Part shown: piece by piece, positions 1 through 59,836 of the stretch | Layout: each line of letters begins with the position of its first letter | How positions within the stretch are numbered: the stretch's first letter is position 1 | Assembly: GCA_026988575.1 (NCBI GenBank) | Contig: JALSKZ010000030.1 | Span: forward strand, 1 to 59,836 | Direction of reading: 5' to 3' | Length of the DNA: 59,836 nucleotides | Source: Thermodesulfobacteriales bacterium | GTDB taxonomy: Bacteria > Desulfobacterota > Thermodesulfobacteria > Thermodesulfobacteriales > Thermodesulfatatoraceae | Notes under the pieces: model-generated | Told to the model about the DNA's origin: nothing | Database searches by the model: none | What the model saw: the letters and a program-made list of their open reading frames with translations, nothing else | Position numbers and translations under genes: made by a program

Positions 1-1
1 C

Positions 2-1438
2 AAAGAATTTGTGACCAAACATTGCAATGGCTTTAACGAACTTAAAAAAGCCGTTGCCAAATATACCATCCCCTGGGCCGCAAAGATTAGCGACGTGCCT
101 GAAGCGGACCTGAAAAAGGCCATAGAGATACTTGCACAGAACAGGCCGCACGTATCTATTCACCCCGGGCGTCATTCCGCCTGGTACGGCCCGCAAGATG
201 TCCAGCGCCACCGTTGCCTGGCTATTCTCACGGCCCTTTTTGGTGCGGTTGGGGTCCCAGGTGGGCTTTACTTTCCCACCAATCCACCCCTTGAATCAGT
301 AGAACTTGTGGATTTTGACGAAGTAGAACCTCCAGACAATTCGCTAAAAAACGACTACCCTTTTGCCGAACTTTTTCACGGAAGCCCCACCCACGCCATA
401 ATCAGGGCTACGCTTACAGGCGAGCCTTATCCCATAAAGGCCTGGGGAGTGGTAGGGGTAAACCTCTTGCAGACCATCCCCAACCCTTACCAGACCATGG
501 AGGCCATCAAAAAGCTCGATTTTATCTTCTGTGTGGATATTAAGCCTACAGAGTCAGCCCTTTGGGCCGATATAGTACTTCCTGATGCCACATATCTTGA
601 ACGATACGACGGGCTTTATAAATGTAAAGAGACTTCCTGTTACGTGGCCCTGCGCCAGCCTGCGGTAAAACCTCTTTTTGAAAGCAGGCCCGCCTTTGAG
701 ATTGCCCGGGATCTCGCGAAAAAACTTGGTCTTGAAGTGGAATACGAAGACATTGAGAGCTATCTCAATGACCAGCTTGAGCCCATGGGGCTTAGCGTAA
801 AGAAGCTTGCCGCCCAGGGCGGGCTGGTCACCTGTGAGGCCAAACCCTATCGCTCACGAAGCGAGCTTAAGTTCCATACAGACTCAGGCAAGGTTGAGCT
901 TTTCTGTGAGGCCTTTGACGATGAAGACTTTGACGGCATCCCCCAATTTATGCCGGCTCCGGCCCCACCCACGGGGTATGTGCGCCTTATCTATGGTCGT
1001 GTACCTGTACACACCTTTGCCAAGACCATGAATAACCTCTGGCTCCATCACGAATGGCCAGAAAACAAGCTCTGGATAAACGACGAGCTGGCCGCAAAGA
1101 TAGGGCTCAAAGATGGCGACGAGGTTATCCTTGAGAACCAGGATGGGTATAGATCCGAAAAGCCGGTAAAGGTCTTTGTCACGCCAGGGATAAGGCCTGA
1201 CTGCGTATATCTTCCCCATGGCTTTGGTAGCCGCTCGCCCATGCTTTCCAGGGCCTACAAACAGGGGGTAAGCGATACCTTTTTGATTACCCACTATGAA
1301 CAGGAACCCTTGATGGGGGCCTCAAGCCACCGTAATAACTTCGTGCGTTTCATAAAAGACGGCAAAGTGATCAGTGTCCCTGAACTTAGGCCAGTACCCC
1401 GGGAGATCCCCCGGTTTGAGCTCAAAAAAAGTGCTTAA
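2..1438 (+). CDS. Molybdopterin oxidoreductase catalytic subunit (polysulfide/thiosulfate reductase type), 5' truncated
   Basis: C-terminal part of a large DMSO-reductase-superfamily catalytic subunit. The frame is open to the left edge, so the in-frame GTG at 11 is not the real start and the Fe4S4/Mo N-terminal half lies outside. Visible landmarks are the GRHSAWYGP segment, the GAVGVPGG turn typical of PhsA/PsrA-like enzymes, the block around DIVLPDATYLER that lines the cofactor pocket, and a C-terminal molydopterin-dinucleotide-binding beta barrel ending in ASSHRNNFVRF. The product probably reduces polysulfide, thiosulfate or tetrathionate and is probably exported, but the Tat signal is not visible. 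It is followed 12 bases later, behind a strong AAAGGAGG site, by its ferredoxin subunit. No NrfD-type membrane subunit follows; it may lie upstream. Substrate is not decidable from this fragment. Confidence 0.9.
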   Translation, partial: KEFVTKHCNGFNELKKAVAKYTIPWAAKISDVPEADLKKAIEILAQNRPHVSIHPGRHSAWYGPQDVQRHRCLAILTALFGAVGVPGGLYFPTNPPLESVELVDFDEVEPPDNSLKNDYPFAELFHGSPTHAIIRATLTGEPYPIKAWGVVGVNLLQTIPNPYQTMEAIKKLDFIFCVDIKPTESALWADIVLPDATYLERYDGLYKCKETSCYVALRQPAVKPLFESRPAFEIARDLAKKLGLEVEYEDIESYLNDQLEPMGLSVKKLAAQGGLVTCEAKPYRSRSELKFHTDSGKVELFCEAFDDEDFDGIPQFMPAPAPPTGYVRLIYGRVPVHTFAKTMNNLWLHHEWPENKLWINDELAAKIGLKDGDEVILENQDGYRSEKPVKVFVTPGIRPDCVYLPHGFGSRSPMLSRAYKQGVSDTFLITHYEQEPLMGASSHRNNFVRFIKDGKVISVPELRPVPREIPRFELKKSA

Positions 1439-1450
1439 AGGAGGTAAACA

Positions 1451-2140
1451 ATGCGCCAATGGGCCATGGTAATCGATATAAGAAAATGCGTAGGATGTCA
1501 TGCCTGTACCATTGCTTGCCGGGCTGAATGGCAGGTGCCCGTGGGAGAAAACTACCGCCGCAACTGGGTAAAACACCTGGGGCCGGCCAAAACTCCCAAA
1601 GGCCTGGCCCATCCCTTCTGGCCAGGGCTTTGCAACCATTGCGACAACCCCGTGTGCGTTTCCGTATGCCAGGCTGATGAGCAGGAAAAGGTCTTTAAAG
1701 ACCCTTATTCGGGCAAGACGGTAAAGATGACTGTCAAGGCCACCTACAAACATCCCTTCACCGGGGCGGTGCTCATTGATAAAGAGCAGTGCATAGGTTG
1801 CGGATACTGTGTAGATGCATGCCCTTACCACGCCCGCTATCTAAACGAAGATTTAGACGAACCCAAGGCGGACAAGTGCACCTTTTGTTTTGAAAGGGTA
1901 ATAAGAGGAGAAGAGCCTGCCTGCGTAAAGACCTGCATTGCTGACGCACGTATCTTTGGGGATCTCTCTGACCCCAAATCCGAAGTCTATAGGCTTGTGC
2001 ACAAAGAAGGGGCCAAAAGGCTAGTAAGCAAAGAGGTAAACATAGGTCCCAATGTGTATTACTTAGGTTCAGAAAAAGACCTTTATCTTCTCATGAAGGA
2101 AGCCCCCACCGAACGCCCCTGGGAAGAGCTGGAAGAATAA
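1451..2140 (+). CDS. Four-cluster ferredoxin subunit of molybdopterin oxidoreductase (PsrB/PhsB-like)
   Basis: A 229-residue electron-transfer subunit with four cysteine groups for four [4Fe-4S] clusters: CVGCHACTIAC near residue 14, CNHCDNPVCVSVC near 60, CIGCGYCVDAC near 116, and CTFCFERV with CVKTC near 145-165. It should wire the Mo catalytic subunit encoded immediately upstream to a membrane quinone-oxidising partner. There is no signal peptide, as usual for these subunits, which travel with the Tat-exported catalytic chain. The AAGGAGG ribosome site at 1438-1444 fixes the ATG at 1451. The operon ends here, because a strong hairpin follows directly. The missing third (NrfD-like) subunit is the only oddity. 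Confidence 0.93.
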   Translation: MRQWAMVIDIRKCVGCHACTIACRAEWQVPVGENYRRNWVKHLGPAKTPKGLAHPFWPGLCNHCDNPVCVSVCQADEQEKVFKDPYSGKTVKMTVKATYKHPFTGAVLIDKEQCIGCGYCVDACPYHARYLNEDLDEPKADKCTFCFERVIRGEEPACVKTCIADARIFGDLSDPKSEVYRLVHKEGAKRLVSKEVNIGPNVYYLGSEKDLYLLMKEAPTERPWEELEE

Positions 2141-2141
2141 A

Positions 2142-2176
2142 AAGACAGGCGGGGATTCCCCGCCTGTCTTCAGCCT
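2142..2176. terminator. Strong bidirectional intrinsic terminator after the ferredoxin subunit
   Basis: Nearly perfect inverted repeat at 2142-2170 (arms aagacaggcgggga and tccccgcctgtctt), two bases after the stop codon. On the minus strand it is followed by a T-rich run (tctttttatt), so it can stop transcription from both sides. The core gacaggcggg/cccgcctgtc recurs at 20878-20903. Confidence 0.85.
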
Positions 2177-2365
2177 CATAAATAGGGACAGGCAAATATA
2201 TTTTTCATCAATACCTCCTCTATACCCTGTTTGTCGGTTACACCATACCCATGCGTATGTGCGGGGGATGGTACTTCGGTACCTTCTCTTATTGCTTAAG
2301 TAGCGCCTTTTTGGGGAATAACCTCCTGAATTTTTACTGCCCACCTGGATAATTACTAAAATTTC

Positions 2366-2393
2366 TTGATTAAAGATAATTCTATTTTAGAAT
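2366..2393 (+). promoter_or_regulatory. Sigma-70-type promoter of the rubredoxin gene
   Basis: TTGATT at 2366-2371, a 16-base spacer, and TAGAAT at 2388-2393 (five of six consensus bases) would start transcription near 2400, just upstream of the AGGAGG site at 2407-2412. This is read by eye; no experimental support. Confidence 0.6.
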
Positions 2394-2417
2394 GGATCTA
2401 AAAATAGGAGGCATAAA

Positions 2418-2624
2418 ATGGCTACAAACATGTACGAAGGGGCGTATATCTGTTCTACTAGTAACTGCGGCTACATGTATATACCTTCTAAGGGAGACCG
2501 TAAGGGTAAAATTTCCCCTGATACTCCTTTTGAAGAACTTCCAGGAGATTGGCGCTGTCCGGTCTGTGGGGCAAGTAAAAAGGCTTTCCGTCCTATGCAA
2601 GAAGCAGAAGAAACAGATGAATAA
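2418..2624 (+). CDS. Rubredoxin-like protein
   Basis: A 68-residue protein with a rubredoxin fold signature: a first iron-binding knuckle [10 protein letters not shown] (C-x4-C rather than the usual C-x2-C) near residue 12 and a second knuckle RCPVCGAS near residue 46, with the family's LPGDW/WRCP segment before it. It should hold one Fe(Cys)4 and carry single electrons in the cytoplasm, in anaerobes often to oxygen- or peroxide-reducing enzymes. An excellent AGGAGG site six bases upstream fixes the ATG. It is a single-gene unit with its own promoter. The wider first knuckle and a short insertion after it (residues 22-34) differ from classical rubredoxins. The electron partner is unknown. Confidence 0.9.
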
Positions 2625-2785
2625 GAGGATTTGGGTATAGCACAGTAGATATCCCGTATAATGCACCTTCCCCACCCGCCAGGGTAGAAAAAGGGGCCTT
2701 TCTTTACTTTGAAACTTAACTCCCCCTTGTCGTTTTAGGCTAAAGGGACTAAACGTTTAGGCCAAGCAAAAAGGAGGGAGAAGAA

Positions 2786-4600
2786 ATGGAAACCCTTGAT
2801 CTTTTGGGCCAGTGGAAAAGAACGCACCATTGCAATGAACTGCGGAAAGAACACGTGGGCCAGGAAGTGACCTTAATGGGCTGGGTGCTTAGGCGCCGTG
2901 ACCACGGAGGCGTTATCTTTATCGACCTGCGTGACCGTGAGGGGATAACCCAGGTTGTTTTTGAGCCAGAGATTAACCCTGAGACCCATGCCCACGCCCA
3001 TAAGCTCAGGGCAGAATATTGCATCGCGGTGAAGGGCCGGGTACGCCGCCGCCCTGAAGGCATGGAAAACCCCAAGCTTCCCACCGGTGAAATCGAAGTA
3101 GAAGCCAAAGAACTTCGCATTCTTAACGCCTCAAAGACCCCACCCTGGCCCCTTGACGAAGACGTGGAAGTCTCAGAGGTCCACCGTCTTAAATATCGCT
3201 ACCTTGACTTAAGACGCCCCCAGATGATGGAGGCCTTGCGTTTCAGGCATCAGGTGGCCCGCCTTGCCCGCAACTTCCTGGATGAAAAGGGCTTTGTTGA
3301 AGTAGAAACACCCTTTCTTACCAAAAGCACCCCTGAAGGCGCCCGGGATTATCTAGTCCCAAGCAGGCTTTACCCGGGGAAATTTTACGCCCTTCCCCAA
3401 TCGCCCCAGCTTTTTAAGCAAATTTTGATGGTGGCAGGGGTTGACCGGTATTACCAGATCGTCCGCTGCTTTCGTGATGAGGACCTGCGGGCAGACCGCC
3501 AGCCAGAATTCACCCAGCTTGACCTTGAGATGTCTTTTATCACCGAGCAAGACATCATGAAACTCCTTGAAGAGCTGGTAAGGCTCATCTTTCGCGAAAC
3601 CTTAAGCATAGAGCTTGAAAAGCCCTTTCCCGTGCTTTCTTACCACGAAGCCATGGACAAATACGGCACCGACCGCCCGGACCTGCGCTTTGGCCTTGAG
3701 CTCATAGGCCTTACCGATATCTTCCGGGAGACCAAGTTCAAGGTCTTTGCCCAGGTAATTCAAAAGGGCGGAATCATCAAAGGGCTTTGTGTGCCTGCTG
3801 ATTTTTCGCGCAAAGAGCTTGACGACCTTACGGCCCTGGCCAATGAACTAGGAGCCAAGGGCCTTGCCTGGATAAAGGTTCGCGAAGAAAACGAGCTTCA
3901 ATCCCCTATTGTCAAATTTTTCAGCAAGGAAGAAGTGGCCGGGTTTCTTAACGCCTTAAAGCCTGAGCCGGGAAGTACCATCTTCTTTGTGGCTGACCAG
4001 CCAAGTGTGGTAAACGAGGTGCTTGCCGAACTCCGTGTAGAGCTTGCTAAAAGGCTTGGTCTGATCCCGGAAGGTGTGTTCAAACCCTGCTGGGTGGTTG
4101 ATTTTCCCCTGGTGGAATGGGACGAAGAAGAAGGCCGTTTTGTGGCCATGCACCATCCCTTTACCTCTCCCAAGGAAGAAGACCTTGATCTCCTGGAAGA
4201 AAATCCTCCTGCCGTGCGCTCCCGGGCCTATGACCTGGTGCTAAACGGCATTGAAGTGGGCGGGGGAAGTATCCGTATCCACCGCTCAGACATTCAGCAG
4301 CGGGTGTTTAAGCTCCTTAAGATTAGCCCGGAAGAGGCCCGGGAAAAATTTGGCTTCTTGCTTGAAGCCCTGGAATACGGCGCCCCTCCACACGGGGGGT
4401 TTGCCTTTGGTTTTGACCGCTTGGTCATGCTCATGCTTGGCCGCAAGAGCATAAGAGACGTGATAGCGTTTCCCAAGACCCAGCGGGCCCAGTGTCTTTT
4501 AACCGGGGCCCCGGCCCCTGTTACCATGATGCAGCTTACCGAGCTTCATTTGCTGCCTGGCTGGGATCTGGACGAGGAAAAGCGTGCTAAACGGCCTTAA
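2786..4600 (+). CDS. aspS: Aspartyl-tRNA synthetase
   Basis: A 604-residue bacterial-type class II synthetase that charges tRNA(Asp). An N-terminal OB-fold anticodon domain (about 1-120, with [16 protein letters not shown]-type motif) precedes the catalytic core. Motif 1 lies near YRYLDLRRP and EVETPFL, motif 2 is the [14 protein letters not shown] segment near residue 225, the bacterial GAD insert covers roughly 300-420, and motif 3 is [12 protein letters not shown] near 535. Length is typical of the family. An AAGGAGGGAG ribosome site precedes the ATG. Whether it is discriminating or also charges tRNA(Asn) cannot be told here, as neither asnS nor gatCAB is in the window. Confidence 0.97.
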
Positions 4601-4639
4601 ATCTCTTTGACAGCTTTTTAGTTTTATGCTGAAGAATAG

Positions 4640-6853
4640 ATGATGTCTGGCCGGGTTATAATTGTCTCAAATAGGCTCCCTGTTACGGTAACAAAGAGGG
4701 AAAAAAGACTTCACTTTACGCCGAGTGCGGGTGGTTTAGCTACGGGGTTGGCCTCTTTTTATCGGGAGCAAGGGGGCCTATGGTTGGGGTGGCCGGGGCT
4801 TTCCGCCGAAAGCCTCCGGGGTAGAGAAGAAGAAATAATGTCCCAGCTCCAGCACTATTCTTGTCGACCGGTCTTTTTGACGCAACGGCAGGTAGAAAAT
4901 TATTATTATGGCTTTTCCAATAAGACTCTTTGGCCTCTTTTCCACTATTTTTTGCAATATGCCATCTTTGACCAGAAGCTTTGGGAGAGTTATAGACGCG
5001 TAAACCGACTCTTTTGTGACGCGGTATTAGAGGTAGCAGACAAGGACAGTACTATTTGGGTGCATGACTATCAACTTCTCTTGCTTCCGGCCCTGATTCG
5101 TGAGCGTCTCCCCGAGGCCAAAATAGGCTTCTTTTTACATATTCCCTTCCCGTCTTTTGAGATATTTCGTGTTTTGCCCTGGCGGGCAGATTTGTTAAAT
5201 GGCCTTTTGGGTGCTGATCTCGTTGGTTTTCATACCTTCGACTACGCCAGGCATTTTTTGAGTAGTGTGCGGCGTATCTTGGGCTACGAGCACAATTTAG
5301 GCGTCATTACTACGGAGCGGCAACTGGTAAAGGTAGACGTCTTCCCTATGGGGATAGACTTTGACCGCTTTGCTTATTCCTTTGAACGGGCCGATGTATG
5401 TCACGAAGTGCGGCGAATAAGGCGACGCATAGGGGAGCGTAAGGTCATCCTCTCTGTGGATCGTCTAGACTACACCAAGGGAATAGCCCAACGTCTAAAG
5501 GCTTTTGATCTATTTCTGGAGCGTTATCCAGAATATAAAGAAAAGGTGGTCTTGATTTTAGTGGCGGTTCCTTCGCGCACCAGGGTGGAACACTATATGC
5601 TTTTAAAGAGAGAGGTAGACGAATTAATTGGACGCATTAATGGCCGTCACGGTGTGCTTGGTTGGACACCTATTTGGTATCTGTATCGCTCTTTGCCCTT
5701 TTCCACCTTGGCAGCATTATACAACTTGGCAGACATAGCCCTGGTGACCCCCATGCGGGACGGGATGAATCTCATTGCCAAAGAATATGTGGCTACTACG
5801 CCTGGGGATAAAGGGGTTTTGATTTTGAGTGAAATGGCCGGAGCGGCGGCTGAGCTTGGCGAGGCCCTTATCATTAATCCCTTTGACCTCAACCAAATGG
5901 CCGAGGCCATGCGTGAGGCCATGGAAATGCCTGAAGAAGAACAAAGGGACCGTAATCGTATTATGAAAGAAAGGTTGCGTCGATATACGGTCCACCGCTG
6001 GGCCGAGGAATTCATGGAGCGCCTCGACGAAATAAAAGAATTGCAGAGAGATTTTATATCTCGCAAACTAAGCCCCGAAGTGCGGGAAACCCTGTTACAA
6101 GACTTTGTGAAGGCCCGGGGAGCCATTGAATTTCTTGACTATGACGGTTCTTTGGTCCCCTTTGCCAGCCGGCCGGAAAAGGCCAGTCCTGACGCCGCCC
6201 TGCGCCAATTATTGAGAGATTTGGCCCATTTGCCGAATAATAAAGTAGTTTTGATTAGTGGTCGTCCTAAAGAGACTTTAGAAGAATGGTTTGGTGATCT
6301 GGGGCTTAATTTAGTGGCGGAACACGGGGTATGGATAAAAGAAAAAGGCAAAGATTGGCAGATGCTAGAGGCCCTTTCCGAAGACTGGAAAGAGGCTATA
6401 AAACCCATAATGGAAAGCTTTGCGGACCGTACTCCCGGGGCCTTTGTAGAAGAAAAGAGATTTTCTTTGGTGTGGCATTACCGAAGAGCTGATCCCGAGC
6501 TTTCTAACCACCGGGCGCGAGAGTTAAAAGACGCCTTGTTAGATATTACCAAAAATCTGGATCTCCTTGTCCTTGACGGCAATAAAGTGATAGAGGTCAA
6601 ACCTATCAATATCAATAAAGGGCGGGCTGCACGTTATTTCTTAGAAAAGGGAGACTACGATTTTGTCTTGGCTATTGGAGACGACTGGACAGATGAAGAT
6701 CTTTTTGAGGTCCTCCCTTTATATAGTTATACCATTAAGGTAGGCTTTGGCGTCTCTAGAGCCCGTTTTAGTGTTAACTCTTACCGCGAGGTTCGAGCCC
6801 TTTTGCAAGAGATGGTCCAGAGGCGTAAACAGGGGCCAGGGGAGGGAACTTAA
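4640..6853 (+). CDS. Bifunctional trehalose-6-phosphate synthase/phosphatase (OtsA-OtsB fusion)
   Basis: A 737-residue fusion. Residues about 1-470 are GT20 trehalose-6-phosphate synthase, joining NDP-glucose to glucose-6-phosphate: SNRLPV start, PSAGGLATGL loop, WVHDYQLLLLP, FFLHIPFPS, DRLDYTKGI and the MRDGMNLIAKEYVA nucleotide-binding segment are all intact. Residues about 490-730 are a HAD-type trehalose-phosphatase with DYDGSLVPF, LISGRPKETLEEW, LVAEHGVW and GDDWTDEDLFE, so phosphate removal is in the same chain. Two adjacent ATGs at 4640 and 4643 follow only a weak ribosome site. It heads a run with the DUF5752 gene and treT, giving the cell two independent routes to trehalose, probably as a compatible solute. 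Confidence 0.93.
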   Translation: MMSGRVIIVSNRLPVTVTKREKRLHFTPSAGGLATGLASFYREQGGLWLGWPGLSAESLRGREEEIMSQLQHYSCRPVFLTQRQVENYYYGFSNKTLWPLFHYFLQYAIFDQKLWESYRRVNRLFCDAVLEVADKDSTIWVHDYQLLLLPALIRERLPEAKIGFFLHIPFPSFEIFRVLPWRADLLNGLLGADLVGFHTFDYARHFLSSVRRILGYEHNLGVITTERQLVKVDVFPMGIDFDRFAYSFERADVCHEVRRIRRRIGERKVILSVDRLDYTKGIAQRLKAFDLFLERYPEYKEKVVLILVAVPSRTRVEHYMLLKREVDELIGRINGRHGVLGWTPIWYLYRSLPFSTLAALYNLADIALVTPMRDGMNLIAKEYVATTPGDKGVLILSEMAGAAAELGEALIINPFDLNQMAEAMREAMEMPEEEQRDRNRIMKERLRRYTVHRWAEEFMERLDEIKELQRDFISRKLSPEVRETLLQDFVKARGAIEFLDYDGSLVPFASRPEKASPDAALRQLLRDLAHLPNNKVVLISGRPKETLEEWFGDLGLNLVAEHGVWIKEKGKDWQMLEALSEDWKEAIKPIMESFADRTPGAFVEEKRFSLVWHYRRADPELSNHRARELKDALLDITKNLDLLVLDGNKVIEVKPININKGRAARYFLEKGDYDFVLAIGDDWTDEDLFEVLPLYSYTIKVGFGVSRARFSVNSYREVRALLQEMVQRRKQGPGEGT

Positions 6854-6854
6854 T

Positions 6855-7529
6855 ATGAACGAAACTAACAGCCGTTTTGCCATAAAAGATTGTGCCCTGG
6901 TTTCTATCTCTACCGGTATCAAGGCCCATATTTTGGCCGAACTACTGGAACATCTTCGCGAAGTAGAAGTGGGTTGTCTATACTACCATTTTTGGGCCCG
7001 GCAATTGCGGCCCAGTTTTGATCACCCAGAGTTTCATAACGATTTTGCTGCCTGGGCCCACAGGGATTTGCATGATTGGATTTTGGCCGAACGTCTCAAT
7101 CTTATTGCTCCCCACGAATTCCAAAATTTAGAGGAACTAAGAGAAGAGCTGATAAATATCTTGGAAGAACGGGTAGACGAAAGCGGAGATCTACCCTGGC
7201 GCAAGGCCGAGGCCCCTTTTCACTTTGTAAAGAGCCAAATCGTGGTCTTGGATACCGGCAAGAGAGCTACTTCTCCAGAAGAGCTGGTAGACATAATCCC
7301 TCTCCTCTCTCAAGGGAGTATTTTTTACCACTTTATAGACGCCCGACGTCGTACCCCTGAGCGAATAGACGATTTTCGTTCTTGGTTTAAGGCCTTTGCT
7401 CCGGACTATGAAGACCTTTCCATCGCCTTGGCCGCCATTGATCCTTATTTTTTGACCCTTACGGAGATTCGTGCCCAACTGCATAAAGTCTTTAAGAGTT
7501 ATTTTGAGTCAAAGCGGGGACCAAAATGA
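6855..7529 (+). CDS. DUF5752 family protein
   Basis: A 224-residue soluble, helix-rich protein of no known reaction that I recognise as DUF5752, a family met beside trehalose and other glycosyltransferase genes. The longer open frame begins inside the upstream gene; I chose the ATG at 6855 because GGGAGGGAAC stands just before it and it lies one base past the preceding stop. Conserved-looking patches are SISTGIKAHILAEL near residue 15, CLYYHFWARQLRP near 38 and a second similar GSIFYHFIDARRRTP near 155, suggesting an internally repeated unit. It overlaps treT by four bases, so translation is coupled and a role in trehalose synthesis or its control is inferred from position only. Confidence 0.82.
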   Translation: MNETNSRFAIKDCALVSISTGIKAHILAELLEHLREVEVGCLYYHFWARQLRPSFDHPEFHNDFAAWAHRDLHDWILAERLNLIAPHEFQNLEELREELINILEERVDESGDLPWRKAEAPFHFVKSQIVVLDTGKRATSPEELVDIIPLLSQGSIFYHFIDARRRTPERIDDFRSWFKAFAPDYEDLSIALAAIDPYFLTLTEIRAQLHKVFKSYFESKRGPK

Positions 7530-8776
7530 GCCAGGAGCTTTTAGAGAGATATCAACAAATAGTCGGGCCAGACGTAATAGACCACCTAAAACAATTGGCC
7601 TATCACCTAAAAGACGCCAAGGTAGTGCACATTAACTCTACGCGTTATGGGGGGGGAGTAGCCGAGATACTCCATAGCATGGTTCCCCTGATGCAGGCCC
7701 TGGGGCTTGACGTCCAGTGGGAGACCATCTCCGGAGAAGAGGCCTTTTTCCACGTGACCAAAAATATGCACAATGCCCTTCAGGGGCACCCGGTTGAATT
7801 TACGGAAGCTTCCATTAATACCTATGAGGAAAATAACCGTAAAGAGTACGAAAGACTCAAACCTCTTTTAGAGGAGGCCGATTTTGTCTTTATTCATGAT
7901 CCTCAACCGGCCTTTCTCATCACGCTCTGTCCGGAGCGAAAAGGCAAATGGGTGTGGCGGTGTCATATAGATTTAAGCAGGCCCTATAGGCCTGTGTGGC
8001 GCTACTTGCGCAACATAGTAGTCCATTATAACGCCAGCATCTTTTCCATGCCCGACTTTACCCAACCCCTACCACACCCCCAATACATTATCCCCCCGAG
8101 TATTGACCCGTTGACAGAGAAGAATATGGAATTGCCTGAGGAAGAGATCAAAGGGGTATTTAGCCGCTTTGGCCTAGATCCTAATAAACCTTTGGTGCTT
8201 CAAATATCTCGTTTTGACCGTTTTAAAGACCCTATGGGTGTTATTCGTGCCGGGCTTATGGCCATGAAGTTTACCCCTTTGCAATTGGTGTATGCGGGAG
8301 GCGGAGCTGCCGATGACCCAGAAGGAGAGCTTATCTACCACGAGGTGCTTGCCGCGGCTAAGGGACATCCAGACATCCACGTGCTTATGCTCCCTCCTGA
8401 TGCCCATCGTACGGTAAATGCCTTACAGAGGGCAGCCGATGTAGTACTACAAAAGTCCCTAAGGGAAGGCTTTGGGCTTACCGTGACCGAGGCTTTATGG
8501 AAGGCTAAACCGGTAATAGGAGGCAATACAGGTGGTATACGGCTCCAGGTAGTCAATCACCACACGGGTTTTCTCGTACACACGCCCGAGGGGGCCGCGT
8601 TAAGGATTCGTTATCTCCTGTTTTACGCTGATAAGCGTTTAGAAATGGGGCGTAAGGCCCATCAATTTGTAAAGGAAAATTTCCTCATTACCCGGCATTT
8701 ACGGGACTATTTATCCCTTATGCTTGCCCTTATTTCAGGTAACGGGGAAAGGGTAGAAGTAGAGGCCCGAAGTTAA
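7526..8776 (+). CDS. treT: Trehalose synthase TreT (NDP-glucose:glucose glycosyltransferase)
   Basis: A 416-residue GT4 family enzyme that makes trehalose directly and reversibly from NDP-glucose and glucose, without a phosphorylated intermediate. Two Rossmann domains are visible: the N-terminal one has the glycine loop INSTRYGGGVAEIL near residue 35, HDPQPAF and WRCHIDLS, and the C-terminal one has the QISRFDRFKDP nucleotide-binding strand near 225 and the GT4 motif REGFGLTVTEALW near 315. TreT is best known from hyperthermophilic archaea and thermophilic bacteria. It is the third gene of the trehalose run (ATGA overlap with the DUF5752 gene), next to the OtsA-OtsB fusion. Confidence 0.92.
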   Translation: MSQELLERYQQIVGPDVIDHLKQLAYHLKDAKVVHINSTRYGGGVAEILHSMVPLMQALGLDVQWETISGEEAFFHVTKNMHNALQGHPVEFTEASINTYEENNRKEYERLKPLLEEADFVFIHDPQPAFLITLCPERKGKWVWRCHIDLSRPYRPVWRYLRNIVVHYNASIFSMPDFTQPLPHPQYIIPPSIDPLTEKNMELPEEEIKGVFSRFGLDPNKPLVLQISRFDRFKDPMGVIRAGLMAMKFTPLQLVYAGGGAADDPEGELIYHEVLAAAKGHPDIHVLMLPPDAHRTVNALQRAADVVLQKSLREGFGLTVTEALWKAKPVIGGNTGGIRLQVVNHHTGFLVHTPEGAALRIRYLLFYADKRLEMGRKAHQFVKENFLITRHLRDYLSLMLALISGNGERVEVEARS

Positions 8777-8793
8777 GCACGGAGTCTTTGCGT

Positions 8794-10155
8794 TTGAAAG
8801 ATCCTCTTGAATTTTTGGAAAGCTACCGCATCTTTGCCCCCTGGGAAAGGGCAACTCACCGTATTCTCTCTCCCCTTGAAGAGTTCATAAAGTCCCAGAC
8901 CGCCACCGCCCTTTCGTTGATGTTTATGACCTTGGTGGCCCTGTTGTTGGCCAATTCTCCCTGGCGTGAGGTCTATCTTCATTTCTTTGAACAAGACTTG
9001 AGCATCCATTTAGGGTCGTGGCGTTTTGGCATGAGCCTTCACCACTGGATAAACGAAGGCTTGATGACCTTTTTCTTTTTTCTCATTGGTCTGGAAATAA
9101 AGCGCGAGGTAACTGTAGGAGAATTATCCAATTTTAAGGCCGCTCTTTTGCCTGTGCTATCTGCTCTAGGAGGCATGTTTTTGCCTGCAGGCATTTATGT
9201 CCTTTTTAATTGGTCGGCACCGACTTTAAAGGGTTGGGGCGTACCTATGGCCACAGATATCGCCTTTGCCCTGAGCGCTTTGGTGCTGCTTGGCCCTCGG
9301 GTGCCTTCCTCTCTCCTTACTTTTTTGATTGCTTTGGCCATTGTCGACGACCTTGGAGCCGTCTTGGTAATTGCCCTTTTTTATACCTCTTCGCTGAAAT
9401 GGACGGCCTTGGCAGCGGTCTTTTTGATCTGGGTTGTGTTGTGGGGGTTTAACCGGGCGGGTATTCACCACGTCTTACCGTATTTTTTGGGTGGGATATT
9501 GATGTGGGCCTTTTTACTGGGGGCTGGTATCCACGCCACGGTGGCGGGGGTATTGACGGCCTTTGTGGTACCCTCGAAGCCCAAACTTGTCCCCGCCCGC
9601 TTTGACGAGATAATCCGGAAATTCCTCCAGTTACCCCATGGGCCCAATAGTCATCCGGACCGTCTGAGTCCAGACCAAGAGGTCATTATTCAGGCCGTGC
9701 GGGCTGCTACGATATATGTTCAACCCCTTTCTTTACGCATAGAACATGCCTTACACCTCCCGGTGGCCTTGGGGGTGATCCCTCTGTTTGCCCTAGCCAA
9801 TGCCGGTGTCCATATCAGCCCCGCGACCTTTTCTGGCTTGGGGCACCAGCCCCTGTCTTTGGGAATTATTCTCGGCCTCTTGGTAGGTAAACCCTTGGGC
9901 ATAGCGGGTATGGCCTACTTGGGGGCTTATTTTAAGTTAGTCTCCTTGCCTCGCGGGGCCAAGCCTTCGCAACTCTTGGGGGTGGGTATATTAGGTGGTA
10001 TAGGTTTTACCATGTCTATATTTATTGCGGAATTGGCCTGGCCTGGCCGTCCTTTGGTTTTGGAACAGGCCAAAACGGCCATCCTCTCGGCCTCCTTTTT
10101 AGCGGGCTTTATAGGTTATATGTGGTTGCGGCTAGTCTCCAGGGCTAAGTCTTAG
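8794..10155 (+). CDS. nhaA: Na+/H+ antiporter NhaA
   Basis: A 453-residue inner-membrane antiporter that expels Na+ in exchange for protons. The family signature is intact: PMATDIAFALSAL with the key Asp, the IVDDLGAVLVIALFY double-aspartate site that binds Na+, and GGIGFTMSIFIAEL near the C terminus, in a chain with about twelve membrane helices. It is longer than the 388-residue E. coli protein because of N- and C-terminal extensions. The TTG at 8794 is nine bases after a GGAG site and is a better start than the TTG at 8788. It lies 17 bases after treT, consistent with a joint salt-stress role. Its 3' end overlaps the convergent pdxA by 24 bases. Confidence 0.94.
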   Translation: MKDPLEFLESYRIFAPWERATHRILSPLEEFIKSQTATALSLMFMTLVALLLANSPWREVYLHFFEQDLSIHLGSWRFGMSLHHWINEGLMTFFFFLIGLEIKREVTVGELSNFKAALLPVLSALGGMFLPAGIYVLFNWSAPTLKGWGVPMATDIAFALSALVLLGPRVPSSLLTFLIALAIVDDLGAVLVIALFYTSSLKWTALAAVFLIWVVLWGFNRAGIHHVLPYFLGGILMWAFLLGAGIHATVAGVLTAFVVPSKPKLVPARFDEIIRKFLQLPHGPNSHPDRLSPDQEVIIQAVRAATIYVQPLSLRIEHALHLPVALGVIPLFALANAGVHISPATFSGLGHQPLSLGIILGLLVGKPLGIAGMAYLGAYFKLVSLPRGAKPSQLLGVGILGGIGFTMSIFIAELAWPGRPLVLEQAKTAILSASFLAGFIGYMWLRLVSRAKS

Positions 10156-11139
10156 ACGGTTGGAGGCCATTTTGTAGGCCAATTTGATGGCCTCGTAAAG
10201 GCTATAAGGCTTGGCCAGACCTTTGCCTGCCAGGTCGTAAGCTGTGCCGTGGTCTACCGAAGTCCTCACTATGGGCAGCCCCAGGGTCAGATTAACGCCA
10301 TCTTCAAAGTGGAGTAGCTTAAAAGGTATGAGTCCCTGATCATGATAAAGGCTTACTACCAGGTCAAACTCTCCCTGGAGAGCGCGAAAAAAGAGACTAT
10401 CGCTGGGGAAGGGTCCTTCCAAGGGGAGTCCTTGCTTCTGGGCCTGCAAAACAGCAGGGCTTAGGATCTTTTCTTCTTCCTCTCCAAAGAGGCCTCCTTC
10501 ACTGGCATGGGGATTGAGGGCTGCCAGGGCCAATCGAGGCGCAGAGAGGCCAAGGTCTGTCTTTAAAAAATTGTAGGCAAGCCTGGTTACCCTTAATATT
10601 TGATCGACGTTGATGAGCAAAGGGACCTGGCTCAGGGCTACATGGATGGTGGCCAAGACAATTTTGAGCTTTTGGCCGTAGAAGGCCATGGCGTATTCAT
10701 TAGTTTGGGTGAGATGAGCAAGCATTTCTGTGTGTCCAGGAAAGGGTTGGCCGGCAAGTTTTAAGGCCGCTTTGCTGATGGGGGCGGTGACTAAACCGTT
10801 AAGTATTCCCTTTAGACATAGTTCTACCCCCTTTTTTATGTAACTAACCATGGCCTGGGCGGTTTCTAGATTAGGTTTTCCTGGACAAGGCGTCTTAAGA
10901 GACGACAAGTTCAATACACAGTGGCGTTTTTGGGCAGGTATTTCCAAGGGGCTTTGGAGGACCGACCAATTTTGGGATAGCCCAAAATTATGGGCGTAGT
11001 GGGCTAGTATAAGCTGGTCTCCTAAGACCACAAGCCTTAGGTCTTCGGGCCAGGGATGATTTAGGGCCTTAAGGCAAATTTCGGGCCCTATCCCAGCAGG
11101 ACAGCCCATAGTCAGACCCAAAAAGATGGTTTTAGGCAT
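10132..11139 (-). CDS. pdxA: 4-hydroxythreonine-4-phosphate dehydrogenase
   Basis: A 335-residue PdxA, which oxidises 4-phosphohydroxy-L-threonine in the DXP-dependent route to pyridoxal phosphate. Family marks are the N-terminal MGCPAGIGPE (usually MGDPAGIGPE), the metal histidines in GHTEMLAHLT near residue 145 and in YHDQGLIPFK near 265, the NPHASEGGLFG loop, and DHGTAYDLAGKG near the C terminus. It is the last gene of a minus-strand run, overlapping the radical SAM gene by eight bases, and ends inside the convergent nhaA. No other pyridoxine genes are in the window. Confidence 0.95.
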   Translation of the reverse strand: MPKTIFLGLTMGCPAGIGPEICLKALNHPWPEDLRLVVLGDQLILAHYAHNFGLSQNWSVLQSPLEIPAQKRHCVLNLSSLKTPCPGKPNLETAQAMVSYIKKGVELCLKGILNGLVTAPISKAALKLAGQPFPGHTEMLAHLTQTNEYAMAFYGQKLKIVLATIHVALSQVPLLINVDQILRVTRLAYNFLKTDLGLSAPRLALAALNPHASEGGLFGEEEEKILSPAVLQAQKQGLPLEGPFPSDSLFFRALQGEFDLVVSLYHDQGLIPFKLLHFEDGVNLTLGLPIVRTSVDHGTAYDLAGKGLAKPYSLYEAIKLAYKMASNRLRLSPGD

Positions 11140-12052
11140 AATAAAAGACCCTTTTTTGGTATATTTTGGTCTTCACTTTCCCTGTCTGAACTAATTGCTG
11201 CAAGACCAATAGAGTGTCTTTGTAATCATAGCCCAGGGCTTGGGCGATTTCCTCTGAAGGGCAGGGACGGTGGGTCAAAAGGGTAATTATTTCCTCTGAA
11301 GATACACGGCGGTATTGGTTTTCTTTCTGGTCCTTGTAATAGATTACCTCTGCCTTCGGAGTGAAGAGATCACAGAGACCTTGGAGGGTTTCCAGGGCTA
11401 TGGCCTTGGCTTCTGGATAAGCTGGCGGACGTGCCACAGTGTTTAATTGCACCCGATGAGGCTTTATATACTCCACCGCTTTCACCAGGGCCTCTAGGTC
11501 TTGGGCGTTGTCGTTTATACCACCCACCAACATGATTTCCAGCCACATTTGCCCGGTCATCTTCTCTCTAAGCATTTTGAGCCCGTGGATTATGTCCTCT
11601 ATTTTTAAGCCGGGGACAGGACGATTTAGACGCAAAAAAGTTTCTTGAATAGCGGCATCAAGGGAGGGCAGGACAATATCAAAGGCACACAAATCCCTTT
11701 GCACATCTGTTCTAAAGACTAAAGAAGAATTAGTGAGGATACAGATAGGTCTGTCCGTAAGCTTTTGGGCAAATTTTAAGATTTTGCCCAGATCTTGGTG
11801 TAGCGTTGGTTCGCCAGAGCCGGCAAAGGTGAGCACTTCGAAGTGAAGGGTAGGGTCTGATAGTCTAACCTCTAAGGCCTTCTGAATCTCTTCGGTAGGA
11901 CGCCAGCATTTACGTTCTATGGTTTTTTGGGTAGTAGGACCTATCTCACAGTAAAGACAATCAAAGGAGCAGGTCTTAGGGACAAGGAGATCAACCCCCA
12001 GAGATAATCCAAGCCTGCGAGACCTTACCGGGCCAAAAACTATTTCGCGCAT
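11132..12052 (-). CDS. Radical SAM protein (COG0731-like)
   Basis: A 306-residue radical SAM enzyme with CSFDCLYC near residue 30, which binds the [4Fe-4S]-SAM cluster. The opening VFGPVRSRRLG followed by LGVDLLVPKTC is typical of the COG0731 Fe-S oxidoreductase group, whose substrate is generally unassigned. The SAM-binding SGEPTLHQDLG strand is present, and the last 60 residues look like a winged helix (RPCPSEEIAQALGYD). I chose the ATG at 12052: an upstream start exists within the DAHP synthase gene, but an AGGGG site precedes 12052 and the conserved region begins there. It sits between a DAHP synthase and pdxA; a functional link to either is not shown. Confidence 0.85.
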   Translation of the reverse strand: MREIVFGPVRSRRLGLSLGVDLLVPKTCSFDCLYCEIGPTTQKTIERKCWRPTEEIQKALEVRLSDPTLHFEVLTFAGSGEPTLHQDLGKILKFAQKLTDRPICILTNSSLVFRTDVQRDLCAFDIVLPSLDAAIQETFLRLNRPVPGLKIEDIIHGLKMLREKMTGQMWLEIMLVGGINDNAQDLEALVKAVEYIKPHRVQLNTVARPPAYPEAKAIALETLQGLCDLFTPKAEVIYYKDQKENQYRRVSSEEIITLLTHRPCPSEEIAQALGYDYKDTLLVLQQLVQTGKVKTKIYQKRVFYYA

Positions 12053-12072
12053 AAAAAATACCCCTGCAGGCC

Positions 12073-13206
12073 CTATAATTTGGGAGCCAGTTGTTGCATG
12101 GCACAACGAGCGGCGAGATCTTTCATCTTGAGATAAGCCTCTCTAGCGTATTGCATGTGTTCCAAGAAACAGGGTAGTTCTTCCATGGTAAGGGCCTGTG
12201 GACCGTCACACAGGGCCTCTTCTGGTTTAGGATGAAATTCTACTAAGACCATATTGGCCCCGGCAATTACCCCTTGGGCGGCCACGTGATATATATCTTT
12301 GATCCCCTCTGGGGACTGGACCCGTGAACCAATGGGGTGGGAAGGATCCACGCATACAGGCAATTTGGTGAGCCGTTTAATTACCGGCACATGGCCAAAA
12401 TCTACCAAGTTCCGGTGGGGGTCTCCAAGATGAGTACGAACGCCTCTTAGACAGAAGATGATGTTGTGGTTTCCTTCACTGGCTACGTATTCACACGCAT
12501 TAAGGCTTTCTTCGATGGTTAATCCCATACCACGTTTGTAGAGTATGGGGAATTCCTGTTGGTGCCCTACGGCCCGGAGGAGCTCAAAATTTTGGGCGTT
12601 ACGGGTGCCGATCTGGAGCATTACTCCGGTGGGGTGGCCGGTCTTTTCCAGGGCCTCATAAATTTCGTCTATATGATGTGGGGCCAAGACCTCCATAGCA
12701 ATGACCGCAATGTCATATTTGCCGGCCAATTCAAATAGCCAGGGGAGACAATTTTTACCATGGCCTTGAAAATCGTAGGGCGAGGTCCGCGGTTTGTAGG
12801 CACCCATACGGGTGGTGCGGATATCGTTTTCTTTTAGGTGTTTGAAAATGGTCTCGACGTTTTCTTTGGTATCTACCGCACAAAGGCCCGCAAAAACATG
12901 GAAAGAATTTTGATCAAAGTGGAGCCCTTTGTAATCGAAACCAATGGGTTCTAATTCTCCATGGCGGCCAATTTGGCGATATTTTGAGGACACCCGAATG
13001 GCCTTTTCTACCCCAGGCAGATTTTGTACTACTTCGAGGGGTATTTTTTGTGTGTCACCAATAAGGTGAATCTCTATTACTTTGCGGGTCATGCCCTGGT
13101 ATTCAGCCACTTGTGTACGAACACCCTTAAATTGGCCGAGGTATCTCAAGAGCTGTTGAAATTCAAGGCTATCTTTAGAGACATCTGGTTTGAGGATAAT
13201 AATCAT
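12073..13206 (-). CDS. aroF: DAHP synthase, first paralog (divergent type I-beta)
   Basis: A 377-residue 3-deoxy-7-phosphoheptulonate synthase that condenses phosphoenolpyruvate with erythrose 4-phosphate at the entry to aromatic biosynthesis. An N-terminal ferredoxin-like regulatory domain (about 1-75, as in Thermotoga DAHP synthase) precedes the TIM barrel. Active-site features are AGLCAVD (metal Cys), YKPRTSPYDFQG, QIGTRNAQNFELL, the lysine in LYKRGMGLTIEE, the metal His in VDPSHPIG, and EFHPKPEEALCDGPQAL (metal Glu and Asp). The barrel between these points departs from classical enzymes. A second paralog is at 53355. AGGGGG precedes the ATG, and a promoter lies upstream. Confidence 0.88.
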   Translation of the reverse strand: MIIILKPDVSKDSLEFQQLLRYLGQFKGVRTQVAEYQGMTRKVIEIHLIGDTQKIPLEVVQNLPGVEKAIRVSSKYRQIGRHGELEPIGFDYKGLHFDQNSFHVFAGLCAVDTKENVETIFKHLKENDIRTTRMGAYKPRTSPYDFQGHGKNCLPWLFELAGKYDIAVIAMEVLAPHHIDEIYEALEKTGHPTGVMLQIGTRNAQNFELLRAVGHQQEFPILYKRGMGLTIEESLNACEYVASEGNHNIIFCLRGVRTHLGDPHRNLVDFGHVPVIKRLTKLPVCVDPSHPIGSRVQSPEGIKDIYHVAAQGVIAGANMVLVEFHPKPEEALCDGPQALTMEELPCFLEHMQYAREAYLKMKDLAARCAMQQLAPKL

Positions 13207-13239
13207 CGTTTAAGCCCCCTTCATAATTTTTCCTTTTCC

Positions 13240-13268
13240 ATTATGGAATCAAAATCAAAAGTTTGCAA
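13240..13268 (-). promoter_or_regulatory. Sigma-70-type promoter of the aroF gene
   Basis: On the minus strand TTGCAA (13268-13263), a 17-base spacer and CATAAT (13245-13240) stand about 35 bases before the aroF start. This would separate the aroF-radical SAM-pdxA run from the sugar-lipid genes upstream. Read by eye. Confidence 0.55.
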
Positions 13269-13315
13269 TTAATTAAAGGATTATTCTTTGGTGTTAGGGG
13301 GCTAAACCGTGGGGG

Positions 13316-14056
13316 TTAGAGTTTTAATCTCTTAAATAGTCCTTCGGGAAGGGCCTTGATAGCTCCCATGATAAAACGCCAATAAAAAGGGGTGTAAAGA
13401 ACGTCCTTACCGGCTTTAAGGGCCCGATAGATGTCTTGGGCTACTTTTTCTGGTTGGGTGACCAGGTGCTTGGGAAGGTCTAAGTCTCTGGTCATTTTGG
13501 TGACCACAAAACCAGGTTTTACCGTGAGGACCTGGATACCGCTTTTAAATAAGCGCTGGCGCAGTCCCTGCAGATAAGTACTGAAGGCCGCTTTACTGCT
13601 TCCGTAGATATAATTGCTTGCCCGTCCGCGGTCTCCCGCCACGGAACTTAGGCCAATGATGAAGCCCTTTTTTCGTTTTTCCAGATCTTTAGCGACTATT
13701 TCCAGGATACTTACGGCCCCGAGAAAATTTATCTGGACGATCTTTTCGGCCTCGGCGAAGTCTTTGGGGGGCTTTTTAAGGGGGCCCAAATAGCCGAAGG
13801 CTACCACCACCCCTTCGGGTTTTGGTTGCAGGCCTTTGTAAAAACTACCGTGGCTTTTGTAGTCTAAGGCGTCAAAATAGAGGGCTTGGGCGATACAGCC
13901 GTATCTTAAATGGAGGTCTTGAGCCAAGCGGTTTAAGGGGTCTAAGCGGCGAGAGGCCAGATATAGATTCCATCCCTTTTGGGCCATAAGATAGGCCAAG
14001 GCCCGTGCTATGTCCGAGTTAGCTCCCAGAATTAGGGCAAATTTATCCTTTTTCAT
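13316..14056 (-). CDS. DprE2-like short-chain dehydrogenase (decaprenylphosphoryl-2-ketoribose reductase type)
   Basis: A 246-residue SDR protein with the nucleotide-binding LGANSDIARALAY start, an SSVAGDRGR segment and the catalytic YIYGSSKAAF (Tyr-x3-Lys) near residue 150. In mycobacteria DprE2 reduces the 2-keto intermediate made by DprE1 to give polyprenylphosphoryl-D-arabinose. Here the gene overlaps the DprE1-like gene by four bases (ATGA), the arrangement expected for the pair. The C-terminal basic, hydrophobic tail may touch the membrane. Assignment rests on family similarity plus the neighbour; other lipid-linked sugars cannot be excluded. Confidence 0.85.
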   Translation of the reverse strand: MKKDKFALILGANSDIARALAYLMAQKGWNLYLASRRLDPLNRLAQDLHLRYGCIAQALYFDALDYKSHGSFYKGLQPKPEGVVVAFGYLGPLKKPPKDFAEAEKIVQINFLGAVSILEIVAKDLEKRKKGFIIGLSSVAGDRGRASNYIYGSSKAAFSTYLQGLRQRLFKSGIQVLTVKPGFVVTKMTRDLDLPKHLVTQPEKVAQDIYRALKAGKDVLYTPFYWRFIMGAIKALPEGLFKRLKL

Positions 14057-15357
14057 AGTGCCAACCTTCGAGATTGAAGTGATTGGATCTTTTTGTCTAA
14101 CCCCAAACTCTTTCTTAATTTTCGGAAACGTTCCAGATAAGGATAGCCCTTTTCAAAGACCGAGGCCTTGAGGCGTGCGTCCTTAGCCAGATAAAAGCGG
14201 CCTCCGCATTCTAAAATTATCTGATCCAGACGATCCAGTAACCTGAATAGACCTTCTGTATAAGGAAAATCCAAGGCCAAGGTGTAGCCTTCCATGGGAA
14301 AAGAGAGAAAATTTTTGTTTTCTGGACCAAAGAGTTTTAAAACGGCAAGAGAAGAAGAAAGGCCGCTTTTTTTGATTTGTTGGGCGATCTCTCTTAGGGC
14401 ATAAAGCCCCTGGTCCTTGGGAACGACAAATTGATATTGCAAAAAGCCCCTTGGTCCGTAAAGTCGGTGCCAATGGGCCCATTTATCCAAGGGGAAAAAG
14501 AATTTTTCTAAAGGTACCAGGTCTAGGCGTGGTTTACGCGAGGCCTGCTTCGTGTAGAGCCAATTAAAGATCCTGATACTCCAGGAATTTACTAACGAGA
14601 CCGGAGGGACAAAAGGGACGGCCCTGGGTTTTTGAAGTCTGATCTTTAGAGGGGCTTCTTGGGCGTGTTCTCCTATAAGCAAGATGCCTCTACCGAGGGG
14701 GTTGGTGGAAGAACAGTCCACCCAGGCTACGGTATAGAGGGCCTGTTGATGTTCTTCAAAGGCCGTCAAGATTTCTTCAAGACCGGCGAGAAAGATGCTG
14801 GTCTGGCGGATAAAGGCGCTAGGGACGCGGGTAAGCCTCAAACTGACTTCAAGGATGAGGCCTGTAAGCCCCATGCCCCCACAGGTGGCGTAGAAGAGCT
14901 CGGGATTTTCTTGGCGGCTTACCCGTAATATACCGTTTTCGGGGATAAAAAGGAGGATTTCTTCAACAAACTCACTAAAACAGCCATGATGGTGGTGGTT
15001 CTTACCATGGATATCTGCGGCTACTGCTCCTCCCAGGGTGACAAACTGGGTGCCAGGAACTACGGGTGGAAACCATCCTTGGGGTAAAAATACCTGGATT
15101 ATCTCTCTTAGGGACACTCCGGCCTCAGCCCGCAATAGGCCTGTTTGCGGATCAAAGGCCAAGAAGTGCTTGAGCCCTTTGGTTAAAATGATTTCTTGGG
15201 CCAGGGCACTGTCTCCATAGCTTCTCCCCAGGCCCCAAGGAATCCCCTGAGATATATGTTTGAGAAGCGCAGGGATCTCTTCTCTTTCCCCAATTTCGTA
15301 AATTTTGGCCTTTATTTTGGGATATCTTCCCCAGCCTGCGATTTCTTTTTCCTTCAT
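14053..15357 (-). CDS. DprE1-like FAD oxidase (polyprenylphosphoryl-ribose 2'-oxidase)
   Basis: A 434-residue flavoprotein of the vanillyl-alcohol-oxidase fold. FAD-binding features are WGLGRSYGDSAL near residue 40 and LGGAVAADIHGKNHHHHG near 105, and the C-terminal YLAKDARLKASVF and final SRRL are the DprE1 hallmarks. The reaction is the oxidation of polyprenylphosphoryl-ribose at C2, the first half of conversion to arabinose. At the position of the benzothiazinone-target cysteine of the mycobacterial enzyme (in NICVDFP, from memory) this protein reads TLALDFP, with alanine. The ATG at 15357 follows a G-rich site and overlaps the prenyltransferase stop by four bases; the longer frame has no such site. 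Confidence 0.87.
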   Translation of the reverse strand: MKEKEIAGWGRYPKIKAKIYEIGEREEIPALLKHISQGIPWGLGRSYGDSALAQEIILTKGLKHFLAFDPQTGLLRAEAGVSLREIIQVFLPQGWFPPVVPGTQFVTLGGAVAADIHGKNHHHHGCFSEFVEEILLFIPENGILRVSRQENPELFYATCGGMGLTGLILEVSLRLTRVPSAFIRQTSIFLAGLEEILTAFEEHQQALYTVAWVDCSSTNPLGRGILLIGEHAQEAPLKIRLQKPRAVPFVPPVSLVNSWSIRIFNWLYTKQASRKPRLDLVPLEKFFFPLDKWAHWHRLYGPRGFLQYQFVVPKDQGLYALREIAQQIKKSGLSSSLAVLKLFGPENKNFLSFPMEGYTLALDFPYTEGLFRLLDRLDQIILECGGRFYLAKDARLKASVFEKGYPYLERFRKLRKSLGLDKKIQSLQSRRLAL

Positions 15358-16241
15358 TTGCCCCCCGGTGCATAGATGAAATAACCAAAAACAGCTAACC
15401 AGGCGCCTACAGTTATTTGGATAAACCTGTCCTCCCAAAATATCCTTACTGGATCAGCCGTAGTTTTTTGTACTAGTATTAGTTGGAAATAACGCATCAG
15501 TCCTAGAATTACAAAAAAGACAGTAAAATAGAGGTTTTTAGAGTGAAACTTTTGTGTTATTTCCGGCGATACAGTATATAAAATGTAGCTAACTATAATA
15601 ACAGCACCCATTAGTATCATGCAGGCATTAATAAATTCTAGATTATAGCCATATATGCATTTTCTAGTTTTTAATCCTTCATTATTTAGGTAATAATCGT
15701 CTCTTCTTTTACCTATAGTCAGAAATAAAGCTAAGAGAAAAGTCATAATTATTATCCACATAGAAACATTAATGTTAGTAGCTATTCCTCCGGCTAAAAT
15801 GCGTAAAACAAAACCGGAGGCAACACAAAAAATGTCGATTACAGCTATATGTTTTAGATAATATGAATAAGCTAGGTTAATAGAGAAATATGTTAATAAA
15901 ATAAGAGAAAACTTTATTGGAAGATATATTGATAGTAAAATTGCTAGACATATAAGGAAACTTAAGCTTATATAAGCTTCCTTTATTGATATTTCTCCCG
16001 CTGCTAAAGGTCTGTTTTTCTTGGTAGGATGTCTCCTATCTTCAGAGATATCTTTTAAGTCATTTATTATATAAACTGCTGAAGATATAAAACAAAAACT
16101 TAAGAGTGCTATAAGAATTTTTTTAAATACTGGTAAATAGGTGATTTTCCCCGCAAAAAAAACAGGAGCCAATATAAATAAATTTTTTATATGATTTTTA
16201 GGCCTTACTAATTTTACTAAATTTAATATTTTACTTTTCAT
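15354..16241 (-). CDS. UbiA-type prenyltransferase, probable polyprenyl-phosphate phosphoribosyltransferase (DPPR synthase)
   Basis: A 295-residue membrane protein with about eight helices and the UbiA aspartate motif NDLKDISEDRRHP near residue 60, followed by KKNRPLAAGEI, as in the mycobacterial enzyme that moves 5-phosphoribose from PRPP to decaprenyl phosphate. A second polar motif, GKRRDDYY, lies near residue 177. Translation is coupled to the DprE1-like gene downstream. With DprE1 and DprE2 it completes all but the phosphatase step of the lipid-linked arabinose route. The gene is clearly more AT-rich than the two oxidoreductase genes after it. Confidence 0.85.
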   Translation of the reverse strand: MKSKILNLVKLVRPKNHIKNLFILAPVFFAGKITYLPVFKKILIALLSFCFISSAVYIINDLKDISEDRRHPTKKNRPLAAGEISIKEAYISLSFLICLAILLSIYLPIKFSLILLTYFSINLAYSYYLKHIAVIDIFCVASGFVLRILAGGIATNINVSMWIIIMTFLLALFLTIGKRRDDYYLNNEGLKTRKCIYGYNLEFINACMILMGAVIIVSYILYTVSPEITQKFHSKNLYFTVFFVILGLMRYFQLILVQKTTADPVRIFWEDRFIQITVGAWLAVFGYFIYAPGGK

Positions 16242-17670
16242 ATTTAGTGATTAACCATATCTTTAAGTTTTCTAGTTTTATGAGTTTATAATTATGTTTT
16301 TTCGCCCAGCGATTAATAGGTTTTTCCAGCCAAGGGTTTTCTAGCCCCGTAAGGACAAGTTTAGGCCTATCTTTATTAGTAATTTCTTCTAGTTCTTCAG
16401 GACCGTAAAGAATATATTTCTTGCGAAGACTTTTATCCAAAAATATGGCCTCTCTCCAAGGAAAAACCGAAGGCACTTTTCTATATATGTCTAAACCAGC
16501 CTCAATAGGAAAGGCTGTACTAAGAGTTAATACCTTTCCCTCGCCACCTGCTAGATGAGAGAGAAATTTTCCTATATTATGAATCCTTTGTGGTACAGAC
16601 TGACTAAAGTTAAGTTTGCTTGTATACCAATACCAAGGTCCAGTAAGATATAAATTTATAATTAGACAAAAAGTCATCACGATTTTTAGTATATTAATGG
16701 GGTATAGTTCTGCAAGAATAATAATGCAAAAAATATATAGAGGGATTAAGTATTGATACCATACCGGGGCAGGTAATATGCATTGTATAGCTATAGTGAG
16801 AATGGTCAAAATCATAAATATTTTTTGTTTTGTTTTTATTTTAGTTACAAAAGCAATAGATATTGCCAAAATTAATATTAATCCCAAATCTGGGGAAAAT
16901 TTAATAGCGTTATAAATAGATTTTATTCTTCCATCTATACCTAGATATTCTTTATATCCCATGAATATGTAGAAACTTTTTCTTTTTATCGGTTGAACTA
17001 TAGTGTGGAAGGTAAAATTAAGCGGGTCTTTTATAAAGAAAAAAATTATTGGAATAGCTCCTAAAATTGTTCCTAAATAGAACTTTTTTATCTCTCTACT
17101 TTCGTCAATTAAAAAGCGAAAAGGTATAAACAGTAAAGCATAAGTTATGCGTATATCTGTAGCTATTGATAATAAAATGCCTACAAAAAAAGAAAGTTTT
17201 CTGGGACGAATAGCAAGATAAAAAGCAAGTATGGCTGCAAGTAATGCCAGATTATTAGGTCGAATTAGGCAGGTATTAAATACGATAAGCTTGCTAAATA
17301 TGATGGTTCCTAAAGAAACAATGGACAAAATTATACTTTTTTTATATAATTTCCAGAAGATAATTATTGAGATTAGTAGAAAAGAAATACCAGCTAGGAT
17401 GCGAATAGTTAGAAATTTGTAGCTACTGATTTTGTAAAATAATGAAGCTATATAAGGATAAAGTGGGGTATGGTTGTATGGAAAATCTTTGTATGGTAAT
17501 AAACCTTTATTAACTAAATATGTTGCGGCTAGAAAATGATTTTCGTCATGATCAAAAGGTATAAATAATATCTGCTGGCTCAAAAAGTAGGTTAAAATGG
17601 TGGCTATGAAGCATAATAAAGCCCAGTTCAGATACTTTTTATTAATTTTTTGTTTAGTATCTTTTTGCAT
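16231..17670 (-). CDS. GT-C type membrane glycosyltransferase
   Basis: A 479-residue protein with about eleven membrane helices and, in the first periplasmic loop, the acidic motif FDHDENHF near residue 40, followed by a NHTPLYPY segment. This layout is that of GT39/GT83-like (GT-C) enzymes that take sugars from polyprenyl-phosphate donors on the outer face of the inner membrane. Being coupled (11-base overlap) to the DPPR-synthase gene, the donor is probably the lipid-linked pentose made next door. The ATG at 17670 has an AAGG site; the upstream TTG at 17718 has none. Gene is AT-rich. The acceptor is unknown; pilin is my proposal. Confidence 0.75.
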   Translation of the reverse strand: MQKDTKQKINKKYLNWALLCFIATILTYFLSQQILFIPFDHDENHFLAATYLVNKGLLPYKDFPYNHTPLYPYIASLFYKISSYKFLTIRILAGISFLLISIIIFWKLYKKSIILSIVSLGTIIFSKLIVFNTCLIRPNNLALLAAILAFYLAIRPRKLSFFVGILLSIATDIRITYALLFIPFRFLIDESREIKKFYLGTILGAIPIIFFFIKDPLNFTFHTIVQPIKRKSFYIFMGYKEYLGIDGRIKSIYNAIKFSPDLGLILILAISIAFVTKIKTKQKIFMILTILTIAIQCILPAPVWYQYLIPLYIFCIIILAELYPINILKIVMTFCLIINLYLTGPWYWYTSKLNFSQSVPQRIHNIGKFLSHLAGGEGKVLTLSTAFPIEAGLDIYRKVPSVFPWREAIFLDKSLRKKYILYGPEELEEITNKDRPKLVLTGLENPWLEKPINRWAKKHNYKLIKLENLKIWLITKYEK

Positions 17671-17834
17671 AATACCTTGACTCTGGTCCTTGCTTGTCAA
17701 CTCGTAAGGTCTGCTCAAGAGATTTTACCTACACCCGTCATCGCGAGGCAACGTAGTCGTCCAAGTAATCTTGAGATTGCTTCATTCGTTTGCGCCAGAG
17801 ATTACTTTGCTCACTACATTTGCTTGTCATAACG
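17671..17834. repeat. Degenerate REP-like intergenic repeat
   Basis: The stretch around 17738-17830 (gtcatcgcgaggcaacgtag, then gagattgcttc, then cttgtcataacgag) matches the pattern of the widespread intergenic repeat built on cattgcgaggagcgaagcgac and gaagcaatctc. The two half-sites are eroded. A second degenerate copy lies at 20730-20800. No gene is present here. Confidence 0.5.
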
Positions 17835-17963
17835 AGACCTTTGCAAAACACCTTTTCTTAAGGTCCGTTTGAGGATCCGTTCCCATTTTTCGTTTCGAAA
17901 AATGGGAACGGATCCCTTGCGCTTGTGCTTGCAATACTGATCTCCACAATTTTGCAAAGGTCT
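17835..17963. mobile_element. 129-bp MITE-like element
   Basis: Terminal inverted repeats agacctttgcaaaa (17835-17848) and ttttgcaaaggtct (17950-17963) are perfect over 14 bases. Inside is a perfect 20-bp palindrome with a 3-base loop (17873-17915; arms begin ggatccgttccc). It carries no coding frame. The outer end and the ggatccgttcc segment recur in the decayed IS at 58279-59071, so this is probably a non-autonomous derivative of that IS family. No target duplication is certain. The remaining 17964-18045 shows nothing further. Confidence 0.75.
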
Positions 17964-18045
17964 AATAACAATTAAAAAGGCCTCTCCATGGCAAAAAGTT
18001 TTTGCTTGTTACGACCATTTTCGAATATCATCTGTTTTGTACTAC

Positions 18046-20232
18046 TTATAATAGCTCTTTTAAGGCTTTTTTGGTTAATTTATGTTTTGGGTTTATTTTT
18101 AAGACCTCAAGATAATATTTTTTTGCGCCTTTTGTGTCACCAATAGCTAGATAACAATTGCCTATATTATAAAGGGTATTGGCAATATAATCCTTTTTCT
18201 TTTCCAAAAATAATGCCCTCTTGAAATAGTCTATTGCTTTTTTGAATTTATTGTTTTCGTATAGTAGTAGGCCCATGTATTCATAATCTCTAGGGTCAGA
18301 ATAATCTATTCTTTGGTCAAAATATATTTTTGCGTATTTTAGTCCTTCCTTGTACTTCTTTAAAAAGTAACACGTGCGTATTATGTATTTTAATGTAGTT
18401 AAATTTTTATTATTGTAATCTAGGCTTTTTTTGAGATATTTATATGCCTGTTTGTAGTTTTTTAAATTTATATACGTTATTCCTATATTAGTCATTACAT
18501 TATAATCATATTTTCTCCTTTTCAGGGCTTCTAAAAAATATTGTAATGCTTTTTTGGGGTCTTTTTCGATATAAATTGATCCGAGTATATTTAATGCTTT
18601 TGCGCTTTCAGGAAAATTTTTGCTAACATATATTAGTTCTTCTATTAATTCCTTTAGTTCTTCTTTTTTGTTTTTTAATTCGTCTATCTTTATGTTTGGT
18701 CTATATATTTTTATAATTCTAATTTTTTTCTCTGTTGATAATAAATAATAATTATCGTCAAATCCAAGTAGATTATAATTTTTTTCTTTTATTAAATAAG
18801 ATGCTAATTTTTTATTATTCGTTACTATTGTTTTGAAGTTGTATTTTTTGTCTGCTTTTGACCAAGCCAATCTTGGATATTCTTCTATCATTCTATATTC
18901 CCAATAAAAATTTGGAGTATATAGTGATGGCGTTCGTCCATCTATAAAAACTTTGTATTTAGGATATAATTTCCATATAAGAAAACCTCCTATTCCATAT
19001 TGATTGAATATATTGTTAGGTAAATTGTTCTTTTTTATATATTCTGCAATATCTTTAGGATAATTTTCCCACTTTATGCCAAACCCCCATGATGCTCTTG
19101 TTTTTGGGGAGTTTATATTCTGTATTAAAAATATGCTAATTAGTATTATGCTTATTACTTTATATTTTAAAAGTATACTTTTATTTATTTTTAGCGATTC
19201 AGAAAATATTATAAATAATGGTGCACTTCCAAATGTTAGTAGCCCTATAAATCTACTATGTTTTATAGATAAATACAGTAATCCTGCTATCCATAAAATC
19301 CAAATCAATTTTTCTTTTTGTTTTATGATATATTTTTTGTTAGTTAGTAAGCTACCTATTATTCCTATTATTAATAACTGTAAAAACAGCAATTTATTTA
19401 ATTTAAACGTAACAAGATTTATTGGTTTTAATGGTAGCCATTCTGCTATATATTTTGTTGCATCGTTTCCGGTATGAGAAAATAATACAAATTTTATTAG
19501 ATCTATTCCGTATGGATTAATTAAGGTACATAATATTAATATGATAGTTATTCCAAGATATCTTTTTAGATCTTTCTCTTTTATTGCTTCTTGTATGGTC
19601 AAGTTTCGGTATTTTAAGCTAATCTCCAGGAGAAAAAATGTGCTTAATCCTAAACCTATAATGAAACTTCCATGTGTGTTTACCCATAATATATATACTA
19701 TTATTAGTATTAAGTTCTCTTTTAAAATATTTTCTTTATTTTTGATCCTTAATAACAACATCCAAAAGATGCTGATATATAAAAAACTTAATATGTGTGG
19801 TCTCACGTTGAAACGAAATGAAGATGCCCATAAAACTAAAAGGCTTATTATCAGGGCTAAATCTTTTGGTAATCTGTTTTCTATAAATGTTTTTATTAAA
19901 ACAAAGGTGCTTAGAGCTATTATTATAACTTTAAATATTATCAGCCCATTATATTTTCCTATTTGATATATTTTATAGATTATAACCTGGAATAACCATA
20001 AACTATCTATCCATTTTTTGTGTTCGAAAGTGTACGAAAAATAGTCTTTGTGAGGGATTATGTGTTTGCTTAGTATTAGCTTTCCTGTAGCTAGATGCCA
20101 CCATATGTCAAAACAATAAATTTTTTTTATGGTTAAAAAGATTAAAGAGACAATTATGACTAAAATTAAATAAAAATAGCCTATTTTTTCGTATTTTTTC
20201 AGGTTTCTAAGGTTTTCCCGAATTTTTTGCAT
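18046..20232 (-). CDS. Large membrane protein, GT-C-like N-terminal part with C-terminal TPR repeats
   Basis: A 728-residue protein. Residues about 15-370 carry ten or more membrane helices with a first-loop signature FDIWWHLATGKLIL and HKDYFSYTFEHKKW, seen in a broad family of uncharacterised GT-C-like bacterial membrane proteins. Residues about 520-728 are at least five TPR units (for example ALNILGSIYIEKDPKKALQY and TLYNIGNCYLAIGD), probably outside the membrane. This plan recalls oligosaccharyltransferases with TPR tails, but no Wzy_C motif was recognised. The gene lies between the sugar-lipid genes and the pilins and is very AT-rich. The ATG at 20232 is preferred over the TTG at 20238; neither has a good ribosome site. 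Function unproven. Confidence 0.7.
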   Translation of the reverse strand: MQKIRENLRNLKKYEKIGYFYLILVIIVSLIFLTIKKIYCFDIWWHLATGKLILSKHIIPHKDYFSYTFEHKKWIDSLWLFQVIIYKIYQIGKYNGLIIFKVIIIALSTFVLIKTFIENRLPKDLALIISLLVLWASSFRFNVRPHILSFLYISIFWMLLLRIKNKENILKENLILIIVYILWVNTHGSFIIGLGLSTFFLLEISLKYRNLTIQEAIKEKDLKRYLGITIILILCTLINPYGIDLIKFVLFSHTGNDATKYIAEWLPLKPINLVTFKLNKLLFLQLLIIGIIGSLLTNKKYIIKQKEKLIWILWIAGLLYLSIKHSRFIGLLTFGSAPLFIIFSESLKINKSILLKYKVISIILISIFLIQNINSPKTRASWGFGIKWENYPKDIAEYIKKNNLPNNIFNQYGIGGFLIWKLYPKYKVFIDGRTPSLYTPNFYWEYRMIEEYPRLAWSKADKKYNFKTIVTNNKKLASYLIKEKNYNLLGFDDNYYLLSTEKKIRIIKIYRPNIKIDELKNKKEELKELIEELIYVSKNFPESAKALNILGSIYIEKDPKKALQYFLEALKRRKYDYNVMTNIGITYINLKNYKQAYKYLKKSLDYNNKNLTTLKYIIRTCYFLKKYKEGLKYAKIYFDQRIDYSDPRDYEYMGLLLYENNKFKKAIDYFKRALFLEKKKDYIANTLYNIGNCYLAIGDTKGAKKYYLEVLKINPKHKLTKKALKELL

Positions 20233-20327
20233 ATTCAAGGTGTAGATTTCTACCTTTTTGGGTATTTTGGTTATTTATCGGAGGGATAATTGGGAGACTA
20301 AAGCGGCTTTAGGCAGGGCAGAAGGAG

Positions 20328-20675
20328 CTATAAGGGATAGCAATTTACCCTGTTTTTATTTATGGTGCATTTCACGGTTATCTCTTTGAGGGTAATGATA
20401 TTGGAGCTGCTGATAGCTACTTGGTTGTTTGCTATGGATAAGACTATACTGTTTGAACCTATGGGGCAGGTATAGCTATTGTTGCTTAAATTATCGGCAA
20501 TTTTAGAGGCCACAAAATCGGTTATACAGTCACTTATCGTCTGTTCTACATTGGCGGCGGCGGCGTTTTTTTTATATTTAGCAAAGGTAGGGATCGCTAC
20601 GGTGGCTAAAAGACCTATTATGGCACATACTATAATTAGTTCTATTAAGGAAAACCCTCCTTTGTGCCTTTTCAT
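20328..20675 (-). CDS. Type IV pilin, second paralog
   Basis: A 115-residue prepilin. A seven-residue basic leader ends in GG and is followed by FSLIELIIVCAIIG with Glu at mature position 5, so prepilin peptidase should cut after the second Gly, giving a 108-residue pilin. The globular part has four cysteines (ISDC, YTC, VKC, VNC) at the same places as in the upstream pilin, suggesting one or two disulfides. The ATG at 20675 follows a GGGGGAAAG site. It is a tandem paralog of PilA, sharing KYKKNAAAAN after the helix. It may be a minor or alternative subunit. A hairpin and repeats separate it from pilA. Confidence 0.92.
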   Translation of the reverse strand: MKRHKGGFSLIELIIVCAIIGLLATVAIPTFAKYKKNAAAANVEQTISDCITDFVASKIADNLSNNSYTCPIGSNSIVLSIANNQVAISSSNIITLKEITVKCTINKNRVNCYPL

Positions 20676-20723
20676 GATCTTTCCCCCTTTGTTTACTATT
20701 AAGAGAGCATTTTTACCCGCCAA

Positions 20724-20905
20724 ATCCTCATTACGAGGAGGCCCGCAGGGCCCACTAGCTCCTTGAGATTGTTTAGCTCACTAAGTTCGCTCGCCAAGAC
20801 AGGACAGAGACACTTGCCATGACGAAAAGATGTCCGCTTGCCATGAACATGTTCAAGGTCCTGATGAATCTTTGGATGACAGGCGGGGCGAGACCCGCCT
20901 GTCAA
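20724..20905. repeat. Composite of degenerate intergenic repeats between the two pilin genes
   Basis: From 20730 the sequence cattacgaggaggcccgcag, then gagattgtttagctc and gttcgctcgcc follows the same REP-like pattern as 17738-17830. The second half (catgaacatgttcaaggtcc, then tggatgacaggc) resembles another common noncoding repeat. It holds no gene. Confidence 0.5.
20878..20903. terminator. Hairpin after pilA, possible attenuator or terminator
   Basis: Arms gacaggcggg (20878-20887) and cccgcctgtc (20894-20903) form a perfect 10-bp stem with a 6-base loop, 18 bases after the pilA stop. No T-run follows on the minus strand, so it may protect the pilA 3' end or reduce rather than stop read-through to the second pilin. 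Confidence 0.5.
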
Positions 20906-20920
20906 GGAGATAATCCTTTA

Positions 20921-21286
20921 CTAAGGATTACAGTTTACGCTGTTATTGGTGATGGTACAGCTTATCCCAGAAATCCCTTTTACCGTTACGGTCCCTGAGC
21001 CGCTTATTTGTCCAGTGGTGGCGTTTAGAGTTAAGGCTACTGTATTTGAACCCACTTGACAGTTGTAAGTAGTATTACCCTTTTCAGCGTAAAGGGCACC
21101 CAGTTCACTCATGCAGTTAGAAATGGTTGCCTCTGCATTGGCGGCAGCGGCATTTTTCTTGTACTTGGTAAATTGGGGTATGGCTACCGCGGCCAAAATA
21201 CCGATAATGGCTACCACGATCAAAAGTTCGATCAAAGTGAAACCTTTTCTACTGTTTTTTCTTAAACTGTCTTTTCTGGTCCTCAT
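20921..21286 (-). CDS. pilA: Type IV major pilin
   Basis: A 121-residue prepilin. A basic 15-residue leader ends in RKG and is cut before FTLIELLIVVAIIG (Glu5 present), giving a 106-residue mature pilin with the usual helix ILAAVAIPQF and then KYKKNAAAAN. Four cysteines (ISNC, YNC, ISC, VNC) match the paralog. The C-terminal part is rich in Thr, Ser, Asn and Gly, which would suit O-glycosylation. An AGGAGG site precedes the ATG at 21286. It has its own sigma-54 promoter at 21354-21370 and lies divergent from pilR-pilS. Few aromatic residues, so it does not resemble the short conductive pilins of Geobacter. Confidence 0.95.
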   Translation of the reverse strand: MRTRKDSLRKNSRKGFTLIELLIVVAIIGILAAVAIPQFTKYKKNAAAANAEATISNCMSELGALYAEKGNTTYNCQVGSNTVALTLNATTGQISGSGTVTVKGISGISCTITNNSVNCNP

Positions 21287-21353
21287 GGCTGATCCTCCTT
21301 GTTTTTTAATTTTTTGAGGTGGCCACCTCGTTGCCTTTGTTGTTTTAAATAGA

Positions 21354-21370
21354 AGCAAATAGTATGCCAT
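21354..21370 (-). promoter_or_regulatory. Sigma-54 (-24/-12) promoter of pilA
   Basis: The minus strand reads ATGGCATACTATTTGCTT: the invariant GG (21368-21367) and GC (21356-21355) are exactly ten bases apart within TGGCA and TTGCT boxes. Transcription would begin near 21343, 57 bases before the pilA start. It fits the adjacent NtrC-family regulator gene. Confidence 0.8.
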
Positions 21371-21454
21371 ATTTTGAGACCTTATCGGGGAGTACTAATT
21401 CTAGAGGAGAGGCCAATGTCTACCGGCACTGCCTGTAAGAAGGGACTTTTTTAA

Positions 21455-21528
21455 GACAAAAAGTGTCCTTTACGGTCATTTTTTGTCTCAAGAGAAAAGG
21501 ACAATTTTTGTCACTACAGAGACAAAAA
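21455..21528. promoter_or_regulatory. Candidate PilR enhancer: repeated gacaaaaa/tttttgtc sites
   Basis: Four related sites lie within 75 bases: gacaaaaa at 21455, tttttgtc at 21480-21487, gacaatttttgtc at 21500-21512 and gacaaaaa at 21521, with an extra gtgtcc at 21463. They are about 110-190 bases upstream of the predicted pilA start, the usual distance for sigma-54 activator sites. The Pseudomonas PilR site also contains TGTC. Function is inferred. Confidence 0.5.
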
Positions 21529-21579
21529 TTTTAAAGCTGATCGCGGTAAAGGACGAACCTATGGGTGGGAGGTTTGTCC

Positions 21580-22968
21580 ATGTTTGCCCCACAACCCAAC
21601 GAAAACAAGCAAAAGATTTTGATCATAGATGACGATCAGGCCCTTAGGGAATTTTTGGAGATCTTTTTGCTCAAGGAAGGCTTTGACGTATATACCGCTA
21701 ACGATGGGCACGAGGCCTTGCAGTTATTGACGAAAAAGACGGTGGATTTGGTCCTGGCCGATATCAAGATGCCCAAACTAGATGGGATATCCTTTTTAAA
21801 GGCCCTAAGGCAAAGGGGTATAGAGGTTCCGGTAATTATGATCACGGCCTTTGCTTCGCTTGATTCGGCAGTGGAGGCCAAACGCCAAGGGGCCTTTGAT
21901 TACGTTTCTAAGCCCTTTAAGCTGGACGACCTGCGGCGTTTGGTGCAAAAGGCCTTGGCCCACTCCGAAGGAGGGCGCGAGCAGGTCTCGGGAAGACATG
22001 AGTTTATGGGTATTATCGGCCAGAGCCCGGCCATGAGGCGCATTTTTGAAATACTCCCCCGCATAGCCAAAGTCCCTTCCAATGTGCTCATAACCGGAGA
22101 ATCAGGCACGGGTAAAGAACTCATTGCCAGGGCCATCCACCGACTCTCTCCCCGTCAAGAGGGTCCTTTTGTGGTGGTAAATTGTGGCGGTATACCAGCA
22201 AATCTCCTGGAAAGCGAGCTTTTTGGTTATAAGGCTGGAGCCTTTACCGGGGCCAATAAGGAAAAGCCTGGTCTTTTTGCCCTGGCCCAAGGCGGGACAG
22301 TCTTTTTAGACGAGGTGGGCGAGCTCCCTCCAGAGCTACAAGTAAAGCTCTTGCGGGTGGTACAAGAGAAGAGCTTTCTACCGTTGGGGGCCACTAAAGA
22401 GGTGAAGCTAGATGTACGCATTATCTCTGCCACTAATCGTGATTTAGAACGTGAGGTCTTAGAGGGACGCTTTCGGGAAGACCTATATTACCGCTTAAAC
22501 GTGATCTCTATCCATTTGCCGCCCTTAAGAGAGCGGCGCGAAGATATTCCCCTGTTGGTTGACCACTTTTTGAAGAAATACGCCCAAAAATTGGGCAAAA
22601 ATATTGAAGGTATCTCTGAATTTGCCCTGAAGGCCCTCATGGAATATGACTTTCCGGGCAATGTAAGAGAATTAGAAAACATTATCGAGCGCTCTATGGC
22701 CTTGGAGTTGGGGCCCCTTATCCTTCCCGAAAGCCTCACGCTGGCCCAAAAAAAGGTACAAGACAAAAATTGTTCTTTAGGCCCCACTGCTTTTCAGATT
22801 GAGCTCCCTGAAGGGGGGATTGACCTGGAGCAGATCTTGAACAGTATCGAGATATCCCTCTTAAAACAGGCCCTAGAACGTACTAAAGGCAATAAGACCG
22901 AGGCGGCCAAACTCCTGGGGCTTAATTTACGTTCTCTCAGGTATCGCCTGGCGAAGTATGGGCTATGA
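21580..22968 (+). CDS. pilR: Sigma-54-dependent response regulator PilR
   Basis: A 462-residue NtrC-family activator. The receiver domain (about 12-125) has the acidic pocket IIDDD and phosphoacceptor Asp61 in LADIKMP. The AAA+ domain (about 145-380) has Walker A GESGTGKE, the sigma-54 contact loop GAFTGA, and a Walker B near FLDEVGELP. A Fis-type helix-turn-helix ends the chain (ALERTKGNKTEAAKLLGL). The ATG at 21580 has GGGAGG seven bases upstream; an in-frame GTG at 21565 is less likely. It overlaps pilS by four bases and faces pilA across a region with a sigma-54 promoter, so pilA is the probable target. The order pilR-pilS is reversed from that in Pseudomonas. Confidence 0.93.
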   Translation: MFAPQPNENKQKILIIDDDQALREFLEIFLLKEGFDVYTANDGHEALQLLTKKTVDLVLADIKMPKLDGISFLKALRQRGIEVPVIMITAFASLDSAVEAKRQGAFDYVSKPFKLDDLRRLVQKALAHSEGGREQVSGRHEFMGIIGQSPAMRRIFEILPRIAKVPSNVLITGESGTGKELIARAIHRLSPRQEGPFVVVNCGGIPANLLESELFGYKAGAFTGANKEKPGLFALAQGGTVFLDEVGELPPELQVKLLRVVQEKSFLPLGATKEVKLDVRIISATNRDLEREVLEGRFREDLYYRLNVISIHLPPLRERREDIPLLVDHFLKKYAQKLGKNIEGISEFALKALMEYDFPGNVRELENIIERSMALELGPLILPESLTLAQKKVQDKNCSLGPTAFQIELPEGGIDLEQILNSIEISLLKQALERTKGNKTEAAKLLGLNLRSLRYRLAKYGL

Positions 22969-24518
22969 CGAATATCTGGGCACCAAACCTGTGGCGCTTT
23001 CAGCTCTTGCGTATTTTGTTAGTCGTCTGTGGCCTGTTCTTTTTCTGGTGGACGTATAACTCGGCGGTGTCCTTCTTTGCCCCGTGGGTGATTGGTCCTA
23101 TTTTTGTCCTCTTACTTACCGGCAGTGTAGTCTTTTTTTACCGGAACCACCCCCGTTGGGTATGGTTCCTGTGGTTCGAACTGGTAATAGACACTTTATT
23201 AATTAGCCTGATTATTATAGGTTCGGGGGGGCGTAACAGTCCCTTGGTTTTTCTTTACCCCCTTTTGATCTTTGTGGGAACTTTGTTTTTGGGGCCTCGG
23301 GGGGCCGACATACTTACGGGTTTGACTCTTGGTTGCTATATCTTCATTTACTGGGTCTCTGGGCCCTTGGAGCTTTCTTCCTTTAATTTAATGCGCTTTT
23401 TTATTACCGTGGGGGGGATGGGTCTTTCTGGCCTTTTGGCCTTGCGTTTTGCCGAAGAGCTCGCCCATAGTAAACAAAGGATAGAAGAGACCCGGGCCGC
23501 CCTCTACCAGATCGAAGAATTGTATCAACACATCATGCGTTCCATGGCCTCGGGGTTGATTATTACAGATCTAAAAGGGGTTATTACCTCCAGTAACCAG
23601 AAGGCAACCGATATCTTGGGACAAGACCTGAAAGGCAAACATTTAATAGATGTTGTCCCCGGCTTAGACCTAAGCCGGGAACAGAATCGCGGAGAACTTG
23701 TTTTACCCCGCGGGGAGAAGAAACTCTACCTAGGCTATAGCCTTTTCCCTTTAAAAGACGAAAAAGACGACGTTTTTGGCTATGGGCTCTTGTTTCAGGA
23801 CATTACCCATATCAAAGAGCAGGAAGAAAAACTTCGCCGAGCAGAACAGCAGGCCGCCTTAGGGACCATGGCTGCTGGTTTGGTCCACGAGATCAAAAAC
23901 CCTTTGGCCTCTATTTCCGGGGCTATCCAGTTGTTAAAAGAAGCTTCTCTGGTAACCCCCCAGGGCCAACGGCTGATGAATATCTTGGAGCGCAGCTGTA
24001 ATCGACTTGATGAACTGGTCACTAACTTTCTCTTTTTTGCTAAACCCGGCGGTGGGGAAAAAAAGATATTCTCCTTAAAGGAACTCTGTGGGGAGCTTTT
24101 GGAAGAGCTCTCTTGTGATCCAGCCCTGGCCAGAGTAAAAGTAGACCTGCATTTGCCGTTGGTAAAAATTCGAGGTGATCCAGGGCGCTTTAAGCAGGTA
24201 TTAGCCAATCTACTGTTAAACGCCGCCCAGGCCTTGGAAGACACCCCTGAGCCCCAAATAGAGATATCCTTTATCCAAGACCAAGATAGTCCCTTTTGGC
24301 GTCTTATCGTTAAAGATAACGGGCCTGGTATCCCCGAAAGGATACTGCCCCGGATATTTGAACCATTTTTTACCACTAAAGAAGACGGCACTGGTCTGGG
24401 CCTCTCGGTGGTCTATAGCCTGGTAAGGGCCTGGGGAGGTCATATAGAAGTAAGTAGCCAGGAAGGAAAAGGCACTACTTTTACTTTGATTCTGCCACAA
24501 AGTTTGCTCTTGTCCTGA
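22965..24518 (+). CDS. pilS: Sensor histidine kinase PilS
   Basis: A 517-residue inner-membrane kinase. Residues about 15-170 hold about six hydrophobic helices, as in PilS. A PAS domain (about 185-290) follows, then the HisKA dimerisation helix with the phosphorylated His in GLVHEIKNPLASI near residue 308. The HATPase domain shows NLLLNAAQAL (N box), DNGPGIP (G1) and GTGLGLSVV (G2). It should phosphorylate the coupled PilR. The signal is unknown; in Pseudomonas PilS senses pilin levels in the membrane, which would suit this position. Confidence 0.92.
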   Translation: MTNIWAPNLWRFQLLRILLVVCGLFFFWWTYNSAVSFFAPWVIGPIFVLLLTGSVVFFYRNHPRWVWFLWFELVIDTLLISLIIIGSGGRNSPLVFLYPLLIFVGTLFLGPRGADILTGLTLGCYIFIYWVSGPLELSSFNLMRFFITVGGMGLSGLLALRFAEELAHSKQRIEETRAALYQIEELYQHIMRSMASGLIITDLKGVITSSNQKATDILGQDLKGKHLIDVVPGLDLSREQNRGELVLPRGEKKLYLGYSLFPLKDEKDDVFGYGLLFQDITHIKEQEEKLRRAEQQAALGTMAAGLVHEIKNPLASISGAIQLLKEASLVTPQGQRLMNILERSCNRLDELVTNFLFFAKPGGGEKKIFSLKELCGELLEELSCDPALARVKVDLHLPLVKIRGDPGRFKQVLANLLLNAAQALEDTPEPQIEISFIQDQDSPFWRLIVKDNGPGIPERILPRIFEPFFTTKEDGTGLGLSVVYSLVRAWGGHIEVSSQEGKGTTFTLILPQSLLLS

Positions 24519-24725
24519 AAGATGTTATACCTCCCCTTTTTCCGGCACGGCTTCCGTGATCATTGTCTCCTATCTCGGTTATCCACACCCGTTTTAATAG
24601 CCCTCTAAGTATCCTTTTTTTCGAAATATGCCCCACCTTCTACCACCTAAAAAAACGCAAATTTGAATCAATATTTTGTACTAAATCAAAATAGGTATAC
24701 TATATATTGTATATTAAGTTTTCAC

Positions 24726-24755
24726 TTGACATTTCCGATAGCCTCTTACTAGGTT
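24726..24755 (+). promoter_or_regulatory. Putative promoter of the dcw cluster
   Basis: A perfect TTGACA (24726-24731) stands about 70 bases before mraZ. With an 18-base spacer the -10 would be TAGGTT (24750-24755), a poor match. The 24519-24725 stretch before it is AT-rich toward the right and holds no gene. Confidence 0.45.
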
Positions 24756-24756
24756 G

Positions 24757-24793
24757 TAGTGGTACAAAGTGGTAATAAAGTGGCCGGAGGTGG
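24757..24793 (+). promoter_or_regulatory. MraZ-binding box: four GTGG repeats
   Basis: GTGG occurs at 24759, 24769, 24780 and 24790, that is at 10-11 base steps, two of them as AAAGTGG. MraZ proteins bind direct repeats of this kind (GTGG/AAAGTG at about 10-base steps) in front of their own operons. The last repeat lies inside the ribosome site GGAGGTGG, so MraZ bound here would block early elongation or the leader. Confidence 0.7.
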
Positions 24794-24797
24794 TTTA

Positions 24798-25250
24798 TTG
24801 TTTCGTGGGCGCTCTCAACATAATTTGGATGCCAAAGGGCGCCTTAGTATACCGGCCCGCTTTCGTGAGGTATTGCGCGAGCGTTACGGTAATGCAGGGC
24901 TCATCATCACGAATTTGCCGGACTGTTTGGTGGCTTATCCCTGGCCCGAATGGCAGAAGCTAGAAGAGAAGTTACTGAGTTACCCGGTAGATCCACCAGA
25001 ATTGCGGCTGTACAAGCGATATTTTTTGGGTTCTGCGGAAGAGTGTTTCCCTGACCGTCAGGGCCGGATACTGATCCCTGGCCACCTCCGCAAAGAAGCA
25101 GGAATAAATCGAGAGGTGGTGCTCCTTGGTATGCTCAACCACTTCGAAATTTGGAGTCCAGAACGCATCGAGCCCGAATTCCAGAGGGCCCGTGAAAATT
25201 TCGTCGAACTCTCAAGGTTCGTCTCTGAACTCGGTTGTCGAGACGCCTGA
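24798..25250 (+). CDS. mraZ: Transcriptional regulator MraZ
   Basis: A 150-residue protein with two SpoVT/AbrB-like half-domains, each showing the family's D-x-K/R-G-R motif: NLDAKGRLSIPARFR near residue 10 and FPDRQGRILIPGHLR near 88. It forms rings that bind repeated sites before the dcw operon and repress it. I chose the TTG at 24798, seven bases after GGAGGTGG and matching the family's usual start (M-F-R-G); the open frame extends further upstream to a GTG at 24759 that lies in the operator itself. It heads the fourteen-gene dcw run. Confidence 0.93.
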   Translation: MFRGRSQHNLDAKGRLSIPARFREVLRERYGNAGLIITNLPDCLVAYPWPEWQKLEEKLLSYPVDPPELRLYKRYFLGSAEECFPDRQGRILIPGHLRKEAGINREVVLLGMLNHFEIWSPERIEPEFQRARENFVELSRFVSELGCRDA

Positions 25251-26121
25251 GCACGAATCTGTTCTCCTGGATGAAGTGCTGCATTGGATGAGAGTGCGCC
25301 CAGGGGGGCTCTATGTAGACGGTACCGTGGGCCTTGGCGGACACAGTGCGGCTATTTTAGAGCATTCTTCTCCAGATGGGTTCCTTGTGGGGTTTGAATG
25401 GGATGAAGCTTCCAGGCTTTTGGCGCTAAAGCGCTTGCAGCGCTTTAAGGGGCGTTTTGTCCTGGTGCGAGAGAACTTTGCCCGTATGGGCGAAGTCCTC
25501 CAAGAGTTACAAAAAATCCCGGTCACAGCCATTTTGGTTGATTTGGGGCTTTCTTCCTACCTTTTAGAAGGTTCTGGTCGGGGATTCAGTTTTTTACGGG
25601 ATGAAGTGCTGGATATGCGTATGGATGACCGTTTTGAGCAGACCGCCCGAGACTTGGTAAATACTTTGCCTGTACCGCTATTAGAAGAGTTGCTTCGCTC
25701 TTACGGAGAAGAAAGATTTGCCAGGCGCATTGCCAAGGCCATTGGAGAAAGACGCAAATCTAAACCCATAGAGACTTCCAAACAACTGGCGGAGGTTGTT
25801 TGGCGTGCGGTGCCACCCAGTGTGCGCTATAAACGTTTACACCCAGCCACACGGACTTTTCAGGCCTTGCGTATTGCGGTTAACCGCGAGCTTGAAAATT
25901 TGAAACGCTTCCTAGAGACTGCTCCTGACTGTCTGGCCACTGGGGGTCGCTTGGTGGTTATTTCTTTTCACTCCCTGGAAGATCGCTTGGTCAAGCAGGC
26001 TTTTAAGGCAGATAAGCGTCTTAAAGTACTAACGAAAAAGCCCATAGTGCCGAGTGCGGAGGAGGTGCGTCGAAATCCTCGATCAAGGAGTGCCAAATTG
26101 CGTGTGGCGGAAAAAATTTAA
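25192..26121 (+). CDS. rsmH: 16S rRNA (cytosine-1402-N4)-methyltransferase
   Basis: A 309-residue RsmH (MraW), which methylates C1402 of 16S rRNA with SAM. Family marks are HESVLLDEVL at the start of the conserved region, the SAM loop VDGTVGLGGHSAAIL, DLGLSSYLLE, GRGFSFLRDEVLDMRMD, and FHSLEDRLVK near the C terminus. The start is uncertain: the frame opens at 25126 inside mraZ; GTG 25192 follows AGAGGG and gives a modest leader, so the gene overlaps mraZ by 59 bases. The translational overlap suggests coupling with mraZ, the usual partner. Confidence 0.93.
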   Translation: MKISSNSQGSSLNSVVETPEHESVLLDEVLHWMRVRPGGLYVDGTVGLGGHSAAILEHSSPDGFLVGFEWDEASRLLALKRLQRFKGRFVLVRENFARMGEVLQELQKIPVTAILVDLGLSSYLLEGSGRGFSFLRDEVLDMRMDDRFEQTARDLVNTLPVPLLEELLRSYGEERFARRIAKAIGERRKSKPIETSKQLAEVVWRAVPPSVRYKRLHPATRTFQALRIAVNRELENLKRFLETAPDCLATGGRLVVISFHSLEDRLVKQAFKADKRLKVLTKKPIVPSAEEVRRNPRSRSAKLRVAEKI

Positions 26122-26132
26122 GGGAGGACGCC

Positions 26133-26465
26133 ATGGCTATGGTTTCACACGGCACTAGTTTGTACACCTTTAGTCCAAGGAGCAGGCGTCGGGGCAAGGC
26201 GCAACGTTACTCCCTGGTCCATTGGGGATACAGATTGCTCCTGCTCGTGACCCTGGGTCTATTTTTTTGGGGCCTGGGCTACTTGGGGTTTGAATACTAC
26301 CAATTGCGTCAATTAAAGGGAGAAATTAGGGCCCTTTCCGCGCAAAATAGCCGTCTTGAGGCCCTTTACGGGAAGCTAACGAGTAAAGAGGTGGTTTACG
26401 CCAAGGCCAGGGCTTTGGGGCTTTGGGAACCAAAAGCAGAACAGATCGTGAGGTTAAAGAAATGA
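26133..26465 (+). CDS. ftsL: Cell division protein FtsL
   Basis: A 110-residue bitopic protein: a basic cytoplasmic N terminus, one membrane helix (LLLLVTLGLFFWGLGYLGF, about 33-52), and a heptad-rich coiled coil (LRQLKGEIRALSAQNSRLEALYGKL). It has the FtsL/DivIC plan and sits in the conserved ftsL slot between rsmH and ftsI. FtsL normally joins FtsB and FtsQ to activate FtsW-FtsI. A GGGAGG site precedes the ATG, and the stop overlaps the next start (ATGA). Sequence alone is weak in this family; position is the main evidence. Confidence 0.85.
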   Translation: MAMVSHGTSLYTFSPRSRRRGKAQRYSLVHWGYRLLLLVTLGLFFWGLGYLGFEYYQLRQLKGEIRALSAQNSRLEALYGKLTSKEVVYAKARALGLWEPKAEQIVRLKK

Positions 26466-27847
26466 AAAGGGGTTGTTTAACAGGTCTGTTGGTGGCTTTT
26501 GGTCTCTTATTCTTTCTGGTCTCAAGCCTGTTTTGCCGCCAGCCCGAGGTGTTTAATACCCCTGCCAGGGCCCGGGGAGATATATACGATTTTGAGGGGC
26601 GTGTTTTGGCCACTTCAAGGCCCCAGAGGGGGCTTTTTGTAGATCCTCGCTCTTTTGTGGCTACTACAGAGAACATAAAGCTTTTGGCGCAGATAGCAGG
26701 GCTTAAGCCAGAGGCCTTACGTGTACTTTTGGTCCAAAAAGCGGGGCCTTTCCTCTTAAAGGAAAATATTTCGGCCACGGAGGGACAAAAATTAGCCGGC
26801 TTGTCTGGAGTTTTTTCGCTCACCTACTTTAAACGTATCTATCCCTTTATAGAAAGTACGGGTTCGCTTATCGGGAAAGTAAGTTCCTTGGGTCGGGGAG
26901 TGTTGGGGTTGGAAGCGGCCTACGATTCCTTCCTGTCTCGTCCACGCAGTTCTTTACGCACGGCCATAGATCTTGATTTGCAACAGGATCTGCAAAAAGA
27001 GTTAAATAAGGCCCTAAAGGTGTTTCACGCCCGGGAAGGGGGGGCCGCCATGCTTGATGTAGCTTCTGGTCGTCTCTTGGCCCTGGTCTCTACTTCGTCT
27101 CTAAACCCGTTATTAACAGACACTGTTTCTCTCCAGGCCCTCTCCAAGACCCTGGACAAGGCCTTTGGTCAGAGTAGTTATGAAGACCGGGCCGCTTTTT
27201 TACGGAACCTTGGTTTTGGAAGCCCCACCCATATAGACCTGGGGGGAGAAAAAACAGGCCTGTTACCCTTACAGATAGCCCGATATACCGAGGTACAGGC
27301 CACTCCCTTACAGATTTTAAGAGCCCTTTCCACCTTGGCCAGTGGGCAACGTCGTCCCCTCAGGGTGGCCTTTGAGGTCCACGTGCAGAAAAAGGCCTAT
27401 TTAATACCCCCCAAAGGTCAGGAAGTCTCCGGCCTCAAACCACTTAGATACGGGGGCCTGTGGTGGTCAGGGGGGAATCGTCGTCGGGGATACTTTTTCT
27501 TGGCTGGACTTTGGCCCCGCAGACACCCACGAGTGGCTTACGTCATGTATGTCAAGGGGGTAAAAGTATGGGGGCTTCCGGTCTACCCCTCCCGGCTTTG
27601 TCCCCAAAAGGCCTTAGAGGCCTATGTCAAAACTTTTGGCCGTTCTAGTACGTCCAAGGCGATGGCCAAAAATGTGATGCCCGATGTGACCGGGCTTACC
27701 CTTCGGGCTGCTTTGGAGAGACTTGCTCCGTTGGCCATCAAGGTGCGCTACAGAGGGTTTGGCGTCATAGTCAAGCAGTGGCCACAACCAGGTACGCCCT
27801 TAAAAAACGTAAGGGAGTGTAAGTTAGTCCTTCATGAAGATGTTTGA
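26462..27847 (+). CDS. ftsI: FtsI/PBP3-like protein with degenerate, apparently inactive transpeptidase domain
   Basis: A 461-residue protein in the ftsI slot. It has one N-terminal membrane helix (about 5-25), a pedestal domain opening with ARARGDIYDFEGRVLATS, the GVLGLEAAYDSFL segment that precedes the catalytic domain, a recognisable but shortened transpeptidase domain, and a C-terminal PASTA domain (NVMPDVTGLTLRAALERL). None of the catalytic motifs is found. The stretch that should hold SxxK is missing: ALVSTSS is followed after only about 50 residues by LGFGSPTHIDLGGE, against more than 100 normally. No SxN is seen before LGFG, and the KTG strand reads WWSGGNRRR. The frame is intact and composition matches its neighbours, so it is a maintained gene, probably structural rather than enzymatic. 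Start ATG 26462 overlaps ftsL. Confidence 0.85.
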   Translation: MKRGCLTGLLVAFGLLFFLVSSLFCRQPEVFNTPARARGDIYDFEGRVLATSRPQRGLFVDPRSFVATTENIKLLAQIAGLKPEALRVLLVQKAGPFLLKENISATEGQKLAGLSGVFSLTYFKRIYPFIESTGSLIGKVSSLGRGVLGLEAAYDSFLSRPRSSLRTAIDLDLQQDLQKELNKALKVFHAREGGAAMLDVASGRLLALVSTSSLNPLLTDTVSLQALSKTLDKAFGQSSYEDRAAFLRNLGFGSPTHIDLGGEKTGLLPLQIARYTEVQATPLQILRALSTLASGQRRPLRVAFEVHVQKKAYLIPPKGQEVSGLKPLRYGGLWWSGGNRRRGYFFLAGLWPRRHPRVAYVMYVKGVKVWGLPVYPSRLCPQKALEAYVKTFGRSSTSKAMAKNVMPDVTGLTLRAALERLAPLAIKVRYRGFGVIVKQWPQPGTPLKNVRECKLVLHEDV

Positions 27848-29288
27848 AGTCTTGCTTAAGGGTTTAGATTGTCGGCTTATAAGGGGTGCGCAAACCCCCA
27901 TATTCGGGCTTACAGACGATTCTCGAGAGGTAAAGCCCGGTTGGGCCTTTGTGGCCTGCAGGGGGCAGAGTCGAGACGGACACGAATTTATTGCCGAAGC
28001 CCTAAGCCGTGGGGCCCGGGCCCTGATAACCGAAAGGGTTGTTGCGGTGCCTGAAGGGGTGGCCCTGGCTGTGGCCCCGGATACGCGGGCGGTTTTAGGA
28101 GAGCTTGCCGCCAGGTTTTACGATTTCCCGGCTCAACGATTGACGCTCATAGGCATTACCGGTACCAACGGGAAGACCTCTGTGGCGTGGTTTGTCAGAG
28201 AAATGCTCAGGGGCCTGGGACAAGGGGTTGGCCTTTTAGGCACTATTCATTACGATTTGGGTACACGACGTCTACCGGCCCGCGAAACCACACCTGGGTG
28301 TGTGAGATTGCACCGCTATTTGGCCGAAATGGTTCGTGCAGGGCTAACCCACGCGGTAATGGAGGTCTCTTCCCACGCCCTAGACCAGGATCGTATAAAT
28401 CCTCTGAGGTTCCAAATTGCGGTCTTTACGAATCTTTCAAGGGATCATCTCGATTATCATCGAGACATGGAGGCCTATTTTCAGGCCAAAAAAAAATTAT
28501 TTGGTCGATACTTACTTTCTCAGGGCAAGGCCGTGGTCAATGTCTCAGATCCATGGGGCCGACGTTTAGCTTTAGAGCTTGGCGGGCAAGCGATTAGGGT
28601 AGGGGAGGGTACTGCCTTAAGGGGCAGTATCGAAGCACGCGAACCCGGGGGGTATCGATTTGTCCTGGAATATCAGGACCGACGTTATACCTTGGCAACG
28701 CGGCTCTATGGTGATTTCCAGTTGGAAAATCTCCTCCTGAGCGTGGCCGTGGGTCTTGCCCTGGGGTTCCCTCTGGAAGAAATAGGGGCTTCTCTGTCAG
28801 GGATTAGTGCCCCTCCTGGTCGGTTGGAGTTGGTGGCCTGCTACAGAGGAGGCCTTGTTTTTATAGATTATGCCCATACTCCCGGCGCCCTAGCCAGTGC
28901 CTTGCAGAGCTTAAGGCCCTTGGTGCGTAATCGTCTCGTATGTATATTTGGTTGCGGAGGGCAAAGAGATAGGGGCAAACGCCCTCTTATGGGCGAAGTA
29001 GCGGCCCTTCTGGCCGATAAAGTGGTCCTTACCTCGGACAATCCTAGAGGGGAACCTCCGGAAGAGATTGTTGCTCAGATTCTAAAGGGTATTCCACCTA
29101 CCAAGGAGCCTGAAGTCATTCTGGATAGGCGGGAGGCCATTTATACCGGCTTAAAAGACCTTAAAGAGGGTGATGTTTTGTTGATCGCCGGCAAAGGGCA
29201 TGAAGACTATCAAGAAATCGCTGGTATTAGATACCCCTTTTCTGATCAGGAGGTAGTACGCGAATTCCTGTTTACGGAGGGAAGATGA
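27834..29288 (+). CDS. murE: UDP-MurNAc-tripeptide synthetase (meso-diaminopimelate type)
   Basis: A 484-residue Mur ligase that adds the third residue to UDP-MurNAc-L-Ala-D-Glu in the cytoplasm. The ATP loop GITGTNGKTSVAWF is near residue 110, the carbamylated-lysine region is HYHRDMEAYFQAKKKLF near 215, and SDNPRGEPPEE near 405 contains the DNPR motif that marks meso-diaminopimelate specificity. ATGs at 27834 and 27840 are both possible; the gene overlaps the ftsI end by 14 bases. Peptidoglycan is therefore expected to be of the Gram-negative A1-gamma type. Confidence 0.96.
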   Translation: MKMFEVLLKGLDCRLIRGAQTPIFGLTDDSREVKPGWAFVACRGQSRDGHEFIAEALSRGARALITERVVAVPEGVALAVAPDTRAVLGELAARFYDFPAQRLTLIGITGTNGKTSVAWFVREMLRGLGQGVGLLGTIHYDLGTRRLPARETTPGCVRLHRYLAEMVRAGLTHAVMEVSSHALDQDRINPLRFQIAVFTNLSRDHLDYHRDMEAYFQAKKKLFGRYLLSQGKAVVNVSDPWGRRLALELGGQAIRVGEGTALRGSIEAREPGGYRFVLEYQDRRYTLATRLYGDFQLENLLLSVAVGLALGFPLEEIGASLSGISAPPGRLELVACYRGGLVFIDYAHTPGALASALQSLRPLVRNRLVCIFGCGGQRDRGKRPLMGEVAALLADKVVLTSDNPRGEPPEEIVAQILKGIPPTKEPEVILDRREAIYTGLKDLKEGDVLLIAGKGHEDYQEIAGIRYPFSDQEVVREFLFTEGR

Positions 29289-30658
29289 TTATCACTACCG
29301 AAGACATAGTCCGCGCCACAGGCGGATTATTGCTCAATGGAGATATGGGGATTTCCTTCCCCAGGGTTTCGAGAGATTCCCGGGATATAAGACCAGGAGA
29401 CCTTTTTGTGGCCCTTAGAGGCCAACGTTTTGACGGACACGATTTTGTCCTGGAGGCCATAGAAAAAGGGGCCAAGGGGGTCATGGTCTCTAGTTGGCCT
29501 GAAAGACTCAATATATTCGAGGTCCACCGGGCCATATCCATTATTCAGGTAGAGGACACGACAAAGGCCCTGGGGGACCTGGCTGCTTATGTGCGCAGAA
29601 GATTTTCGGGCCCTGTAGTAGGGATTACGGGCTCTTTCGGGAAGACCACCACTAAAGAACTTTTGGTCAAGATACTGGGGCAGCGCTTCAAAGTGGCCAA
29701 GAGCCCGGGTAACTATAATAATCTCATTGGTCTTCCCTTGTCGATCCTAAACGCCCCTCCTGAGGCCGAGGTCATGGTGCTTGAATTAGCCACCAATGAG
29801 CCAGGGGAAATAGCCAGGCTCACAGAAATAGCGGCTCCTTCGGTGGCCTTATTAGTGGGCGTAGGGCCGGCCCATTTAGAGGGGCTTAAAGACCTCTCTG
29901 GTGTGCTTCAGGAAAAGTTGGCCCTCTTTCATACCAGCCCTGAAGGGACACGATGTATCTATCCCTTTGATCAGATCGAGGTACGACAGGCCTTGGCTCC
30001 TCTCTCCCACAGGCCACTTTTGAGTTTTGGTTTTTCAGAGGGGGCTGACGTCAGGGCCACGGATATAGCCTACGATCTTTCTGGCACCACCTTCATCTTG
30101 GCCTATCAGGGCGAACAAATACAGGTTACTTTACCCCTTTTAGGTCGTCACTTTGTCCACGATGCCTTGGCGGCCGCAGCCGCGGCCCTAAGTCTGGGGC
30201 TTACCCTTAGAGAAATTTCAGCAGGTCTTGCCGAGGGTAAGACCCTGGAACAGCGCTTGGAGCTCAAACAGATAAAAGGGCACTTGATTTTAGACGACAC
30301 TTATAACGCCAATCCCTCTTCCCTCCAGGCGGCCTGTGAGGTAGTAGGACATTTCCGCAAAAGCTTTTCCAAGGCTATAGCGGTGGTGGGCGACATGAAA
30401 GAACTTGGGCCGGATTCTGCCCGGTTTCATCGGGAAGCTGGGGCCCTTTTGGCCGAGACTTTTGACTATGTTTTGGGCCTGGGGGAATGGGCCCAAGAAT
30501 TAGCCTATGGGGCCCGGCAAAAGGGGGAGGCCTTCGCCGATAAGGAGACCCTGTGGCAGCGGTTAAGCCAGCTGCTTAGAAGTCCCTCGTTGATCCTGGT
30601 TAAAGGATCGCGGGCCATGCGCATGGAAGACATTATTCGGAAGTTAGAGGAGGCCTAG
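29285..30658 (+). CDS. murF: UDP-MurNAc-tripeptide--D-alanyl-D-alanine ligase
   Basis: A 457-residue Mur ligase that attaches D-Ala-D-Ala to the UDP-MurNAc-tripeptide. Features are an N-terminal UDP-binding domain (SRDSRDIRPGDLFVAL), the ATP loop GITGSFGKTTTKELL near residue 115, EMVLE-type metal strand in EVMVLELATNEPGE, and DDTYNANPSSLQAA near residue 335, characteristic of MurF. The start codon overlaps the murE stop (ATGA), and mraY follows without a gap. Its substrate D-Ala-D-Ala requires Ddl, whose gene is not in this cluster. Confidence 0.96.
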   Translation: MIITTEDIVRATGGLLLNGDMGISFPRVSRDSRDIRPGDLFVALRGQRFDGHDFVLEAIEKGAKGVMVSSWPERLNIFEVHRAISIIQVEDTTKALGDLAAYVRRRFSGPVVGITGSFGKTTTKELLVKILGQRFKVAKSPGNYNNLIGLPLSILNAPPEAEVMVLELATNEPGEIARLTEIAAPSVALLVGVGPAHLEGLKDLSGVLQEKLALFHTSPEGTRCIYPFDQIEVRQALAPLSHRPLLSFGFSEGADVRATDIAYDLSGTTFILAYQGEQIQVTLPLLGRHFVHDALAAAAAALSLGLTLREISAGLAEGKTLEQRLELKQIKGHLILDDTYNANPSSLQAACEVVGHFRKSFSKAIAVVGDMKELGPDSARFHREAGALLAETFDYVLGLGEWAQELAYGARQKGEAFADKETLWQRLSQLLRSPSLILVKGSRAMRMEDIIRKLEEA

Positions 30659-31735
30659 GTGTTTTATCACCTCCTTTATCCCTTACATGAATGGTGCGGG
30701 GTGTTTAACGTCTTTCGCTACATCACTTTTCGCACCATATACGCCATTATCACTGCGGGGTTGCTGGTCTATTTTTTGATGCCCCGCTTTATAACCCTTA
30801 TGAAGGCCAAACAGTTTGGGCAAATCGTCCGTGAGATTGGGCCAGACCATCAACACAAGGCCGGTACCCCTACCATGGGAGGGGTGGTCATCATCTTGGC
30901 CGTGGTAACAAGTGTGCTCTTATGGGGAAACCTAAATAATGTCTATCTTTGGGCCTCTCTTACGGTGTTTGTGCTCTTTGGTATTATAGGTTTTGTAGAT
31001 GACTGGCAAAAGATTATCCACAAGAGAAACCTAGGGCTTAGAGCCAGGCAAAAACTTATTCTCCAAACCCTCATAGCCATAGGTTTTCTCTGCTTTATTG
31101 TCCATTTGGGCTCCTTTGATACCAGGCTTTCTGTGCCGTTTTTCAAGACCTTCCGACCTGATATAGGTATTTTTTATTTCCCTTTGGTGGTGGTTATCTT
31201 GGTAGGCTCATCTAACGCCGTTAACTTGACCGACGGGTTAGATGGTCTAGCCATAGGACCGTTTATTATTGTGGCCTTGGTTTATATGCTATTTGTCTAT
31301 TTAGCCGGTCACGCGCGTTTGGCTGCTTATTTGCAAATAGCTTATGTCCCTGGAGCAGGAGAGTTGTCCATTTTTTGTGGGGCCTTGGTGGGCGCAGGAC
31401 TCGGATTTTTGTGGTACAACGCCTATCCCGCAGAGATTTTTATGGGAGATGTAGGTTCTCTTTCTCTCGGGGCGGCCTTGGGGACGGTGGCCGTGGTCGC
31501 CAAACAAGAGCTCCTTTTGGCCCTTGCTGGAGGAGTCTTCGTAGCCGAGGCCCTTTCGGTCATTATTCAAGTAACCTATTTTAAAATTACCGGGGGGCAG
31601 AGGATCTTTCTTATGGCCCCCTTGCATCATCACTTTGAAAAAAAGGGGTGGCCAGAGCCCAAAATTATCGTAAGATTTTGGATCATTGCGGCCCTTTTGG
31701 GATTAGTGGCTCTGAGTACGCTAAAATTGCGCTAA
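30659..31735 (+). CDS. mraY: Phospho-N-acetylmuramoyl-pentapeptide-transferase
   Basis: A 358-residue inner-membrane enzyme that makes lipid I from UDP-MurNAc-pentapeptide and undecaprenyl phosphate. About ten helices are evident. Signature segments are HKAGTPTMGGVVI near residue 65, FVDDWQKIIHKRN near 115 with the double aspartate, NLTDGLDGLAIG near 190, and HHHFEKKGWPE near 325. It begins with GTG directly after the murF stop (the ribosome site is inside murF: TTAGAGGAGG). Typical length. Confidence 0.97.
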   Translation: MFYHLLYPLHEWCGVFNVFRYITFRTIYAIITAGLLVYFLMPRFITLMKAKQFGQIVREIGPDHQHKAGTPTMGGVVIILAVVTSVLLWGNLNNVYLWASLTVFVLFGIIGFVDDWQKIIHKRNLGLRARQKLILQTLIAIGFLCFIVHLGSFDTRLSVPFFKTFRPDIGIFYFPLVVVILVGSSNAVNLTDGLDGLAIGPFIIVALVYMLFVYLAGHARLAAYLQIAYVPGAGELSIFCGALVGAGLGFLWYNAYPAEIFMGDVGSLSLGAALGTVAVVAKQELLLALAGGVFVAEALSVIIQVTYFKITGGQRIFLMAPLHHHFEKKGWPEPKIIVRFWIIAALLGLVALSTLKLR

Positions 31736-31745
31736 AGGTTTTTTT

Positions 31746-33152
31746 ATGAAGGGTAAACTTGATCTTAAAGGTAAAAAGGTAGTGGTGGTAGGTTTTGGTC
31801 GTTCGGGACAGGCGGCCACAAGGCTCCTGTTGCGGCAGGGGGCCAGGGTTGTGGTGTCGGAAAGACGGCCAAAGAAGGATTTTGCCCCGGGCATGATCCG
31901 AAACCTTCAAGAATCAGGGGTGATCTTTGAGTGGCAAGACCATAACCCCAAAACTCTTCAGCAGGCCGATTTAGTGGTGGTAAGCCCGGGTGTCCCTTTG
32001 GCTGTTTACGCCCCTGCCGTAGCGGTGGGGGTGCCTGTAATCGGAGAGTTGGAGCTGGCTTGTCGTTTTTTGGAAGGGCCTAAAGTGGTAGCCATTACCG
32101 GTACCAACGGTAAGACCACCACCACGGCCATGGTGGCTGATATTTTACGTTTCTCTGGTTTTAAGGTCTTTATTGGGGGGAATTACGGTACTCCTTTGTC
32201 AGAATTTGTGGTGACCCGTCAGCGGGCAGATTATGTGGTGCTTGAAGTCTCCAGTTTTCAACTGGAGACCACGGTTAGTTTTGCCCCTGATGTGGGGCTC
32301 CTTTTGAATATCACCCCTGACCACCTGGAGCGGTATCTTTCTTTTGAAGATTATGCCCGTACCAAATGGTTTCTATTTGCACACCAACGCGAGGATCAAA
32401 TAGCCATTATTCCCAAGGAGATAGTTGATCCAGAAGGCCGGCGTGAGACCTTGCCTGGGCGGGTCTTCACTTTCGGTCCAGACAAGACCTGTAACGCCTG
32501 GTTAAGTGAGGGGGGTTTTAGCCTTAAGGTCTCCCCTTACCACATTGTAGAAGACTATACCTTTGCGGGGTTTAAGCTCTTGGGAGAGCACAATCGGCTC
32601 AATTTTGTGGCGGCGGCCTTAACGGCCCGTTTAGCCGGGGCTCAGGCCCAGGGTGTTAAGCGTGCCTTGGAGAGTTTTGTGGGGTTCCCGCACCGTCTGG
32701 AATATATAGGCTGTTTTGGGGGAGTTTACTTTGTTAATGATTCCAAGGCCACCAATGTAGACGCCACGGTCAAGGCCTTAGAGGGGCTTAGCGGGCCTAT
32801 AATCTTGATTTTAGGGGGCAAGCACAAGGGCGCTTCGTATATCCCCTTGGCCCCTCTTATTCGGGAAAAGGTGCGTCTTCTCATCCTGATGGGTGATTCG
32901 CGGCATAAGATGGCCGAAGAGCTACGCGATTTGACGCTTACCCGTATAGTCCCGAGCCTGGAGGAGGCAGTGGCCTTGGCTATTTCGGAGGCCACCGCTG
33001 GAGATACGGTGCTTCTCTCGCCTGCGGCAGCAAGCTTTGACCAGTTTGAAAACTTTCAGGAGCGGGGAGACGTATTTAGGGAGATCGTTTTGGCTTATGC
33101 CCCCGAATATTTGGGTGAAGACGAACGAGTAAAAAGGGTTACGTACCATTGA
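31746..33152 (+). CDS. murD: UDP-MurNAc-L-alanine--D-glutamate ligase
   Basis: A 468-residue Mur ligase adding D-glutamate to UDP-MurNAc-L-Ala. N-terminal VVVGFGRSGQAATRLL, SPGVPL, the ATP loop AITGTNGKTTTTAMVADIL near residue 117, the ELETT-rich LEVSSFQLETT, LNITPDHLERY and NDSKATNVDAT near 335 are all diagnostic. In most dcw clusters ftsW follows murD; here the TTG of murG overlaps the murD stop by four bases, leaving no room for it. Confidence 0.96.
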   Translation: MKGKLDLKGKKVVVVGFGRSGQAATRLLLRQGARVVVSERRPKKDFAPGMIRNLQESGVIFEWQDHNPKTLQQADLVVVSPGVPLAVYAPAVAVGVPVIGELELACRFLEGPKVVAITGTNGKTTTTAMVADILRFSGFKVFIGGNYGTPLSEFVVTRQRADYVVLEVSSFQLETTVSFAPDVGLLLNITPDHLERYLSFEDYARTKWFLFAHQREDQIAIIPKEIVDPEGRRETLPGRVFTFGPDKTCNAWLSEGGFSLKVSPYHIVEDYTFAGFKLLGEHNRLNFVAAALTARLAGAQAQGVKRALESFVGFPHRLEYIGCFGGVYFVNDSKATNVDATVKALEGLSGPIILILGGKHKGASYIPLAPLIREKVRLLILMGDSRHKMAEELRDLTLTRIVPSLEEAVALAISEATAGDTVLLSPAAASFDQFENFQERGDVFREIVLAYAPEYLGEDERVKRVTYH

Positions 33153-34237
33153 AGAGGGAGGGTCTGCGTTTGGTTATTGCTGGTGGAGGCACAGGAGGAC
33201 ACCTCTTCCCAGGGTTAGCTGTGGCTGAAGAAGTAGTGGCCCAGGGGGGGCAGGTACTCTTTGTGGGTTGTGGACGCAAGGTGGAAGAGCTCGCCCTGGC
33301 CAAGACCCCCTTTGCGGTGGAGACCTTGAACGCAGAGGGGCTTTTGGGACGCCCCCTCTTTGCCAAGGTACGGGCCTTGGGCAAGATGACCATGGCGGTG
33401 ATCAAGGCCCTAAAGATTGTGCAAGGTTTTAATCCCCAGGTAGTCCTGGGGGTAGGGGGGTACGCCTCGGTCCCGGTGCTTATGGCAGCGAAGATGCTTC
33501 GGCTACCTTGTGCTATCCACGAGCAGAATTCTATCCCAGGTGTAGCCAACCGTGTCTTGGCCCGGTTGGCTAACAGGGTGTTTGTGTCTTTTAAAGAGGC
33601 CGAGGCCTTTTTCCCGGCAAGTAAAGTAAGGCATACGGGCAATCCCGTGCGCAAGACTTTAAAAGGGCCTTATCCTCGCGAGCACAAAGGTTTAGGATTG
33701 TTGATTACCGGAGGTAGTCAAGGTGCCCGCGCCCTAAATGAGCTTGCTCTCCAGGTGGTTCCCGGGCTTATTAGACGGTTTCCGGGGCTTTATGTGATTC
33801 ACCAGACCGGTTTCAAAGACTATGACCGGGTGTCTTCGATCTATCAGGTCCAGGGGCTTAAGGTAAAGGTATTTCCTTTTATAGAGGATATGGCCTGGGC
33901 GTACGCCCAGGTCGACCTGGTAATTTGTCGGGCCGGGGCTACCACCATAGCTGAGCTTTGTAGCCTTGGTAAACCGGCCATTTACATACCATTTCCATAC
34001 GCCACTCATAGCCATCAGGAACGTAACGCAGAGGTGGTAGTGGCCAACGGGGCAGGAGTGATGTTTCGCGAAAGGGACCTCACGGCAGAGGTGCTCTTGG
34101 AGACGGTGATTGCTTTATTGGAAGACGATCAACGTCGAGAGCGCATGGCTCAGGCCGCCCGTGAGGTGTTCCCTGCTCGTCCGGTAGAAAGAATCTTAAA
34201 AGAAATGGAGGCGCTGGTAGGACATGTTGGAGCATAA
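33149..34237 (+). CDS. murG: Lipid II synthase (UDP-GlcNAc transferase MurG)
   Basis: A 362-residue GT28 enzyme on the inner face of the membrane that adds GlcNAc to lipid I, giving lipid II. Marks are the first loop IAGGGTGGHLFPGLAVAEE, GVGGYASVPVLMAA, HEQNSIPGVANR, TGGSQGARALNELAL near residue 185, and the C-terminal GAGATTIAEL-like CRAGATTIAELCSLG with IPFPYATHSHQERNA. The start is TTG at 33149, overlapping murD (TTGA). Overlap with murC is 14 bases. Confidence 0.97.
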   Translation: MKREGLRLVIAGGGTGGHLFPGLAVAEEVVAQGGQVLFVGCGRKVEELALAKTPFAVETLNAEGLLGRPLFAKVRALGKMTMAVIKALKIVQGFNPQVVLGVGGYASVPVLMAAKMLRLPCAIHEQNSIPGVANRVLARLANRVFVSFKEAEAFFPASKVRHTGNPVRKTLKGPYPREHKGLGLLITGGSQGARALNELALQVVPGLIRRFPGLYVIHQTGFKDYDRVSSIYQVQGLKVKVFPFIEDMAWAYAQVDLVICRAGATTIAELCSLGKPAIYIPFPYATHSHQERNAEVVVANGAGVMFRERDLTAEVLLETVIALLEDDQRRERMAQAAREVFPARPVERILKEMEALVGHVGA

Positions 34238-35609
34238 GAAATATCACTTCATCGGCATTGGTGGCATAGGCATGAGTGGGCTGGCCAAACTCCTTTTGAG
34301 TCTGGGGTTTGAGTTAAGCGGGTCTGATTTGTCCCGCAGCGAGATTACTCGCCAACTAGAACGTCAGGGGGCCAGGATATTTTATGAACACCGGCCTCAA
34401 AACGTGCACGGTGCCGAGGTAGTGGTCTATTCCTCGGCGATCAAAGAAGACAATCCAGAGTTAAAAGAGGCCCGAAGATTAGGTTTAAAGGTAATCCCCC
34501 GGGCCGCCATGTTGGTAGAGATTATGAAACTCCACCAGACCAACATATTGGTGGCCGGGGCCCATGGTAAGACCACCACCTCTTCTATGGTGGCTTCGGT
34601 GCTCACGGCCGGGGGGCTAAACCCCACGGTGGCTGTTGGAGGTAAAGTAAACGGCTTTGCGGGAAACGCTTGGCTTGGCAGGCGCGAGTATCTGGTGGCC
34701 GAGGCCGACGAAAGCGATGGGTCTTTTCTCCAAATGACACCAGACATCGCGGTGGTAACCAATATAGACAAAGAACACCTAGACTTTTATCCAGATCTGG
34801 CGGCGATCAAGGAGGCCTTTAGGTCCTTTTTGGGAAGGTTACGTCCTGGAGGGCAGGCGGTTGTCTGCGGAGAAGACGCTGTCTTACGCAGCCTGATAGA
34901 AGACTTAGCCATCCCTGTGGTCACCTATGGTTTTTCTCCCGCGACCACCCTGCAGGCCAAAGTATTGACTGGGGGGCCGCGGCCGCGATTTAAGGTCTTC
35001 TTAAAAGGGAAAGAGTTGGGCGAGGTTTCTATTAGAGTCCCTGGAGAACACAATATCTTAAACGCCTTGGCCGCCCTAGGGGTGGGGTTACACCTTGGGG
35101 TGCCTTTTGCGGACCTTTGCCAGGGGTTGGCTAATTTTTATGGTGTTCGGCGGCGGTTAGAGTTTAAGGGGCAGATCAAAGATGTTTGCGTAGTGGACGA
35201 CTACGCCCATCACCCCACCGAGATCCGGGTTACCATTAAGGCCCTACGGGAGGCCTATCCCCGGAGACGTTTAGTGTTGCTGTTTCAGCCCCATAGATAT
35301 TCCCGTACCAAGGCCCTTTTTGAGGAATTTGTCCGGGCCTTTGATGGGGTAGATCTCCTCCTGATCACGGAGATATATCCGGCTTCGGAGTTACCTATCC
35401 CTGGGGTTAGTGGCGAGAGCCTTTTTAAGGCCTTATCTGAGCGCAGGGGGGGGGATACCTTTTTTGCCGAGACCAAAGAGCTCCTACTGGCGCGGGCCCT
35501 GTCTTTGATTGAGCCGGGTGATCTTGTGGTTACTATGGGAGCTGGAGACATCTACCGGGTAGGGGAGGCCTTGATACAAGAACTTGGCGTTCGGCAGGAG
35601 GTGGCCTAG
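34224..35609 (+). CDS. murC: UDP-N-acetylmuramate--L-alanine ligase
   Basis: A 461-residue Mur ligase, the first of the four peptide-adding enzymes. The N-terminal nucleotide loop FIGIGGIGMSGLAKLL, the ATP loop VAGAHGKTTTSSMVAS near residue 110, EADESDGSFLQM, NIDKEHLDFY, and VDDYAHHPTEIR near 325 identify MurC. It follows murG with an overlap and is followed two bases later by murB. In many genomes ddl lies near here; it does not in this window. Confidence 0.97.
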   Translation: MLEHKKYHFIGIGGIGMSGLAKLLLSLGFELSGSDLSRSEITRQLERQGARIFYEHRPQNVHGAEVVVYSSAIKEDNPELKEARRLGLKVIPRAAMLVEIMKLHQTNILVAGAHGKTTTSSMVASVLTAGGLNPTVAVGGKVNGFAGNAWLGRREYLVAEADESDGSFLQMTPDIAVVTNIDKEHLDFYPDLAAIKEAFRSFLGRLRPGGQAVVCGEDAVLRSLIEDLAIPVVTYGFSPATTLQAKVLTGGPRPRFKVFLKGKELGEVSIRVPGEHNILNALAALGVGLHLGVPFADLCQGLANFYGVRRRLEFKGQIKDVCVVDDYAHHPTEIRVTIKALREAYPRRRLVLLFQPHRYSRTKALFEEFVRAFDGVDLLLITEIYPASELPIPGVSGESLFKALSERRGGDTFFAETKELLLARALSLIEPGDLVVTMGAGDIYRVGEALIQELGVRQEVA

Positions 35610-35610
35610 G

Positions 35611-36507
35611 GTGCAAGCATTACTGAGGGCATATCGCGAACACGGTCTTCCCTTTTTTGAGGGTGTAACCCTGGCCCCTTATACTACTTTGCGTGTAGGG
35701 GGTCCGGCCCGGTGTTTGGTGACTCCTAAAGATTATCAACAGGCCTGTCTAGCGGTGGATTTGGCCTTTAAGGTCGGCGTGCCGGTCTTTTTCCTGGGCG
35801 GTGGTAGCAACCTTTTGGTACGCGATGGGGGAATGCCTGGGGTAGTGGTTGATCTGAAAGGCCTTAATCAATTGCGTTACCTGGGAAAAGGTTTGGTGGA
35901 GGCCGAAGCAGGTGTAAGTCTGGGGGCCCTTTTGCGTTTCTGCCATCAAAAAGGTCTAAGCGGCCTTGAATTTTTGGCCGGGGTGCCGGCTACCGTGGGG
36001 GGAATAGTCCGCATGAATGCCGGGGCCTTTGGTTATGAAGTAAAAGACCTCCTGCAAGAGGTTACCGTCTGGCATGGGGGACAGGTGGAGACCCTCCGAG
36101 CCCCAGACTTAAAATTTGTTTACCGTTGTTGGGGTGGCCCTTCCGGGGCCCTGATTCTAAAGGCCTTATTCCTTTTTCGTCCTTTACCACCAGAGGACAT
36201 AGAAGAACGCCTACGTTATTTTCTGGGCCGACGTCGTGATCGGCAGCCTGTTGGAGAGGCCACTGCCGGGTGCATATTCAAAAACCCAGAGGGTATCGCG
36301 GCAGGCTTTCTTCTGGACAAGATAGGGTTAAAGGGCTTTACCCATGGTCGCGCCCATTTTTCGCGAAAACACGCCAATTTTATCGTAACTAAAAAGGGGG
36401 CCAAGGCGGAGGACGTTTTGTTCTTGATAGATAAGGCCAAAGAAGAGGTCATGAGGGCCTTTGGGATCGAGCTTAGGGAGGAGGTGGTTGTTGTTGGTGA
36501 AGCCTAG
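35611..36507 (+). CDS. murB: UDP-N-acetylenolpyruvoylglucosamine reductase
   Basis: A 298-residue flavoenzyme that reduces UDP-GlcNAc-enolpyruvate to UDP-MurNAc using NADPH. FAD-binding features are TLRVGGPARCLV near residue 25, FFLGGGSNLLVRDGG near 62, and the family segments GLEFLAGVPATVGG and GYEVKDLL; the catalytic-region serine/cysteine position reads GCIFKNPEG, then HANFIVTKKGA. It is a short, type II-like MurB. I chose the GTG at 35611 because GGAGGTGG precedes it, rather than the open frame's earlier TTG inside murC. Confidence 0.95.
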   Translation: MQALLRAYREHGLPFFEGVTLAPYTTLRVGGPARCLVTPKDYQQACLAVDLAFKVGVPVFFLGGGSNLLVRDGGMPGVVVDLKGLNQLRYLGKGLVEAEAGVSLGALLRFCHQKGLSGLEFLAGVPATVGGIVRMNAGAFGYEVKDLLQEVTVWHGGQVETLRAPDLKFVYRCWGGPSGALILKALFLFRPLPPEDIEERLRYFLGRRRDRQPVGEATAGCIFKNPEGIAAGFLLDKIGLKGFTHGRAHFSRKHANFIVTKKGAKAEDVLFLIDKAKEEVMRAFGIELREEVVVVGEA

Positions 36508-37255
36508 AAAACAAGGCTTTTATCAGATATTGGTGGGCCTTTGTTTTTTTGCCCTGGGGGCCTTTGGCTTCTATTGGGTACACCACTCCAGCAGTTTTGC
36601 TTTGCAAGATATAGAAATTGACCTGCCCGCTAATCCCTATATTTCCAAAAAGCAGGTATTGATCCTTAGCGGTGCTCCCTTGGGGCAAAACCTGTTTAGG
36701 CTTGATCTGAGGCGTATTGAGAGACAACTGGAGGCCCATCCGTGGGTGGCCAGGGCCTTTGTGTCGCGGAGGCTGCCTGATGGGCTCTATATAAAGATCA
36801 CTCTGGAAAAGCCCGTGGCCATGGTGGCCACCCCTAAAGGGGTCTATTTGGTAAACCAGCAGGGGAGGCTTTTTGCCCCGGCTCTTCCCCTCCAGATGAA
36901 AGACTACCCGGCGTTGGCCGGGGTGTCGTCCCAAGAAATTGCGGCCCGAAGCCTCGACCAACGCTACAGGCCTTTATTAAAACTTTTGGCATACTTGCGT
37001 AAACATGATCAATATCTACCCTGCTACGCCAATATCTCCCAAATAAAACTCTTAAAAGAGGGCTTTGTGCTCCTTACCCGCGATGCCATCTTGGTGCGCT
37101 TCCAGGGCCTGGATTTTGCTACTTTGTGGCGTCAATACCGCTATTTAGACCGTATTATGGCCTATCTGTACGATACCAAACAGTACAGCAGGGCCAAAGT
37201 TATTCGTTTTGATTATCCCAAGGGTCGGGCAGCCATAAGTTTTAAGGAAGGTTAG
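36497..37255 (+). CDS. ftsQ: Cell division protein FtsQ
   Basis: A 252-residue bitopic protein with a short basic cytoplasmic tail, one membrane helix (about 10-32), a POTRA domain (FALQDIEIDLPANPYISKKQVL, in two strands, then NLFRLDLRRIERQLEAHPWV), and the FtsQ beta domain (VYLVNQQGRLF, then a long C-terminal region). It bridges FtsA/FtsZ-side proteins and the FtsL-FtsB pair in the septal complex. Start is uncertain among TTG 36491, TTG 36494 and GTG 36497, all just after GGGAGGAGG; it overlaps murB slightly. Confidence 0.92.
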   Translation: MKPRKQGFYQILVGLCFFALGAFGFYWVHHSSSFALQDIEIDLPANPYISKKQVLILSGAPLGQNLFRLDLRRIERQLEAHPWVARAFVSRRLPDGLYIKITLEKPVAMVATPKGVYLVNQQGRLFAPALPLQMKDYPALAGVSSQEIAARSLDQRYRPLLKLLAYLRKHDQYLPCYANISQIKLLKEGFVLLTRDAILVRFQGLDFATLWRQYRYLDRIMAYLYDTKQYSRAKVIRFDYPKGRAAISFKEG

Positions 37256-37259
37256 AGAA

Positions 37260-38471
37260 ATGGTAAAGGACGACATAGAACCAATAGTGGCTCTTGATAT
37301 AGGGACCACCAAGATTTGTTGTTTAGTGGCGGTGGAAAAAGAAAGCGGGCTTCAGGTATTGGGTATGGGCATGGTAGGCTCTGCGGGTCTGCGGCGTGGC
37401 GTGGTAGTAAACATTGAAAGTACGGTTAGTGCTATAGTCCAGGCCGTGCAACAGGCGGAAGAACAGTGTGGAGAGGAGATACAAAACGTCATTATTGGTA
37501 TTGCTGGTACCCACATACGGAGTCAGAAGAGTAACGGAGTTATCCCCTTAAAATATGGCGAAGTAACCGAAGAGGACGAACAACGGGTCATCGAGGCGGC
37601 GCGGGCCATAAATTTACCCAACGATCGTATAATCCTGCACGCCATTCCTGAAGAATACATTGTGGACGATCAGCGAGGGATTGAACAGCCCGTGGGAATG
37701 AGCGGGGTGCGTCTAGAGGCCAAGGTGCATATTGTTACCGCTGGCTCTTCGGCGGTACAAAACTTGATCAAGTGTGTGGAAATGGCGCACTTAGAACCCG
37801 AGGCAGTGGTCTTACAGCCTTTGGCCTCGGCGGAAGCCGTACTCACCGAAGAAGAAAAACAGCTGGGCGTGGCCCTTATTGATTTTGGAGGTGGTACTAC
37901 AGATATAGCCATATTTTTAGAGGGGGCTATGCGCTATACCACAGCAGTGGGGGTAGGGGGACAGATCCTTACCAGCGACCTCACTGTGGGGTTACGTACC
38001 ACCATGAGTGCGGCTGAACGCCTGAAGTTGCAATATGGGTGTTGTTTGGCGCCTTTGGTCCCTCGCGAGGAATATATAGAAGTTCCCAGTTTAGGGAATA
38101 GACCCGCGCGGAAACTCTCACGTCAGATATTGGCCGAGATCTTAGAACCCCGCGTAGAAGAGTTACTGGAGATACTGAATACGGAGCTGGAGCGTTCCGG
38201 ACTTAAGCCTCGTTTGGGTTCAGGAGTAGTCATAACGGGTGGTTCGGCCTTATTACCAGGCCTTTTAGAGATGGCCGACCAGATATTTGAGCTTCCCACG
38301 CGGATAGGTTACCCCGTGAAACTGCCGGGGCTTACCGAGGAAATATATCACCCTCGGCTGTCCACGGCCGTAGGTCTTTTACTGTACGGCACCAGATATC
38401 TTTATCCGGCCAAAGAACACAAGGCCCGTGGACCTTTGGGGCGTATTTTTGAAAAGATTTTTGGGAGGTGA
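37260..38471 (+). CDS. ftsA: Cell division protein FtsA
   Basis: A 403-residue actin-like protein that tethers FtsZ to the membrane. The phosphate-1 loop VALDIGTTKICCLVA, the phosphate-2 loop LIDFGGGTTDIAIF near residue 205, and the adenosine motif ITGGSALLPGLLEMA near 325 are intact, and the 1C domain is present between. A C-terminal amphipathic helix ends the chain (GPLGRIFEKIFGR). It lies four bases after ftsQ and three before ftsZ, the usual order. Confidence 0.97.
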   Translation: MVKDDIEPIVALDIGTTKICCLVAVEKESGLQVLGMGMVGSAGLRRGVVVNIESTVSAIVQAVQQAEEQCGEEIQNVIIGIAGTHIRSQKSNGVIPLKYGEVTEEDEQRVIEAARAINLPNDRIILHAIPEEYIVDDQRGIEQPVGMSGVRLEAKVHIVTAGSSAVQNLIKCVEMAHLEPEAVVLQPLASAEAVLTEEEKQLGVALIDFGGGTTDIAIFLEGAMRYTTAVGVGGQILTSDLTVGLRTTMSAAERLKLQYGCCLAPLVPREEYIEVPSLGNRPARKLSRQILAEILEPRVEELLEILNTELERSGLKPRLGSGVVITGGSALLPGLLEMADQIFELPTRIGYPVKLPGLTEEIYHPRLSTAVGLLLYGTRYLYPAKEHKARGPLGRIFEKIFGR

Positions 38472-38474
38472 CCC

Positions 38475-39632
38475 ATGCCTTTTGATTTTTTAGAGAGCGA
38501 ATATCAGGCCAAGATAAAAGTTATCGGCGTAGGTGGTGGAGGGGGAAACGCCGTTAACAATATGATTGCCAAGGGCCTGAGGGGGGTTGAATTCATTGTA
38601 GCCAATACCGACTACCGAGTTTTGGATCGATCTCCAGCACCGGTAAAGATCCAGCTTGGTAAGGAGCTTACCAAGGGCTTGGGCGCCGGGGGAGACCCAG
38701 AGGTGGGCAAAGAGGCCGCGGAGGAGGCTGAAAACGAAATACGTGAAGCCCTGGCAGGGGCAGATATGGTCTTTGTTACCTGCGGTATGGGAGGTGGAAC
38801 TGGTACCGGTGCGTCCCCAGTCATCGCAAGGATTGCCAAAGAGTTAGGAGCCCTTACGGTAGCTGTGGTTACAAAGCCCTTTCGTTTTGAAGGGAAACCG
38901 CGGGCTAAAGTGGCAGAAAAGGGCCTTGAGGAGTTGCGGCGGCAGGTAGATACCCTCATTACTATTCCTAATGATCGTTTATTGGCCCTGGCTTCCCCCA
39001 AGGCCCGCTTGTTGGAGATGTTTTGTCAGGCCGACGACGTGCTCTACTATGCCGTGCGAGGCATTTCCGACTTGATACTCTTTCCGGGGTATATCAACCT
39101 TGACTTTGCGGATGTAAGGGCGGTTATGAGTGAGATGGGCCTGGCGCTTATGGGCACAGGGGTGGCCACAGGAGAGACCAGGGCGGAAGAGGCCGCCAAA
39201 GCGGCTATTTCAAGCCCCTTATTAGACGACATTTCCATTGCCGGGGCCAGAGGGGTGCTTTTAAATATCACGGCTCATCCCCATACCCTTACCATGGAAG
39301 AGACGGAATACATCTCTAATTTGGTAGTGGAAGAGGCCCACGAGGAAGCCAAGATCTATTGGGGGGTGGTTTTTGATGAACAGGCTGGAGAGGAGTTGCG
39401 GGTGACGGTGATCGCCACGGGCATTGGCCAGGTGGAAGAGCGTCCTGCTGAAGAAGAGGCCAAGGTGTTAAATTTAGCTGCCGAGCGCGATAAAGAGCGG
39501 TTAGCCAATGTTCAGGGAGATAAAAGGCTTGTGCAGACCAGTTTATATAAACCTCGAAGGCGCGTTATGGAAAATATACCCAGTGAAGAAGAGCTAGAGG
39601 TACCGGCCTTTATCCGTCGCAAAGCCGACTAA
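38475..39632 (+). CDS. ftsZ: Cell division protein FtsZ
   Basis: A 385-residue tubulin-like GTPase that forms the division ring. The tubulin signature is GMGGGTGTGASPVIA near residue 105 (serine in place of the common alanine), with VGGGGGNAVNNM near the N terminus and the T7 loop NLDFADVRAVM near 205. A short linker leads to the conserved tail VPAFIRRKAD, which binds FtsA. GGGAGGTGACCC precedes the ATG. It is the last gene of the cluster, ahead of a strong terminator. Confidence 0.98.
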   Translation: MPFDFLESEYQAKIKVIGVGGGGGNAVNNMIAKGLRGVEFIVANTDYRVLDRSPAPVKIQLGKELTKGLGAGGDPEVGKEAAEEAENEIREALAGADMVFVTCGMGGGTGTGASPVIARIAKELGALTVAVVTKPFRFEGKPRAKVAEKGLEELRRQVDTLITIPNDRLLALASPKARLLEMFCQADDVLYYAVRGISDLILFPGYINLDFADVRAVMSEMGLALMGTGVATGETRAEEAAKAAISSPLLDDISIAGARGVLLNITAHPHTLTMEETEYISNLVVEEAHEEAKIYWGVVFDEQAGEELRVTVIATGIGQVEERPAEEEAKVLNLAAERDKERLANVQGDKRLVQTSLYKPRRRVMENIPSEEELEVPAFIRRKAD

Positions 39633-39656
39633 ATGCTTCAAGAAACTATTCCCTGG

Positions 39657-39682
39657 GGCGGGCCAGAGGCCCGCCTTTTTTT
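39657..39682. terminator. Intrinsic terminator of the dcw cluster
   Basis: Arms ggcgggcc (39657-39664) and ggcccgcc (39668-39675) with a 3-base loop, followed by seven T. It ends the dcw transcript 25 bases after ftsZ and is at the tail of the convergent sulfite reductase gene. Confidence 0.9.
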
Positions 39683-40340
39683 ATCCTAAGATAGCCTTTT
39701 TGAACTCTTCAAACCCTACACGATCAATAAGACGTCCTAGACGATCGCCTTTTTTGGCGTGGGCCTCAAAATATTTGACCACTTTGTCGGCGATTTCCAG
39801 GGCCTCTTCGGTAGAGACGTTGTCGGTTAGTTTTTGGGCCAACATGGGTCGGGCTCCACCACAGCCACCCACCATGACCGTCCAACCCTTGGGTTTGCCT
39901 ACAAAACCAAGGTCTTTGATACAGGTTTCGGCACACTGGTTTATACACCCAGAGACCCCTATTTTGAATTTAGACGGCAATTGATAGCCGTGGTAGCGTT
40001 TGTCTAGTTCGGCTCCTAATCCCAGGGCATCTTGTTGCCCCAGGCGACAAAATGTTGTCCCAGGGCAGACCTTGATACTGCGGATGCAAGCCCCTATGGC
40101 GGCCCCGGGTTCGACCCCCAACTCTGTCCATACCTTATCGATGTCTTCTTCGCGCAGCCCCACCAAGGCAATGCGGTCGGCACTGGTGAGCTTCATGGCC
40201 TTAACCCCGTACTTTTCTGCAACTTCCGCTACTTTTTTGAGAAAGGCCGGGGTAACTACCCCTAAAGGCACATGGGGTACAATAGCGTAAGTCTCTTTGT
40301 CTCGTTGTAAAACAGCTCCTTTTTCTCCGTCCTTTAACAT
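39681..40340 (-). CDS. Small assimilatory-type sulfite reductase (siroheme and [4Fe-4S])
   Basis: A 219-residue, single-domain member of the nitrite/sulfite reductase family, the size of the low-molecular-weight sulfite reductase of Desulfovibrio. An N-terminal ferrodoxin-like half (TPAFLKKVAEVAEKYGVKAMKLT) precedes the cofactor cysteines CPGTTFC (near residue 93) and CINQC (near 131) that hold the [4Fe-4S]-siroheme centre. Its physiological electron donor and role in these organisms are unsettled. GGAGGTCATC precedes the ATG at 40340; the longer frame has no such site. The Rrf2 regulator gene is 25 bases upstream in the same orientation. Confidence 0.88.
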   Translation of the reverse strand: MLKDGEKGAVLQRDKETYAIVPHVPLGVVTPAFLKKVAEVAEKYGVKAMKLTSADRIALVGLREEDIDKVWTELGVEPGAAIGACIRSIKVCPGTTFCRLGQQDALGLGAELDKRYHGYQLPSKFKIGVSGCINQCAETCIKDLGFVGKPKGWTVMVGGCGGARPMLAQKLTDNVSTEEALEIADKVVKYFEAHAKKGDRLGRLIDRVGFEEFKKAILG

Positions 40341-40365
40341 GATGACCTCCTTTTTGGTTTGTTTT

Positions 40366-40809
40366 TTATTTTTTTTGGGTGTTGCCAAGGTTTTCGGTGA
40401 TTACGTCTTTGACCATTTCCAAAGTAGTGTGGCGGAGATGATGGCGCACGAGCTGGGTAACCTGAGAAATAAGGTCTCCCAAGATGCAATTGTCTCCTCC
40501 ACACAGGGGGCGTTCATATAGGCACTTTTGTTCCTTTAATGGTCCGTGGATTACTTCGTATATCTCCAAGAGGGTTATCTCTTCGGGTTTTTTGGCCAGT
40601 GAATAGCCACCTTTAGGACCGCGGAGGGCCTTTAAGATACCGGCCCGGGTAAGGGCCTGTAAGACCTTAGAGAGATGTGCCTCCGAGGCTTGGATGCGAC
40701 GCGCGATTTCTTTGACCCGGCGTGGGTGCTGATTGCCGCTGGCCAGATACGCCGTGGCGTGAAGGGCTAAAGATAACGCCTCCGAAACCCTTAATATACT
40801 CCCGTTCAT
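40366..40809 (-). CDS. Rrf2-family transcriptional regulator
   Basis: A 147-residue winged-helix regulator. The DNA-binding half has EIARRIQASEAHLSKVLQAL and the wing GPKGGYSLAKKPEEITLLEI, standard for Rrf2. Three cysteines in CLYERPLC and NCILG are placed as in the Fe-S-cluster-binding members (IscR, NsrR), so it may sense iron-sulfur status, nitric oxide or redox state. It heads a two-gene unit with the sulfite reductase and has its own promoter whose -10 overlaps an inverted repeat, suggesting autoregulation. Confidence 0.92.
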   Translation of the reverse strand: MNGSILRVSEALSLALHATAYLASGNQHPRRVKEIARRIQASEAHLSKVLQALTRAGILKALRGPKGGYSLAKKPEEITLLEIYEVIHGPLKEQKCLYERPLCGGDNCILGDLISQVTQLVRHHLRHTTLEMVKDVITENLGNTQKK

Positions 40810-40842
40810 ACAATCTCCTTTTAGATATTCAGGTATTTGATT

Positions 40843-40874
40843 ACTTAAATATCAGTTAAGTGGAAAACTGTCAA
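40843..40874 (-). promoter_or_regulatory. Promoter and probable Rrf2 operator
   Basis: On the minus strand TTGACA (40874-40869), a 17-base spacer, and TATTTA (40851-40846). The perfect inverted repeat acttaa-N7-ttaagt (40843-40861) covers the -10 box, the place expected for a self-repressing Rrf2 protein. Operator role is inferred. Confidence 0.65.
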
Positions 40875-40917
40875 GATTTTAAAATTAAAAAAATTTTAGA
40901 TTAACCCCTCAAGCTTA

Positions 40918-40980
40918 CCCTAAAATTTTTGACAAAATTGTTATATCTCCCTTGACGTCATTTTAGGGGATGCCTAGTAG
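40918..40980 (+). promoter_or_regulatory. Possible promoter of the rhomboid gene, flanked by an inverted repeat
   Basis: TTGACG (40952-40957), a 17-base spacer and TAGTAG (40975-40980) form a weak promoter. A perfect 9-base inverted repeat, ccctaaaat (40918-40926) and attttaggg (40960-40968), brackets the -35 region and could be an operator. Confidence 0.35.
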
Positions 40981-41010
40981 TTTCCTCACCAAGGAAAGGG
41001 AGGTTTTTAT

Positions 41011-41760
41011 ATGTTTCCGATACAAGATGATGCACCGCGTAGGGGGATTCCTATAGCCACCTATGGTCTCATTTTGATCAATGTCTTTGTTTTTTTTATA
41101 GAGATATCCCTCCCGCCGGCTCAACTGGAGCAGGTGGTCCACCTCTTTGGCGTGATTCCGGCGCGGTTTACCACTTCCTTGGCTGGCCTCTACGAACCCT
41201 TCCCGGGGTTTAAGTACATAACGCTTTTGACGGCCATGTTCCTCCACGGAGGGTGGGTCCATATTTTTGGTAATATGTGGACCCTTTGGATCTTTGGGGA
41301 CAACGTGGAAGACCGGATGGGCAGTGGACGGTTCTTGCTTTTTTATCTGCTCTGTGGCGTGGCGGCTTCTGTCTTTCATATTTATCTTCATCCCTATTCT
41401 ACGGTACCGGTGATAGGGGCTTCAGGGGCTATTTCGGGGGTGTTGGGTGCCTACTATGCCCTCTTTCCTCTGGCGCGTATCGTGGTCATGATCCCCATCT
41501 TTATCTTTCCCTTTTTCTTTGAGCTACCTGCTGTTTTGTATCTAGCCTGGTGGTTCTCGTTACAGGTCTTTAGCGGCACCTTGTCCATAGTCCACGGTCC
41601 GTTGGCCGGACCAGTGGCCTGGTGGGCCCATGTGGGTGGTTTCGTTACCGGGCTTGTCTTGCACCGGCTCTTCTGTCTGGGACGCCGGTGTCGGGTCTGG
41701 AAAGACGAGTGTATGCCCTGGGGGGTACAATCTTTCTTCGATGAACGTATAAATCACTAA
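41011..41760 (+). CDS. Rhomboid-family intramembrane serine protease
   Basis: A 249-residue protein with six or seven membrane helices. The catalytic Ser is in IGASGAISGVLGAYYAL near residue 143 and its partner His in WWAHVGGFVTGLVLH near 210; the HGGWVHIFGNMWTLWIFGDNVED loop region, in two blocks, is the rhomboid L1/helix 2 signature. It should cut membrane helices within the bilayer; the substrate is unknown. AAGGGAGG precedes the ATG. The C-terminal tail is short and cytoplasmic. The ClpP-class protease gene follows 18 bases later, suggesting joint membrane protein turnover. Confidence 0.93.
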   Translation: MFPIQDDAPRRGIPIATYGLILINVFVFFIEISLPPAQLEQVVHLFGVIPARFTTSLAGLYEPFPGFKYITLLTAMFLHGGWVHIFGNMWTLWIFGDNVEDRMGSGRFLLFYLLCGVAASVFHIYLHPYSTVPVIGASGAISGVLGAYYALFPLARIVVMIPIFIFPFFFELPAVLYLAWWFSLQVFSGTLSIVHGPLAGPVAWWAHVGGFVTGLVLHRLFCLGRRCRVWKDECMPWGVQSFFDERINH

Positions 41761-41778
41761 AGGAAAAGGAGGGTAACA

Positions 41779-42621
41779 ATGAGTGGTTTTGATATTTTTT
41801 GGCTATTTTTCATCTTGATGAGTCTTCAACCTTTAATGCGGCAGCGTTTTCTTGAAGCAGCCCGCCAGAAAATGATCGAAAAGATAGAAAAACAGCGGGG
41901 CTCCCGGGTAATCTTGCTGGTACATCGGCAAGAGACCATGAGCTTTTTTGGTTTTCCGGTGATGCGTTACATCGACATAAACGATTCCGAACAGGTTATA
42001 CGGGCTATCCATATGACCGATCCTCAGGTCCCCATTGACATTATTTTACACACCCCTGGGGGATTGGTCTTAGCGGCCCTACAGATTGCCAAGGCCTTAC
42101 GGCGCCATAAGGCCAAGACTACGGCCTTTGTCCCTCATTACGCCATGAGTGGAGGTACCTTAATTGCCCTGGCCGCCGATGAGATCGTCATGGACGAACA
42201 CGCTGTTCTAGGACCGGTTGATCCCCAATTGGGTCAGTATCCGGCAGCCTCTATAGTGCGGGTAAAAAAGGAAAAACCGGCAGACAAAATTGACGATCAG
42301 ACCCTCATCCTGGCCGATGTTTCGGAAAAGGCCTTGGCCCAGATGCGGGCACAGTTAAAGGAGCTTTTGACCGGAAAGTACCCACCAGACAAGATAGAAG
42401 AACTGGCCGAGGTGCTTTCTCAAGGGCGCTGGACCCACGACTATCCCATCACCTTTGAGGAAGCCCAACGCCTTGGGCTGCCTGTGCATAAAGATATGCC
42501 CAAGGAGATATACCAGCTCATGAATCTCTTCCCTCAGCCCTTACGGCAGCATCCATCGGTATTATTTGATCCGACCCCCAAGAGGGCGGCTCAGAAGACT
42601 TGGTTTACAGCCAAGACTTGA
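41779..42621 (+). CDS. ClpP-class membrane serine protease (SDH proteinase family)
   Basis: A 280-residue protein of the serine dehydrogenase proteinase family, related to SppA and ClpP. An N-terminal hydrophobic segment (DIFWLFFILMSLQPLM) anchors it. The crotonase-like core has DIILHTPGGLVLAALQIA near residue 95, the nucleophile Ser in YAMSGGTLIALAADEI near 127, and MDEHAVLGPVDPQ with the catalytic-region Asp/His. An AAGGAGGG site precedes the ATG. Co-transcription with the rhomboid gene is likely. Substrates are unknown; membrane quality control is an inference from family and position. Confidence 0.88.
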   Translation: MSGFDIFWLFFILMSLQPLMRQRFLEAARQKMIEKIEKQRGSRVILLVHRQETMSFFGFPVMRYIDINDSEQVIRAIHMTDPQVPIDIILHTPGGLVLAALQIAKALRRHKAKTTAFVPHYAMSGGTLIALAADEIVMDEHAVLGPVDPQLGQYPAASIVRVKKEKPADKIDDQTLILADVSEKALAQMRAQLKELLTGKYPPDKIEELAEVLSQGRWTHDYPITFEEAQRLGLPVHKDMPKEIYQLMNLFPQPLRQHPSVLFDPTPKRAAQKTWFTAKT

Positions 42622-42656
42622 TTTTTAATTTCGAGGAATAATCCGTATAAATAAAG

Positions 42657-42682
42657 GCCCCCCTTTGTGTACGGTGGGGGGC
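42657..42682 (+). terminator. GC-rich hairpin after the protease gene
   Basis: Arms gcccccc (42657-42663 area) and ggggggc (42676-42682) with a 12-base loop, without a following T-run. It may be a weak terminator or leader structure between the protease and DUF505 genes. Confidence 0.4.
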
Positions 42683-42746
42683 TTGTCCCGGTGAAGTGGT
42701 GGTTGTCCTGTTGTTTCGGTCAAAAAACAGTAAAAGGAGGTAGCGT

Positions 42747-44681
42747 ATGATTATCAGAAAGGAACATGCCGAGGCCCTATTGAGCTTGCTTCAATTTGAA
42801 GAAGAGACCAAGACCAAAGGTATGGATATCAAAGAAATAGATACTCCATTCTATCTAGAGCTTGAGCGTCAGGCCCTGGTGCGCCAATCGGCACCCTTGA
42901 AAAGAGAGCTTACCTATCTAGGTAAAGAGCTTTCTTTGATCCTAAAAGATTTGATAGACAAGGGCCAAATATTGCCTGTGGAGCAGTGGTCTGAGGGCTT
43001 TCGGTGGCTGGGAAGTGAGATCATAGCCATGATTGAGGCAGCCGGGATTGCCGGCCAAGTTGGCCCTTTGGCCATAGAACCCCTTAAGGAAAGGGGCTTT
43101 GCCGAGGAGATAAAAGACAAAGAGACAGGGAAAAAATACGTAGGGCTTTCTGCTGCTGGACGCAGGGTATTTGAGATTTACCAGGCCCTTGAACCAGAGC
43201 TTGAGATCTCGGCAGATCTAGCCCAAGAAATTCGCAAGTTGCCCATAGGCCCGGCCCGTTCTTCTCTTTTAAACACAGACACCCACACCAAGCACCTGCT
43301 GGAGGCCATGAGGCTTATTGCCTACAGCATTCCCTACTCCGATGTTTACGCCTTTACCGCCCTGGGGCAGGCGGTGAAGAGGACCCTTACTTACGGGGGC
43401 TTTGGTGAAGGAGATGTCCTTACCGGAGATCTCCTCTGGGCCCTTGCCGATGTGGCCGATGGTAAGGAAGTCCCCGAAACCACTTATGTGGTCCTTCAAG
43501 CTCTAGGCTACATAGATCCAAAGGGGGAACTACTGCCTGCTGGTTATTGGGCCCTGGAGACCTTGCGTCTTTGGAAACGCGAGGTCATCCCTGATGCCTG
43601 GACCATCGCCTTGGAAGACGAAGAGGTAGAAGTACTCGAGACCATTAAGGTCCTAAAGGAAAAAAGTAGCCAAAACCCCGAAGAGGTCCCTTCCTTTGAG
43701 AATGTCCGTCGCGAAATGATTGACCGCAAAATTCGGGAATATAACGAGCTTATTGCGCGCTACGGACGCAAGTTAGAAGAAATGCCTGAACGGTATCGTC
43801 AAATTGCCGGAGAATTCATGTTGGCCAAGGATCTAGCCCGGTGGTATGACGACAATTTCCAGTTGCGTTTGGCCCTCTATAGCCTGGAATCCTTTCAGTT
43901 AATCCGCACTGTGGAAGGTCCCAAGGGGCAAGAGATCTTTGACCTTACGGACTTTGGGGCCCGGGTCTTAGAAGAGCAGGCCTCCTTGAGGCGTGACATA
44001 AGTTCTTTGGCCGTAAAGGCTATAACGATTACCAGGCGTAGCTTTTCGGCACCAAACATAAAATGGGTAGAAGAGGCCAAAGAAGAGGGTCTTATTGGTA
44101 CGGCCGAACCCACCCGGGCGGGGTACTTCTATGCGGAATTGGCCGAGAGCATAAGGCGCAGTCCCCATCTGACCCGCTACGAGGCACAAGTCCTGGCCAG
44201 TATCCCCGCCAGGGGTATCACCGTAGAGCAGCTCTTTGAGTCTGTAGGCGAAGGGAAAAAAAGGCGTTTTAAATGGGCCTTGGAAAAGTTAGAGGCCAGG
44301 CATCTCATCCAAAGGTTACCTGATGGTAACGTTATCGAGACCGAGGCCGGCCAACTCATAGATCGAGCGGTTTCTGGGGTGCCTCAGCACTTTGGGCATC
44401 CTATTAATCCACTTATTTACCGGGTATTAAAGGCCCTGGCCCAGGTGGGTACTTTGTTTGTGAAGGAAAGGCGCATCCGTATCCTGCCCAAGAATATAAA
44501 GCAGGCCGCCCGCATCAGCGGCCTGCCGCTCAGTGTTTTCGACGAGGCCTTAAAGGCCGCCCGACAGGCGGGTTATGTGGGGAAAAATACCATTACCGAA
44601 GCGGGTCTTTTGATCCTGGAAGCCGTGGAAAAGATGAATCCTCATGAGGAGGTAAACGTCTTCTTTTCTCTGGAAGACTAG
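42747..44681 (+). CDS. DUF505 family protein
   Basis: A 644-residue soluble protein that I recognise as DUF505, found in thermophilic bacteria and archaea and without assigned function. It appears to be built from several winged-helix-like modules: repeated patterns of a helix pair followed by GY/GF, a strand, and LT/LS-x-G (for example KYVGLSAAGRRVFEIY near residue 130, EIFDLTDFGARVLEE near 395, VIETEAGQLIDRA near 530, TITEAGLLILEA near 620). There are no cysteines. An AAAGGAGG site precedes the ATG. It stands alone between two hairpins. A nucleic-acid-binding role is plausible but not shown. Confidence 0.8.
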   Translation: MIIRKEHAEALLSLLQFEEETKTKGMDIKEIDTPFYLELERQALVRQSAPLKRELTYLGKELSLILKDLIDKGQILPVEQWSEGFRWLGSEIIAMIEAAGIAGQVGPLAIEPLKERGFAEEIKDKETGKKYVGLSAAGRRVFEIYQALEPELEISADLAQEIRKLPIGPARSSLLNTDTHTKHLLEAMRLIAYSIPYSDVYAFTALGQAVKRTLTYGGFGEGDVLTGDLLWALADVADGKEVPETTYVVLQALGYIDPKGELLPAGYWALETLRLWKREVIPDAWTIALEDEEVEVLETIKVLKEKSSQNPEEVPSFENVRREMIDRKIREYNELIARYGRKLEEMPERYRQIAGEFMLAKDLARWYDDNFQLRLALYSLESFQLIRTVEGPKGQEIFDLTDFGARVLEEQASLRRDISSLAVKAITITRRSFSAPNIKWVEEAKEEGLIGTAEPTRAGYFYAELAESIRRSPHLTRYEAQVLASIPARGITVEQLFESVGEGKKRRFKWALEKLEARHLIQRLPDGNVIETEAGQLIDRAVSGVPQHFGHPINPLIYRVLKALAQVGTLFVKERRIRILPKNIKQAARISGLPLSVFDEALKAARQAGYVGKNTITEAGLLILEAVEKMNPHEEVNVFFSLED

Positions 44682-44696
44682 TCTGTGGGTGGGCTA

Positions 44697-44740
44697 GGGG
44701 GCAAAAGAGGTTGTTTCCTTTTTGCCCCCTTTTGCCTTTT
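44697..44740 (+). terminator. Intrinsic terminator after the DUF505 gene
   Basis: Arms gggggcaaaa (44697-44706) and ttttgccccc (44720-44729), followed by a T-rich run (ttttgcctttt). Clear single-gene unit end. Confidence 0.8.
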
Positions 44741-44826
44741 GGGATAGGGATTTGGGTAAGGAAGCGGTATTTTGGCTTAGCCGACCGGATTTGGAAAAAT
44801 AAAAAGTTTATTTTAAAATCAACTAA

Positions 44827-46392
44827 ATGTGTCGGGAAAAAGGGGCAAAGGAACCGGTTATTCGGGAAATATCTCTTCAATTGAGTCCGCCTCACCTAGA
44901 TGACCAACGGGCCGACGATGTCCGTTTGCGGGAGGAATTAGCTAAAAAACTGGGTCAATGGCCCAGGCTACCCTTGTCGGTATTGCGAAAACTGACAAGG
45001 GTGTTGCGGGAGGGTAATTTTTCTCTACGAACCGTTTTGGGCTACGATGGGGCCCAGTGGGAAGTGCTTGATGTACATCCCTTAGGGCACAACTCCCCCC
45101 TATTGGGCCTGGGTGTTGATTTGGGTAGCACAAGTGTGGTGCTTTATCTCTACGATTTTCGGCAGAGAAAGGTTGTGCGAAAGCACTCCTTTAAAAACCC
45201 CCAGATTGCCTATGGTGAAGATATCCTTACCCGGTTGCATTACGCCGACAAGCCCGAACGTCGCCACGAGTTGCACACCCTTATCGTAGACAAGTTGAAA
45301 AGAGAGATAAGACATCTCCTGGGCGATCTTTCTCCAGAGAATATTTATTACCTGGCCCTGTGTGGCAACACGACCATGGCGCATTTTTTTCTCGATTTAG
45401 AAACCCGCTACCTCTATCGCGAACCTTACCTTCCGGCTACAAGTTGGGTGGATCTCTTGAAGGCCCGAGACTTGGGACTTCCGGCCCATCAAGAGGCCTT
45501 TCTCTTTGTCTTTCCTAATGCGGGTAGTTATTTTGGAGGCGATCTATTATCGGGTATCATGGCCTCGGGTTTACATAAGCAAGAAGGTTTTTCCATCTTG
45601 ATCGATGTAGGCACTAACGCCGAAGTAGTGCTGGGGAACAAGGATTTTCTCCTGGCCTGTGCCGGGGCCGCAGGTCCGGCCCTGGAGGGAGGTATTCTTA
45701 AGTGTGGGATGCAGGCGGCCGAAGGGGCCATTGAACGGGTGCGCATTGACCCCCAGAGCCTTGAGCTGAGCTACGATACCATAGGTAATGCTCCTCCCGT
45801 AGGAATTTGTGGCTCAGGCGTCATAGATCTGCTGGCCCAGATGTTTTTGGCTGGTCTACTCGACCAACGGGGTAAATTTGTCCCTTCGCGCTTGCCAGAA
45901 CGCTTTTGTTCCCTGCAAGGTGAATCGGCCTTTATCGTGGCCTTTGAAGACGAGACCGCCCATGGAAGGCCCATATATATAACTCAGGGAGAGGTAAAGA
46001 GCGTTATCCGCTCCAAAGGGGCTATGTATACTATTTTGACTGTGCTTTGTAATAGCGTAGGCCTTTCTTTAGACCAGATAGAACGTTTTTTTATTGCCGG
46101 TAGTTTTGGCCATTATATAGATCCCGAAATGGCGGTGACCATTGGTATGCTCCCCGATGTCCCTTTGGAACGCTTTGTTAGTTTGGGAAACGCCGCCGGT
46201 AAGGGAACCGTGAAATTTCTGGAAGATAGGGCTTCTTTCCGAGAGCTAAGGCAGATATTGGAGCGACTCACTTATATGGAAATGAACGTTAGAGGAGAAT
46301 TTATGCATCTGCTCACAGGGGCCTTGTTTCTACCCCATACCGATTGGTCTCTCTTCCCTAGGGTACGTAAAAAACTGAGTAAACCACAATGA
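44827..46392 (+). CDS. ASKHA-domain corrinoid-activator-like protein (DUF4445), without the ferredoxin domain
   Basis: A 521-residue protein related to RACo and RamA, ATP-dependent reductive activators of corrinoid proteins. The ASKHA ATPase folds from GVDLGSTSVVLYLY near residue 97 (phosphate 1), through LCGNTTMAHFFLDL, GSYFGGDLLSGI, LIDVGTNAEVVLG near 258 (phosphate 2), to FIAGSFGHYIDPEMA near 420. Homologs carry an N-terminal [2Fe-2S] domain; here the first 90 residues correspond only to the linker region and have no cysteine cluster. No convincing ribosome site precedes the ATG at 44827. It overlaps the next gene by four bases. Partner methyltransferase or CODH/ACS genes are not in the window. 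Confidence 0.85.
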   Translation: MCREKGAKEPVIREISLQLSPPHLDDQRADDVRLREELAKKLGQWPRLPLSVLRKLTRVLREGNFSLRTVLGYDGAQWEVLDVHPLGHNSPLLGLGVDLGSTSVVLYLYDFRQRKVVRKHSFKNPQIAYGEDILTRLHYADKPERRHELHTLIVDKLKREIRHLLGDLSPENIYYLALCGNTTMAHFFLDLETRYLYREPYLPATSWVDLLKARDLGLPAHQEAFLFVFPNAGSYFGGDLLSGIMASGLHKQEGFSILIDVGTNAEVVLGNKDFLLACAGAAGPALEGGILKCGMQAAEGAIERVRIDPQSLELSYDTIGNAPPVGICGSGVIDLLAQMFLAGLLDQRGKFVPSRLPERFCSLQGESAFIVAFEDETAHGRPIYITQGEVKSVIRSKGAMYTILTVLCNSVGLSLDQIERFFIAGSFGHYIDPEMAVTIGMLPDVPLERFVSLGNAAGKGTVKFLEDRASFRELRQILERLTYMEMNVRGEFMHLLTGALFLPHTDWSLFPRVRKKLSKPQ

Positions 46393-47291
46393 AGATTTTT
46401 TTGTTAGGCGCTACAGGTTTTATTGGCTTACACCTTTTGTATTCCTTCCGTCAAAAAGGTTGCGAGGTATGGGCCCTGGTGCGCAGGCCAGAAAAGGCCT
46501 CTTTGTGTCCTAAAGGGATACAGGTGTTAATCGGAGATCCCTTATCGCCGGGCCATTGGCAGGATGTATGTGCAGGCTGTGATGTGGTGATTAACCTTGT
46601 GGGAGCAAGTATCTTTTCCCGGTGGACAGAACGACGAAAAAGACTAATCCTGGAGACCAGGCTAAAATCAACCCAACGGGTGGTAGAGGCCCTGAGGCGC
46701 AGGGGCTATAGGGGTGTTTTCCTCAATGCTTCGGCTATAGGCTATTACGGTGCAGACAGGGGCGAAGAAGCCTTGGTGGAGGAGAGCCCGGCAGGTGATG
46801 ATTTTTTGGCCCAGGTGTGTCAGGCCTGGGAAAGGAAGGCCCTGGGCCTGGCGGAGACCGGGGTACGGGTGTGCCTTTTACGTTTTGGTGTGGTCTTAGG
46901 CAAGACAGGGGGGGCCTTGTCCCGTATGTTGCCGGCCTTTCGTCTGGGCCTTGGTGGTCCCTTGGGTTCTGGTAAACAGTGGTTTTCTTGGATACACATA
47001 AAAGACGTCTTAAAGGCCACCCATTTTTTAATTGCCCACCACGAAGCGCAAGGACCCTTTAATTTGGTCTCTCCCCATCCTGTACGTCAGAAAGAGCTGG
47101 CCAAAACCCTGGCCCGCGTGTTAAGGCGTCCGGCCTTTTTCCCTTTGCCGGCCTTTGTCTTGCGTTTGCTCTTGGGTGAAGCAGCCGTTTTCTTGACCGG
47201 CAGTCTTAAGGTCCTTCCCCAGAGGCTTTTATCCATGGGCTATGAATTTTTGTTCCCTGATCTGGAACTTGCGCTCAGAGACCTGAGGTGA
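46389..47291 (+). CDS. TIGR01777 family epimerase-like protein (YfcH type)
   Basis: A 300-residue extended-SDR protein with the nucleotide loop LGATGFIGLHLL at the N terminus, INLVGASIFSRWTERRK, NASAIGYYG (Tyr position of the active site), and the C-terminal DUF1731-like tail (GEAAVFLTGSLKVLPQRLLS). This family is widespread and its reaction is unknown; a relative in plants works at the plastid division site, which is only suggestive. It is coupled to the ASKHA gene (ATGA overlap) and to the radical SAM gene (3-base gap), so the three form one operon. Confidence 0.9.
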   Translation: MKIFLLGATGFIGLHLLYSFRQKGCEVWALVRRPEKASLCPKGIQVLIGDPLSPGHWQDVCAGCDVVINLVGASIFSRWTERRKRLILETRLKSTQRVVEALRRRGYRGVFLNASAIGYYGADRGEEALVEESPAGDDFLAQVCQAWERKALGLAETGVRVCLLRFGVVLGKTGGALSRMLPAFRLGLGGPLGSGKQWFSWIHIKDVLKATHFLIAHHEAQGPFNLVSPHPVRQKELAKTLARVLRRPAFFPLPAFVLRLLLGEAAVFLTGSLKVLPQRLLSMGYEFLFPDLELALRDLR

Positions 47292-47294
47292 ACT

Positions 47295-49772
47295 ATGGAC
47301 GAATTCTTAGATTCTGTGCGTAAACCTGCACGTTACGTGGGCAGGGAGGTCAATGCCTCTTTGAAGAACTGGGAAGACGCAGAGGTGAGGGTGTGTCTGG
47401 TATTCCCTGACCTCTACGAATTGGGTATGTCCCACTTGGGGCTCCACATTCTCTATCTTCTGCTCAACCAACAAGAGGGCATCCTTGCCGATAGGGCCTA
47501 TGCCCCAGCAAGAGATCTGGAAGAAAGACTCAGGGCTACTGGTAAGCCCTTAAGATCTTGGGAGAGTCGGCGTCCCTTGAAAGACTTTGACATAGTAGGG
47601 ATCAGCTATCCCTACGAATTGTGTGCCACAAATATCTTGAACATCTTAGATCTGTCCCAGATTCCCCTTTGGGCCGCGGAGCGTGGCGAAGATATGCCCC
47701 TTATTTTAGGGGGAGGCTCGGCAGTGGGTAACCCGGAGCCTGTGGCTGATTTTTATGATGCTTTGATTATTGGAGAAGCAGAAGAGATGATCCAGCAAGT
47801 GGTAAGGCTAGTACGCTCTTGGAAAGAGGCCCGCGGTACTAAAGAGGAACTCCTCTTGGCCTTAACCAAATTGCCTGGGGTATATGTGCCCCAATTTTTT
47901 CGTCCCCGCTACAGAGGTCAGCATTTTGAGGCCTTAGAGCCCCTTTTGCCTGGTTACGAGAAGATAAAAAGGCTCGTCATTGCCGACCTTGATCAGGTGC
48001 CTTATCCCTGGAGGCCTTTAGTGCCCTGGACCGAAATTACCCACGATCGCTTGGCCTTAGAGATATCTAGGGGCTGTACCCGTGGTTGTCGCTTTTGTCA
48101 GGCAAGTAGTTTGTACCGGCCTGTGAGGGAAAGGTCTGTGGAGAGACTCTTAAAAATGGCCGAGGAAGGACTGCGCTCTACAGGTTGGGATGAAGTTTCG
48201 TTTCTGTCTCTTTCTGCCGGAGATTACTCTTGTCTGTCGGAGCTATTGGTTGCCTTTAACAAACGCTTTTTACCCCAAAAGATTGCCCTTTCGTTACCCT
48301 CTTTGCGGGTAGGTACCCTTAGCCAGACTATTTTAGAGGAGATAAAACGAGTCCGGAAGACCGGTTTTACCATTGCCCCAGAAGCAGGCACGGAGCGTTT
48401 ACGACGGGTCATCAACAAAGACATCACCGAAAAAGACCTCTTCCAAGATGCCTTGAGACTCTTTGAGGCGGGTTGGCGCCAGTTTAAGCTCTACTTTATG
48501 ATGGGCCTTCCCACAGAGACAGAAGAAGACCTATGGGGCATTATAGATCTTGTGCGTCGCCTTACCCGTATCAAGGGGCGGGTGGGGCCGCAGGTCACCG
48601 TATCCATTTCTACCTTTGTGCCCAAACCCCATACCGCCTTCCAGTGGGAATCTCAACTGGGCTTGGAACAAACACGGGCCAGACAACGATGGTTTCAAAG
48701 GCGATTGCGTTTCAAAAGGGTGCGCTTTAAGTGGCACAAGCCTGAACAGAGCTTTTTAGAAGGGGTTTTTTCCCGGGGCGACAGGCGGATCAGCCTCCTT
48801 GCCTACCACGCCTTCAAGCAGGGGGCTCGGCTGGACGGTTGGAGCGACGAGCTTCGTTTTAATCTCTGGCTTGAGGCTGCTAAAGCCTTGGGGCTTGATC
48901 TTAACTATTATTTGCGGGAGCGCCGTACAGAAGAGCCCCTCCCCTGGGATCATATAGACCTAGGGATCAAAAAGGATTTTCTCCTCCAGGAAAGACATAG
49001 GGCTTATCAAGCAGAGCTCACCAAAGATTGCCGCTTTGACAAGTGTGTGGGATGTGGGGTTTGCGACTTTAAAGAGATCAAAAATACCTTCGCCATCATA
49101 GGAAAGGTGCCCGAAGGAGTATCCAAGACAGAGGTCCCGGAGGGTTCTTTTTGGTATCGAGTATATTATAAAAAAGTTGACTGGGCCCGACATCTTTCCC
49201 AATTGGATTTGATGCGTGCGTTTCATCGAGCCCTACGTCGCGCAGGTCTACCAGTTGCTTTTTCGGAAGGTTTTCATCCTTTAGCCCGGGTCTCGTTTCC
49301 CCGAGCCTTACCCGTGGGGGTAGAAAGCCTGGGGGAAATTTTGGCCCTAGAGCTGATAAAAGAGCTCCCGGCAGAGGAAGTAAAGACGCGCTTGGCCCGG
49401 GAGTTACCCGAGGCTTTGGGGGTGATAAAGGTCCTTTCCTGTCCTCCAGAAGAGGCCTTAAGGGTGCCGGAGGAGGTCACCTATGCGATAGAGCTAAAAG
49501 AGGCCGTTTCGCCTACGCAAGTGGACACGTTTCTGGCCCAAAAGGGCATACGCTTAAAAGTGCGTCGCGGGGCCAAGATTAAAGAAATAGACCTTCGGCC
49601 TTTTGTCTTGGGGTTGGAGCTATCTAAAAAGGGCTTGCTTCTTAGGCTTTTTGAACCACCCCAGGGGGGTGTACGGGCCAAGGAGGTAGTAGCGGCCCTC
49701 TTTGGGGTCTCTCCAGAGGAGGCGCCGGTCCTGCGGATTATTAAACTTCCCCCTGAAGGAGAAAAGCTTTAA
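47295..49772 (+). CDS. TIGR03960-type B12-binding radical SAM protein fused to DUF2344
   Basis: An 825-residue protein. The N-terminal part (about 30-230) resembles a cobalamin-binding domain, followed by a radical SAM domain with CTRGCRFC near residue 262 and the APEAGTERLRRVINK segment. A cysteine group CRFDKCVGCGVC near 580 may hold an extra cluster, and the last 200 residues are the DUF2344 domain (DWARHLSQLDLMRAFHRALRRAG, in two blocks, then SFPRALPVG). In many bacteria this gene lies before ribonuclease E/G, and DUF2344 relatives act on RNA; the substrate is unknown. Two ATG-near starts exist; 47295 has AGGTGAAC before it. Confidence 0.9.
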   Translation: MDEFLDSVRKPARYVGREVNASLKNWEDAEVRVCLVFPDLYELGMSHLGLHILYLLLNQQEGILADRAYAPARDLEERLRATGKPLRSWESRRPLKDFDIVGISYPYELCATNILNILDLSQIPLWAAERGEDMPLILGGGSAVGNPEPVADFYDALIIGEAEEMIQQVVRLVRSWKEARGTKEELLLALTKLPGVYVPQFFRPRYRGQHFEALEPLLPGYEKIKRLVIADLDQVPYPWRPLVPWTEITHDRLALEISRGCTRGCRFCQASSLYRPVRERSVERLLKMAEEGLRSTGWDEVSFLSLSAGDYSCLSELLVAFNKRFLPQKIALSLPSLRVGTLSQTILEEIKRVRKTGFTIAPEAGTERLRRVINKDITEKDLFQDALRLFEAGWRQFKLYFMMGLPTETEEDLWGIIDLVRRLTRIKGRVGPQVTVSISTFVPKPHTAFQWESQLGLEQTRARQRWFQRRLRFKRVRFKWHKPEQSFLEGVFSRGDRRISLLAYHAFKQGARLDGWSDELRFNLWLEAAKALGLDLNYYLRERRTEEPLPWDHIDLGIKKDFLLQERHRAYQAELTKDCRFDKCVGCGVCDFKEIKNTFAIIGKVPEGVSKTEVPEGSFWYRVYYKKVDWARHLSQLDLMRAFHRALRRAGLPVAFSEGFHPLARVSFPRALPVGVESLGEILALELIKELPAEEVKTRLARELPEALGVIKVLSCPPEEALRVPEEVTYAIELKEAVSPTQVDTFLAQKGIRLKVRRGAKIKEIDLRPFVLGLELSKKGLLLRLFEPPQGGVRAKEVVAALFGVSPEEAPVLRIIKLPPEGEKL

Positions 49773-49800
49773 GGGAAGGGGAAAGCCCCCTCCCTTAAAA
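49770..49800. terminator. Bidirectional terminator between convergent operons
   Basis: An imperfect stem aagggaagggg with ccccctccctt (49771-49797) separates the radical SAM operon from the convergent outer-membrane gene; T-rich sequence follows on the plus strand (taaaattctttt). Confidence 0.7.
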
Positions 49801-49805
49801 TTCTT

Positions 49806-50591
49806 TTAGAAGCTAAAGCTTACCCCCACACCGCCGTAGAGGTGGTCGTGATGGTTATCCACCGAACCGGCAGCCAGTAGTTTTTTGCCGTCGTCGGTGA
49901 AGGCCCAAGAATAGGCCACCTTGGGAGTCACCGTGATTTCTTTGGTGACCGGAATGCTCACCGAAGCGCTAAGATCCAGGTTTACCCAACCAGAATAGGC
50001 CTCGGTTGTGTTGTTCGGGTCGGGATAACTTGCTGGATCGTCTGAGCTCAAATAAAGGGCCGTGGCTCCCACGTCTAAAGAGGCGCCGTACCAAGGTAAA
50101 GCAAAGCTACGGTCGGCCGAGAGTTCAAACCACCAACCCGGGTAGTGGGAAATCTCTTTGTAGATGGTCAGCCCGGCATTGATCCCGGTAACCGGACAGG
50201 TGGCCGAAAGCCCGGCATAGATTTCAAAGGAATCTTCGCCTTCTAAGGCATAATAAATGGTACCCGCATTGGCGCTTAATCCGTAAGGTAGTTTGTCGTA
50301 GGTGTAATCTAGAGTCAGGTCCGTTTCGTTCCAATTGGCCTGGGAAGGGCTAAGGGTTTGGTCGTTGGTGTCGTAGTTGCCCCATACATTTACCGAAAAG
50401 TTCTGGTAACTCACGGTAATGGAGGGTTCGATCACCATCGAGTCGTTAGAGAGGCCAAAACCGCGCCAGATATACTGGCTCAAGACGTCTGTGGATACCT
50501 CTGCTGAACCTTCAGCCCATACAGGAAAGGCCAGACCAACACTTAACAATACCAGGGTAACCCCCAAAAGCCATCCTCTTACTTTGTGCAT
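49806..50591 (-). CDS. Outer-membrane beta-barrel protein (TorF-type putative porin)
   Basis: A 261-residue exported protein. A signal peptide (MHKVRGWLLGVTLVLL start) with likely cleavage after FPVWA leads to EGSAEVSTDVLSQYIWRGFG, the opening of TorF-type putative porins, then alternating amphipathic strands and a C-terminal Phe (GVGVSFSF), the BAM recognition end. Two or three cysteine-poor, Asp/Asn-rich loops (for example DDPASYPDPNNTTE) look like external loops. It lies downstream of amtB-glnK on the same strand, separated by two hairpins. A nitrogen-compound role is possible but unproven. Confidence 0.85.
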   Translation of the reverse strand: MHKVRGWLLGVTLVLLSVGLAFPVWAEGSAEVSTDVLSQYIWRGFGLSNDSMVIEPSITVSYQNFSVNVWGNYDTNDQTLSPSQANWNETDLTLDYTYDKLPYGLSANAGTIYYALEGEDSFEIYAGLSATCPVTGINAGLTIYKEISHYPGWWFELSADRSFALPWYGASLDVGATALYLSSDDPASYPDPNNTTEAYSGWVNLDLSASVSIPVTKEITVTPKVAYSWAFTDDGKKLLAAGSVDNHHDHLYGGVGVSFSF

Positions 50592-50635
50592 CTTTAAACC
50601 TCCTTATTTTTAGTTTTTTGTGCTCTTTTTAAAAG

Positions 50636-50660
50636 AGGGAGGAGAATATCTCTCCTCCCT
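50636..50660 (-). terminator. Terminator after glnK
   Basis: Arms agggaggaga (50636-50645) and tctcctccct (50651-50660); on the minus strand CTTTT follows. A second small hairpin (cctcct-N5-aggagg, 50675-50691) lies between it and the glnK stop. Confidence 0.65.
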
Positions 50661-50701
50661 GGGTGTTGATAAGACCTCCTGAGAGAGGAGGTAAGGGCCA
50701 C

Positions 50702-51040
50702 TTATACCGCAACATCGCCGCGTTCACCACTCCTTATGCGCATGGCATCCAGTACATCGTAGACAAAGATCTTTCCGTCGCCGATTTCGCCTGTACGAGC
50801 CGCTTCGGCTATAGTCTTCATAAGCCTTTCCACTTCTTCGTCTTTGCAGACGATGCGTAGTTCCAGTTTAGGAAGCAAATCCACCTTGTATTCTCTCCCG
50901 CGAAACTGTTCGGTTAACCCTGCCTGGCGGCCGTGACCTTCCACCTGACTCACCGTTAAGCCAGGGTGCCCAGCGGCCTCCAGGGCAGCCAGCACATCTT
51001 CTAGTTTTTCGGGCCGTATAATAGCTCTTATTTCTTTCAT
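50702..51040 (-). CDS. glnK: Nitrogen regulatory protein P-II
   Basis: A 112-residue PII signalling protein. The start KEIRAIIRPEKLEDVLAAL, the T loop with the modifiable Tyr in REYKVDLLPKLE near residue 51, and the B/C loops TGEIGDGKIFVYDV and RIRSGERGD are all canonical. It binds ATP/ADP and 2-oxoglutarate and, as GlnK, blocks AmtB when nitrogen is ample. The gene lies six bases after amtB, the reverse of the common glnK-amtB order, and shares its sigma-54 promoter. Confidence 0.96.
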   Translation of the reverse strand: MKEIRAIIRPEKLEDVLAALEAAGHPGLTVSQVEGHGRQAGLTEQFRGREYKVDLLPKLELRIVCKDEEVERLMKTIAEAARTGEIGDGKIFVYDVLDAMRIRSGERGDVAV

Positions 51041-51046
51041 TTTTGT

Positions 51047-52411
51047 TTACCTCCTCATGGTATAGAATTCAGGATAGGCTGGGGTACCATGTTCCAGGAT
51101 GTCTAGCCCCTGTATCTCCTCGCGTGGGCTTACGCGGATACCGATCAAGATATCTAGTAGTTTAAACAGGATAAGCCCACACCCGAAGGCCCATACAAAC
51201 AAGACCGCCGCACCGATAATCTGGGCTATTAACTGCCCGGCACCGCCACCATAGAGAAGACCTTTTACAAAGGGCGGAGTAATGGAGTAGTTTCCATAAG
51301 TGCCGTCGGCAAAGATCCCCACAGAGATTAGGCCCCACAGGCCGTTAAAGCCATGTACAGGCACCGCACCTACGGGGTCGTCGATCTTAAGGGCTTCGAG
51401 TAAATAGACCCCGATGACCAAGATGATACCAGCAATGATGCCGATAACCACCGCTGCCCACGATTCTACCCAGGCACAAGGAGCAGTAATGGCCACAAGC
51501 CCGGCCAGTACTCCGTTTAAGGCCATACCAAGGTCCCATTTACCGGTCTTTAGCAGGATAATTAACAGGGCGGTAATGGAGGCCGCCGAGGCTGCCAACG
51601 TGGTGTTGACGGCGATTACCGAGATCCGCAGGTGGTGGGCCGAAAAGGTAGACCCGGGGTTAAAACCGTACCACCCAAACCAGAGGATGAATACGCCCAA
51701 AGCAGCCAAAGCAATGTTGTGTCCAGGGATAGCCCGTGGTTTACCATTTTTGTCGAACTTTCCGTAACGGGGTCCGAGCACGATGGCCCCGGCAAGACCT
51801 ACTAGACCCCCTACGGCATGTACCACGCCAGAACCGGCAAAGTCCAAATGCCCCAGTCCGTAAGGTAGCTTAGAGAGCCAGCCCCCTCCCCATACCCAGT
51901 GGGCATAAATAGGATAAATTACGGCACTAATAGCCACCGAATAGAGTAGATAAGCAGAAAACTTTATGCGCTCTGCCACTGCTCCAGAGACAATGGTGGC
52001 GGCAGTGGCACAAAAGACCATCTGCCAGAAGAAAGATAAATAGGTGCTTACGTCGTAACTGTCTCCGGCCAAGAAGAAACCCGAGGTGCCGATGAGACCG
52101 TGCCAATCTTTACCCATCAAGATGGCAAAACCGAGTACCCAAAACGCCAGAGAGCCTGCCACGAAGTCCAGCAGGTTCTTGGTGAAGAGGTTGGTAGTAT
52201 TTTTTGAGCGGCAAAAACCGGCCTCCACACAGGCAAAACCAGCCTGCATGAACATGACCAAAAATCCACATACCAATACCCAGACAAAATCCACGGCCTG
52301 CCCCGGGTCAGCCTTAATGGTTTCTGCACCCGTGGGATCGGCCGCCAAGGCCGTTCCGGCACCCAAAAGAGTGGTTAATAAAATCGCCAGTAATACCTTC
52401 TTCCTGCCCAT
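51047..52411 (-). CDS. amtB: Ammonium transporter AmtB
   Basis: A 454-residue transporter with a cleavable signal peptide (cut probably after GTALA) and eleven membrane helices. Family features are FVWVLVCGFLVMFMQAGFA, the pore-region Asp in DFAGSGVVHAVGGL with the first conserved His, GFNPGSTFSAH, and the second pore His in VPVHGFNGLWGLIS near residue 355. It moves ammonium into the cell under nitrogen limitation. A good GGAGGG site precedes the ATG. Controlled by PII, coded directly downstream. Confidence 0.97.
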   Translation of the reverse strand: MGRKKVLLAILLTTLLGAGTALAADPTGAETIKADPGQAVDFVWVLVCGFLVMFMQAGFACVEAGFCRSKNTTNLFTKNLLDFVAGSLAFWVLGFAILMGKDWHGLIGTSGFFLAGDSYDVSTYLSFFWQMVFCATAATIVSGAVAERIKFSAYLLYSVAISAVIYPIYAHWVWGGGWLSKLPYGLGHLDFAGSGVVHAVGGLVGLAGAIVLGPRYGKFDKNGKPRAIPGHNIALAALGVFILWFGWYGFNPGSTFSAHHLRISVIAVNTTLAASAASITALLIILLKTGKWDLGMALNGVLAGLVAITAPCAWVESWAAVVIGIIAGIILVIGVYLLEALKIDDPVGAVPVHGFNGLWGLISVGIFADGTYGNYSITPPFVKGLLYGGGAGQLIAQIIGAAVLFVWAFGCGLILFKLLDILIGIRVSPREEIQGLDILEHGTPAYPEFYTMRR

Positions 52412-52449
52412 AATCTATCCCTCCTCAAAAACTGTTTTGCAAGGATAGA

Positions 52450-52466
52450 AGCAACAAATGTGCCAT
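52450..52466 (-). promoter_or_regulatory. Sigma-54 promoter of amtB-glnK
   Basis: The minus strand reads ATGGCACATTTGTTGCTT: TGGCAC and TTGC with the invariant GG (52464-52463) and GC (52452-52451) exactly ten bases apart, almost the full consensus. Transcription would start near 52439, 28 bases before the amtB start. The 52467-52603 stretch upstream is AT-rich, with no gene, and may hold activator sites. Confidence 0.88.
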
Positions 52467-52603
52467 CTTTGTAAAACAAAGGCTTTATATCTCTTTGGGA
52501 GGGATAAATTTTTTATAAATGTCAAAAATGTAAAAAATAAAATATACAAAAATTACATTTATCTCCCAAAAGTAGGTTAGGTGGTAGGGGGAAGGGGTTG
52601 CTT

Positions 52604-53233
52604 TTATTTGTTCGTGAGGATAGGAAAGGCTCCCTGTAGGCCGGCGATGATCATTTGGATGGCTATTACCGCCAAGATAAGGCCCATGAGCCGGGTAATG
52701 ACTCCTATTTTCCCGGGCCCGAGTTTTTCAAGGAGGGCCTCTCCGTAAACAAAACAAATGTAGGTAAGGAGGCACACAAAGGCAAAGACCCCTCCCACCA
52801 TTAAGGGCGTGGCAATGTCTGTGTGTTTTCCTACAAAAGAAAGGGCCGTACTGATGGTACCCGGACCGGCCAATAGGGGGGTCCCCAAGGGGGTAATGGC
52901 TATGCTTTCTGGGTCTTCAGGGTGTTCTTCTTTGGGAGGATGGTGTTGTTTGGAGTGGGAGCCCTTCAGAAGTTGTAAGGCGATTAAAAAGACCAATATA
53001 CCACCGGCTATGCGGAAGGCTGGTAAAGTAATGCCAAACATCCTGAAAATAATATTGCCGCCCAAAATAAAGAGAAAGCATATAAAAAAGGCCGTGGTAA
53101 CGGCCTTTTTGGCGACCATACGTTTTGTCTCTTGGTCAAAGCCCTCTACCAGACTGACAAAAATGGGAGCGTTGCCTACAGGGTTCATAATGGCCAAAAA
53201 ACCGCTAAAAATTTGTAAGATAAAGCTTATCAT
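52604..53233 (-). CDS. MarC family inner-membrane protein
   Basis: A 209-residue membrane protein with six helices and the MarC (UPF0056) signatures: FLAIMNPVGNAPIFVSL at the N terminus and the repeated ITPLGTPLLAGPGTIS near residue 108. The family is widespread, and its transport function is unproven. A hydrophilic His/Glu-rich cytoplasmic loop (SHSKQHHPPKEEHPEDPE) separates its halves. No operon partner; promoter unclear. Confidence 0.92.
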   Translation of the reverse strand: MISFILQIFSGFLAIMNPVGNAPIFVSLVEGFDQETKRMVAKKAVTTAFFICFLFILGGNIIFRMFGITLPAFRIAGGILVFLIALQLLKGSHSKQHHPPKEEHPEDPESIAITPLGTPLLAGPGTISTALSFVGKHTDIATPLMVGGVFAFVCLLTYICFVYGEALLEKLGPGKIGVITRLMGLILAVIAIQMIIAGLQGAFPILTNK

Positions 53234-53354
53234 TGTTGATGATTATCCTTTAGGCTAAGAATTATTTGCCACAGGTCTTCTATGGGTTTAGATTTTATAG
53301 TGGACTTAATTTATCCTGTAAAATAAACAGAGTTTGCGGAGGAGGGAAGCCCTC

Positions 53355-54503
53355 ATGATTATTATTTTAAAACCCGACATAGATCCTTCTGGTCCAGAGG
53401 TAAAGCGCATTTTAGACACGTTACATTACTACCAAGGGGTGGTTACGCGTCTTTCGGGGGTTACCGGGACAGAGCGTAAGGTGGTAGAGATTTACGTAAT
53501 AGGCGATACCTCGGGTATTCCCGACGAAGAGATCCAAAATTTACCCGGTGTAGAAAAGGTAGTCCGCGTGTCCAAAAAATACCGTCTCATTGGTCGGCAT
53601 CGGGAAGACATGGAGAGCTTAGGATTTATTTACAATGGTCTCCATTTTGATCAGAATGCCTTTTACATATTTGCTGGTCTTTGTGCTGTGGACACTCCTG
53701 AGCACGTAGAGATGATGTTTGCCGCCTTGAAAGAAGCCGGTATTTATACCTCTCGCATGGGGGCTTACAAACCCAGGACCAATCCCTATTCTTTCCAAGG
53801 CCATGGTCGTAAGTGTCTGCCCTGGGTTTTTGAGCTTGCCGGCAAATACGGGATTAAATGCATAGCCATGGAAGTAACGCGGGAGTCTCATATAGAAGAA
53901 ATCTTTGAGGAACTGGAAAGGGCGGGGCGACCCACTGGAGTGATGCTCCAAATTGGGACCCGTAATGCCCAGAATTTCGAGCTTCTCAAGGCCGTTGGAA
54001 GCCAAAAAGAGTTCCCTGTGCTTTACAAACGGGGTATGGGGATCACCATTGAAGAGAGTCTAAATGCCTGTGAATACATAGCCAGTGAAGGCAACCGCAA
54101 TATCATCTACTGCCTCCGTGGTGTTAAGACAAACCTCGGTGAACCCCATCGCAATTTGGTGGACTTTGCCCATGTACCGGTGATTAAGAGCCTGACCAGG
54201 TTACCGGTATGTATTGACCCCACCCACTCGGTGGGGAGGCGGAATACGGCCCCTGATGGCATCCAAGAAATATTCCATGCCGCGGCTCAAGGGGTGATAG
54301 CAGGGGCCAATATGGTTTTGGTAGAGTTTCATCCCCGTCCAGAGGTGGCCTTGTGTGACGGACCACAGGCCTTGAAACTGGAAGAATTGCCCCATTTTAT
54401 AGAGGATATGCATATTGTGCGGGAGGCCTATTTGCAGCGTAAAGACTTGGCCCATAGATATGCCTTTCAGTCATTGGCCCCCAAGGCAGCAAATGTCCTT
54501 TAG
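53355..54503 (+). CDS. DAHP synthase, second paralog
   Basis: A 382-residue paralog of the enzyme at 12073, similar along the whole length: the N-terminal regulatory domain (MIIILKPDIDPSG), AGLCAVD, YKPRTNPYSFQG, QIGTRNAQNFELL, LYKRGMGITIEE, IDPTHSVG and EFHPRPEVALCDGPQAL keep every metal and PEP ligand. Differences include Asn for Ser after KPRT and IDPTHS for VDPSHP. Two isozymes usually differ in feedback by aromatic amino acids. I chose the ATG at 53355, which follows GGAGGGA and aligns with the first paralog. Its neighbour is an amidotransferase, not an aromatic gene. Confidence 0.88.
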   Translation: MIIILKPDIDPSGPEVKRILDTLHYYQGVVTRLSGVTGTERKVVEIYVIGDTSGIPDEEIQNLPGVEKVVRVSKKYRLIGRHREDMESLGFIYNGLHFDQNAFYIFAGLCAVDTPEHVEMMFAALKEAGIYTSRMGAYKPRTNPYSFQGHGRKCLPWVFELAGKYGIKCIAMEVTRESHIEEIFEELERAGRPTGVMLQIGTRNAQNFELLKAVGSQKEFPVLYKRGMGITIEESLNACEYIASEGNRNIIYCLRGVKTNLGEPHRNLVDFAHVPVIKSLTRLPVCIDPTHSVGRRNTAPDGIQEIFHAAAQGVIAGANMVLVEFHPRPEVALCDGPQALKLEELPHFIEDMHIVREAYLQRKDLAHRYAFQSLAPKAANVL

Positions 54504-54512
54504 GAGAATCTT

Positions 54513-55217
54513 ATGCCTAAACGGTTACACTATGTGCAACACGTTCCTTTTGAGACTCCAGGGGTTATCTTAGATTGGGCCCGGGAAAGGGGTTTTGAAA
54601 TAACCAATACACGGGTCTTTTTAAATGATCCCTTTCCCTCCCCCGGAAAGATAGATCTCTTGGTTTTTATGGGGGGGCCCATGAGTGTACACGACGAATC
54701 TCAATATCCTTGGCTGGTGGAGGAAAAGACTTTTTTGCGGGAGGCCTTGTCTCTGGAAGAGGGGCCCAAGATATTGGGCTTCTGTCTAGGGGCACAGCTC
54801 TTGGCGGAGGCCTTAGGGGGGGAGGTATTTCCGGGCCGTTATAAAGAAATAGGCTGGTTCCCGATAGAGTTTACCCCTGCGGCCTTGGCGCACCCCCTTT
54901 TTGAGGGGTTTCCCGAGCGTTTGAATGTCTTTCATTGGCACGGCGAAACTTTTTCCCTCCCTCAAGAGTGCTTGCATCTGGCGCGGTCTGAAGCGTGTGA
55001 AAATCAGGCCTTTCTTTACGAAGAAAAGGCCTTGGCCCTCCAGTTTCACCTGGAGGTGACCCCAGAGATAGTGGCTAGTCTGGTGGAAAATTGTCCTGAA
55101 GACATGACTCCTGGCCCCTTTGTCCAGAGTGTGGAAGAGATTCAGGGACAGCCGGAACTCTTTGAGACCGCACACGAATACCTGTTTAGGCTATTAGACG
55201 CCTTTTTCCGCCTTTAA
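54513..55217 (+). CDS. Type 1 glutamine amidotransferase
   Basis: A 234-residue stand-alone class I glutaminase domain of the GMP-synthase-like kind. The nucleophile Cys is in LGFCLGAQLLAEALGG near residue 92, the catalytic His-Glu pair in LQFHLEVTPE near 180, and the oxyanion loop in FMGGPMSVHDE near 52. It should release ammonia from glutamine or act on gamma-glutamyl compounds; no synthetase domain is attached and the acceptor is unknown. It starts nine bases after the DAHP synthase gene, and its 3' end overlaps convergent rsmA by 24 bases. Confidence 0.9.
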   Translation: MPKRLHYVQHVPFETPGVILDWARERGFEITNTRVFLNDPFPSPGKIDLLVFMGGPMSVHDESQYPWLVEEKTFLREALSLEEGPKILGFCLGAQLLAEALGGEVFPGRYKEIGWFPIEFTPAALAHPLFEGFPERLNVFHWHGETFSLPQECLHLARSEACENQAFLYEEKALALQFHLEVTPEIVASLVENCPEDMTPGPFVQSVEEIQGQPELFETAHEYLFRLLDAFFRL

Positions 55218-56081
55218 GTAGTCCTTAAGTTTAAGGGCCAGGCGGACAAATTCTTCAGGCGCTAAATCTTCAGCACGTACTTTTTCAGGATAGCCCAGGC
55301 CTTGGAGGATTTCTTTGGCCTGCTCTAGTTTTAGGCCTAAAGGGATAAGATTGCGGGCCAGGGTCTTTCTCCGCTGGGTGAAGGCCTTTTTTACTACCTC
55401 AAAGACAAGAGCCTCTTCAGCGATATCTTCCCGGTAAAATTCGATTTTTAGGACCATGGAGGCCACCTCAGGCCGGGGATAAAATTGGGCTGGTGAGAGG
55501 GTCAAAAGGGGGGTGAGGCGACTGGTAAGCTTGAGCAGCACACCTAAGGGACCGTATTTTTTGCCCCCTTGGGAGGCAATAAGGCGTTCTCCTACCTCTT
55601 TTTGAAACATAAAGGTAGCACTTTTTAGGACCTTTCTTTCCCTTATTAAACGAAACAGTAGTCTACTGGAAAGATAATAGGGTAAGTTGCCAAATAAGAC
55701 CAAGGGGCCTTTAAACTCTTTAGCCAGGGACTGATAGTCTAACTTTAAGATGTCTCCCTGCCGAAGTTCTACATGGGGAGGCAAAAATTTTTCTTTTTTT
55801 AAGATAGCGAGCAGTTGTTGATCGAGTTCATAGCCTATTACCCGGGGATAAGTCTGGGCCAGGGCCCAGGTCAAGGTACCAAGCCCCACGCCCAATTCAA
55901 CGACCGGCCCTTCTGGTGGAATAGCAGCCTTTTTTACTATCTCTAAAGCCAGGCTAGGGTGGACCAAAAAATTTTGTCCCAGGGATTTACGTGCTTGGTA
56001 GGAATGACGGCGCAGCAAGCTAGTAGGGCTCGGGCATTTTGTTTTATAGGTAGCGGGGGATGAGTTTTCGCGCATAGACAT
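55194..56081 (-). CDS. rsmA: 16S rRNA (adenine-1518/1519-N6)-dimethyltransferase
   Basis: A 295-residue KsgA. Features are SLGQNFLVHPSLALEIV near residue 33, the SAM loop VELGVGLGTLTWAL near 62, and the catalytic NLPYYLSSRLLFRL near 130. It dimethylates two adenines near the 3' end of 16S rRNA. The N terminus is longer than usual; ATG 56081 or 56075 within tsaD lack a strong ribosome site and TTG 56018 would give a more typical start, so the true start is uncertain. Overlap with tsaD indicates co-transcription. Confidence 0.94.
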   Translation of the reverse strand: MSMRENSSPATYKTKCPSPTSLLRRHSYQARKSLGQNFLVHPSLALEIVKKAAIPPEGPVVELGVGLGTLTWALAQTYPRVIGYELDQQLLAILKKEKFLPPHVELRQGDILKLDYQSLAKEFKGPLVLFGNLPYYLSSRLLFRLIRERKVLKSATFMFQKEVGERLIASQGGKKYGPLGVLLKLTSRLTPLLTLSPAQFYPRPEVASMVLKIEFYREDIAEEALVFEVVKKAFTQRRKTLARNLIPLGLKLEQAKEILQGLGYPEKVRAEDLAPEEFVRLALKLKDYLKAEKGV

Positions 56082-57057
56082 CCAGTTCAGGGCCTTCTAC
56101 TTTTCCGGCTAAAAGCCTTTGATAGCCGGCCACCGCCACCATGGCGGCGTTATCTGTGCAGTAGGCCGGCTGGGGAATAAATAACTCGAAGCCTTCTTGG
56201 CGAGAAATTTCCGACAAGGTCTTACGGAGCCTCTTATTAGCGGCTACGCCTCCGGCCACTACCAGGCGTTTGACGTGGGTGTGCTTAAGGGCTTGGAGGG
56301 CCTTGTGGACTAAAACGTCTATAACCGCCATTTCAAAACTGGCACAGAGATCGTGTAGAGGGAGGGGTTTTTTTTGCCTTTGGCATTCCCTTACGTAGTA
56401 GACTACGGCGGTTTTCAGCCCGGAAAAGCTGAAGTCGAGATTATTTTTCTCTAATAAGGGCCTGGGTAAAGCTATAGCCTGGGGATTTCCTTGTTCCGCA
56501 AGCCGGCTGATAATACGCCCCCCTGGATATCCTAATCCCAGGAGCTTGGCTACCTTGTCAAAGGCCTCTCCGGCAGCATCGTCTCGGGTTTGGCCCAGGA
56601 GAGAGTAACGTAAAGGACCTTCTACATAAAAGAGGCTGGTGTGCCCACCAGAGACGACCAAGGCCACAAAGGGAAACCGGGGAGGGTGGGGCTCTAAAAA
56701 GACAGCCATAAAGTGGGCGTTAAGGTGGTCTACCGCCACCAGCGGTTTTTTATTGGCGTACGCAAGGGCTTTGGCAAAAGAGACCCCTACTACCAGGGCC
56801 CCTATCAGCCCTGGACCGTTGGTTACGGCAAAGGCGTCTATTTGGTCTATATTCAGGCCTGCGCTACGGAGAGCGTCTTTAGTAAGGGGGTAAATAATTT
56901 CCATGTGACGACGAGAGGCCAATTCTGGTACTATGCCCCCGTAGCGACGATGGATATCGATCTGCGAAGACACCATATGGGCCAGGAGCCGATGGCCGTC
57001 TTCGAGGATAGCTACTGCTGTCTCATCACAAGAGGTCTCCAAGGCCAAGATACGCAT
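56044..57057 (-). CDS. tsaD: tRNA threonylcarbamoyladenosine transferase TsaD
   Basis: A 337-residue Kae1/Gcp family ASKHA protein that with TsaB/TsaE/TsaC installs t6A37 on ANN-decoding tRNAs. Marks are the N-terminal LALETSCDETAVAIL, metal histidines in ASRRHMEIIYPL and VDHLNAHFMAVFLE, VVSGGHTSLFYVE near residue 133, and GGVAANKRLRKTLSE with DNAAMVAVAG near the end. Length typical. It forms a two-gene unit with rsmA. Confidence 0.96.
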   Translation of the reverse strand: MRILALETSCDETAVAILEDGHRLLAHMVSSQIDIHRRYGGIVPELASRRHMEIIYPLTKDALRSAGLNIDQIDAFAVTNGPGLIGALVVGVSFAKALAYANKKPLVAVDHLNAHFMAVFLEPHPPRFPFVALVVSGGHTSLFYVEGPLRYSLLGQTRDDAAGEAFDKVAKLLGLGYPGGRIISRLAEQGNPQAIALPRPLLEKNNLDFSFSGLKTAVVYYVRECQRQKKPLPLHDLCASFEMAVIDVLVHKALQALKHTHVKRLVVAGGVAANKRLRKTLSEISRQEGFELFIPQPAYCTDNAAMVAVAGYQRLLAGKVEGPELDVYARKLIPRYL

Positions 57058-57157
57058 AAGCCAAATAATAACATTTTGACTGCTCCTGGCGAGGGTCTAT
57101 TTTAAGACAACGTTTTTTAGTGGCAGGCAGATAAAGGGATATCTATCTCTAATCTTT

Positions 57158-57185
57158 AGAAGGGGCCCAAAGGCCCCCTTGTCTT
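57158..57185 (+). terminator. Hairpin beside the LPP20-like gene end
   Basis: aaggggcc (57161-57168) with ggcccccttg (57173-57182) forms a GC-rich stem followed by T-rich sequence (gtctttta) on the plus strand, directly at the end of the minus-strand LPP20-like gene. It could serve as that gene's 3' hairpin or stop read-through toward it. Confidence 0.4.
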
Positions 57186-58139
57186 TTATTTCAATACAAA
57201 AACTACCTTGGCTTCGGCGAGAAAGTTGCTTTTTTGGTCGTGGACGTAGATTGCGGAGGCGTCATCAGAAGAGATACGGGCATCTGTTGATTTGTATACC
57301 CCTATAGCTTTAACGATCAATGGTTCCTGACTACCCCAACTTTTAAGGAGGGCCTTTGCTTTGGAGATTTCGGTGGTAAACCCACCGCAGCCCCTTTCTA
57401 CGAGGATATTGCTTACAATTTTAGAAGGGTCAAAAACCACTTCATTTTTTTCGGTAATAATGCGGTTTACCAGAGCGGGTTTAAAGGCATATTGACGAAC
57501 ATCTACAATCAGTCCGTCATAGGCCTTTTTTATCTTTGAGGGGGCAGCAACCTCGGGTTTTTCTCCTGGTAGGGAGGAGCTTTCAGTTGCTGATTGCGGC
57601 CCTTCGGGTCTTTCTTGCTTGATTTCTTGAGGAATCACTTTGGGTTTATACGGAGGAAGAGAAGAAGGCAGGAGGCCTTGGTCTTTTAGTAAAGGCAGTA
57701 TAACATCGTATATGCCACCATGTCCTCGAATATAAAGACGCATACAGACTTCGGCATATCCACGGTCAGGATAATACTTTTCTCCACATTTGACCGCGCC
57801 CCTTAAAAAGCCTTCCACACGTGTTCTGATTACGTCGGAAGCAAGCATTCCATCTCTAACCGTGGTTTCGCCATATAGGTGTAGCCCTTGAAGGATTTCC
57901 AGTAATTCTCTTTGCGCCACTACTTCTGCTGCTCTGATAGCCCTATACCGGCTTTGCCCCTCTTCAGAACTGCCAATCGCTTGGATATATCCTTGTTGGA
58001 AGATTTTGACCGGGTTTTTAATGGTTTGCCATTCTTGCGCCCAGGCTACTCCTAGAAAAAGGTTCCAAATAAGGCCCACAATAAAAAATTTTTTCGAGAC
58101 CTTTGAATAATTTGGACAATTAAACAAAAATTCTGTCAT
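57186..58139 (-). CDS. Secreted LPP20-like protein
   Basis: A 317-residue protein. An N-terminal stretch KKFFIVGLIWNLFLGVAWA looks like a signal peptide cut before QEW. The region GYIQAIGSSEEGQSRYRAIRAAEVVAQRELLEIL (in two halves, about 40-75) is the LPP20 pattern: a short glycine turn, then Arg/Ala-rich helix, found in periplasmic proteins of unknown role. A Pro/Glu-rich linker (about 175-210) leads to a second alpha/beta domain ending FLAEAKVVFVLK. ATG 58139 is chosen; the frame extends to a GTG at 58208, and neither start has a strong ribosome site. The 5' end lies near an IS remnant and may have been remodelled by it. Confidence 0.7.
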   Translation of the reverse strand: MTEFLFNCPNYSKVSKKFFIVGLIWNLFLGVAWAQEWQTIKNPVKIFQQGYIQAIGSSEEGQSRYRAIRAAEVVAQRELLEILQGLHLYGETTVRDGMLASDVIRTRVEGFLRGAVKCGEKYYPDRGYAEVCMRLYIRGHGGIYDVILPLLKDQGLLPSSLPPYKPKVIPQEIKQERPEGPQSATESSSLPGEKPEVAAPSKIKKAYDGLIVDVRQYAFKPALVNRIITEKNEVVFDPSKIVSNILVERGCGGFTTEISKAKALLKSWGSQEPLIVKAIGVYKSTDARISSDDASAIYVHDQKSNFLAEAKVVFVLK

Positions 58140-58278
58140 CCGTGAGTTTAATGTCAATAAAATGGGAATATTTTGGTTATTATAACCAAAAATACCCCTT
58201 TTTCTCACCTCTCTTTGTATCTATTCCCACTTTTCCGCTCTATTTCTCTATTTTAGACATAATTCACCTGTTCTCCAC

Positions 58279-58980
58279 TTAAAAAGCTCCTTTTCTCCTA
58301 AAGTGCCAGGTAAGATTAAGCACGCCTCTTCTGGCTGGCCGACAAAGGCCTACCCCTATGGGCTTTGGCCAAAATACCGCAAAACTTGCCTTCCTGGCGA
58401 CACCTCTTGCGTATCTCTCGACTATCATACGCCTTGTCTGCAAGAATAGCCTCTTCCTCTCTCCTTCAAGCAGATCCTCAAGTACCTGCGAATCATGCAC
58501 GTTGGCTGGGGTGCATACAAATTCCGTCACAAACTCAGACTTTGGGTCAACGACGATATGATCCTTGTAACTATAGGGCCCTTTTTGGTAAAAGAAGCAT
58601 CGTCTTCTTTGCCAGGGGTTCTTGCCGCTTTGACCAGACGGGCGTCAATAATCTTTCCTGTTTTGAGCTCAAAACCCTTTTTAGTGAGCTGACACTTGAG
58701 TTCGTTAAAACATTCCCGGTAGAGGTTCATAGGTTTGAGGTTGGAACGGAAACGGGAGATGGTAGAGTAGTCATTTCTTTAGCGATATCATGAGAAATAT
58801 TGTAATTAAGTAGTTTTGTAAAGATCTCGTCCTGTTGTAGTAATTCCTTGATAAGCTATATCATTCCTGTCCTAGGACTAACTCTGTATGTTTTAATTTC
58901 TTAATAAATTTGTCAACAAATCTTCAAAACTCTCTGTTAAATACCTTCAGACAAAAGACTTTCGCAAGATTTATGAGATC
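58279..58980 (-). pseudogene. Decayed IS5-type transposase
   Basis: Minus-strand fragments in shifting frames reconstruct an IS5-group DDE transposase: YSTISRFRSNLKP then RECFNELKCQLTK, TGKIIDARLVKA (first catalytic Asp region), VTEFVCTPANVHDSQVLEDL, ADKAYDSREIRKRC (second Asp) and HRGRPLSASQKRR. At least three frameshifts or stops break it, for example after the KKGP segment near 58580 and after EGE near 58460. The C-terminal part with the catalytic Glu is not recognisable. Not functional. No other gene is present between 58140 and 59098. Confidence 0.85.
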
Positions 58981-59071
58981 AGTGTTGTAAATATAACTGC
59001 GATGATCGTTCCTGTTTTTCGAAATGAAAATGGAAACGGATCCCAGACAGGAGTTTTACAAAAGTCTTAAT
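58279..59071. mobile_element. IS5-family insertion sequence remnant
   Basis: The right end (59010-59071) reads, inward on the minus strand, agacttttgtaaaactcctg, then ggatccgtttccattttcat and ttcgaaaaacagg, closely matching the left half of the MITE at 17835. The left end is lost or eroded; a relic cgagacctttg lies at 58094-58104, which would make an original element of about 980 bp. Confidence 0.75.
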
Positions 59072-59098
59072 GAATTTAGAAAGATGAGGCTTTAGATT

Positions 59099-59773
59099 AT
59101 GATTGTCAAAAAAGAGTCTTGTTTTTTAGTGTGTTTTCTTTTTTTTCTTCTTCTTTCTTCTCTTTTTTGTTTTGTTGATAGGCCATTGTTTTTCTACTTT
59201 AACAGTTTGAGCCCTGACATTAAAAAAATTTTTTGTTGTATTACCCGCTACGGTAGGGGAGAGTATTATTTAATTCCTAGTTGTATTTTGTTTTTACTTT
59301 GTTGTATTTTGGGATATCGAAGAAAGTCTTTATACTGTTTTTTGGTATTTTTGTCAGTAATTTTTTCAGGGTTAGTAGTAAATATACTCAAAATCCTTTT
59401 TGCTCGTTATCGTCCTAAAGCTCTTCTAGAAACGGGATCTTATGGTTTTCATTTTTTTGATTGCGGATATGTAGTTAATTCTTTTCCATCAGGTCATGCT
59501 GCAGCTACTTTTAGTGCTTTTGTCGCCCTTTCTATAGCTTTTCCGCGTTATAAATATTTCTTTTGGTTTTGTGCAACGGTAATAGCCTTTAGTCGTGTTG
59601 TCATAGGTTCTCATTACTTAAGTGATGTATTGTTTGGTAGTTTAATTGGTATTTTAACGCCTTATTTGCTGATGTATTATATGGAAAAACACAAATCTAA
59701 AATTCCCTTTTTTTCTTATCAGCGTTCCGGTCTGCCTACTCTTAAAGCCTCCCGCTCCCAAGGTAATGCTTGA
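59099..59773 (+). CDS. PAP2-superfamily membrane phosphatase
   Basis: A 224-residue protein with about six membrane helices and all three PAP2 motifs: K-x6-RP as KILFARYRP near residue 98, PSGH in SFPSGHAAATFSAF near 128, and SR-x5-H-x3-D as SRVVIGSHYLSDVLFG near 170. It should dephosphorylate a lipid pyrophosphate or phosphate outside the cytoplasm, such as undecaprenyl diphosphate. The gene is strongly AT-rich, like the prenyltransferase and glycosyltransferase genes at 15354-20232. In mycobacteria the phosphatase of the arabinose lipid route is also of PAP2 type. The 3' end overlaps the next convergent gene by 32 bases. Confidence 0.92.
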   Translation: MIVKKESCFLVCFLFFLLLSSLFCFVDRPLFFYFNSLSPDIKKIFCCITRYGRGEYYLIPSCILFLLCCILGYRRKSLYCFLVFLSVIFSGLVVNILKILFARYRPKALLETGSYGFHFFDCGYVVNSFPSGHAAATFSAFVALSIAFPRYKYFFWFCATVIAFSRVVIGSHYLSDVLFGSLIGILTPYLLMYYMEKHKSKIPFFSYQRSGLPTLKASRSQGNA

Positions 59774-59836
59774 GCGCCCGGCTGGTGGGGGTTTCTTCCT
59801 TAAGAAAATCCTGGGGCTTACCCTGGAAAAGGAGCC
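59742..59836 (-). CDS. C-terminal end of a probable UvrA-type ATPase, truncated by the window edge
   Basis: The minus strand is open from the right edge to a TAA at 59744-59742 and gives 30 residues beginning LLFQGKPQDFLKEETPTS and ending KHYLGSGRL. This resembles the end of excinuclease ABC subunit A (G-x-P-E/Q ... S-x-T ... L-x-x-YL), and has proper codon structure. Too short for certainty; another ABC ATPase is possible. Confidence 0.45.
   Translation of the reverse strand, partial: LLFQGKPQDFLKEETPTSRALKHYLGSGRL

Follow-up and report, generated by a model that had tools for sequence, protein, structure and literature searches.

The dcw cluster of this heat-loving member of the Thermodesulfobacteriales encodes an FtsI/PBP3 homologue that is devoid of a transpeptidase active site, in a genome that is devoid of FtsW, and in the loci that we surveyed across the phylum the loss of the FtsI active site and the loss of FtsW are strictly linked. 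We propose, with a probability of about 0.6, that this pseudo-FtsI is retained as a non-catalytic divisome adaptor that would link the FtsZ/FtsA ring to another septal wall enzyme. Coordinates in the window, i.e. the whole stretch of 59,836 nucleotides analyzed, and in three loci of families f27 and f56 are given in Table 1.

Table 1. Features of the pseudo-FtsI gene, its dcw neighborhood and the ftsW slot
Feature	Position	Strand	Length and basis
Pseudo-FtsI, FtsI/PBP3 homologue without SxxK, SxN, KTG	26462..27847	+	461 aa; ORF, Pfam, alignment, AlphaFold, Foldseek
N-terminal membrane helix, predicted (residues 2-24)	26465..26533	+	structure model
Pedestal / PBP dimerisation region (residues 35-163), with ARARGDIYDFEG and GVLGLEAAYD	26564..26950	+	Pfam, family alignment, sequence search
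Residual transpeptidase domain (residues 164-404)	26951..27673	+	Pfam, alignment, structure model
Short stretch (residues 218-245) in place of the SxxK and SxN segments	27113..27196	+	alignments
WWSGGN (residues 334-339), replaces the KTG strand; family-conserved	27461..27478	+	family alignment
C-terminal PASTA domain (residues 405-459)	27674..27838	+	Pfam, family conservation
ftsL	26133..26465	+	dcw gene calls
murD/murG overlap, usual ftsW slot, empty	33149..33152	+	gene calls, locus comparison
ftsQ	36461..37255	+	dcw gene calls
ftsA	37260..38471	+	dcw gene calls
ftsZ	38475..39632	+	dcw gene calls
Membrane ORF in the ftsW slot, f27/f56	L123:2395-3183	-	
Membrane ORF in the ftsW slot, f27/f56	L139:9485-10267	+	
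Membrane ORF in the ftsW slot, f27/f56	L136:2388-3179	-	

The dcw genes of the window lie in the order mraZ, rsmH, ftsL, ftsI, murE, murF, mraY, murD, murG, murC, murB, ftsQ, ftsA, ftsZ. The ATG of pseudo-FtsI at 26462 overlaps the ftsL stop codon (ATGA) and murE follows downstream, so that the gene occupies the ftsL-murE slot of an FtsI/PBP3 homologue. Pfam detects a PBP_dimer domain at residues 37-142 (PF03717, E 5.7e-9, above cut-off), identifying the pedestal, and a PASTA domain at residues 405-448, and matches only positions 117-189 of the 299 in the transpeptidase profile, about a quarter of it. In the family of the window (f1), conservation peaks in the PASTA domain, with 73% mean pairwise identity, as against 58% in the GFG..GE region. 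Elsewhere in the window, two neighboring type IV pilin-like genes (20328-20723 and 20921-21370, minus strand) share an N-terminal segment (FTLIELLIV-type, KYKKNAAAANAEATIS-type).

The structure of pseudo-FtsI was predicted with AlphaFold2, run on an alignment of 63 proteins from the window and the surveyed loci. The model (mean pLDDT 92, pTM 0.80) displays a PBP3-like fold minus the catalytic part; its top matches in the PDB are the PBP3 proteins of P. aeruginosa and E. coli (E about 1e-24 to 1e-26, TM-score about 0.6), the Foldseek match to P. aeruginosa PBP3 having an E-value of 5.8e-26, which assigns the protein to the FtsI fold. A sequence search likewise retrieved FtsI/PBP3 chains, with coverage mostly of the pedestal and of the initial strands of the transpeptidase domain. 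Homology is confirmed by the 320-residue remnant found in family f3, which falls below detection by the FtsI profile and is still predicted to adopt a PBP3-like fold (E 2e-12). Pfam, alignment and model agree with the first-pass annotation of the gene, made from the sequence alone, in finding the N-terminal helix, the pedestal, the GVLGLEAAYD segment and the PASTA domain all preserved.

That annotation had also described an FtsI without transpeptidase motifs, and this description holds: when pseudo-FtsI is aligned with phylum members that have an ordinary FtsI (EPGSTFK / SSN / KTGTAQ), taken as the reference for the motif columns, none of the homologous columns carries its motif. The SxxK and SxN segments are deleted; the deletion, previously put at about 60 residues, is real and its size is nearer roughly 70 by hand count on the alignment. 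A second deletion shortens the region around KTG, where GGLWWSGGN, a family-specific GG.WW.GG stretch, now stands, in keeping with the earlier reading of SGGN at the KTG position. Pseudo-FtsI thus lacks the SxxK/SxN/KTG set of a functional class B PBP transpeptidase, and catalysis is excluded on the basis of sequence. Four motif-like strings occur by chance in the protein (SLN at 213, KTG at 264, SGLK at 323 and STSK at 396) and were considered as a displaced active site; none lies at a homologous or conserved column, KTG264 falling in the GE.TG loop of the alignment and STSK396 in a low-confidence linker that precedes the PASTA domain in the structure model.

The first-pass annotation, which treated the case as that of a single genome, had singled out a sequencing error or motifs present in close relatives as the outcomes to look for. 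We found the identical deletion in all sampled relatives from the family of the window, of which Thermodesulfatator autotrophicus is a member; this rules out a sequencing error, and the motifs are missing from the close relatives as well. A search for related loci with the protein alone gave no match. The deletion is therefore real, and active-site loss is common to the order and to other families of the phylum. In every order member whose locus is covered, an ORF without the motifs fills the ftsL-murE slot; these ORFs span 284-522 residues and their lengths group by genus across the order (the copy in G008 is truncated by a contig end).

FtsW, too, is absent. In the window, murD overlaps murG by 4 bases, with no ftsW between them. 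The genome contains a single SEDS protein, whose gene lies on a different contig with PBP2 and MreB as neighbors and which falls inside the RodA clade of the SEDS tree with a support of 1.0; since the sole SEDS protein is RodA, the cognate FtsW of a septal SEDS-class B pair is lacking. The remaining class B PBP groups with PBP2 and carries PPGSTFK, SCD and KTGT. A genome-wide search for a second or relocated FtsW or FtsI found none, and the only transpeptidase-domain proteins besides pseudo-FtsI are the PBP2 beside RodA and one class A PBP; the genome also encodes two YkuD proteins of the L,D-transpeptidase type and contains one weak match that is FtsB-like. The earlier suggestion that another PBP cross-links the septum accordingly narrows to these two PBPs, there being no second septal class B PBP. 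As for the accompanying proposal of a structural role, the retention of a pseudo-transpeptidase is borne out, whereas the absence of ftsW had been overlooked and the role in the divisome is still one that we infer. An inactive FtsI would ordinarily serve structurally by activating FtsW, a role that is unavailable here because FtsW is absent. Members of the order have one SEDS gene each (present as two fragments at contig ends in G035), as against two in most of the remaining genomes of the phylum. Note that the only rodA of the complete genome G054 (L210; G054:C1:137697-138757) reads as two adjacent fragments, reflecting either a frameshift or a sequencing error.

To extend these observations, 394 genomes of the phylum were sampled for SEDS genes, and dcw loci were taken from one-SEDS genomes and from controls belonging to other families. 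In this non-random set, enriched in one-SEDS genomes, ftsW could be scored in 116 dcw loci, being present in 43 and absent from 73. All 43 loci with ftsW encode an FtsI with the three motifs (split over two ORFs in G050), and none of the 73 ftsW-less loci, which come from 18 families and contain both murD and murG, encodes the motif set. Scores against the FtsI profile split just as cleanly, at 600 bits or more versus 405 or less, with G050 standing apart. Four one-SEDS genomes (G058, G200, G259 and G399) have kept both FtsW and an intact FtsI; in these it is apparently RodA that was lost. None of 18 further loci that stop short of the murD-murG junction contradicts the pattern, possibly with the exception of G245 (L237; G245:C1:181000-200800), where FtsI is intact, the dcw cluster is split and one SEDS protein is encoded. 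Kept alongside the losses are ftsL, ftsQ, ftsA, ftsZ, MreB, RodA, PBP2 and, as a rule, a single class A PBP. Between murD and murG, in the usual place of ftsW, families f27 and f56 have a conserved ORF of about 262 residues for a multi-pass membrane protein; it belongs to no Pfam family, weakly matches helices 2-3 of the FtsW profile (E 0.007, versus 0.21 for an MraY control) and may be a degenerate FtsW.

A tree built from six dcw enzymes was compared with RodA and PBP2 trees. It contains a large FtsW-less group (f1-f3, f17, f31, f57, f63, f66, f67, f77, f79, f84, f99, f100 and f107), interrupted, with weak support, by one intact genome on a long branch, and a second FtsW-less group, f27 and f56, nested among intact genomes (clade support 0.992); the placement of f20, which is FtsW-less too, varies between the six-enzyme tree and the other two. 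These separate groups imply a minimum of two independent losses and perhaps three. We tentatively suggest, at slightly less than even odds, that the FtsW-FtsI pair was dismantled independently in two or more lineages of the phylum, where FtsI became an obligatory divisome subunit without enzymatic activity that would recruit or activate another wall synthase.

Compared to FtsI/PBP3 proteins such as P. aeruginosa PBP3, pseudo-FtsI is alike in dcw position, membrane helix, pedestal and overall fold, and differs by the lack of SxxK, SxN and KTG and of an FtsW partner in the genome. The closest precedent, albeit with a different anatomy, is C. difficile, which has no canonical FtsW/FtsI pair and builds its septum with the class A PBP PBP1 (PMC10693644, PMC12539705). 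As in C. difficile and other Clostridia, septation here proceeds without FtsW-FtsI, RodA-PBP2 is the sole SEDS-class B growth pair and there is a sole class A PBP; the genome thus shows the combination, no FtsW and a class A PBP, of C. difficile-type division. In the Clostridia, however, the dcw enzymes are the active sporulation enzymes SpoVE and SpoVD, whereas here FtsW has been lost, FtsI is kept in an inactive form and the lineage is a non-sporulating diderm. In B. subtilis, the catalytic activity of PBP2b is dispensable and the protein is presumed to act non-catalytically by activating FtsW (PMC12713402); that case is alike in that an FtsI-type protein is needed beyond catalysis, but PBP2b keeps its active site and has an FtsW partner, and since FtsW is missing here, activation of this kind cannot explain pseudo-FtsI. 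Loss of ftsW is itself already known: ftsW is listed among the genes lost from the cluster in Thermodesulfobacteria (PMC8871954), and four Desulfobulbaceae genomes were described as lacking ftsW and ftsN, with FtsI treated as the active septal synthase (PMC7873302). In their passages on ftsW, both papers report the same loss from the cluster and leave loss of the FtsI active site unmentioned; we found no report in the open-access literature of an inactive or degenerate FtsI, or of active-site loss tied to FtsW loss, so the coupled decay of FtsI is without an earlier report there.

Could pseudo-FtsI simply be a functionless relic in slow pseudogene decay? The protein shortens stepwise across lineages, from about 670 to 250 residues, as such decay would have it. 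However, when dead FtsI copies are compared in close pairs, their dN/dS ratio, about 0.08-0.35, is well under 1 in all pairs tested and near the values of murE, murG and ftsQ in those pairs, and not one broken copy occupies the slot among covered order members, which makes this explanation very hard to credit. The ratios indicate purifying selection, in agreement with the initial view of an intact gene maintained as a pseudo-transpeptidase. With FtsW gone, FtsI dead and the gene still under selection, the division wall must be built by other enzymes, i.e. the enzyme behind septal wall synthesis must be either the single class A PBP or RodA-PBP2. If pseudo-FtsI is an adaptor, its membrane helix and pedestal would hold it in the divisome beside FtsL and FtsQ, from where it would connect the FtsZ/FtsA ring with another enzyme that makes the septal wall, the pedestal, plus the PASTA domain where present, acting as a working docking or sensing module. 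The most likely candidate for this enzyme is the class A PBP, which has that task in C. difficile; the alternative would be RodA-PBP2 serving both elongation and division. Note that E. coli PBP1b binds FtsI directly and is brought to mid-cell by FtsI (stated in PMC12539705). One 99% complete draft genome (G030) shows no transglycosylase domain, hence no class A PBP; either its assembly has a gap here or it relies on RodA-PBP2 alone, and if there is no such gap it counts against a septum built by the class A PBP.

A dual use of RodA-PBP2, with pseudo-FtsI, FtsQ and FtsL recruiting or allosterically activating a septal RodA and pseudo-FtsI acting like FtsI as an activator that performs no chemistry itself, would suit a genome in which RodA-PBP2 is the sole SEDS-class B pair, as well as the unusual divergence of RodA in f1 and f3 (220-270 bits on a long branch, versus 340-380 in most of the phylum), which is what would be expected after a change of partner. 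Yet RodA is not unusually divergent in G010, G057 and G217, which are also FtsW-less, and the RodA-PBP2 pair that remains in C. difficile is elongation-specific (PMC10693644), so we regard this possibility as rather unlikely. A function outside division, either sensing of the wall in the periplasm or some other envelope role, exerted via the pedestal and the PASTA domain, would account for PASTA being the best conserved part in f1 and for the weak PASTA match kept by the shortened protein of f27 and f56; it is improbable given the unbroken ftsL-murE position inside the division cluster and the Thermodesulfobacterium-like members that have no PASTA domain. For the adaptor, the loss of PASTA in other families leaves the helix and the pedestal as the shared core, and in Thermodesulfobacterium-like genera and their relatives, where both PASTA and most of the transpeptidase domain are gone, no one retained surface fits all lineages.

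To our knowledge, FtsW-FtsI is portrayed as universally essential for making the septal wall, C. difficile being the best-documented exception. Diderm families in which FtsW is absent, a dead FtsI is under selection and the two losses are linked provide natural replicates in which the chemical and scaffolding roles of FtsI can be told apart, and they also let one ask which enzymes can make a septum. For these genes, annotation as peptidoglycan transpeptidase FtsI is wrong as regards activity. If our proposal is true, septation would be run by a pseudoenzyme across entire families and orders.

Follow-up and report, generated by a model that had tools for sequence, protein, structure and literature searches.

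How is a septum built in a bacterium whose dcw cluster lacks ftsW? The question is raised by the window analysed here, a stretch of 59,836 nucleotides from a Thermodesulfobacteriales bacterium (contig JALSKZ010000030.1), in which an otherwise complete cluster runs on the + strand from 24759 to 39632 in the order mraZ-mraW-ftsL-ftsI-murE-murF-mraY-murD-murG-murC-murB-ftsQ-ftsA-ftsZ (Table 1). In the literature, FtsW and FtsI figure as a nearly universal requirement for making septal peptidoglycan. The original prediction held that the usual place of ftsW is empty and that no SEDS protein lies elsewhere between mraZ and ftsZ, and both statements stand. The coordinates confirm that murD and murG share four bases, with the TTG start of murG at 33149 and the TGA stop of murD at 33150-33152, leaving no room for ftsW between them, and each open reading frame from mraZ to ftsZ was named by Pfam, none of them as SEDS.

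Table 1. Features of the dcw cluster, in coordinates of the window.
Feature	Coordinates	Strand	Evidence
mraZ, opens dcw cluster	24759..25250	+	PF02381 5.9e-29
mraW (rsmH)	25126..26121	+	PF01795 2.5e-105
FtsL-like DivIC-family protein	26133..26465	+	PF04977 9.4e-6, under cut-off
pseudo-FtsI, catalytically dead	26462..27847	+	TM helix, PBP_dimer pedestal, transpeptidase remnant, one PASTA
murE	27834..29288	+	Mur ligase domains, position
murF	29285..30658	+	Mur ligase domains, position
mraY	30659..31735	+	PF00953, PF10555
murD	31746..33152	+	PF21799, PF08245, PF02875
murD/murG four-base overlap, usual ftsW place	33149..33152	+	sequence TTGA
murG	33149..34237	+	PF04101 6.2e-43; TIGR01133 2.1e-91
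murC	34224..35609	+	Mur ligase domains, position
murB	35584..36507	+	PF02873 1.9e-27
ftsQ	36461..37255	+	PF08478 2e-12, PF03799 2.7e-4
ftsA	37260..38471	+	TIGR01174 3.6e-132
ftsZ	38475..39632	+	PF00091 5.3e-53

A second DivIC-family protein of the same genome (C34:53271) is the candidate FtsB. An Rfam scan of the window gave no matches. Two regulatory genes lie directly upstream of mraZ (21565-24518), one for a sigma-54 response regulator and the other for a PAS histidine kinase that gives a weak membrane match of PilS type; the window also carries a trehalose-phosphate synthase/phosphatase fusion clustered with a TreT-like trehalose synthase (4640-8776) and a full-length DUF505 protein (42747-44681, 4.9e-231).

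The gap extends beyond the cluster. In the window's own assembly (2.01 Mb in 88 contigs, 98.84% complete), a genome-wide search for SEDS proteins with PF01098 returned a single gene (C71:755-1726), which lies in a rod operon of the order mreB-mreC-mreD-PBP2-rodA, and no SEDS gene at murD/murG or elsewhere in the genome groups with FtsW. One SEDS match each was obtained from 11 ftsW-less relatives whose genomes are single contigs (G003, G010, G011, G012, G013, G014, G018, G125, G193, G378 and G390), so the absence is not an assembly gap, and that explanation was rejected. The single-contig genome G054 also has one SEDS gene, in two abutting frames beside PBP2; this split rodA (locus L141) reflects either a frameshift or a sequencing error.

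Among the 79 genomes searched, one SEDS gene was found in all ten genomes of the window's family (f1, including its own) and in all 31 genomes of f2 and f3, the rest of the order (in G035 as two fragments). The identical search gave two SEDS in most ftsW-bearing relatives, and across the phylum (394 genomes) single-SEDS genomes were found in many more families. In 58 genomes chosen for having one SEDS or none, the SEDS adjoins murG in eight (FtsW only), murG stands without an adjoining SEDS in 42, and the other eight, which gave no murG match at a threshold of 1e-30, were left out downstream. The murD-murG junction is cut by a contig end in G007 and G009, each of which has one SEDS match, beside PBP2.

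The remaining SEDS protein groups with RodA. A tree of 77 SEDS proteins separated 24 FtsW of dcw clusters from 53 SEDS of rod operons with no exception and a support of 1.0; all sole SEDS placed on it fell with RodA, among them that of the window's genome, whose gene is accompanied by PBP2 and mreBCD. This protein scores 286.2 bits on the rodA model (TIGR02210) and 236.9 bits on the ftsW model, below the respective cut-offs of 336.7 and 337.5. It keeps the HTD string with its Asp, presumably the essential catalytic residue on the periplasmic side.

Some other residues of RodA have changed. The RodA-typical string P-VVG-(I/V)P (P-TKG- in FtsW) is kept in G010 and in the other readable RodA-only lineages. 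It has become P(V/I/T/A)AS(V/I/L)P in f1 and in the f3 members G018, G021 and G023, and PMTSIP in G011; several RodA sequences did not match the pattern used for this reading. In f1 and three of the four f3 sequences examined, H or R stands in place of the G before LLP; clade D (described below) has separately exchanged this G for H, R or N. Judged from sequence, such changes would fit an altered role of RodA in the families of the window. Across nine diagnostic columns there was no general trend of RodA towards FtsW-type residues, the mean FtsW-like fraction being 0.19 in the order and 0.07 in other RodA-only genomes. The RodA loci showing these changes are L129-L140, L210-L213, L228 and L005, the near-invariant VVG having been lost in the window's family and its sister family.

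The partner enzyme of FtsW has also changed. The gene between ftsL and murE has its longest open reading frame from TTG 26423 to 27847, and alignment makes ATG 26462 the likely start. A TM helix, a PBP_dimer pedestal (PF03717, 6.1e-9) and a transpeptidase fold (PF00905, 1.5e-6, partial, 117-189 of 299), together with a PASTA domain (1e-6), mark its product as a class B PBP by descent. The stretch expected to bear SxxK and SxN is deleted, no KTG remains, and the aligned columns hold no catalytic residue. An AlphaFold2 model of the protein (mean pLDDT 91.2) matches FtsI/PBP3 and SpoVD structures over about 350 residues with Z about 30, the best match being SpoVD (7rcz; Z 31.3, rmsd 4.2, 364 residues), and the FtsI chain of FtsWIQBL (8bh1) is matched with Z 29.1. 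The protein thus combines the fold of FtsI with the loss of its motifs and is an FtsI without an active site, hereafter pseudo-FtsI. It resembles the FtsI (PBP3) of 8bh1 in fold, domain order and dcw position, and differs from it in lacking the catalytic subdomain that bears SxxK, SxN and KTG and in having no FtsW partner.

To describe this as decay, as the original prediction did, is apt for the three missing motifs but not for the protein as a whole, which has a confidently predicted FtsI fold and is a conserved pseudoenzyme under purifying selection, not debris. By the Nei-Gojobori method, dN/dS of the dead FtsI was 0.087-0.250 in 13 of 14 ftsW-less pairs drawn from the order, A-other and clades B and C (the G300-G354 pair was saturated and gave no value), within the range of MurE, MurG, MurC and FtsQ from the same pairs. 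An N-terminal hydrophobic (TM) helix is present in 78 of 80 dead FtsI, the other two being cut at contig ends. Pedestal and PASTA are present in many of these proteins and absent from others: the pedestal is eroded in part of the Thermodesulfobacteriales, Pfam recognised no domain in two tested clade D forms of 248 and 280 aa, and lengths are graded from 715 down to 248 aa. Outside the phylum, the scan with pseudo-FtsI gave a sole match, to a Phycisphaerae MAG (L243, residues 51-221, 3e-7).

The dcw regions of 58 genomes and 47 more were sampled in order to compare the two losses across the phylum; the readable FtsI, together with that of the window, numbered 101. At ftsW-bearing loci, alignment to intact FtsI shows each of the seven catalytic letters (S,K / S,N / K,T,G) in all 21 FtsI. 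In the ftsW-less genomes, no SxxK/SxN/KTG set survives in any of the 80 FtsI; stray KTG-like or P-x-[ST]-xx-K strings occur at other positions in G354, G401, G234, G242 and G115. The link that the original prediction drew between the missing ftsW and the decay of FtsI is therefore strongly supported, without exception in the 101 readable dcw loci, and the cases that would speak against it, sought across the phylum sample, did not appear: no ftsW was found elsewhere, and no dead FtsI beside a resident ftsW. This is a large group of sulfur-cycling bacteria that is without FtsW and keeps only a catalytically dead FtsI.

Left out of the 101 were G008, where a contig end leaves an FtsI fragment of 125 aa, G031 and G033, whose loci are too short, G041, whose sampled contig has no FtsI, and the ftsW-bearing G050, whose FtsI frame is split over two frames with SxxK and SxN visible. 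The dcw loci of G070 and G078 were sampled with their FtsI outside this count, and G102 and G201 (RodA-only), G288 (FtsW-only) and the dcw loci of G038 and G040 lie outside the sample, as do those of the phylum members among the 79 genomes above that are not on the dcw locus list. Many ftsW-less families also show a probable MurE-MurF fusion, an open reading frame of about 980-1050 aa with MurE as best match and no separate MurF (L162-L201, e.g., L169, L175, L180 and L185, and L118; families f17, f56, f68, f79, f83, f97, f98 and f107).

A FastTree phylogeny of 103 genomes, based on a concatenation of nine dcw proteins, places the ftsW-less genomes in four clades: A (48 genomes, including the window's order; support 0.989), B (19 genomes, 1.0), C (3 genomes, 1.0) and D (10 genomes, 1.0). 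Joint support is 0.997 for A+B and 0.869 for A+B+C; if A+B+C is one clade, ftsW was lost twice independently, otherwise up to four times. The more numerous independent losses suggested by a first, smaller tree were rejected, the wider sample cutting them to 2-4. The co-loss thus rests on few independent events, yet it persists through long divergence in each.

With FtsW lost and FtsI dead, the septum must be built another way, and the synthases that remain are few. The window's genome has three PF00905 matches, to PBP2 with all motifs (C71), the class A enzyme PBP1A (C33) and the partial dcw FtsI. Intact FtsI of relatives score 222-308 bits on PF00905; in the window's order, no second protein besides PBP2 exceeds 143.3 bits among the matches listed (to about 118 bits), and in G027 no match exceeds 137.1 bits among those listed. 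A pattern search recognised the three motifs together in 49 of 52 PBP2; of the rest, G165 (TGSTFK) and G145 (KTA for KTG) escaped the pattern, and G041 is a truncated frame. PBP1A of the window's genome has both domains (TIGR02074, 614.6 bits), and at least one GT51 protein (class A PBP) is present in 60 of 61 ftsW-less genomes; G030 (99% complete, 80 contigs) gave no GT51 match, possibly because of an assembly gap. Each of five genomes tested from the window's family has one.

The division and elongation machineries are otherwise retained. FtsZ, FtsA, FtsQ and FtsL/FtsB-like proteins accompany the dead FtsI, and DivIC-family proteins (FtsL/FtsB candidates) were found in 45/45 genomes tested. 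MreB is kept in 60/61 ftsW-less and 14/19 ftsW-bearing genomes. The five ftsW-bearing genomes without an MreB match (G058, G062, G106, G230 and G343) are FtsW-only, the mirror image expected for lineages without a rod system. G059 and G104 have a single SEDS and retain MreB; the lack of both SEDS and MreB matches in G136 is most simply a gap over the mre-rodA operon.

The ftsW-less hosts studied here are, we assume, non-sporulating diderms. The nearest known parallel is Clostridioides difficile, which has no canonical FtsW/FtsI pair, keeps FtsZ and the dcw genes, is left with RodA-PBP2 and one class A PBP as main synthases, and uses the class A PBP as its septal synthase (PMC10693644). It keeps a dcw SEDS and class B PBP (SpoVE and SpoVD), repurposed for sporulation (PMC10693644), whereas the clades described here have lost ftsW and retain FtsI as a pseudoenzyme. 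A division class B PBP working without catalysis is also described for Bacillus subtilis, where catalytically inactive PBP2B supports division through a structural role (PMC5656894). That protein is a laboratory mutant needing PBP3 (PMC5656894), unlike the dead FtsI, which is natural over dozens of species and accompanied by the loss of FtsW. In Escherichia coli, PBP2 and PBP3 interact, PBP2 is transiently located at the Z-ring (PMC8657477), and preseptal synthesis is independent of PBP3 (PMC6269477).

The absence of ftsW is itself already known: it has been published for Thermodesulfobacteria (PMC8871954) and, within the Desulfobulbaceae, for two genomes each of Ca. Electrothrix and Desulfobulbus (PMC7873302), the same dcw gap in the same phylum, and the relevant passages of both papers make no mention of a dead FtsI. 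PMC7873302 counts FtsI among the recruited division proteins and describes septal synthesis by FtsI activity as the final step in E. coli. The dead partner FtsI and the strict co-loss are apparently new, as no report of a naturally dead dcw FtsI or of the co-loss was found in the titles and abstract openings of open-licence papers, a body of literature with bioRxiv and most subscription papers outside it.

Septum building has probably passed to the two enzymes that otherwise drive cell elongation. We lean slightly, from the sequence evidence, towards pseudo-FtsI serving as a non-catalytic membrane scaffold that would link FtsQLB to RodA-PBP2, possibly together with a class A PBP. The septal SEDS FtsW was lost in this lineage and in other clades of the phylum, and its partner FtsI lost catalysis alongside; the latter stays on, we infer, as a membrane component of the divisome without enzymatic activity. 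The TM helix of pseudo-FtsI, with the pedestal in most lineages, would dock on FtsQLB; as the pedestal is eroded or unrecognised in some lineages, they share no single docking surface other than the helix. Once docked, pseudo-FtsI may recruit or activate another synthase, most likely RodA-PBP2, which would then be common to side wall and septum and could be helped by a class A PBP; the docking surface would come from an ancestral contact of PBP2 with PBP3, as seen in E. coli. In support of this reading stand the co-loss over four clades, the purifying selection on pseudo-FtsI and its confident fold, the grouping of the sole SEDS with RodA, the lack of a second high-scoring class B PBP among the matches listed for the order, the retention of MreB (60/61 ftsW-less genomes, against five of 19 ftsW-bearing ones without it) and the precedents from B. 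subtilis and E. coli; against it weigh the uneven pedestal, the RodA scores below both cut-offs, the lack of a general trend of RodA towards FtsW-type residues and the small number of independent losses. Whether this one SEDS-bPBP pair makes both side wall and septum, with the dead FtsI switching it from MreB to FtsZ control, seems to us evenly poised. The reliance on a RodA-PBP2-like pair anticipated by the original prediction is thus plausible, given a sole, RodA-like SEDS and an intact PBP2, but the class A PBP is kept too (60/61), as faithfully as RodA-PBP2, and so the genomes do not choose between these synthases.

The strongest competitor, possible though less probable in our analysis, is that the septum is built by PBP1A alone, with RodA-PBP2 confined to the side wall and pseudo-FtsI scaffolding FtsQLB or PBP1A. 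The near-universal GT51 protein and the two-domain PBP1A suit it, as does class A PBP1 of C. difficile, which drives vegetative septation without a canonical FtsW/FtsI pair (PMC10693644). Yet G030, unless its assembly has a gap, lacks a GT51 match, GT51 number is not raised in the window's family, and C. difficile, unlike the bacteria here, can do without the dcw FtsL/Q/B in vegetative division and has an active FtsI homologue in its dcw cluster (PMC10693644). A functionless pseudo-FtsI, left to erode once FtsW was gone, is quite improbable. The wide spread of lengths (248-715 aa) and the domains no longer recognised in clade D and part of the order are what erosion would leave; however, an open reading frame occupies the FtsI place in 80/80, all 78 complete N-termini have the TM helix, the model is well folded, and dN/dS (0.09-0.25 in the order, A-other, B and C) equals that of essential neighbours, on which ground mere debris was rejected.

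Two further readings concern the SEDS count itself, and both are scarcely credible. Assembly or search might have overlooked an FtsW and an active FtsI at other loci, as the split of the window's assembly into 88 contigs would allow; this is already contradicted for the window's order by the one SEDS in single-contig genomes and the lack, among the matches listed, of a second high-scoring class B PBP, and the same PF01098 search does find two SEDS in most ftsW-bearing relatives. The remaining SEDS might instead be an FtsW relocated to the rod operon, a view to which its sub-threshold rodA score and, for the window's families, the missing PVVG(I/V)P lend some colour. Relocation was rejected on the perfect tree split (support 1.0), which places the protein with RodA; moreover, the rodA model beats the ftsW model by 49 bits, and the string typical of RodA is present in G010, another member of the order.

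A pseudo-FtsI scaffold serving RodA-PBP2 would, if true, mean that the scaffold function of FtsI is separable from its catalysis and has outlasted it, and that diderm rods can divide in an FtsZ-dependent manner without need for FtsW-FtsI. These bacteria offer a natural experiment in which the scaffold role of FtsI stands apart from its enzymatic role, at stages of reduction from 715 down to 248 aa. Cable bacteria, for which the absence of ftsW has been published, are predicted to have a dead FtsI, and whether one SEDS-bPBP pair can serve both elongation and division becomes a question testable in cultured organisms.
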